From Zygnema cylindricum (lineage: Eukaryota; Streptophyta; Zygnematophyceae; Zygnematales; Zygnemataceae): a stretch of 38,431 bases of DNA. Within the stretch, counting starts at the first letter, position 1. Each line of letters starts with the position of its first letter. The position numbers and the translations under genes are program-made. This document shows, piece after piece, positions 1-38,431 of the stretch. The DNA lies in assembly GCA_037447655.1 (NCBI GenBank), contig JBBHKE010003085.1, forward strand, positions 1 to 38,431, given 5' to 3'. The notes below the pieces were generated by a model. The model saw only the letters and a list, made by a program, of their open reading frames with translations, ran no database searches and was not told where the DNA came from.

Positions 1-51
<51 letters not shown>

Positions 52-180
52 GGGGCGAGAGAGGGAGAGAGTGAGAGAAAGTGAGGGTGGTGAGGGGAGA
101 GAGTGAGGGCGTGGGGAAGAGAGATAAATAGTGGGAAAGAGAGGGAAAGTAGGGGAAAGAAAGGGAATCAAATTTTGTGT
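1..180. repeat. GA-rich simple sequence (window edge)
   Basis: Almost pure A/G on the plus strand, beginning as (GA)n and decaying into GGGAGAG-type runs. It continues off the left edge, so its full size is unknown. The open frames it generates are compositional artefacts. Confidence 0.9.
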
Positions 181-680
181 GGGAACGGGCCACGCGTAAG
201 GAAAAGGGCAAAGTACCGATGAATGGGAACCACAAGTGAAACATAAAATGAGTAACCACGAATCTTAACCTCTTTTGACATTTGGCTCTTCTAAAAGACG
301 TCTATGACATAAAACAATCCAAACAAAAGCCTAGTTTAGAAATTTTGGGAAGATTTGCAATTAGATTGTGAAGCTTTTATGCAAGATTGATTGATTTTGT
401 TTGATAGTATGTGGAGACACATCAGTGGATAAAAAATATAATATATTTTCACCGGTGAAAATATTAAGTTACTTTTTTTGGGGCATTTTTATAAGATGTG
501 CTAGAAATCACTCAAAAAAGGGCTGAAATTTGTGGAGGTTGTCCTTGGAGGAAGTGTAGTGTGAAAAAAATAATTAGAGAAAGTTAAATTTTTCTGCAAA
601 ATTATGTTTTTAAAATTTTAATGTTATTTAAGACGTGCGTACGGATCAGGAGGATTTTTTGTATCATCTAAAGAGTCATG
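181..680. other. AT-leaning spacer inside the purine array
   Basis: About 500 bases of mixed, AT-leaning sequence separate two purine arrays. I looked for terminal inverted repeats or a target duplication at the two transitions and saw none, so I cannot call it an insertion. No gene, RNA or promoter was recognised. Confidence 0.5.
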
Positions 681-2427
681 GGAGTTCACAAGGGAGGGAG
701 AGATAATGAAAAGGAAGAGGGAGAATAGGAGAGGGGCAGGTGGGGAGTAGAGTGAAGGAGAGTTGGTGAGGGAGAGAGGGGGACAAAGAGGAATGCCTGA
801 GAAAAAATGGGGGAGAAGGGGAGTAGGGAGAAATGGGAGAGAGAAGACAGAGGAAGAGATGGAGGGAAGAGAGGTAAGAGTTGAATGAGAGGGGAAAGAA
901 GAGAAGGGTAGAGGAGAGAATGAGCAAGATAGTGGGGAAGAGGGAGAGAGATGGAGGGAGGAAGAGAGGATGAGCGAGAGAGGAAAAGAGAGAATGAGAC
1001 AGATAGTGGGGAAGAGGGATAAAGGAGGAAGGGAAGATAGAGGGAGAGAGAGGCGGATAAAAAAAGAGGGAGAGAGGGATTTAAGAACAGGGAGAGGGTG
1101 AAGGGAGGAGAGGGAAGGAGTAGAAAAGAAGCACAGAGGTATAGAGAAAGGGAGAGAGGCTGAGGGAGAGAGGAAGATAAATAAATAGGGGGAGGGAGAT
1201 CTAGGAAAACAGGAAGAGATGGATGGGCAGGGAGAAAAGGGGGGGAAAGGGAGAGTCTGGGAAAAGAAAAAAGGAGAGAGGGGGGGAGGGGCAGAGATAG
1301 ACCGATAGAAGGAGAGAGGCACAGACGGGGATATAGGAGGAGACGGGGATATAGGAGCAGATTCATAGAGGGAAGGAGAGAGAGAGGAAGAGGGAGAGAG
1401 AGACAGAAGAGAGAGAGGAGGGAACGAGAGAGAACGAGAGGAAATAATGTACAGAGGAGGAAACACCGATAGCTGGAGATTGGGAGGCAGGAGAAGGGAA
1501 GAAATAGAGGCGAAGCAAGGTGAATAGGGAGAGGAGAATTGGTTATAAGGAGAGAGAGAGGGAGAAGGAGAGGGAGAGGGAGACGGAGAGGAAGAGAGTG
1601 GGAGAGGGAAAAGATGGAAACCGGGATTGTGGAAGCTAGCTATAGGTGGGAGTTAGAACACGGAAAGGAGGCGAGGTAGAGGGGATCTGTATGAAGAGGA
1701 ATAGTGAGATAGTACTAGAGAAGGACATGAGGACATCAGAGAGCTAGAGTGAAGGGCATGGAGAGTGATTGAGGGAGAGGTAGAGGAATAGAGGAAGAGA
1801 AGTGTAGAAGGAGAGAGCGGAGAAACGAAAAGGTCGAAAAGGTCGACTGAAGGTGGGTAGATAGGCGAGATTGAGAAGCAGAGAAGTGGGGGAGAGAGAG
1901 AGAAAAAAGGAGAGGACGAGTGGTAGAGCGGATGGGAGAGTGGATGTGGAAAAGGAGAAAGTGCGAAGATGGAAGAATGGGAAAGGAAGAGAAACGGAGA
2001 GAGGGATAAAAAGGAGAAGGAAGTGGGAAGGGCGTAAGGAGGGCGGTGAGGATGGTAGGGAGAGGGAGAGAAAAGGGGGTAGGATGGGAAAGGGGAGGAA
2101 AGTAGAGAAGAGAGGGTCTCGGTAGAAAGGAAGACAGGGAGAAGCATACAAAAGGATTGAGGGATAGTGAGCGGAATAGACAGATGGAGAGAGAGAGAGG
2201 AAGAGAGAGATAAAGGGAGATGGAGGGATAGAGGAAGAGAGTGACGGATGAGTAGGAGAGGCTGGCTGAATGGATATGGAGTGAGGGGCAAACAAACAGA
2301 CATAGAAAAGTGGGATGATTGGCAGAGTAACAAGTATCACAGAGAGAGAGAGGGAGAGGAAGGATGTGGGGGAGCGGAGAATTTGACAGAAGGGGAAAGT
2401 GGGAACAAAGAGAAAGGGATATCTGAT

Positions 2428-2538
2428 GGGAGAGGGGAGAGGGGAGAGGGGAGAGGGGAGAGGGGAGAGGGGAGAGGGGAGAGGGGAGAGGGGAGAGGGG
2501 AGAGGGGAGAGGGGAGAGGGGAGAGGGGAGAGGGGAGA
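2428..2538 (+). repeat. 7-bp minisatellite, unit AGAGGGG
   Basis: About 16 nearly perfect head-to-tail copies of AGAGGGG. Because 21 bases hold three units, every frame stays open and gives a seven-residue peptide repeat, which is an artefact. The unit is not the plant telomere repeat TTTAGGG. Confidence 0.9.
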
Positions 2539-2645
2539 GAGGGGGAGGGGGGGAGGGGGGAGGGGGGAGGGGGGAGGGGGGGAGAGGGGGGGAGAGGGGG
2601 GAGAGGGGGGATTGGGGGGGAGAAGGGGGAGAGGGGAGAATAAGG
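2539..2645 (+). other. Dense G-run block, potential G-quadruplex
   Basis: Immediately after the minisatellite the sequence becomes runs of five to seven G separated by single A or GAG. There are many more than four G-runs with 1-4 base loops, which fits the standard G-quadruplex pattern. Formation is inferred. Confidence 0.6.
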
Positions 2646-2910
2646 GGGAGAGGGGAGAATAAGGGGAAGAGGGGAGGGGGTGAGGGGTGAGGGTGGAGGA
2701 GGGAGGGGGAGAGGGGGTCGAGGGGTGATTTGGGAAAGAGGGGAGAGAGGGAGGAGAAAGGGGTGGGGGGAGGGAGGAGGGAGAAGGGAGAAGGTAGGGA
2801 GGAGAGAGAAGGATGAAAGAAGAAGGGAGAATTGAGAAAGGAGAGTGTGAAGGGAATGCAAGATCGACATGTAGAGGAGGGAGTGGTGGGAGAGGGATTT
2901 TACGAGGGGG

Positions 2911-4370
2911 GTCAAAGGTAACTTGTGAATGGATTTTAGATTTGGGCCGTTACTTTATTTCTTACAGTACTTTTGGTAGATTTTTTTTTTTAACCCAATT
3001 TTCCTTCGAATATTAAGAATTTTAGTGTTGTTTCTGTTTTTTTTTTTTTTTAATGATTTTCATGCTCGCGAATGGTCCTCAATTTTTAGTTCTTAATAAA
3101 TTAGTTATTATTCATAACCTGTTTTTTATTTGTCATTTTTTGTCCTATGTAGTCCTTTTATATTTTGTCGGTTGAAAGCTTTTTCTTGTTTTTTTGACAT
3201 TCACTTTAAGACATTTGAAATTTTTATTCTTAAATCTTTTTCCATTTTTCATCTTGTTATCCATTCTACACTATTTCTGATTTACATATGCAATGCATAA
3301 ACGATAATTTTAAAAGTGGGAGGAGGTGGAAGCTTTTTTGACCTCAAGAAGTTATTTTGGGTTGTTTGTTTTTTTTTTATAAGTTGTATGAACGGAAAAT
3401 TGTTTTTATTTTTTTTTTGTGGGTTTTAATGTTCTTGGGGTTGTATATAATTTTGGAAGTGTTGGAAAACCCATGGTTGAGTATATCTTGAGAAAACATT
3501 TGTTTTTTGAGAGACAAATAAATTTCACACTAGATTTGTTGACAAAACTTGGTTCTCTAACGGATATGTTCTTCACTGACCTTGTTTTCAACATTTTCTT
3601 TTGCTAGTTCTCGCTTCTGCAATATTTTTTTCTTGTTATTTTCGTCCCTCACATGATTTTTTTGACATTTTAATCCTCCATGTTGAACCTTACAATGACC
3701 TTGGTAGCTAATTTTTGGTGTTCATGTCTTATCTTTAGGTACTTGGTTTCCATTTATGACTAGCTCTTCTGTAGCTTTTTGCTTTCCTTAAAGCAAAAAG
3801 GAAAGCATTGAGATCAAAGTAGCTTTAGGATTGAAGCTTTAGGATTGATATCAAAGGATTTCTGGAACTCCCTAATGTTCCTAATAGTCATATCAATTGT
3901 TCTTACATTGGCTTGGGCATTGAAAAATTTCAAACAATTGGTGTCATTTTGTGCATACCATAAAAATAATATAAAGATGTTGAATAGATAGATTGAATAT
4001 GCTTCTTGGTATTTGATGACATTTTCGCATCCACATTCAAACTTCCGAGATTATCATAACTCTGTTGTTCTTCACACCAAAAACAACAAGAATTGCGAGA
4101 ATATCTTCTTCAAGGATAAACATTGGCGACTTTATTCCATTGAGAGACTTAAAAATTACAAAAAAATGGTATTTTATTATTACTTTAATAAGACAACTAA
4201 ATTTTTTCGCGCATGCTGAAGAACCCTAAAATTCTACACGCTAACCTATAATTGCTTTCTAACCTATAATCTATCTTTAAATAATCTTAAATCACTAACG
4301 GGCTAATGATGGCTTGTAATCGTATGGTCCAATAGCAAATCAATTGGTATTCATGTTATTCATGGTCTAA
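2911..4370. other. AT-rich intergenic, no recognisable gene
   Basis: T-rich sequence with many homopolymer runs. Open frames of about 60 codons occur on both strands at 3406-3607 with no domain signature. A 9-bp perfect stem (GCTTTCCTT/AAGGAAAGC) with an 8-base loop lies at 3781-3806. A GCTTTAGGATTGA direct repeat follows within 50 bases. Nothing here supports a gene. Confidence 0.5.
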
Positions 4371-4922
4371 TTACTTGATCATGTTTACCTTACGGAATAA
4401 CCACCCAAATGGACATTGGTCATTGACAGTTGTGACTATACATAATATAATGCATCCGATAAAACCCCAAGCGAGCTTCCATTCGGCGCTATTAATTAGA
4501 ATACATATGGGACATTCGTATAGTGATCTTAATGAATTAAGATTTCTCCGTTTCCTATTGAACCGTCTTCTTGATTTCAAGAGATGCAATAAAGGCCATC
4601 TTGCTGTCCCCGAAATATTACCACTTTTTTGGTTTGGATCTGCTGCTGGACTTTCGGACGGACCTGTCAACAATAATAGGAGGCGATCATTTAGATACAT
4701 TCTTGATTTATCTGTCTTTGAAACATGACAAGCTCGTTTTCCATGAATACAAAGGATAGAAAACACTCCCTGATTCTCAAAATCCGTCATTTTAGCATTA
4801 GGGATAAAGCATAAGGGAAAAAAATTAAGAAAAGAGTTTAGAACTTGACCGCCCGTGAGACCCTGAAGGGAATTAGTACCAGTACAGGAGCATAAAAAAA
4901 AAAAAAATCACCTGAAAGACGG
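4371..4922. other. 3' flank of the host gene; weak overlapping ORFs
   Basis: A 139-codon minus-strand frame (4371-4790) and a 117-codon plus-strand frame (4375-4728) overlap here. Neither shows a recognised motif, and the minus-strand one begins about 130 bases past the stop of the upstream gene. The sequence could be 3' UTR plus spacer or an unrecognised small gene. I do not call a CDS. Confidence 0.3.
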
Positions 4923-6764
4923 TCATTGTCTTTTATCTTTTGAATTGCATTCTTTCTGATTTGCAGTTACTTTCGTAGAAATATTCCCCTCGTCTGAATT
5001 TCTTTGTGCCATAGCATCGTCCGAATCCCCTGTACAATCCTCTCCTTCCTTAGCGTCTCCACCACTCATCCATCCACAGAAACTATGGTGTCTATTTAAA
5101 AGTCTCCCAAGTTCTATCTCAAGCTCTTTATTTACCTCTTGCGGATTCTGAAGGATACCTTCCACATTGTTCGAACTCTCTCCCAACGGCACGTCTTCTT
5201 GCACGCATATTGTAAGAATCCTCTTCCTCCGTTCCAAAGAATCATCTTGTCGCAAGTTCTCCGTAATTATTCTCTTCCTTTGTGAAGTAGGAGCAGACGA
5301 CTCCTCGATATCTGGTGGGCCTTCCACGTGTCCCTTTCTAACAGCCAATAGGAGTCTCCTCCGGAGAAGGTCAGCCTCCATACGATGTCGACGAAGTTGA
5401 AGAACTCTTTCGACTTGGCAGAGAGAACTAGCCAATAGGGGAAGTCTATGTAAAAGTGGGTTTCTGAAAAAAGGAGAAAAGGAAATGACCAGAAAAAACG
5501 TAGAAAATTGTACGTATACATTTATTCTCTGAGGAATCTTAGAAATAGAGTAGATTTTCTACATTGGTGAGATAATTTACTGTTGAGATGAAAAGATCGT
5601 CATTGACTAATGTACGATTAGAGAGCTTGTGAGTGCCAGTTAAATGTTACCAAGCGGCAAATGGAAAGTATGTTGAGTCATTTAACGAATTAGAAATAGT
5701 GAGTATGATGTTAACACTTACAAGGAAGGGCATAATAAAGAGGGAAGAATATCAAGTGCCGCATCTTCTCTCAAAAATTCTGTTCTGGGAGGGAATATTC
5801 CACCCTCAGAAAAAAAGAGCTCAAAACTGAAGAAGGAAACCCACTCAAATTTCTCTTTCCTGAGGCTGCCATCTGGTGTTTTTCCCATTAGTTCCCGAGC
5901 CTCTGCCAAGCCGGCACAAGATTTTTCCACAGAGGTTGTTGTGAGGTGACAGCTGTCAGCTGTCAGAGATATCCTCATTGTCGTAACCACCAGCTGGCGA
6001 CCTGGGGATGAGTCAGTAGAATTTTGATTTCTCGTGACCGACAGCTGGTGTTCAGGGAGAGGAACAGCTGGAGTCCTGTTGGGGGAAGGGGAGGGTGACT
6101 CGTGGCACATTTGTACGAACTGAAAATTTTCTGCATCCAAAGTTATCTGGTAATGTGGGTGAGGGAGAGAGGAAAAGAGAGGCAGAGAGCGAGAGAGAGG
6201 GAGTCCAAGAGAGAGAGAGAGAGAGTGAGAGAGAAATCTGCATAACTCAAAGCATGTAACCTTAGTGTCAGTTGGAAATTCATTTTCTTATCCTTTTGAT
6301 GATAGACATTTCCCCAAATAATGTTCTGATTCTCGATCCTCGAGCAAAAGTAAAGGAAGGATTTGGAGATTGGAAGATTGGAAATAGAATGAATCAATTC
6401 TGGGGAGAAAATGGATTTAAGAATCTGCAGAATGGATGAAAGCTGGAATAGGGAGGGATAGAAGGTGCGGGTAGAGAGAAAGAAGGATGTCGAGAGAGAG
6501 GCGGGGTAGTCAGAATGAGAGAAAGAAAGGAATACAAACACAGATAGTAAGCAGGTCAGAAGGAGAGAAAGATGGAGACAGAAAGCGACAGGGAGAGGTT
6601 GAGAGGAAGAAACAGTACCAAAGGCACAAGCAAGGGGTGTGCAAAGAGAGTGAAGAAAAAGGGTGAGGAAAGGATGTGCAGAGGAATATGATGAGAGTGG
6701 GAAAATCAAGAGCGAAAGTGAAAGAGGGGAAGAGAGAGATATAGAGATAAAGAGAGAGCGAGCG

Positions 6765-6817
<53 letters not shown>

Positions 6818-7060
6818 TTTTTTAATCTTCCCCAAAGGCTTACAATAAACATCGGGGAAATGGGAAGATGCGGAAAAAAAAATCTGTGTTGACTTCCTAC
6901 CTTCTTGGAGGCCGTCCCTCCACACATTCATAGCCAGAATGCTCCTGAGAATTTCTTCTCCCCCTTCTTCCTCCCTTTCCCTCTCCGAAATCGATTTCTC
7001 CTTCTCCAATTCGGCGACTCCATTCTTCTTCTGTTCCATAGCACCTTGTCCCTCCTCCAT
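4923..7060 (-). CDS. Three-exon gene, uncharacterised protein (predicted 369 aa)
   Basis: Exon 1 is 7060-6901, exon 2 is 6130-5722 and exon 3 is 5463-4923; the total coding length of 1110 nt is a whole number of codons. The start is fixed by an in-frame TAA four codons upstream of the ATG at 7058-7060. Intron 1 (770 bp) has donor GAAG/GTAGGAAG and a GCAG acceptor with a weak pyrimidine tract. Intron 2 (258 bp) has donor CTT/GTAAGTG and a strong acceptor, a CT-rich tract ending TTTTTTCAG. Both junctions keep frame (phases 1 and 2). Residues 1-53 are Glu-rich and charged. Residues 54-190 are Ser/Thr/Pro-rich and end in an aromatic stretch. Residues about 200-233 (start LASSLCQVERVLQ) form a basic amphipathic helix, probably coiled coil. 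The tail is acidic. No signal peptide or clear membrane segment is visible. I do not recognise the family. A small nuclear or chromatin-associated adaptor would fit the composition, but that is a guess. Exon 1 and its upstream region recur at 9699-11293. Confidence 0.65.
6769..6817. repeat. (GA)n microsatellite in intron 1
   Basis: About 24 GA units on the plus strand, so CT on the transcribed minus strand. The 5' edge of the 1.57-kb duplication (about 6799 in this copy, 9699 in the other) falls in this tract, so microsatellite-mediated breakage is a likely origin of that breakpoint. Confidence 0.85.
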
Positions 7061-7226
7061 TTCTCGTTTTTATCGCTCTGTGCACACTCCTCCGCCCTGC
7101 TTACTTTCTGCTTGAAGTCTGTTCCTTGCGCTTCTGCAGCTTTCGGCTTTTTCTGAAACGACAGGCGATGCTGCCCGATCTCAAAGGTTTCGTAATGCCT
7201 TTGATTCTCTGCACGGGCAATTTTTG

Positions 7227-7256
7227 TACGGACTATTTGTGTACGGACTATTTGTG
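7227..7256 (-). repeat. 15-bp tandem repeat, 2 units (copy A)
   Basis: Two perfect units of TACGGACTATTTGTG. The preceding bases resemble a decayed third unit. The repeat lies about 170-200 bp upstream of the exon 1 ATG, in the promoter or 5' UTR. The duplicate locus has five units. Confidence 0.85.
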
Positions 7257-8302
7257 ATTCGAACACAGGGCATTGTGGGGAGGGTGTGGTTCCGGACAAT
7301 CCTTTCGGTCCGTCGTCACTTTTTGGCGACTCCGTACGGAAACGCACAAGCCATGTACCCGTCGCCCAGCGAAGGCGTCAGAGGGGTCTATTTATCAGTT
7401 TGTCGTTTTCCGTGAAAGTCGTCACCATTTTGTCGTTTTTCGGTAAATTCGTCACCTAAACCGAGTACATTTTCGCGCTATGGAAAATTTTAGCGATTAT
7501 TTTTCACATTCAAACGGATACAGTATGGCCTGACATATTAATGATTTAATGCTTCATAGGGTTCAATACGGTTTTAAATCATACTATTAAAACCCATAAC
7601 GACAAAATATTATCTTTTGCCATCTACAATTACACGATTCACGCCGTCGTACGATTGCACGTCATTTCCAAATGTAATGTATGTATATTGTATTTTTCAG
7701 CATTTTGCTACAACGTGGCACAATTTCAAGCGAGCCACGTAGTGAGATGGAGAATGCGCACGTGGAGCCAAACGTGTGAAGGAAATTGGACGGCGCCAAA
7801 GGTGCGTCCTTCTCTAGAGCGAGAAGATAGGATTCCGTATACGACAAAATGGATCTCCAGACACAGGCTAAAGAGTAAAGACTACAATAGTGGATTACAT
7901 GTGTCATAGGATTGCCACACGTAGGTGCAGTACAGTAATGTACTTTTTCGTACTCATGGTTAAACATACTTCCACTATGACCGCAATTTTGATTTTAGTG
8001 TGGCAAACTGGCAACCTATCAATCGAGTACGGGACGTATTTCCATCTCGAACGTATTGCGATACGTTGCGTCACACAGGTGTGTTAACTTTAACTTAAGA
8101 AAGAAAAAACGCTCAGCTTTTAGGACCGGATTTTTGACTTTTGGGTCCCGACAGCGTGGCTAATCTATGATGTGGCGATGCACCGACCTATGAACATGAT
8201 TAGATATTTTCAGGTACGAATAGACAGCTCATACTGACAGCTTGACTGTCGTGATGGGGAAGAAGGAATCTTCAAGGATTATCAATGTCTTGCACGAAGC
8301 CG

Positions 8303-8332
8303 GTCAAAGTCAAAGTCAAAGTCAAAGTCAAC
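8303..8332 (-). promoter_or_regulatory. GTCAAA array (W-box-like cores), copy A
   Basis: Four GTCAAA units plus GTCAAC. Read on the gene strand these give repeated TTTGACT, each containing the TTGAC(C/T) W-box core known to bind WRKY proteins in plants. The array is about 1.25 kb upstream of the start codon. A regulatory role is inferred; it may be only a hexanucleotide microsatellite. Confidence 0.4.
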
Positions 8333-8369
8333 GATATTGCAACTGGATACGATTGTACATTCTACGGTA

Positions 8370-9324
8370 CACCGTGAATCGCTATTAGCGTGTTGGACGC
8401 TAATTGAGGTACCCTGTTTTTTTCGGCAAATTCTCAAATAGAATTAAACATTCTAAATGTTTCTACACGTTATTTGAGGTAGCCCATTAAATAGGATTTC
8501 AAACTCTAATATAGTGCCATAATAAATAGTGTGATGTACGGTCTGTCAGAGCCATACTTTTTTGTACTTTTTCAAGTAGAAAAGTACAGATGAGATATTT
8601 ACGCTGTCCCGTAGTCGCGCTAACATGTAATTGCGTAAACATTTTCCGGCATTCGCGGATGTCCAAAAAAACGCGACGGCGTACGATTTGAAAAATTTCG
8701 TACATACACATATTTTAGTGTGGAGATATTCTGCACTGAAAATTTTTACAAAGCAGTTTACAAATTAGAGTACTAAAAATTAGAATAAAAAATAGGGAAT
8801 TGCTAATCGCAGAGACGATTTTTGCTTCGCGCAGGTACACCGCGAATCGCTATTAGCGTACATGACGCTAATTGGGGTACCCCTTTTTTTGGGGCAAATT
8901 CTCAAATAGAATAAAGTACGCTAAATGTTTTTGCTCGTTATTTGAGGTACCCCGCTCAATGCGGTTCATAACTGTAATTTAGTGTACTTTTAAATAGTAT
9001 TGTGTACGGACTGCCAGATCTGTACTATTCCGTACCTTTTAAATTTGAAAGTACAGAAAATACAATAATATATAATTGCGTAAATATTTTCCGGCATACG
9101 CAGATGTCAAAAAAACGCGACGGCGCACGATTTGAACAATGTCGTACATCTACATGTTTTAGCGTGGACATATTATGTGCCGAAATTTTTTACGAAGCAG
9201 TTTACAAATTAGAGTACATGATAAATTAGTATCATGGTGTACCCGAAAAAACACAATTTACCGTAAAGTACGCTAATTGTTTCATTACGCTATATTTTTT
9301 ATACGCTAATAGCGATTCACGGTG
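8370..9324. mobile_element. TA-flanked MITE, head-to-tail dimer
   Basis: The element begins with CACCGTGAATCGCTATTAGC and ends with its reverse complement. The perfect inverted repeats are 22 nt and are flanked on both sides by TA, the target duplication typical of Tc1/mariner-type (Stowaway-like) elements. A second left end, also preceded by TA, occurs at 8838 with one mismatch. The two halves (8370-8837 and 8838-9324) are homologous along their length. The first half lacks a good right inverted repeat; only a degraded remnant is visible near 8801-8815. The structure is therefore left end, body, left end, body, right end. There is no transposase ORF, so it is non-autonomous. Confidence 0.85.
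8838..9324. mobile_element. Second unit of the MITE dimer
   Basis: This 487-bp unit has both ends and flanking TA on both sides, so it could be the original complete monomer. Subterminal ACGCTAAT motifs repeat near both ends. Its left inverted repeat differs from its right one at one position (CACCGCG against CACCGTG). Confidence 0.75.
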
Positions 9325-9326
9325 TA

Positions 9327-9698
9327 GTTGTCAGAAATTGTACATTTGAAGTACATTTTCGTACAAGCTACGTACCTTTAAGTTTAGATTTGACGGTCAA
9401 TCCGTCAAACAGCTTTGACTGGCGAAATGTTGTACGGCGGTTAAAAAAGTGTCCCGGTTGCGAACGTCGACCGTCATAAAAAAAAAAAAATCACACGGCC
9501 GGCGCAAGTTTACTGTAACAGAACTGCGGCAACCACATATAAATAAAAATGGCTGCGCGCAGGTAGTTTCTCACTTCACGTGAGCTCCACACACCGACAT
9601 TTGACTTACGCACTTAGCCGCAAAAATATAGGGCGTGTTCCCATGTGTTCAAGTAAGGGTTTTTTTCCGTCGTTTTCACAGAAAATGGGACTTCCAAC
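9327..9698 (+). other. Unique spacer between duplicate copies; TATA-like motif
   Basis: About 370 bases not present beside the other duplicate. A TATAAATA motif lies at 9538-9545 on the plus strand, followed about 30-35 bases later by a pyrimidine/CA start-like context. That resembles a core promoter, but no convincing plus-strand gene follows. It may be promoter debris from another locus. Confidence 0.35.
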
Positions 9699-9799
9699 GA
9701 GAGAAAGAGAGAGAGATTTTTTAATCTTCCCCAAAGGCTTACAATAAACATCGGGGAAATGGGAAGATGCGGAAAAAAAAATCTGTGTTGACTTCCTAC

Positions 9800-9959
9800 C
9801 TTCTTGGAGGCCGTCCCTCCACACACTCATAGCCAGAATGCTCCTGAGAATTTCTTCTCCCCCTTCTTCCTCCCTTTCCCTTTCCGAAATCGATTTCTCC
9901 TTCTCCGATTTGGCGACTCCATTCATCTTCTGCTCCATAGCACCTTGTCCCTCCTCCAT
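9800..9959 (-). pseudogene. Duplicate exon 1 (orphan or alternative first exon)
   Basis: A 160-nt exon identical in length and phase to exon 1 of the 4923-7060 gene. It has the same in-frame TAA just upstream of the ATG and the same donor AAG/GTAGGAAG. It differs at four residues in 53 (for example Lys12 to Met and Asn45 to Ser), with no stop or frameshift. It lies upstream of the intact gene in the same orientation, so a transcript starting here could splice over copy A to exon 2 and give a near-identical protein. Without expression data it could equally be a dead fragment. I list it as pseudogene because it has no exons of its own. Confidence 0.6.
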
Positions 9960-10109
9960 TTTTCGTTTTTATCGCTCTGTACACACTCCTCCGCCCTGCT
10001 TACTTTCTGCTTGAAGTCTGTTCCTTGCGCTTCTGCACCTTTCGGCTTTTTCTGAAACGACAGGCGATGCTGCCCGATCTCAAAGGTTTCGTATGCCTTT
10101 GATTGTCTG

Positions 10110-10184
10110 TACGGACTCTTTTTCTACGGACTAATTGTGTACGGACTATTTATGAACGGACTGTTTGTGTACGGACTATTTGTG
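10110..10184 (-). repeat. 15-bp tandem repeat, 5 units (copy B)
   Basis: Five head-to-tail units of the TACGGACTATTTGTG type, three of them with substitutions and the last perfect. The corresponding place in copy A has two units. It lies about 150-225 bp upstream of the duplicated ATG. Confidence 0.85.
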
Positions 10185-11222
10185 ATTCGAACACAGGGCA
10201 TTGTGGGGAGGGTGTGGTTCCGGACAATCCTTTCGGTCCGTCGTCACTTTTATAGCGACTCCGTACGGAAACGCAGAAGCCATGTGCCAGTCGCCCAGCG
10301 AAAACGTCAGAGGGGTCTATTTATTACTTTGTCGTTTTGCGAGAAAGTCGTCACTATTTTGTCGTTTTTCGGTAAAGTCGTCACCTAACCCGAGTACATT
10401 TTCGCGCTATGGAAAATTTTAGCGATTATTTTTCACATTCAAACGGATACAGACTGGCCTGACATATTAATGATTTAAAGCTTCATAGGGTTCAATACGG
10501 TTTTAAATCATACTATTAAAATAGATAACGACAAAATATTATCTTTGGGCATCTACAATTACACGATTCACGCCGTCGTACGATTACACGTCATTTCCAA
10601 ATGTAATGTATACGTAATGTATACCGTATTTTTCAGCGTTTCGCTACAACGTGGCGCAATTTCAAGCGAGCCACGTAGTGAGATGGAGAATGCGCACGTG
10701 GAGCCAAACGTGTGAAGGAAATTGGACGGCGCCAAAGGTGCGCCCTTCTCTAGGGCGAGAAGATAGGATTCCGTATACGACAAAATGGATCGCCAGACAC
10801 AGGCTAAAGACTACAATAGTGGATTACATGTGTCATAGGATTGCCACACGTAGGTGCAGTAATGTACTTTTTCGTACTCATGGTTAAACATACTTCCACT
10901 ATGACCGCAATTTTGATTTTAGTGTGGCAAACTGGCAACCTATCAATCGAGTACGGGACGTATTTCCACCGCGAACGTACTGCGACACGCTGCGTCACAC
11001 AGGTGTGTCAACTTTAACTTAAGAAAAAACGCTCAGCTTTTAGGACCGGATTTTTGACTTTTGGGTCCCGACATCGTGGCTACACTATGATGTGGCGATG
11101 CACCGACCTATGAATATGATTAGATATTTTCAGGTACGAATAGACAGCTCATACTGACAGCTTGACTGTCGTAATAGGGAAGAAGGAATCTTCAAGGATT
11201 ATCAATGTCTCGCCCGAAGCGG

Positions 11223-11258
11223 GTCAAAGTCAAAGTCAAAATCAAAGTCAAAGTCAAA
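11223..11258 (-). promoter_or_regulatory. GTCAAA array (W-box-like cores), copy B
   Basis: Six units, one of them ATCAAA. This is the counterpart of the array at 8303-8332, slightly longer. The same caveat applies: the W-box core is present, function is inferred. Confidence 0.4.
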
Positions 11259-11293
11259 GATTTTGCAGCAGGATACGATTGTACATTCTACGG

Positions 11294-11867
11294 TAATCCC
11301 CTAAGGTAATTTTAGGTTATATTATTCGGTGACTTTCGCTCCCGCCCAATCATACCAAGCCGCGAGCCGTAATGCGCATAAGAAAAAAATAAAATAACGA
11401 ACCGTTACGGTTTCAATTGAATTTTCAATTGTTTTTTTAGGGTTTTTTAGACGGTTTCCATGATGGACGTTGGATTTTATGCAATTTGAGGCAATCCAAT
11501 GATTGAAATCTTGATAATGGAACTATATTATGATTTCATTCTACACATCATGGAGCTTCTTGCTCAATGTGAACCTTAATTTTTCGCCTCAATGGGTTTA
11601 ACGTAAGGTCGACCCCAAAGAAGTTAGAACTGAAAATAACAGAGGCTAAGGTCCAATTGGATTTCGGTTAAGTGAATGTAATCGGTTACAGAAAGTCGCA
11701 TGGTTTGCCTCCGTGGCACTGTTTAAGTTTCGAATCTAGTTAGTTCCGAGAATCACGGAAAATGTTTCAGCTAGAATTCAAGTTAGATTTGTATCGAGAG
11801 CACGTGGAATCATTACATCCTACGACTTTGTGGTTATCACCTGAATCTGATCTTACTATGCTAACCA
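11294..11867. other. Intergenic, nothing recognised
   Basis: Mixed-composition sequence between the duplication edge and the duplicated flank of copia element 1. No open frame of note, inverted repeat or RNA gene was seen. Confidence 0.5.
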
Positions 11868-12120
11868 TAATGTACTTGAAAGTGTTTTGTATCGGTAGCG
11901 ATTAACCGATAATCATTATTGTACACACATGGCAGAGGTCGCAAAAGTCAAAAAATTTCATACCCGAAACCGACCGTTTTTTTTTTTCAAAAGCTGAGTA
12001 ACCGACGCCCGACCGAGTTTTGTCACGCTCCAAAATTGTTAACCGTTAACCGACCGTCGTTTACGAAAAAAAAAAATAACCGAATCTTGATTTTTCGCGA
12101 CTAACCGTGCCCGCCCGTAA
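11868..12120. repeat. Duplicated host flank of copia element 1, left copy
   Basis: From TAATGTACTTGAAAG through a partial hAT MITE to CGCCCGTAA this matches 17892-18262 on the other side of element 1. Relative to the right copy it lacks about 130 bases just before the hAT end, including the 8-bp target duplication. It stops abruptly where the truncated LTR begins. Confidence 0.75.
11933..12120. mobile_element. hAT-type MITE, 5'-end fragment
   Basis: Starts with CAGAGGTCGCAAAAGTC and is rich in CCGACC/ACCGAC motifs, matching the left third of the complete copy at 18084-18697. The right part is missing because the sequence joins the copia LTR. It has no coding capacity. Confidence 0.75.
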
Positions 12121-12421
12121 AACAAACCAAACTATAAAGTACGCACTGAGCGCCTACAAATCAAATCGCGTCCATACGCGAAACAACATAAAAACTAAAG
12201 TACAACAAAAAAATATGTACCTAAACGTACAACCCAAACAAACCCGTACATAACAAACGACAATTGAACCTGGTTGTCGCAAAACCGAATCTACGCGAGA
12301 CCAGGAATCTACGAAACGATCTAAAAGACATAATGACGCCAAACCACCCACAAAGACAAAACGACAAATAATACGGCCGCGCGACATGCCACGACAGCCG
12401 ATTACAACATTGAATCTAACA
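12121..12421 (-). repeat. 3' LTR of element 1, truncated
   Basis: About 300 bp, nearly identical to 17591-17891. It begins (on the gene strand) with TGTTAGATTC next to the polypurine tract. The last roughly 200 bp of the LTR are missing, and it abuts the broken hAT copy instead of a TG...CA end. Confidence 0.85.
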
Positions 12422-12432
12422 ATCCCCCTCTC
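12422..12432 (-). other. Polypurine tract of element 1
   Basis: On the gene strand GAGAGGGGGAT lies immediately before the LTR start TGTTAG. This is the usual position of the plus-strand DNA primer of LTR retrotransposons. Confidence 0.8.
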
Positions 12433-12445
12433 AAAGTTGTAATCA

Positions 12446-12982
12446 TTACACCAGCCCTAATTTAGGTCTTCCCCTCAAAAGTACATCATGACTCGCGACT
12501 TTCGTCAGCATATCCGCGGCTTCCTCCAATGTCGAAACGTACAAAAATTCAATTTCCTTTGTGGTGACCAAATCGCGTACGAAATGCCACTGAATCCTAA
12601 TATGTTTTGTCCTTTTGTGAAAGACAGGATTCTTCACCAATGCCATCGAACTCATGCTGTCAGAAAATATTTTCATACAGCCTATTGAAATCCCCAATTC
12701 GCCAAGTAGTTCCTTGATCCAAATCGACGCCTTAGATGTGTGACACGCCGCCATGTATTCTGCTTCGGTTGAACTTAAAGCAACAGTTGGTTGGAGTCGC
12801 GAACTCCAAGAAACTGCCGCGCCGCCAAAAACAAAAGCATATCCAGACGTTGACTTTCCTGTGTCAAAATCTCCACCCCAATCTGCGTCACAATATCCCA
12901 CGCACTCCAAAGATGTCCGTCCAGATCGGAACAATAAACCAATCTCGATTGTACCTGCAAGGTAACGAAATATCCTCTTCAC
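12446..12982 (-). pseudogene. Element 1 RNase H and connection end of RT
   Basis: The frame opens with the KRIFRYLAGT segment that in copia polyproteins links RT to RNase H. It continues with DADWGGD, STSGYAF, LSSTEAEYMA and FSDSMSSMAL, which hold the acidic catalytic residues, and then the WHFVRD histidine region and the MLTK tail. RNase H removes the RNA template during cDNA synthesis. It is out of frame with the RT frame upstream because of one extra G in a G-run near 12990. It would otherwise be complete. Confidence 0.85.
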
Positions 12983-14003
12983 GGCCTCCCCAATGAATCT
13001 TTTTAGGAGCTTGAGAAAATCGGCTCACAACAGAAACTGCGGCTGAAATATCCGGTCGCGTGGCCACACTTAAATACATTAAACTTCCAACGGCCTCACG
13101 ATAGGGCACGTGGACAGTTTCCTCCTCCTCAAATTTGCGATATTGTAGTTTGGAATCTAGTGGTGTCAAAACCGGCTTAGAATCCAACATAGCAAATTTT
13201 GTTAGTACTTCTTTACAATATTGCGCTTGCGACAATTTAATATCCCCATTATCGTACCTCAAAACTTCCACTCCAAGAATGTATCGTACTTCCCCCAAAT
13301 CTGTGACTTTAAAATGTAGACTTAGGTACTCCTTCAATTCCGCGATTCGTGTCAACTTGTCACATATCATCAAGAAATCATCCACGTAGACAGAAAATAT
13401 AATTTGATCTTCCCCCTCACCTTTCACGTAAACTCCAGAGTCTGAAACTGTTCGGACGAATCCAAATTCGGTAAGGACCTTGTGTAACCGTAAATACCAA
13501 GTCCGCGGTGCCTGTTTTAGTCCGTACAAGGACTTTCGCAGCCGCCATACCTTCCCCTCTTTCAACACTACTCCCTCCGGAACTTTCATATAAACCTCCT
13601 CCTCTAAGTCACCATTCAAGAACGCCGTCTCTACGTCCATTTGGTGAATGTGCTTTTTGCCGGCAACGGCAATAGCAATAATCATCCTCAATGAATCAAA
13701 TTTAACAACCGGTGCATATGTCTCCGTATAATCTATCCCCTCCCGTTGTTGAAAGCCCTTGCAAACTAGCCGAGCCTTATGTTTTACTACTTCCCCCGAT
13801 GCACCAGTTTTGGTTTTAAAAATCCACTTCGCATCAATAGCCTTTTTACCCTCCGGTAGGCTTACCTCCTCAAATGTACGGTTGTCAATAATAGATTGAA
13901 GTTCTCGCTCCCATGCCGGTTTCCAATGCTTCTCCCAATCGCATGATTTTCGTGCTTCCACATACGATTGTGGATCGCCCGGCTTATTTTCGCATAATGA
14001 TTG
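12888..14003 (-). pseudogene. Element 1 reverse transcriptase
   Basis: The frame continues from the TAG at 14004-14006. It contains the copia RT_Ty1-type domain: KWIFKTKTG, ARLVCKGFQQ, FLNGDLEEEVYM, SLYGLKQAPR and the catalytic YVDDFLMI, followed by LGEVRYILGVEV and YLSVATRPDI. All catalytic Asp residues visible in these motifs are intact. The domain copies retrotransposon RNA into DNA in the virus-like particle. The frame leaves register at IHWGGR near 12990 because of the extra G. Confidence 0.9.
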
Positions 14004-14669
14004 CTATAAAAGAAAATCATCCTCCCTCTCCGCCGAAATAAAATAATATGAATTTTCCACATTCCCCTTACCATCAAAAGAAAGACGAGCCGGTTTCTTT
14101 CCCCTATTTTCCCGCATACTCCTCCTCGGCTCAAATTCTTTCTCCGCCTTTGCCGGTTCCTCCTCAATAGTATTCGCTTCACTTGATTTAGAAGACGAAG
14201 ATTTCCTCGTGTCCGAAGACATTCGGGAATTTTCGCTTATCCAATCCCCACCAATGTTACCAAAATATACATTCTCCTTAATTTTACCTTTCCCCCTCTT
14301 AACATTGGAGGTGGAATCCGGCTCAATTTCCGAATCCGAACCCTCAATGTCATTAAGATCACCAATTTCAAATTCCTCATGGAAATCAAGATTAGAATTT
14401 CGATTAGCCGATCGAGAGATTGTGGATAATAAGTCCTCGTGAAAATCCACATTTCTTGACTCCTCAATGATATTACGAATCGGATCATAAACTCGATAAA
14501 GACTCCCTTTTTTCACTATATCCAACAAAATAACCACTCCAACTCCTCGATGCAAATTTACCTTTTCTTTTTTGTGCTTGAATATAAACCGACGCACGAC
14601 ATCCCCAAATCCGAATGTGGTGTAGAGTAGGCTTTCGCCCAAACCACAACTCATACGGAGTTTTATCAC
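14004..14669 (-). pseudogene. Element 1 integrase C-terminal linker
   Basis: About 220 codons joining the integrase core to RT. The YRVYDP and RNIIEESRNVDF segments match the typical copia GYSxxxKxYRVYDP region, and the rest is a Ser/Glu/Lys-rich linker. A shift in an A6G3 run near 14510 separates it from the integrase frame, and an in-frame TAG at 14004-14006 separates it from RT. The frame upstream of about 14510 overlaps the preceding ORF and is probably not read. Confidence 0.75.
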
Positions 14670-16122
14670 CCGAAACCGACGTGATTCGCCGATTGCAAAT
14701 ATAATTCGCCGTTAAAATTGCATCGCCCCATAAATGAATACTCCTCCCGGATCCGTGAACCATGGATCGTACCATTTTTTGAAGAGTACGATTTTTCCTC
14801 TCGGCAACGCCATTAGATTCCGGTGAGTAAGATGCGGTATATTGATGAGAAATTCCCCACTCTTTACAATAAGGATCAAAAGCAAGAAATTCCCCTCCGT
14901 TATCCGATCTAATAGATTTTAACTTTCTCTCACATTGCCTTTCGGCCATCACATGCCACTCTTGAAAGCGTAAAAATGCTTCGGATTTGTGTTTAAGTAA
15001 TATTACCCATGTGAAGCGAGAGAAGTCGTCCACCACCACCATAATATATTTGTTTCCACCAATCGTTTCCGGTTTCACGTCCCCACATAAATCAATGTGC
15101 ACAAGATCAAGCGGATGCTTAGATCGATGCATCGGATCCTTAGCCGGATGCGGCTTTCGGATTTGTCTCCCCTTACTACACCCCTCACATCCGTTAATTT
15201 TCTCTCCCGACGCCAAGTCTAATCCCCTTACGCTTCCATTTTTAATCATCCGTCGTAAACTCGTCTCCGATGTGTGACACATTCGATGGTGCCACAAGGT
15301 TAGATCACCTTTCAATTCGGAAATTTGCGAAATAACACCATTAGAATTTGGTTGGGATTTCGGCCGACGCCATTTTAGTCGACTATGCATAAAATCCGTG
15401 ACCTCTCCTTCACCTATTTGTACACCATCAGATCGTACAATTTTTATTGTGGAATCTCCGTACGCAAGTACACTGCCGCCCGCTCGTTGAATCTGCGGTA
15501 CACTGAGAAGATTCACTGAACCTTCGGGTAAGTACAAAACATTAGTTAATTGAGTTTGCGTAACTTTTTCTACCCCACGTGAGTCCAAACTTGGTAAATC
15601 CAACCGTACAGTACCCACGGTACTTATCGAAATCACTTGTCCACTTGCGACAGTGATTCGTTTTGGTACCGTGAGTTCGCGAAAATCGTCAAAGAGTGAA
15701 GCGTCGATACAAACGTGATGTGACGCTCCTGAGTCAATAATCCACTCTTTTTCGTGTAGCGTAGAACCTGCCAAAAGATCAAGCGATAGGTTAAGGGCGG
15801 AAAATATTTGCGCTTCGTCGCCTCCCTCAAAGTAATCGTCACCCATGAAGTGTCCTCCTCCTCTTCCATTGCGGCCTCCACGACCACCGCGGCCGCCAAG
15901 GCGACCGCCACCACGTCCACCGTATCGACCACCGCCGTCTCCTCTACCGCCGCCATTTCCTCTACCCGCCGCCGCCTCCTCTACCGCCCGCTCCTCCATT
16001 TTCAGCCTTTGAATAGCATTGGGGGCTAATATGGCCCCATTTCCCGCAAAAATGGCATTGACGCTCCTTGTCCGGGCAAGAAGCCGCCATGTGACCAAGT
16101 TTGCCGCACTGAAAGCAAGCAA
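14485..16122 (-). pseudogene. Element 1 protease and integrase
   Basis: Domains in order: a Gly/Arg-rich stretch, an aspartic protease with WIIDSGASHHVC, and a gag-pre-integrase segment with the zinc-binding HHxxC...CxxC pattern (LWHHRMCHTS, GCEGCSKGRQ). The integrase core follows with VHIDLCGD, RSDNGGEF and SNGVAERKNRT, which carry the D, D and E of the catalytic triad, and then FVGYSEK. Integrase inserts the cDNA into host DNA. The first residues overlap the end of gag in another frame. The switch falls in a GGN-repeat region, so it could be a frameshift mutation or a programmed shift. Confidence 0.85.
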
Positions 16123-16912
16123 TATTGGTTAGATCTGAATATCCGGGTTGGGAAGGAGATCTCCCGACCCTTTCGTGTCCTCTTCCCCCTCTTCCTCTCG
16201 GATTTCCACCTTTTCTACCTCCTCTTCCCCGAATATAATTTAGATCGGGCGTTTCTGGTGTCGTCGCATTGAGGGAACCGGTCGGTTGGGGTCCCCTCGA
16301 TGAGCTCGGACGATTCGCCTCGGTGGATTTGAGGAAAGTGATAATCGAATCCAAAGTGTTCGAATCCCTCGATAAAAGAATGTCCCTTAAATGTATCATT
16401 TTCTCCGGTAAGGCATGGATGAAGACCGATGCCTTATCACTCTCATCGATGAACTTTCCCAAGTTTGCGAGTTGCTCGATAATAATATTGAATCTCTTCG
16501 CGGCTTCATCGATCGACTCACTCGACTTGACCTTAAATGAGGTATAATCGGTATAAATGTGTTGTCCCTTATTTTGAAGACTCTTTTCGAAGTGATTCTC
16601 AAGAGCCACCCAACAATCATGGGCAAATCTTCGGGTAAGGAATAAATCATGTATAGAAGTGCTACATGATTGAAATAAACCGCCGATAGCGGAAAGATTT
16701 TTCTTCGTCCACACACGATAAGCTCTCCGATCTGAGGTAGGCATCTTGTCCACCCCTTTTACCACCTTCCAAAGCCGTTTCAATTTAAATTGACCTTTGA
16801 TATATTTCTTCCACGATTGATAATTTGTCCCATTGAAGATGACAATTTTGCCGGACATAGATTCAACCGGTTTCGTCCCCTTCACTCCAATCGTCAAGAT
16901 CAGAATCATCAT
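15962..16912 (-). pseudogene. Element 1 gag (UBN2-type, two zinc knuckles)
   Basis: Begins in the FNGTNYQSWKKY segment typical of copia gag. It continues with a helical capsid-like region (DCWVALENHFEK, EAAKRFNIIIEQL) and ends in two CX2CX4HX4C zinc knuckles (CFQCGKLGHMAASC and CHFCGKWGHISPQC) plus a Gly-rich tail. Gag packages the RNA in the particle. The N-terminal part lies in another frame upstream, so gag is interrupted near 16.9 kb. Confidence 0.85.
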
Positions 16913-17330
16913 CGATGGGAAGTTTTCCCTTTCGAATCAATTCCCTCGTCTCCTCCTCATCTCCTCCACCTCCTTCAGTATCGCCGATGCTTTGATCCGG
17001 AATCGGATCTCCGAATAATGGAGATCTAGTAACACGGTTTGCCTCGGAGATTCGCTGATCCACATAACGGAAAAGACCATCCATCAGTTTTTGGAGACGA
17101 TCTCCCATCGCGTCATCTTCCTCCTTCTTTTTCCCCTCATTCTCCTCTTTTTGACCGACCGGATCGATCGGAACGGTCTCCTCAAAAGTTTTGCCGGTGA
17201 AAGCAAATGGAGTTTCTACTTCCGGATCCGAAGATGATTCGGATGGATCCGGAGGATCCGGGTCCGGAGGTTGCGGAAATATCGGAGAAGGCATCAAAGG
17301 TGAAGGGGTATTTTTCTTCTTTCTCCCCAT
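16863..17330 (-). pseudogene. Element 1 gag N-terminal segment
   Basis: Starts at the ATG of MGRKKKNTPSP, about 50 bases after the primer-binding site. It encodes a Pro/Asp/Glu-rich, disordered-looking stretch ending in a DDWSEGDE run. It stops where the gag core frame takes over, overlapping it by 50 bases. It is probably the original gag start cut off by an indel; a separate short upstream ORF is the alternative. Confidence 0.6.
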
Positions 17331-17380
17331 AGCGACCAAACTAGCCACACTTCTACACCTCAAGGGAGCACACAAGCTCC

Positions 17381-17389
17381 GATACCAAT
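17381..17389 (-). other. Primer-binding site of element 1
   Basis: On the gene strand TTGGTATCGGAGC follows the LTR end CA within one base. It matches the 3' end complement of initiator Met tRNA (TGGTATCAGAGC) with one or two changes, the common primer of plant copia elements. Confidence 0.8.
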
Positions 17390-17891
17390 TGAAAAGATCT
17401 TACACAAAAAAAAATCAGAGTGCAAGACTACAGCGGAAGCATTAAAAAAAAAACATTTAGACAAGAGAAAGCTGTCCACGAAAGCCAATATATTTCACGG
17501 ACATTTTCTCCCATAAAAGATTAAGTTTTCCCTCCCACTAAGCTGCAGTATATAGTACTAAAAATGTAACGTTACACAACCAAACAACCAAAACAAACCA
17601 AACTATAAAGTACGCACTGAGCGCCTACAAATCAAATCGCGTCCATACGCGAAACAACATAAAAACTAGAGTACAACAAAAAATATGTACCTAAACGTAC
17701 AACCCAAACAAACCCGTACATAACAAACGACAATTGAACCTGGTTGTCGCAAAACCGAATCTACGCGAGACCAGGAATCTACGAAACGATCTAAAAGACA
17801 TAATGACGCCAAACCACCCACAAAGACAAAACGACAAATAATACGGCCGCGCGACATGCCACGACAGCCGATTACAACATTGAATCTAACA
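17390..17891 (-). repeat. 5' LTR of element 1, complete
   Basis: A 502-bp LTR starting TGTTAG and ending CTTTTCA on the gene strand. It abuts the host flank TAATGTACTTG directly. It shares about 300 bp at near identity with the truncated 3' LTR, suggesting a fairly recent insertion. Confidence 0.85.
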
Positions 17892-18262
17892 TAATGTACT
17901 TGAAAGTGTTTTGTATCGGTAGCCAACTAGCCATTAACCGATAATCATTATTGTACCTAATTCTGACTTCAGATACTCGATATTTTGACTCTATATATAG
18001 ATAAGTAATTTCGTAGAAATTCTACCTAAATGTGACCCCATATACCGATAAAAATATCGCCGATAACTCATGGTGATTCATAGCAGAGGTCGCAAAAGTC
18101 AAAATTTTACATAAGCGAAACCGACCATTTTTTTTTTTCAAAATCTGAGTAACCGACGCCGACCGAGATATGTCACGCTCCAAAATTGTTAACCGTGACG
18201 TTTACTAAAATAAAATTTAACCAAAACTCGATTTCTCACGACTAACCGTGCCCGCCCGTAAT
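17892..18262. repeat. Duplicated host flank of copia element 1, right copy
   Basis: Matches 11868-12120 and starts exactly at the LTR end. It is longer than the left copy by about 130 bases before the hAT element. Confidence 0.75.
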
Positions 18263-18697
18263 CGAAGATGTACAAAATTAATTAATGTACGACTTATGAA
18301 CAAGCCAATAAATACGATTTGCCGCGTTGTCTAAGATTTTCGAAATGAATAGTTACTACCGTGTCAGATTTGGGACGCTTTGTCGCGTTCCCTAAGATTT
18401 GCAAAATGAATAGAGGTACTACCGTGTCAGATTTTTGACGCTAATCATGATTCACGTACTTCCACGATACCAAAGAGTACAAAGTACAATAATGTTAGAT
18501 TGTATGGACAAATACAATTTTTTCATTTTTTTCGTTTTTTGCTAAACCGACCGTAACCGACTATTTTTTTTTTTTGGTAGATCAACCGACCGCGACCGCC
18601 CGGACCCCAAAATTTGGCAACCGAATCAGTTCCGGATCTAGAGCGGGCGGTCGATTAACGGTTGGTCACGGTTTCGGTTGACCGTTTGCGACCTCTG
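18084..18697. mobile_element. hAT-type MITE, complete, 614 bp
   Basis: Ends in CAGAGGTCGCAAA and its inverse, flanked by a perfect 8-bp duplication ATTCATAG (18076-18083 and 18698-18705). An 8-bp target duplication with CAG-type ends is the hAT signature. Subterminal regions at both ends are dense in CCGACC/ACCGAC motifs, likely transposase-binding repeats. It carries no transposase. Confidence 0.88.
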
Positions 18698-18804
18698 ATT
18701 CATAGCACTCCATCGCGAAATTAGCCTTCTCGATATACCGGGATTGTACCTCGTATCGGCAGATCAAAAAAAGTTTCATATCGAATAATACAAGAAGCTT
18801 GGAT

Positions 18805-18867
18805 ACACACACCCACACACACACCCACCCACATAAACACACACACACACACATATGTATATATAAC
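18805..18867. repeat. (CA)n/(TA)n microsatellite
   Basis: CA repeats with CCC interruptions pass into TATATG just before the pyrimidine array. Confidence 0.85.
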
Positions 18868-20842
18868 CTTCCCCATCCCCACTCCCTCTCCCTCGCCCAC
18901 TCTCTCTACTTCTCCCACTTCCTCCTCCCCCTCTCCCTCTCCCTCTACCTTACATAAGTCCCCTCACTCACCTGCGTCTTTGCCTTCTCCCTCACCTGCA
19001 TCTTTGCCATCTCCCTCATCCTCCCTCTCACTCTTGCCCTCTCACATTGCCTCTCACGCTCCCTCTCCCTCTCCCTTTTTCTTCCCTTTCCCTCTCTCTA
19101 TCTCTCTCTCTCTCTCTCACTCTCCCTCTCCCTTCCCCTCCCCCTCTCCATCTCCCTCACCCTCTCCCTCTTCCCTCTCCCTCTCTTTTTTCCTCTCACT
19201 CTTCATCTCCGACTTTCACTCTCCAGCGCCCTCTCCCTCTCCCTCGTTATCTTCCGCTTTCCCCCTCAACTGCCCTCTCCCCCTCCCTTTCTCTCTCCCT
19301 CCCCCTCGTCCTCTCACTGGGCCTCGCTCTCACCCTTCCTTTCCTCTCTCACTGTCCTTCTCCCTTTGCGTCTCACCCTCCCTTGCCCTCTCTCCCCCTC
19401 GCCCTCTCTCTCGATCGCCCTCTGCCACTCCCTCTCGCACTCTCTCTCCCACTTCTTAATCCTCTCCAACGCCCTCGTCCTCGCCGTCGTCCTCTCTCTC
19501 TCTCTCTCCACCTATCCCTCTCCATCTCCCCTTCTTCCTCTCCCTCTCCTTTGTCTTTGCCTTCTTCCTCATACTCCCTCTCTCTCTCTCGCCCTCACCC
19601 TCTCCCTCACACTTTCCGTCTCCCTCCCCCTCTTCCTCTCACTATCCCTCTCTCAATCTCTTTCTCCCACTCACTCTCTAAGTCTCCCACCCATCTCCCT
19701 CTCCCTCTCCCTCTCCATCTCCTGCTTTCTTTCTCTCTCTCCCTCTCTCTCTCCCTCTCCTTTTCCCTCTCCCTCTCCCTCTCTCTCTCTCCCTCTCCAC
19801 TATGGATTTCACTCTCCATTGCCGTATTCTTCTCACTCTCCATCTTTCGCTTTCACTCTCCCACGCCCTCTCCCTCTTCCTCTCTCTCTCCCTCTCCTTG
19901 GTCCATTCCCTCGCCCTCGCTCTCGCCCTCCTTCCCTCTATCCTTGTCCTTTTCTCTCTCCCTCTCCCTCTCACTCTCCCTTACCCTTTCTCTTCCATTC
20001 GCCCACTCCCTCGCCCTCGCCCTCTCTATCTCTCTCCCACCTTTATATCACCCTTTCTCTCACGATCTCCCTCTCCCTCATCCTCTCAAAGGCTTTTGCC
20101 CTTGCCTCGACCCTCTCTTTATCCTTCCCTCTCTCTCTCTCTCCCTCTTTTTCACCCTCTCCTTTGCCATCTCTCTCTCTCCATCTCCATCTCCCTCTCA
20201 CTCCTCTTCCTCTCCCTCTCCCTCTACCTCTCCTTTGCAATATCCTGCTTTCCCTCTCCTCGTACGCGCCCTCTCCCTCTCCCTCTCTCTCTCCCACTTT
20301 CTCATCATCTCCCTCACTCTCTTTCCCTCTCTCACTCTCCCCCTCCCTCTCCCTCGGCCTCTCCTTCTCCCTCTCCCTTTAACTCTCCCTCTTCTTCTCC
20401 CTTGCCCACGCAAACGCCCTCGCCCTCACTTTCTCTCTCTCCTGCTTTCCCTCTCCCTCTCCCTCTCCCTCTCCTTTTCCCTTCCTCTCGCCCTCTTCCT
20501 ATTCCTCACCCTCTCCTAGTCTCTCTCCCTCTTCCTCTCCATCTCCCTTGTCTTTGCCTTCTCACTCAACCTCCGTCTCTATCTCGCCCTCTCCATCACC
20601 TTCTCATTCTCCCTGTCCTTCTCCCTCTCCCTCTTCCTCTTCCTTTCCCTCTCTCTATCTCTCTCTCGCTCTTTCACTCTATCTCCTTACCCCTCCCCTT
20701 CTCCCTCTCCCTCTCCCACTCAAACTCGAACTCCGGCTTTCACTCTCTATCGTCCTTTTGCTCTCACTCTCCATCTACCGTCCTCCTTCTCCCTCTCTCT
20801 CTCTCCGTCTCCCTCATCCTCTCCCTCGCCCTAGCTCACACC
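18868..20842. repeat. Polypyrimidine array, left part
   Basis: Nearly 2 kb of CTCTCC/CCCTCT units, pyrimidine on the plus strand. Long Ser/Pro/Leu frames (for example at 19047-20519) are compositional. The array is cut by copia element 2 and resumes at 27155. Confidence 0.9.
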
Positions 20843-21015
20843 TGAAAGATAACAAACCAAACAAAATACACACACAACAAGAGTGTTTCTCCAATAATTC
20901 AATATATTAAACACAATGCAATTACAATTCCTTTATTTTCTCCATTTTACTTCTGACCTTTCTACGCCTCCTTAATAAGCTACGCCTCCATAAGATAGAT
21001 AAACCACTAAGACTA

Positions 21016-21094
<79 letters not shown>

Positions 21095-21422
21095 GACTAG
21101 AAACGTGTAAGAGTCAACGTGGTGAAACAAACGATCGACAAGTGCGAACCGACTTGAACTACACGGTACGACTAGAAAAGTCAACTACAAACCGGTTTAA
21201 ACCACACAGTACGACCAGAACTTATGTGAACCGAAACGACCAAACAAATTCCACATCACTTCTATAGTTGATTCAAACTTACGTGAAACGAAACGAAACT
21301 AATAATCAATTTCCACGTCACTGAATTTATCTAGCGACGAAACTACTTTGTCCCTGGTCATCGCTGCTTTAGCTACGAGAATGTCTCGTCTCTAAATGAG
21401 TTCTCAGTACTGATTCCTAACA
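20843..21422 (-). repeat. 3' LTR of element 2
   Basis: About 580 bp, starting TGTTAGGAATC next to the polypurine tract and ending TTTCA on the gene strand. It includes an expanded (TA)n block of about 70 bases at 21019-21091. It matches 25962-27154 once the MITE is removed. Confidence 0.85.
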
Positions 21423-21434
21423 TTCCCCCTCTTA
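21423..21434 (-). other. Polypurine tract of element 2
   Basis: AAGAGGGGGAA on the gene strand, directly before the LTR start TGTTAGG. Confidence 0.8.
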
Positions 21435-21456
21435 CTGAGATACTCAAAGCCCGCTC

Positions 21457-21849
21457 TTACTCTATGCCTACTAATTTCTTTCCCATTTCATATACTTCTT
21501 TTATTGCAACTTTGGTTAACATATCAGTAGCTTGTTCTTTTGCAGGGACAAACGCGAATTCAACTTTTTTTTCTGAAACAAAATCTCGAACAAAATGCCA
21601 CTGAATTTTAATGTGTTTAGTGCGTTTATGCAAAATAGGATTTTTACTACGTGGAATGGAGGACATGTTATCACTGAAAATTTGCATGCATTCTTTTTTC
21701 ACTCTAACCTTCGATAAAAATTCCTTAAAACACACAACACTCTTCGCAGCATGACGTGCGGCCATATACTCTGCCTCCGTAGATGAAAGTGCCACGGTAG
21801 GTTGCGAACGGGAATTCCACGAGATGGCTCCTCTTGCAAGTTGAAACAC
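21457..21849 (-). pseudogene. Element 2 RNase H remnant
   Basis: Contains SSTEAEYMAARHA, IFSDNMSSI and the IQWHFVRD histidine region of copia RNase H, then DMLTKVA. The N-terminal DADW segment lies in another frame upstream (about 21850-21905), so the domain is split. Confidence 0.8.
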
Positions 21850-21906
21850 ATATCTTGACGTAGACCTTCATGTATCATGATCCCCTCCATTGTGGGCATC
21901 ACAATA

Positions 21907-22860
21907 TCAATAACAACTCAAGCTCTCATCTTTCTTATAAACAATTCCAAGACTACGTGTTCCCGCCAAATACCTATATATTCTCTTCACCGCCTCCCAA
22001 TGTATTTTTTTTGGATTGCTACAATACCGACTAACCACACTCACTGCCGCACTAATGTCAGGCCTAGTAACGACACTTAAATACATCACGCTACCGACTG
22101 CCTCCCTATACGGAACATCAACCTCGAAACTTTTAACAAAGTTAGAAAAATTGCCACGAGGATCAAGGGGAGTTCCAATTGGCTTACAATCTAAGAACCT
22201 AAATCTTTCCAGTACCTCTTTTGCATATTGTTTTGGCTTAGCTTATTGTCTCCGTTCCTCCTCCTCTGAATCTCAATTCCCACAATCTATTGTGGATTTG
22301 TTAAGTTTGTAATTCTAAATGCTTCCGAAATTCAATCTTTAATATTAAAGTAAATCCAAGTTGTGAGAGATGGAAATGAAACCATCTACGTATACACTGA
22401 AAATTACCATATCCCAACCCTCTCCCCGAATATACACTCCACAATCTGCAGTAAGCCTCCTAAATCCCAAAACTAGTAAAATTTTGTGAAGTTTATGGTT
22501 CCAAGTTTTTGGTGCCTGCTTAAAACCATACAAAGCCTTCCACAACCTCCATACTTTACCATTCTTTCCAAGAACTCCCACTGGAATTTTCATATACACC
22601 TCCTCCTCTTATTCTCCATTTAAGAAAGTTATCTCTATATCCATTTGTTGGTTATACATTCCTTCCACCGCCGCCATTGCAATAATTACTCGCAAATAAT
22701 CAAACTTAACCACAGGAGTAAAAAAATTTGAATAGTCAATACCCTCTTCTGCTGAAAGCCCTTACATACTAACTTTGCCCTATACTTAAGAAATTCTCTT
22801 GAGGTTCCCGGTTGTGTGCAAAAAACCCACTTTAAGTCTATCACCTACTTACCAAAGTCA
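21907..22860 (-). pseudogene. Element 2 reverse transcriptase, broken, YVDG
   Basis: RT motifs are spread over several frames. VWRLWKALYGFKQAPKTW and VYVDGFISI lie in 22345-22599. YLSVVTRPDI and KKIHWEAVKRI lie in 21907-22089. The ARLVCKGF region near 22.76 kb is garbled. At 22381-22392 the catalytic motif is YVDG, so the second Asp required for polymerisation is lost. Confidence 0.8.
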
Positions 22861-22960
22861 AAACACCCATTTGCTTTCAAAATTTAACTCATTTATAAAT
22901 GTCCGTTTCCACTTCTCCTCCCATCCGTCTGAGTCTCTAACCTCTTGATATGATTGAGTA

Positions 22961-23608
22961 TCACCCAGACGATTTTCTGTAATTTATTTTCATAAGAGGA
23001 AGGATTCCGCCCTTCTTTTCTCTAAGTTCGGAGATTGCCCTCTGATAACTAGTTTGCTTTTTATATGACTGTCCTCGTAAGATTCGTTCCGGTGCCTTCC
23101 CTTTTGTTGATCTCTTACTTCTCCGTACGTCCTCTGCAAATTCCTTATCCAAATCACTGCTCTCAATCTTGTCATCGCTCTCCTTCTCTAAGGGTGTCTC
23201 TTCTAATGTCACGTTGTTTGTGTGAGTAGATGATTCCCTAATGACCTTTTCCCCTTGTGATTTGTTGCTTGTGGGCTTAGATGTTGGAACTTTTTTCAGA
23301 GTTTCCTCTACAAATTGCACATTTTTCTTTGTCCCTACCTCTATCAAGACTTCTTTTTCCTCCTCTCATGTGAATTTCTCATAATGACTCTCCTCCTCGT
23401 AATCTTGGGCCCGTTTAGACTCATTAGCTCTTTTCACCATCCATTCCAAATTTTCATTGGACTCCACATTTTTAGACTCTCGAACCCTTGTAGTAACGGG
23501 GTTATAAATTTGATACTGCATTGAATTGTCACTATACCCCACAAAGTATCCTTCCCATGACCGTGCCGCAAACTTCGGCTCCCGGTTTCTTTCCTCTACA
23601 TACCCCAT
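22961..23608 (-). pseudogene. Element 2 integrase C-terminal region and linker
   Basis: Two frames: 23366-23608 with RSWEGYFVGYS and YQIYNPVT, and 22961-23347, a Lys/Ser/Glu-rich linker with RRSKRSTKGK. These are the expected segments between integrase core and RT, separated by a frame break near 23.36 kb. Confidence 0.7.
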
Positions 23609-23612
23609 AACC

Positions 23613-24167
23613 TCACATCCCCAAATCCTTCAATGTTTTACCGTAGGCACTTGTCCACTCCAAAGGTCCTCCAGTGTTTTGTTGCCTAAAGCCGAGTTGA
23701 TTCTCCGTCTCTTGCAATGTCCGATTCTTCCTCGCTGCTATTCCATTCGAGTGTGGGGAATATAGAGCCATGAATTGTTGTTTAATCCGCGTCTCTTTGC
23801 AATATTCAGCGAACGTAAGAAATTCACCTCCACGGTCTGATCGTAATGCTTTTACTTGCCTCTCACTTTCCCTCTCAGCCATGACCACAAAATATTTCAA
23901 TGTCTCTAATGCCTCTGACTTTGCCTTTAAAAGATACACCCATGTTTTCCTACTGAAACCATCAACCATCACTATACTGTATTTATTTTTTCCAATGGTT
24001 TCTAGATGTATGTCACCACAAAGATCTAAATGGACTAGGTCTAAAGGGGAATTCGCCTTGAAATGAAGACCTTTCACCAGATGAGGCTTCCTTTTATGCT
24101 TCCTTTTTGTGTATCCTACACATCTGATGACCTTTTCTCTTGTTGTCACGTCTAGTCCTCGAACCAC
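23613..24167 (-). pseudogene. Element 2 integrase core, catalytic Glu lost
   Basis: Contains SPLDLVHLDLCGDIH, VMVDGFSRKTW, LRSDRGGEFLTF and HSNGIAARKNRT. Two catalytic Asp are present. The Glu expected in the AERKN motif is Ala, codon GCG at 23733-23735, one base from GAG. The frame then leaves register. Confidence 0.8.
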
Positions 24168-24355
24168 ACCATGAGAATCATCTCTTTGATATTACTCTCT
24201 AAAGTGTGACATATACGATGATGCCACAACATGAGGTCCTCCTTGTTGACCTCTGCCCAATGGAGGTGCCCTTCTTCCCCCGCCGTCCTATTTTCTGCTT
24301 TTCTCCAAATCAGCCTACTTTGCATATTTTTAGTTACAACACTCTATGCAAATGG

Positions 24356-24640
24356 TTATGTTATACTACTCAAAATGATTCTACCCCTTTCTATGCATGT
24401 GGCCTTTCCACCTTTCTTTTGAAGTTGTGGGACATTTAAGAGATTGATGCACCCTCCCAGATTATAAGACACATAATTCAAACGTACTCTATTGACTCTA
24501 GTTTTCTCATCCCTATCGTTTATCGGTAGTGTTCCCACTCAATCAATAACCATCATCGAACCATTAGCCACTATGATGGATTTTGGTATAGTGAGTTTTC
24601 TAATGTCACTGAATAGTCCTGGATCCGAACACTTCATGAA
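24356..24640 (-). pseudogene. Element 2 protease to pre-integrase remnant
   Basis: Weak similarity to the post-protease region of copia elements (IRKLTIPK, INLLNVPQLQ) in shifting frames. The DSGAS active site is not found upstream. Confidence 0.5.
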
Positions 24641-24990
24641 TTCATTTAACAGAACGAATAGATTTCTAGTTCATAGAAAGTGGTTCGCAAAACAAATACC
24701 GCGCATTTGTTTCGACGGCGAAAAAATACCGCGCATTTGTTTTCGAGGGCCAGAGGTGAAAGCCGGTTTTGATCAAATGGCCACGATAAGTGTCGAGATC
24801 GCGAAATAGGCGTTTTGGCAGTTTCCGGTCACCGCCACATCAAACGACACGTGGCACAACTACATTGGCTTGCGGCATCTCCGAAAAATATGGGAACAAA
24901 TCCGGATATGGCAGACGTCGACATTTTGGCCATGTCGTTCGATGCTCGTACAAAAAGTACTCCGACATCTGTATCTTTCTGAATTCAAGA
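24641..24990. other. Non-copia-like segment inside element 2
   Basis: This lies where the zinc knuckle and protease active site should be. It shows neither in any frame. It contains a 30-bp tandem pair (24696-24755, unit with ATACCGCGCATTTGTTT) and GC-richer sequence unlike its surroundings. It may be an insertion or replacement; I found no clear terminal repeats. Confidence 0.4.
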
Positions 24991-25149
24991 ATTCCCCTAA
25001 AGTTGTAAGCTCCTCCGTCATCCTCCTCTTGATAACTCGGATAAGATGACCCTTTGTTTTCCTCTTTCAATATTGCCTTCTCCTTCTCCTTACTCTTCAA
25101 GTGATTGACAACGTTTGATATTGTCGATTTCTCTCGCCCCTTGATGACC

Positions 25150-25935
25150 TTATTGGCTACCGCAAACTTGCTTGGAAGACTCCTCATATAAATAAACAAC
25201 CTCTCTTTTTATTGTAAGGAAGTTATCGAGTGAGTTTAGTTGTACGATGATGACATTAAACCGTTTGACTCCATCATCAAAGGACTCATTCTCCTTCATT
25301 TTAAACCCAATATACTCCTCAAAGAGATTATTTTCATTTGCCTCAAACCCTTTTTCAAACGCATTTTGCAAAGCGGTCCAACAATTACAAGCCATATCAT
25401 AAGTTAGAAGATGTTCATGCATACAACTAGTACAATTTTGTATTTGTGCGGTGGAGGTCGCCATATCTTTCTTGTCCCACTTCTTTGCTCCGGCTGGATC
25501 TACGGAAGGATCCGGTAGTGTTTCTTCCCCAATAACTATGTCCCAAATTTTTTTCGGTGTGAATGCTCCTCAAATGTATCGCTTCCAAATTGCATATTTG
25601 GAACCCATGAAGACGATGGTCTTATTAAACACTTTAAGATCATCATCTTCGCTCTCATCCTCTTCCTCATAAAGTTTATATTTCTCTTTCTTTTTCTTTA
25701 TTTTCTTTGAATTGTGTGAGTCTCCACTTACACCTCCATCTCCATCATCTCCTTGTGTTTTGAGAAACTCGTGAAAATGTTCAAACATCCCCTCGTCCAT
25801 CTTCACATTTTTCTCCCCCCATTCGTCAAACTCATCATATTGTGTCCTTGTAACTTCTCCTCCACTAACTCTTCCACTAGCTCCTCCACTAGGTTCCGCC
25901 AAGGATTTTTCTTTTTCCGCCATACCGGCAAGCAT
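25150..25935 (-). pseudogene. Element 2 gag remnant
   Basis: Two frames: 25570-25935 with an acidic N-terminus ending in FMGSKYAIWKRY, and 25150-25464 with DMACNCWTALQNAFEK and DDGVKRFNVIIVQL. These match the same gag segments in element 1. A frame break lies near 25.5 kb and the zinc knuckle is missing. Confidence 0.75.
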
Positions 25936-25947
25936 TGCCAGTTACCT

Positions 25948-25961
25948 GCCCCGATACCAAT
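25948..25961 (-). other. Primer-binding site of element 2
   Basis: AATTGGTATCGGGGC on the gene strand at the LTR end, an initiator-Met-type site nearly the same as in element 1. Confidence 0.75.
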
Positions 25962-26756
25962 TCAAAGATAAGAAACCAAAAAAAATACAAAATACACACA
26001 CAACAAGAGTGTTCCTCCAATAATTCAATATATTAAACACAATGCAATTACAACTCCTGTACTTTCTCCATTTTACTTCTGACCTTTCTACGCCTCCTTA
26101 ATAAGTTACGCCTTTATAAGATAGATAAACCACTAAGGGTATGATTACATCAGGAGGTTTATTTAATAGTACGGACAGTAAAAATTATGTACAGGCATCG
26201 GTTACATCAGGTATTGTCTGTAAATAAGTTTTTACATACTTGTTCTGATTTGAGTGATTCCACGTAAGTTAACGATCAAATCTCTAAAATCGTCAAAGAT
26301 TTGGAAACCGATCATTTTCGTATGGAAATCCGTACTTGTGTATTATGTACGTGTACTTCGCAAGTTAACCTTGCCAATGTACCTCAGATGTCTCCTTCAA
26401 CACGTGACTTTAGGGAGGTGTGAAAATTTTCATTTTTCATCGACGCACGTGTCTATCGTCGACGTGTAGTGAATTGCCTGGTTCTGCATTGGTGAACCCA
26501 CCTCACGGTACAGAGGCAGATGGAGCGGTAGCTTCGCAGATGAAGACCAAAATATAATCAGACGGTCGATGTCTTCTCCCGAAACCTTGGAGAATCTTAA
26601 TCTTATTATCTATAATATTGTTTTCAAGAAACTCACAAAATTACAATACCGTATGGTACGGGCAAGTACAAAGTTATGTATTAAACCTCACTTTTCGTCT
26701 GATGTAACCATACCCTAAGACCAAACAAATATACATATATATAAATATATATATCA

Positions 26757-26802
<46 letters not shown>

Positions 26803-27154
26803 ACACGACTAGAAAAGCGTAAGAGTCAACGTGTGAAACAAACGACCGACAAGTGCGAACCTACTTGCACCACATGGTACGTCTAGAACTTACGTGAACC
26901 AAAACAACCAAACAAATTCCACGTCACTTCTATAGTACGTTTCAAACTTAACTAAAACAAAACGAAACGACCAAACAATTTCAACGTCACTTCTATAGTA
27001 CAACACAAACTTAAGAGAAACGATACTAAACGAACAATCAATTTCCACGTCACTTCAAATATCTAGCGACAAAACTACTTCGTCGGTGATTTTCGCTGCT
27101 TTATCTACGAGAATGTCTCCTCACTAAATGAGTTCTCAGTACTAATTCCTAACA
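25962..27154 (-). repeat. 5' LTR of element 2, with nested MITE
   Basis: Matches the 3' LTR (20843-21422) except for the 579-bp insertion at 26137-26715 and a different microsatellite: (TA)n followed by (TG)n here, (TA)n only in the other. Without the MITE it is about 610 bp. Confidence 0.85.
26137..26715. mobile_element. Tourist/Harbinger-like MITE
   Basis: Begins GGGTATGATTACATCAG and ends with the inverse of GGGTATGGTTACATCAG (16 of 17 match). It is flanked by TAA on both sides (26134-26136 and 26716-26718). The other LTR shows the empty site CACTAAGAC, proving a 3-bp TAA duplication. A TWA duplication and GG-type ends are the PIF/Harbinger signature. There is no transposase; a 71-codon frame inside is not convincing. 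Confidence 0.9.
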
Positions 27155-28315
27155 TGACCTTCCCTCTCTCTTTGCCTGTCCGTGTCCCTCTCCCTCTCCC
27201 TCTCCCGCTCACTCTCCCTTGCCCTTTCTCTTCCACTCTTCCACTCGTTCACCCTCGCCCTCTCTCTCTCTCTCCCACTATCCCTCTCCCATTCCCTCTC
27301 CCTCTCCCTCTCCCTTTCTCATTCCCTTTTCCTCCCCCTCTCCTTCACCCTATCCCTCTCCCTCTTCTTCTCCCTTTCCTTTTGCCTCTTTCTCTTCCTC
27401 TCCCCCTTCATCTCAAACACCCTCACCCACGCCCTCTCTCTCTCTTGCTCTCCCTCTCCTTCTACCTCTCCCTCTCTTTCTTCCTCCCTCTCTCCCTCTC
27501 CTTCTCCCTCTCCCTCTCCCTCTCCCTCTTCTTCTCTCTCTCCTTTGTCTTCGCTTTTTCCCTCAAACTCCCTCTATCTCTCGCCCTCTCCCTCTTCCTC
27601 TCCCTCTTCCTCTCCCTCTCCCTCTCTCTATCTCTCTCCTTCTCTATCTCTCCCTCTCCCTCCCCCTCACCCTCTCAACCCCCCTCCCTCTCCCCCTCCC
27701 ACTTTCCTTCTTCCTCACCCTCTTTCTCTCCATTCCCCTCTCCAACTCTGGCTTTTATTTTCCAATTTCCTCTTCCTCTCACTCTCTATCTTCCACTTTC
27801 CTTCTCCCCTGACATCTCCCTCTCCCTCTCTCTCTTTTTCTCGCCTTCATCTTCTCCCTCGACCTGGCTCTACACCCTCTCTCTCTCCCAATTTCTCACC
27901 ATCTCCCTCCCCCTCTCTCTCTTTTGCCCATTCTCTTCCACGCGCAATCGCTTTGTATCGCCCCCTTCCTCTCCCTCTCAATATCCCTCTCCCTTGTCCT
28001 CTGTAACACCTTTGCCCTCGCCCTCTCCGCTCTCTCTCGGCCTCTCTCCATTTCCCTCTCCCTCTCTCTCCCTCTCCCTCTCCTTCTCCCTCTCCCTCTC
28101 CCTCTCTCTCCCTCTCAATCTCCCGCTTCCCTCTCCCTCACCCTCTTTTCTCCCTCTCCCTCTCCAACTCCAACTTTAGCTTTCACTCTCCATCACCCTC
28201 TTCCTCTCACTCTCTGTCTTCCGACCTCCTCCTCCCTTTCTCTCTCACTCTCTCCCTTGTCCTAGCTCTCACCCTCCCTCTCTCTCTCCATGTCCCTCTT
28301 CCTCTCCGCTCACTC
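27155..28315. repeat. Polypyrimidine array, right part
   Basis: CTCTCC-type array continuing the 18868-20842 array after element 2, same strand bias. Its long Ser/Pro/Leu frames are not genes. It ends just before the LTR of element 3. Confidence 0.9.
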
Positions 28316-28331
28316 TCGCGTGCCTTTTTAT

Positions 28332-29303
28332 TGTTCTATGAGAACTGGTGCAGGTGGAGCTGCAGCAATAGTAATAGAAGTAGACATACTTAAGCAAAAG
28401 CTTCACAAGAATTCCTCACAAACACCACTTTTTGACACACTATAAAACCTGACTCACGGATCCAATGACCTCAAGAATTGGCACGTAAACAGACTAGCAT
28501 ACACACAGTTAATTCCCAAATTATAGAAAAAGTGACCCAGTAAACCATAAGATATGAGAGCTGCAAGTTTCCCAAAAACTGCCTTTAAAATTCCCATATT
28601 CCCAAAACTAGATTCCATATAACTCTAAGTAATAAACTATAGACACTGAGTGAGCTCCTACTGCTCATTAGCCAATCAGGTGATAGTATCCTAAATAGAA
28701 GTATTGTACTGTAGTACGACAAGGTACTCTAATGTACTTCCAAAAACCTAATTGCAACTACCCTAAAAACTAAATAGTGAAACACTATTTGATAAAGCAC
28801 TAAGCAACAAAACTATTTCTTCATGGCTCTAGCTCCCTATCAAGCCTTCAGTGACTACAACAAGTGTGGGGGCTTGGAGAAGGGAGTTAGGGACAGACTG
28901 CCTTTGCTCTTTTTCTATAAAGACCTAGAAAATACTCAAATATCAACAACCACGTCATCCTTGGTCCCCGCTCAATTTCTAGCTGTCAGTGTGATCGTAA
29001 TCAACGTCTAGTATTTTACTTTATATAATTGTAATCCCATATGTATGGTTCATTTTTCGCCCGCCCGATTTCCCGAATTCACTCGTTCGATAACTGCCAT
29101 GTGTCCATGTCCATTCCGCTTTCCCTGCATAGTCTGAAAGGTTGACGCGTGTCTATGTGATCGTACACATACTCTTAGAGTAACTTCTTTACTATCACAC
29201 TATTTGAGGTAAGTATTACACCAATCTTTAATCCAAAAATATTCTATGTTAGAAAACTCCCCTCACAGCTCTATCTACTAAGGATAATGCTTTAAAATAA
29301 TCA
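28332..29303 (-). repeat. 3' LTR of element 3
   Basis: 972 bp, from TGATTATTTT next to the polypurine tract to GAACA on the gene strand. It is homologous to 33414-34394 except for an unrelated central block (28813-28949). Confidence 0.8.
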
Positions 29304-29314
29304 TTCCCCTAAAG
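29304..29314 (-). other. Polypurine tract of element 3
   Basis: CTTTAGGGGAA on the gene strand, abutting the LTR start TGATT. Confidence 0.65.
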
Positions 29315-29339
29315 CTTAAGACTCACTTATTCACTCAGC

Positions 29340-29950
29340 CCAATAGCCTTTCTGCAAAACTGTAATTTAGGTGCAGGTAAAGCTTTTGTTAGCATATCTG
29401 CAACCATATTTTCATCAGGTAAGTAGCACAATTCTATCACTTTGGCAAGCACTTTTTCTTAGACAAAATGCAGTCTGACATCGATCTGTTTACTCTTAAA
29501 GTGGTGGCTAGGATTGGAGGCAATGGCAATAGCTGCCTGGTTGTCACACCTGATGACTTGAGGACCAGTTTGCATGTGTCCCAATTCCTCCAAAGGAGCT
29601 TTTACCCATAGGAGTTCCTCGAGGGCAGAACTTGGTGCCATATATGCTGACTCCATAGTTGATTGAGCGGTGACTTTCTGAAGTTTTCTGCTCCAGCAGC
29701 AAGTTCCGTTTCAAATCTGCAAGACAAAACCAGTGGTTGATTTCCTGCTGGGTATGTGGCCATAACTCCCATCGCTCTAGGTTTGCAGCTTGACTTCCCC
29801 TCCTCCAAGGACAAGTTTAAGATTCTGCGTCATTGCCAGATACCTAAGAACTCTTTTTGCAGCTTCCCTGTCTGCCTATTTTGGATTTTGCAGACTTCTT
29901 CTTAAGGCTCTCACAACAGCTGCTACATCGGGCCTCGTGCAGTTCATAAA
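29340..29950 (-). pseudogene. Element 3 RNase H remnant
   Basis: Copia RNase H segments in several frames: SRKSTTGFV, ESAYMAPSSALEELLW, VIRCDNQAAIAIA, HFKSKQIDVRLHF and DMLTKALP. The usual DADWAGD start is degraded. Stops at several points make it inactive. Confidence 0.8.
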
Positions 29951-30013
29951 GTAGATGAGACTACCAACTACCTGTCTGTATGGTTTTGAGGCCATGAAAT
30001 CCTCCTCCCTTGA

Positions 30014-30832
30014 CTATAAGATCTTATCAACTAGAATACCATAATCAGAATCAACTCCTTCTAATTTCTCTCTGAACTCCATAGAAGTGACACATTCTTT
30101 TGCCTCCTTCATATCAAAATTTTCAAGCATGGAACCAATAGCCTCTTTTTGAGTTAACATTATCTGTTTTTTATTTCTATCTCTCTCTACTTGTATCCCT
30201 AAAATGTATTTGGCCTCACCGAGGTCATGCATCTCAAATCTAGACCTTAAGGCTCTCTTGATGCGATTTATTTCGTCCATAGATTTTCTAATAAGCAGCA
30301 GATCATCTACATAAACAACAATATAAAATACACCATCCTCCCCTCGCAAAATATACACAGAATGATCTGAACTGATTCTTTTAAAGCCTAATTTAGTGAG
30401 GAATTCATCTAACTTTAGGTTCCACTGTCTAGGGGCCTTTTTCAGCCCATACAAGGATTTCATCAGTTTGCATACTAGTTTTTTTTTTTCTTTCTCTACA
30501 TACATTTGTAGTTGCTGCATATAAATAGTTTCTTTAAGCTCTCCATGAAAGAAAGTTATTTTAACATCCATTTGATACACTTCCATGTTTTCAATTACAG
30601 CTAGACTTAATAGGACTCTGACAGTTGGAAACCTTACTACCGGAGATAAAGTCTCCTCAAAGTCAATTCCTTCTTTCTGATTGTAGCCTTTTCCTACAAG
30701 TCTCGCTTTATATCTTTCAATGGTGCCATCCGGATTTAGTTTCAGTTTGAATACCCATTTGCTGCCGATGGCTTTCTGGTCCGGAGGAAGATCAACCAAC
30801 TCCCACGTTTGAGCTTCCATTATGGATTTCAT
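30014..30832 (-). pseudogene. Element 3 reverse transcriptase
   Basis: The longest intact piece of this element, 272 codons. It shows KWVFKLKLNPDG, KARLVGKGYNQ, YQMDVKITFFHGEL, KSLYGLKKAPRQW and an intact YVDDLLLI, then LGEAKYILGIQV. It stops before the end of the domain. The following region (29.95-30.01 kb) continues in another frame with YRQVVGSLIYF. Confidence 0.85.
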
Positions 30833-31378
30833 TTCATCGTTTGCCGCCTCAATCCACTAGTTTCTTTCGGGTGAAGAGAAGGCCTCCCGAATAGTCTTAG
30901 GTTCTCCCGGGTTAGCAGAGTTGGCAAAGTGTGATCCAGATTGTAGACGGCTGTTAGATCTCCTTCCCCTCGGAAATTCTGAGGCTGAAACCGATGGATG
31001 CCTGCCATTCTTTGTTGATCTTGTGACTTGTTGCTTTTGCTCTTGGACCGGTTCAGCTTGCTCCATCTAAGTCTGAAGAGGAACTTAAGGATCTGAAGAT
31101 ACTGGATGTGCAAGAGGTTGCTAAACTGTCGGAAAATAAACTATTTTGTGTGTATCAAAAATAAGATATTCTTGTGACTTTTCCTCAGCCTGTTTTTCTG
31201 TCATGCTAAATAGATATACCGAAACTTCCTCATCCTTTATAATAATATTTCTAGACACAGTTACTTTTTGCTTATCAAAAACATATACTTTGTAGACTTT
31301 TGAATTTTCATCATAACCCATAAGGATACCCGGAAGACCCTTTGGTTCCATTTTCCAAGTATTCGGTGAAGTGTTCAA
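30829..31378 (-). pseudogene. Element 3 integrase tail and linker remnant
   Basis: 31121-31378 holds LPGILMGYDENSKVYKVY, the typical segment after the integrase core. 30829-31113 is a degraded Gln/Ser-rich linker leading to RT. Stops separate the pieces. Confidence 0.65.
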
Positions 31379-31559
31379 AACAACGCATTTACTTCCAAAA
31401 ACTCTAAAATGACTAACATCAGGTTTTTTACCTGTCCAAATTTCAAATAGTGTAGTACTTACCGACCTAGAACCAATTCTATTTTTGATATAAACTTCTC
31501 AGTTAAGGGCCTAAGCCTAGAATTTCAAATCTATATTTTTATCTGCTAGCATAAATCTA

Positions 31560-31866
31560 GCACATTCTGTAATGGTCCTGTTTAATCTTTCCGAAACACC
31601 ATTCTGCTAATAAGTGTAAGGGACAGTGAGCTGGCGACTTATACCCTCATCTAGCAGAAAGTTTTGGAATTCTTTTGACATATACTCTCCTCCATTGTCT
31701 GATCTGAGTTCCAAAATTGGAACACCATGCAGTATTTCCTCCCAAATTTTGTAGTGTTTGAAGTGTCTGAACACTTCACTCTTTTCTTTCATGAAGTAAA
31801 ATTTAATGAATCTGGAGAAGTCATCAGATACGTTACCATAAAACAAACCCCCTCAGCAGAGGGCAC
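31560..31866 (-). pseudogene. Element 3 integrase core
   Basis: Frame 31607-31846 has DDFSRFIKFYFMK and ILELRSDNGGEYMS. After a TAG the QNGVSERLNRT segment follows, so the second Asp and the Glu of the triad are visible. The first Asp region near 31.87 kb is disrupted. Confidence 0.75.
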
Positions 31867-31959
31867 TCGAGCAGGTCTCAAAACATCCGAGTGAATTAGT
31901 TGCAAGACTTTTGTACATCTATGATCCGATTCCTGTGGAAAATGCAGCTTATGTGTCTT

Positions 31960-32913
31960 TCATAAAAAGCAGCCATCACTGGTTTTGACTGGGTGATCTG
32001 TCAAAGAAAAACCCTCTACTTTCCTAGCTTTCACCATTTTTAGTAAACTGTCATAATGAACATGTCCTAGCCTCTTATGCCATAATTCATTTTCAAATAT
32101 TACACCAGAGTAGATAACATCATTTTCCGTAGAATCACCCATGTCCACGCGATAAATTTTGCTTTTATCTCTAGTTCGTGTCACTGCTATCTTTCCTAGC
32201 TTGCTTACAACCTGCCTTTCCCCTTTAAGGGTGACTTCAAAACCTTTGCTTTCAACCAAAGAAGTGGAAAACATATTGTTTTTGAAGTCCAGAACATATA
32301 AGACATTATGAAGTATTCCTCTACAGACTTTCCTCCTACATCTACTAGCAATGAAACCATCACGATGAGCACAAGTCTGGACAATCATGCCACAAGCATA
32401 GTAGATATTATTTGCAGTTGTTGTCTGCAAATTTGTAAAAAGTCCCTTGTTCCAACACATGTGGGTAGATGCCCCTGTGTCCATGATCCATCCGGCGTCC
32501 TTTAAGCCCTCCATTGGTGCCGCCATTGCAAATAACTTCGAGTTATTGTGCTCATTAAAGGTGAAAGATTCATCTTCCAGAGTGACAGATGAAAAAAACA
32601 ATGAGTTGTTTTGTAACTGATGACTAGAAAAGCCCTGGTTAAACTGACTTTGCTGCCAACCTGACCTATATAATCGTGTCTCATTTGCCTTTTTGAGTTT
32701 AGGACAGTATCTATATCCATGACTTCTCTCTGAACAGTAAAAACAAGCTGTAAAAGACTGTCTATTCTGCCCTTGATTAAACAGTTTAAATTGACCCTGA
32801 TTTGGATAAAATTGAGTCCTTTGCTGATTAAACTGATTTCTCTTCTTGTTAAACTCACCTTTCCTATCAAAATCCGTGTTAAGGGCCTCTACTTGCTTTT
32901 CTCCATTAAGCAT
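31960..32913 (-). pseudogene. Element 3 gag end, protease, pre-integrase
   Basis: A 317-codon frame with a single zinc knuckle (CFYCSERSHGYRYC, the CX2CX4HX4C pattern). It continues with an aspartic protease WIMDTGASTHMC and a pre-integrase segment (ELWHKRLGHVHYDSL). Gag and pol are in one frame here, unlike element 1. It ends in a stop at the pre-integrase CxxC region. Confidence 0.8.
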
Positions 32914-33395
32914 CTTTGGGCTCCTCGCTGAATAATATTGCTAACTGACGTCCGGCCAATTTTATCATGCTTTTTTTCGGTTCCGGGCATGCTGGAGATC
33001 TCTACGTCAGGGGCGATGGACTGAGGAAAAGACCATTCCGAGCATGTGCATGGTAAGAGCTTTGAAGTTATCTTAGCGTATGGCGGTATTTCCCCAGCAG
33101 TCCCAAATTTGCTGCGTACCCGTAGAAGTTCCTCTTGAACCTTTACCCTCATCGCCGGGCAGGTGATGTCCAGATGTCAATCGCCTTTTTCATCTTGATT
33201 CATGACATAACCATGTTCTCCGAAAGACATGGTTTGAGAGCATTCGGAGCTTGCGAATTCTTTTTCGCCCAAGTTGGATCAGTTTTATCAGGTGATCCAT
33301 CCAAAATTTCCAGTAAACCTGCAGTTTCAAAGTAAGACTCAACCATGTCTGCCTAGTTAGCATATTTCAATCTATTAATCACAGGAATTCTTGGA
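32914..33395 (-). pseudogene. Element 3 gag N-terminal remnant
   Basis: Degraded copia gag start with MVESYFETAGLLEIL and DPTWAKKNSQAPNAL-like segments, interrupted by several stops. Confidence 0.6.
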
Positions 33396-33396
33396 G

Positions 33397-33413
33397 ACAG
33401 GCCCATAACCTAT
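33397..33413 (-). other. Degenerate primer-binding site of element 3
   Basis: ATAGGTTATGGGCCTG on the gene strand directly after the LTR end GAACA. It aligns to the initiator-Met-type ATTGGTATCAGAGCCTG with about four differences and one gap. Its position at the LTR edge is the main support. Confidence 0.55.
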
Positions 33414-34394
33414 TGTTCTATGACATCTGGTGCAGGTGGAGCTGCAGCAGTAGTCGTAGAAGTAGACATACTTAAGCAGAAGCTTCACAAGAATTCCTCA
33501 CAAACACCACCTTTTGACATAGTATAAAACCTGACTCACAAATCGAATTACCCCAAAAATTGGCACATAATCAAACTAACAGCCACACTTTTAATTCTTA
33601 AAATTATAGCATAAGTGGCCCAGTAAACCATAAAATATGAGAGCTACAAGTTTCCCAAAAACTGCCTTTTAATTTCCCAAATTCCCAAAACTGGACACCA
33701 AATATTTTTACTAAGTCCTAAACTTATACTCTTAGATTGTGTCTACTGCTAGCAAACAAATCAACAAATAACATCTAGCACTGTAGTACTGAACTATAAT
33801 GTGACAAGGTACCATAATTGTACGTTACTACACCACCGTTGCTTTGAAATAGACTACAGCTAGCCTAAAACTAAATAGTGAAATACTATTTCCTAATCCA
33901 CTAAGCAACAAAATCGTGTTCTATCAGGTATTTACAAATTGAAGTCGTACACCAAAAGTGGCTTGCTTAGTCAGCAACTGTTGATGTGTCCAGCCTGCTG
34001 TGGTATGTTTTGTACGAATATCTCGGGTGCTTAGGAAGCACCACGTCATTCGTGGCCCCCACTCAATTTCCAACGGTTAGTCTGATTGTAATCAACGTCT
34101 GGTATTTTACTTTATACAATTGTAATCCCAGATGTCCGGTTCATTTTTCGTCCGACCAATTTCCCGAATTCACTCGTCTGATAGATGCCATGTGTCCATG
34201 TCCATTTCGCTTTCCCTGCATAGTATGAAAGGTTGACGCGTGTCTATGTGATCGTACAAATACTCTTAGAGTAACTTCTTTACTATCACACTATTTGAGG
34301 TAAGTATTACACCAATCTTTAATCCAAAAATATTTGAAGATACAAATCTCCCCTCACAGCTCTATCTACTGAGGATAATGCTTTTAAAACAACA
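33414..34394 (-). repeat. 5' LTR of element 3
   Basis: About 980 bp, homologous to 28332-29303. Its central block (33914-34040) is unrelated to the same place in the other LTR. The outer edge is uncertain by about three bases because of an ACAACAACA run. Confidence 0.8.
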
Positions 34395-34690
34395 ACAGGT
34401 GGAGGCGGCTCCAATGCAACGGCGAAGAGAGGAACTTCTACATTCAAACGCCAATAGGAAAACTCAGCAAAGAAAGAAGAGCCTGCAAAAGAGAAAACTG
34501 CAGGAAAAGGGAAGACTAACAATTTCCATTCTACAGGTGTGAAAGGACTAGATGATAAGAGGCGTAGAGGCGTTAACATAAGCACAGGTGGAGAAGGTTA
34601 AAAACAGGGTTCAACAACCTCTAAGAGTACATCATCGTCTTTCAAAAGTAAGATCTAGCAAGTGCGGTAAAGGTGCTCGATTAAATGTAA
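34395..34690. other. Spacer right of element 3
   Basis: Purine-rich mixed sequence with short Lys/Arg/Glu-coding frames on the plus strand. No recognised feature. It may be the decayed 5' part of the coding-like stretch that follows. Confidence 0.35.
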
Positions 34691-35325
34691 TCTAGACAAA
34701 GCGACGGACGAGGTGACGATAACCATAACAACGAGGCAAGTACAAGTTCAGTCGATCAGTACTGCACAGGCGATAGTCCGCCGTTGATGCAATTCAAAAT
34801 GATGTTGTATCGTCCAATCGAAATGTCGCTTCGTAAATTCCAAGAAGTTTATCGGAAAAAAATTACTGCGACGTCACGCATATTTGAAATGGTGATCGAC
34901 GCACGAATTACTTCTATGACAAAAAGGACAGTACAACAAAGTCCTTTCGAAAAGTGAAACGACGTTTCGTATTGGAAACATCAAGTGAAATCGGTACCGC
35001 ACTGAATTCGAGTGGGAGTGTTGAAAAGTACGATTTTGTGCAATACCAATTTAAGCTGAGACTCAAGATTCGAGGGGATTTGGGAATCCAAAACCATCAG
35101 CGATATATCGTGTTTGGCGATATTATTAACGAACCGATATTTGACCAAGTATATACCAAAATTGGGAGTACAGTACCAACTTGTGACAGGGTGTCACACG
35201 TGACGATTTCCAACGGGAAATCATATGACGGAGGACAAAACCGAACGTTTTCTTTGGACACACTTATGGAGGACACAACGACACATGCCATTCATCCATT
35301 GGACCACAATCCACCACTCCATTAA
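34691..35325 (+). pseudogene. Decayed coding-like stretch, unknown family
   Basis: Two overlapping plus-strand frames look like one protein broken by a single shift near 34888. Frame 34691-34957 carries QFKMMLYRPIEMSLRKFQEV. Frame 34888-35325 carries RTNYFYDKKD, KYDFVQYQFKLRLKI, HQRYIVFGDIINEPIFDQV and TVPTCDRVSHVTISN. Residue composition is protein-like: alternating hydrophobic and charged residues, and no low complexity. I do not recognise the family; a transposon-encoded or viral-like protein is possible. A GT at the end of the first frame would also allow an intron, but no matching acceptor was found. Confidence 0.4.
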
Positions 35326-35725
35326 GCATATCACCACAGATGCATTCAGAAGGAGATAAATGGTCATGTAAGACAAACATCTCAGTAATGCATAGGGAAT
35401 CAAAGCATAGGGCTTATGATGCAAAGGAGAAGCTTTTAGAAGAGAACACATTTTCACACATTATTTAGTAAGAGTACAAAGGTGTAGAATTTATAGACAT
35501 TTCACATCATTACATTCAGTGTACAGATTAGCTATAGAGAGTAGTTAAAAACTCAGCTTTACTCTCATTTGAGATTAGGGATTAGAAGTGTCTAACCTTC
35601 ATTGTAATCTCTTTGGGGGCTCACCTTAGCTTTCGCTAAGTTACCCCTTGACTAGTTTTCTATTATAAGCTGAATTACAACTATCTTGTCTATTCTAATG
35701 TTGATTTGATTGTATCATCTGTATT
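35326..35725. other. Intergenic, nothing recognised
   Basis: AT-leaning sequence with no long frame, inverted repeat or RNA gene seen. It leads into the short pyrimidine array that hosts the TRIM. Confidence 0.5.
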
Positions 35726-35753
35726 TCTCTCCCACCCTCTCTCCCCCTCTCTT

Positions 35754-35975
35754 TGTTAAAATTTGTAGAATCCGCGGATAGAATGGACGATCCCATAATA
35801 GGGATTGATGAGCCGGCCAAGATTTAAACCAGGGACCTTTCACTTTAGCTACAAACGCACTACAACTGTGCCACCAACTCAAATGTTATGCTGGTGGGTC
35901 CAATTTTATATAGGTTTTAGTGTGGATTATTCCCACAATTCCAGTTATCGATCCCACGTTTCACGTATGTCAACA
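35754..35975 (-). repeat. 3' LTR of the TRIM
   Basis: 222 bp, TG...CA ends on the gene strand, same length as 36042-36263 and clearly similar over its whole length with scattered substitutions. It contains a tRNA-like segment at 35813-35876. Confidence 0.88.
35813..35876 (-). promoter_or_regulatory. tRNA-like pol III promoter in TRIM 3' LTR
   Basis: A-box TGGCACAGTTGT (35862-35873) and B-box GGTTTAAATCT (35820-35830), 43 bases start to start, as in tRNA genes. The D-arm stem GCAC/GTGC around a 7-base loop is intact. The B-box has T where C is usual, so it may be weaker than the copy in the other LTR. Confidence 0.6.
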
Positions 35976-35986
35976 CCCCCCCACGA
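35976..35986 (-). other. Polypurine tract of the TRIM
   Basis: CTCGTGGGGGGG on the gene strand, ending at the LTR start TGTTGAC. Confidence 0.8.
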
Positions 35987-36030
35987 GTGGTAGCCGGTCA
36001 TAATTGTCCATGTAAACCTGGTCCCCCTAG

Positions 36031-36041
36031 CTTTGATACCA
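36031..36041 (-). other. Primer-binding site of the TRIM
   Basis: TGGTATCAAAG on the gene strand starts at the base after the LTR end TTAACA. It differs from the initiator-Met complement TGGTATCAGAG at one base. Confidence 0.85.
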
Positions 36042-36263
36042 TGTTAAGATTCCTAGAAACAGGGGATAGAATGGACGATCCCAATCAAAGGATTGATGAT
36101 CCGGCCAAGATTTGAACCAAGAATCTTTCACTTTAGATCTGAAAACACTACAACTATGCCACCAGCTTACATGTTATAGTGGTGGGTCCAATATTATATA
36201 GGTTTTTATATGGATTTTTCCCACAATTCAAGATATCCATCGCATGTTTCACGTACGTCAACA
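36042..36263 (-). repeat. 5' LTR of the TRIM
   Basis: 222 bp with TG...CA ends. It carries the better-kept tRNA-like segment at 36101-36163. Confidence 0.88.
36101..36163 (-). promoter_or_regulatory. tRNA-like pol III promoter in TRIM 5' LTR
   Basis: A-box TGGCATAGTTGT (36150-36161) and B-box GGTTCAAATCT (36108-36118), 43 bases start to start. The B-box fits GGTTCRANNCY. The D stem is wobble-paired, the T stem is weak and the anticodon loop is irregular, so it is a tRNA-derived promoter rather than a working tRNA gene. Transcription by pol III is inferred. Confidence 0.65.
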
Positions 36264-36304
36264 CTCTCTCCCTCCCCCTCTCTCTCTCACTCTCTCTTCC
36301 TCTC

Positions 36305-36343
<39 letters not shown>
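36264..36343. repeat. (CT)n microsatellite hosting the TRIM
   Basis: CT repeats continuing the short pyrimidine tract at 35726-35753 that lies on the other side of the TRIM. Followed by a TATATA block (36345-36389) and more CT-rich sequence to about 36535. Confidence 0.85.
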
Positions 36344-36346
<3 letters not shown>

Positions 36347-36539
36347 ATATATATAGATATATATCTATAAATATGCATATATATGTATATGTCTCCCTCT
36401 CCCTCCCCCACTCCCTCTTCCTTTCGCTCTCTTTATTTTTTTCCACCTCTATTTTCCTTTTTTCCCTTTCTTCCCTTGTTCCTTCTAGCCCTCTAGCGCT
36501 CTATTTCTCTCTCCCTTTCCCCTCTCTATGTTTTTTTTT

Positions 36540-38431
36540 TATCTTATTTTTTTTTCTTGTTAATTGGAAGAGTATCTATATATCATATCAAATTGGTTTT
36601 TTTTCTTAATGAAGCATACAACACGGTGTTAAGGCAAATTGGTATCGTAAAGCAAAAATTGTATTTTAAAAAAGTAATTTGTATACGATTGTTAGCAAGT
36701 TAAGGTAAATAGTAAGTTTAACAAATATGGGTATCATTTATGTCAATGCTCGAATAGAGAAACCCTTTTCTAACAATTGTCTATTAACGATAAACGATTA
36801 TGAGGTATGGTTGAGATCACATTTTATTGTTATGAAGTGGATTATTAGGAAAACTTTTTTTTTTTTTTTTGCACATATGAATATCATATCTTGTTCACAC
36901 TGAAGGTTTATTATATCATTTGAAATCATATTAAGATTATTTTTTTATTATGTAAATTTCAACTAGAGTAATTTTTTTTCTAGTTTGCAATTTTGACATT
37001 CGATTGATTTTTGTAATTTTCACTTTATAGTTTTTTTATTACTAGAGTAGGTACACAATTTCCTAGCTTGAATAGAGAAAAGAAAAGACAGTTTTTCATG
37101 TTAAAGTTTACATTACCGAGTAAAGTAAACTGTAATGGTACTTGAACTTTAAATCATAACTATCTTTGACTTTTTCTTTAGTTAATAATATTGAAAATAC
37201 ATACATAGTTTATATACTTCTACAATTTGTTTACCATCACAACTTGTAACCTTCAATAGTTTTGTGTTTGTTGAACATACCTACCATTTATGTGATGTCA
37301 AAACTATTATTAAATTCATCTTTTGTCAAGTTTTTCGCTATGGTGCTGTTCCTCAATTTATTCGTGTGCAATGGGGTCAACATGCGATTAATCATTTGTA
37401 GTACACTAATTCTAGTAGGTGTCGATTCGAGCCGATGTTATTGAACGCGGCATGTACAATATACCGTGTATCATTATTAGTTGTATTATTTTTTTCTCCA
37501 CTTTAAACTTGCTTACTCAATGCACACATGACTAATTTAATATTCGAGACCGCCAATCGGAAGGAAAAGATTTTACTTTTGAACCCAGATCGTTAGATTA
37601 AAAATATTGTTGTAGTTTTATGTATCGGGTAAAAAATTAGCGCAATTAATCGATATTCGATATATTGAATGTCGATCGATCAAAGGGCTTGATAAATTGC
37701 TCCAGCCCAACAAAAGTTATTGCGATATATTTTGGTAGGCCGTTGGGGTCTTACAGCTTTAATACGGTATGTAAAATACCCCCCCTTCCTCCTCTCCCAG
37801 TAAGAGCGCGCCACCCGGGGGGGTGAGCGCTATTTGAAAAATAGAATGACTTAAATACATCATGATAAAAATATAATGAATTATTAGCCTACATATCGCC
37901 TAAACATCACGATATTGAGCTCCTCGATATATTCAACAGATATAATAATCATCCTGTACTCAAAATTGTAGAAATTAATGGTACATTTTTTAGTATTTTC
38001 TAGGTCTAAATAGAAATATAGAAAGAAGCCTCTCTCCCAGAGAGCTTCTGTACAAAAGGTCAACTTTGACCCTCCATAACTTACTGCTCAGGGGAGCAAA
38101 TTCAGAGATTCTTTTTGCTATCGACTCAGGGGAGTCTTGTCTTCACAGGGGTGAAGTTGGTCAGTGTTTTTGTCTGCCAGGGTGGCAGTTATTTTTGCTG
38201 AAACACAAAGGGGTCAAGGTTATCCTAAAGGCTTCTTGGAAGCTGTCCACTCTGAGGACTTATGGAGGTCTCAGATTTTCAGGTTATGGGCCCACCCTCT
38301 AGGGTACCAATCTTTAATGGAACTGGTTTCATATACTAGGAAAGTATGATGATAGGAGCGCTATGCGAAAAAAGGTTTTAGGGGATAGTGAGTGGACGGT
38401 GTTGATATTTGAGTATTTTATAGGTCTGTAT
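36540..38431. other. AT-rich intergenic, nothing recognised
   Basis: Homopolymer-rich AT sequence with frames of at most about 78 codons and no motifs. A G/C-rich hairpin-like patch (AGCGC and GCGCT around CCCGGGGGGG) lies at 37805-37832. CGATAT motifs recur between 37650 and 37940. The last 400 bases (from about 38050) are less AT-rich and could be part of an LTR or gene beyond the edge. I cannot support a call. Confidence 0.45.

Follow-up and report, generated by a model that had tools for sequence, protein, structure and literature searches.

A TRIM family of Zygnema with a tRNA-like sequence, probably serving as a promoter, in each LTR

A 510-bp element and its neighbours in the window

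The window analysed here, a stretch of 38,431 bases from Zygnema cylindricum, contains a short repeat-bounded element with the following features.

35754..36263, minus strand: whole TRIM element, 510 bp (repeat comparison, genome family)
36042..36263, minus strand (reads 36263-36042): 5' LTR, 222 bp, used as genome query
35754..35975, minus strand (reads 35975-35754): 3' LTR, 222 bp, 82.4% identical to the 5' LTR
35976..36041, minus strand (reads 36041-35976): internal region (centre), 66 bp
36026..36041, minus strand: primer-binding site (PBS) TGGTATCAAAGCTAGG, written TGGTATCAAAGC, adjoining the end of the 5' LTR and matching 14 of 16 positions of what we take to be the initiator tRNA-Met site
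35976..35984, minus strand: polypurine tract GTGGGGGGG, immediately 5' of the 3' LTR
35749..35753, plus strand: left target-site repeat CTCTT
36264..36268, plus strand: right target-site repeat CTCTC, matching the left one at 4 of 5 positions
36097..36168, minus strand: tRNA-like sequence of the 5' LTR, 72 nt, LTR positions 96-167 (Rfam RF00005, 27.7 bits, below the gathering score of 29; E = 0.0013, computed on the 611 bases 35700-36310)
35809..35880, minus strand: tRNA-like sequence of the 3' LTR, 72 nt (Rfam RF00005, 34.1 bits, gathering score 29; E = 2.3e-5, computed on the same 611 bases)
36151..36161, minus strand: A box of the 5' LTR, TGGCATAGTTG (box pattern scan)
36109..36118, minus strand: B box of the 5' LTR, GGTTCAAATC (box pattern scan)
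35863..35873, minus strand: A box of the 3' LTR, TGGCACAGTTG (box pattern scan)
35821..35830, minus strand: B box of the 3' LTR, GGTTTAAATC, consensus minus one base (box pattern scan)
36194..36200, minus strand: 5' LTR TATA-like box (TATATAA), located 26-32 nt upstream of the tRNA-like unit (family U3 conservation)
35906..35912, minus strand: TATA-like box of the 3' LTR (family U3 conservation)

The preliminary description had presented a complete element of two equal LTRs around a 66-bp centre, with a primer-binding site and a polypurine tract exactly at the LTR edges, a near-matching 5-bp target repeat, and A and B boxes 43 nt apart in each LTR. All of this is borne out. The two LTRs are spaced 288 bp from start to start, TGGTATCAAAGCTAGG follows the 5' LTR directly, GTGGGGGGG directly precedes the 3' LTR, and the element reads TGTTGAC at its 5' end and TTAACA at its 3' end on the minus strand. 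A replication protein could not be encoded in so short a centre. The element thus has the features by which a TRIM is recognised, namely two direct LTRs, a total length below 1000 bp, no coding region, and a PBS and polypurine tract at the LTR edges. The target repeat of this copy is weak evidence when taken alone, since it matches at four of five positions and lies within CT-rich sequence.

With the B-box pattern GGTT[CT]RANNC, which was loosened to take in the 3' LTR of this copy, exactly two A and B box pairs were found on both strands of the window, one in each TRIM LTR. Markov-simulated windows (n = 50) contained 0.12 such pairs on average and one at most. No tRNA was reported by ARAGORN on the whole window or by Rfam on the whole window at the gathering threshold, and the tRNA-like unit of the 3' LTR did not form an exact cloverleaf on folding. 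The comparison with 5S rRNA and Cassandra that had been suggested gave no Rfam 5S match within 35700-36310 at E values up to 10, so the mark of a Cassandra element was not found there. The copy is decayed, as seen from its LTR identity, two TTTT runs and one imperfect B box, and it is an old one.

Three Copia-like elements lie in the same window. The first (12119-17891, minus strand) has end repeats of 303 bp at 12119-12421 and 17590-17891 with 99.3% identity, gag-pol reading frames at 12446-16936 and an initiator-type PBS (TGGTATCGGAGC, 17387-17372, minus strand), and is a recent insertion. The two older ones (20845-27155 and 28329-34388) have repeat pairs of approximately 78-91% identity and broken reading frames; a PBS, TGGTATCGGGGC (PBS-like TGGTATCGGGGCAGG), is found in the former at about 25959 on the minus strand. 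An exact search for TGGTATCA had suggested that the Copia elements of the window are without a TRIM-type PBS. This was rejected, as two of the three have a PBS of the same primer class as the TRIM, starting TGGTATCGG. The LTRs of these two have no match to the TRIM LTRs. The ten best matches of a Copia protein of the window have 31-38% identity, and the named matches among those listed include many flowering plants, Adiantum, Riccia, Closterium and several insects, a spread that gives no placement of the host. The window also contains a direct duplication of 1.6 kb (6818-8369 and 9717-11295, 92% identical, 2.9 kb apart) and kilobase-long CT-rich degenerate simple repeats at 18.9-21 kb and 27-28.3 kb, which give rise to long spurious plus-strand reading frames.

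The family in the host genome

The 353-Mb assembly (2689 contigs) was searched with three parts of the element. The 5' LTR gave at least 82 matches, a count that covers fragments as well as the pair in the window itself (40 of 285 candidates scored), the internal region at least 40 with 91-100% identity, itself included (40 of 112 candidates scored), and the tRNA-like part alone at least 41 (40 of 660 candidates scored). A set of 90 loci, from which one viral-contig locus was excluded, yielded 66 groups of adjacent pieces along with 90 full-length LTRs when identical sequences were counted once.

Complete LTR-internal-LTR elements make up 23 of these groups, the others being broken, single, partial or tandem. 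The two LTRs of a complete element are 81.8-100% identical, with the window copy second most diverged and two copies (L010 and L015) at 100%. Perfect 5-bp target duplications flank 17 of the 23; L015 has identical LTRs, yet no target repeat. A lone full LTR was seen at six places, four of them with perfect duplications, and one of the remaining two (L078) seems to continue into PBS-like sequence. Two loci are tandem LTR-internal arrays, L004 with three LTRs and L012 with four, and either array has a perfect duplication at its borders. The PBS variants TGGTATCAAAGCCAGG (16 occurrences), TGGTATCGGAGCCAGG (8) and TGGTATCAGAGCCAGG (4) match 15, 15 and 16 of the 16 positions, respectively, of the initiator tRNA-Met site presumed above, and the commonest purine tract is CTCGAGGGGGGG (n = 27). 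The family has dispersed in the manner of LTR elements.

Two findings had been named in the preliminary description as speaking against its reading: genome copies with the tRNA-like part absent or not conserved, and two independent SINEs without shared ends and target duplications. The genome search and the alignment of copies gave neither. The tRNA-like part is present and conserved in the copies, so that a TRIM with a tRNA-like unit containing A and B boxes in each LTR is supported. Two adjacent SINEs, with no LTR element at all, would account for a tRNA-like head in each repeat. They would not account for the TGTTG...TAACA-type ends that complete copies have in common, for a PBS and polypurine tract exactly at the edges, or for dispersed copies with identical LTR pairs and target duplications of fixed length. 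Moreover, 30 loci found by the tRNA-like part were examined from the at least 41 places; 29 lie in LTRs of the family, one belongs to a second TRIM, and no SINE was among them. This explanation is hardly conceivable, and is already refuted by the structure of the family.

Some other sequences were noted in these loci and in the assembly. A reading frame at L076:1889-2476, a locus with a TRIM copy, matches TrbI/VirB10 (Pfam PF03743, 88.4 bits) and is possibly bacterial DNA in the algal assembly, through transfer or contamination. Dynamin-like reading frames (Pfam PF01031/PF00350) occur near TRIM LTRs at L072:384-1133 and L073:1537-3072, and the latter runs into the LTR. A group I intron (L114:770-1148, 71.3 bits) lies near the 3' end of a small-subunit rRNA gene, where such introns are common in zygnematophyte algae and not confined to them. 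Pieces of chlorophyll a/b-binding genes gave 88 matches in the assembly, which points to a phototroph within the green lineage or near it, probably a streptophyte alga. One of these proteins had the multi-domain LHCI-2 9vfj as its top match in the PDB (435.7 bits summed over two stretches), followed by the plant-type light-harvesting proteins 7xqp_a (356 bits) and 6kac_Y (326 bits), presumably from a moss and from Chlamydomonas, respectively. Multi-domain light-harvesting proteins occur in euglenids. The RuBisCO large subunit was not found in the assembly, an absence to be expected of an assembly without the plastid genome.

Conservation and fold of the tRNA-like unit

Conservation was assessed with one non-identical LTR per locus (n = 55, mean pairwise identity 0.903). 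The mean majority frequency is 0.917 for U3 positions 1-95, 0.946 for the tRNA-like part and 0.966 for the stretch downstream, so the tRNA-like part is not the best-conserved section of the LTR within the family. Within U3, conservation peaks at the TATA box, in the 8-base windows beginning at positions 64-65 (0.99), with those at positions 35-37 close behind (0.98). The A box TRGYNNRNNNG is found in 50 and the strict B box GGTTCRANNC in 40 of the 55 LTRs; where both occur (n = 36) they are spaced by 43 nt in 28 and by 44 nt in six.

Rfam was run on 20 loci picked from the 90 with a bias towards young copies, and each of them had at least one tRNA match (34 in total, scoring 40.1-58.4 bits). 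Not all of their LTRs gave a match, e.g., one of four in L012. The tRNA-like unit of the young copy L010 forms an exact cloverleaf on its own (-26.7 kcal/mol), and that of L027 forms the same with a D loop one base longer. Across the 52 copies that could be aligned (three of the 55 were dropped for length), 97% of the stem cells are paired. One D-stem pair is C-G in 40 copies and T-A in 12, which is a two-sided change. Other variants preserve the pairing as well, among them G-T to A-T (14) and G-C to G-T (12), and the only frequent variant that breaks it is A-C at the first acceptor pair (5); these counts are from related copies and might represent few events.

An alternative fold, in which U3 positions 74-95 pair with the tRNA-like part, can replace the cloverleaf (in L010, -31.3 kcal/mol when the leader is included, against -26.7 for the tRNA-like part alone). 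We do not claim such leader pairing, because 33 to 46 of 500 shuffled leaders did equally well in six copies.

With the standard code, ARAGORN called a tRNA in 45 of the 55 LTRs, 27 as Lys(CTT) and 18 as Pyl(CTA), and such LTRs therefore inflate tRNA gene counts. These calls, together with the complete cloverleaf of young copies, are what one would expect of a selfish cluster in which the LTR is a working tRNA gene spread by recombination. We consider this very improbable. Of the 52 copies, 28 have the anticodon CTT and 24 have CTA, but G occupies loop position 33 in 50 of them (A in one, T in one), and since U33 is to our knowledge universal in working tRNAs, a translating tRNA is unlikely. 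The best match among 20 genomic tRNAs (of 63 listed, no tRNA-Val among the 20) is tRNA-Arg(CCT) with just 50 of 72 positions; a tRNA-Val may be the donor. A TTTT terminator is not a fixed feature of the family, either in the 55 LTRs, 46 of which have no TTTT after the tRNA-like part, or in the 23 complete elements, and the marks of dispersal are those of LTR retrotransposition. TTTT is not significantly avoided, as 18 of the 23 complete elements are without it and shuffles are comparable (for three copies, 421-467 of 1000 sequences were free of TTTT after dinucleotide shuffling and 161-241 of 1000 after plain shuffling). Given G33 and the lack of a fixed terminator, the tRNA-like unit looks like a promoter or structural element and not like a working tRNA gene.

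The second TRIM found through the tRNA-like part (locus L081) belongs to a different family. Its LTRs lie at 1095-1320 and 1378-1623 around a centre at 1321-1377, with the target repeat TGAGG on both sides and the PBS TGGTATCGGAGCCAGC. One of its two tRNA-like units scores 39.1 bits in Rfam, and ARAGORN called a tRNA-Gln(CTG) on the whole locus and none on the two LTRs cut out. When its 5' LTR was aligned with the L010 LTR, the tRNA-like part agreed at 65 of 72 positions, U3 at 63 of 89 and U5 at 32 of 51, and gaps fell solely outside the tRNA-like part. The difference between the tRNA-like part and the rest gave Fisher p values of 3.3e-4 (L010), 1.1e-4 and 6.5e-5 (two other copies), the three copies being mutually related and compared with a single L081 locus. 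This one-locus comparison is our best evidence that selection may keep the tRNA-like unit across family divergence.

The same comparison bears on whether the unit is a passenger. The element could be an ordinary Pol II TRIM whose LTR has captured a SINE or tRNA pseudogene, with the TATA box driving Pol II. The box is conserved and equally expected of a Pol II LTR promoter, and from its place 26-32 nt upstream of the tRNA-like unit it would direct a Pol II start to about the point where that unit begins. The absence of a fixed Pol III terminator agrees with this, as does the conservation of the tRNA-like part within the family, which is about that of its downstream flank. A passenger should decay, however, and here the tRNA-like part outlasts U3 and U5 between two TRIM families, while frequent stem variants keep the pairing in all but one case. 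Upstream TATA-like elements can also be part of plant tRNA genes themselves. We therefore regard a Pol II TRIM with a passenger as unlikely, if still worth weighing.

Proposed replication and relation to known systems

The window element very probably belongs, as a decayed member, to a multi-copy TRIM family of the kind known as Helenus, in which each LTR contains a tRNA-derived unit. The tRNA-like sequence of each LTR probably serves as promoter, and we infer that the family is transcribed by Pol III. The A and B boxes of the 5' LTR and the TATA box about 30 nt upstream would recruit RNA polymerase III, and transcription would begin close to the 5' end of the tRNA-like unit (approximately LTR position 96). 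As no terminator is fixed in the family, the transcript may read through into the 3' LTR or beyond. With such a start and such read-through both RNA ends would have an R region in common, consisting of the tRNA-like unit and U5, and minus-strand transfer would take place across this region with the tRNA-like unit in it.

Reverse transcriptase would be primed by initiator tRNA-Met. The tRNA-like unit as its own primer was considered and rejected, since by inspection the PBS does not fit the unit's 3' end and does fit initiator tRNA-Met, as we take that site to be. Reverse transcriptase and integrase would be given in trans by an autonomous element, probably of Copia type, whose integrase would produce the 5-bp duplications. 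Copia-type enzymes are favoured because two of the three Copia-like elements in the window share the primer class. An autonomous partner was not found among the 30 places examined of the at least 40 with an internal region, all of which are bordered by a family LTR on one side or both.

Young copies keep the full cloverleaf despite the loss of U33, which raises the question of whether the sequence is held as DNA promoter boxes only or also as a folded RNA with a role in end formation, packaging or replication. As no terminator is fixed, one can imagine that RNase P and tRNase Z act on the cloverleaf and thereby define where the genomic RNA begins and ends; R would be the tRNA itself and the unit both promoter and RNA structure. 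In that case selection would act on the cloverleaf as RNA. We think this improbable.

The preliminary description had considered a tRNA-type counterpart of Cassandra to be not well described. This did not hold, as TRIMs with tRNA-derived sequences have been published under the name Helenus, with the proposed term TRIMp3, from fungi, animals and one plant, Selaginella moellendorffii (Kojima, 2024; PMC10886601). A literature search for Helenus from 2024 on and for tRNA-type TRIMs gave, as judged by listings, no second description besides this one. Pattern scans for relatives elsewhere gave 1, 0, 0 and 0 matches in viral contigs, the single match being a locus without a tRNA call, two bacterial 19-base matches in a collection of genome contigs, which were taken as chance, and none in plasmids.

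The window family is a new family of the published Helenus kind. It has a tRNA-derived unit with boxes A and B in each LTR, and the 5-bp target duplications given for plant and fungal Helenus in PMC10886601. The sole plant family described there, Helenus-1_SMo of Selaginella, has an LTR of 120 bp and an internal region of 85 bp, compared with 222 and 66 bp here, a comparison made by description only. Unlike Helenus, for which the account in PMC10886601 states that predicted structures generally do not support tRNA function, the window family keeps the full cloverleaf in young copies. An intact fold is nevertheless not unique to the Zygnema family, since seven bivalve and 15 fungal Helenus families are listed in the same account as predicted to encode a tRNA. 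Pol III transcription of Helenus is likewise a prediction in that account, not a demonstration. According to a published proposal, Helenus arises through insertion of a SINE into the LTR of a TRIM.

Cassandra, as described in PMC7215508 and PMC10853983, resembles the window family in its small-RNA-derived Pol III promoter in each LTR (a role that is predicted here), its TGGTATCAGAGC-type PBS and its tandem arrays, the last described in PMC7215508. It differs in having a 5S rRNA promoter and conserved terminators, whereas the window family has a putative tRNA-type A/B promoter and no fixed terminator. Tandemly arrayed TRIMs are known in plants from PMC4717578, the main text of which does not contain the word tRNA. 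The Ajax TRIMs of PMC10886601 also have a small-RNA-derived LTR unit and 5-bp target duplications, but the unit is a partial 5S rRNA and they come from two nemerteans. The tRNA-derived SINEs (SINE2) share the tRNA-type internal Pol III promoter, as proposed for the window family, but lack LTRs, PBS and polypurine tract and move by target-primed reverse transcription; the window TRIM has all three, together with the fixed-length 5-bp duplications of its family. Within the green line, TRIMs with a presumed tRNA promoter are thereby known from a second lineage, with young copies whose LTRs are identical.
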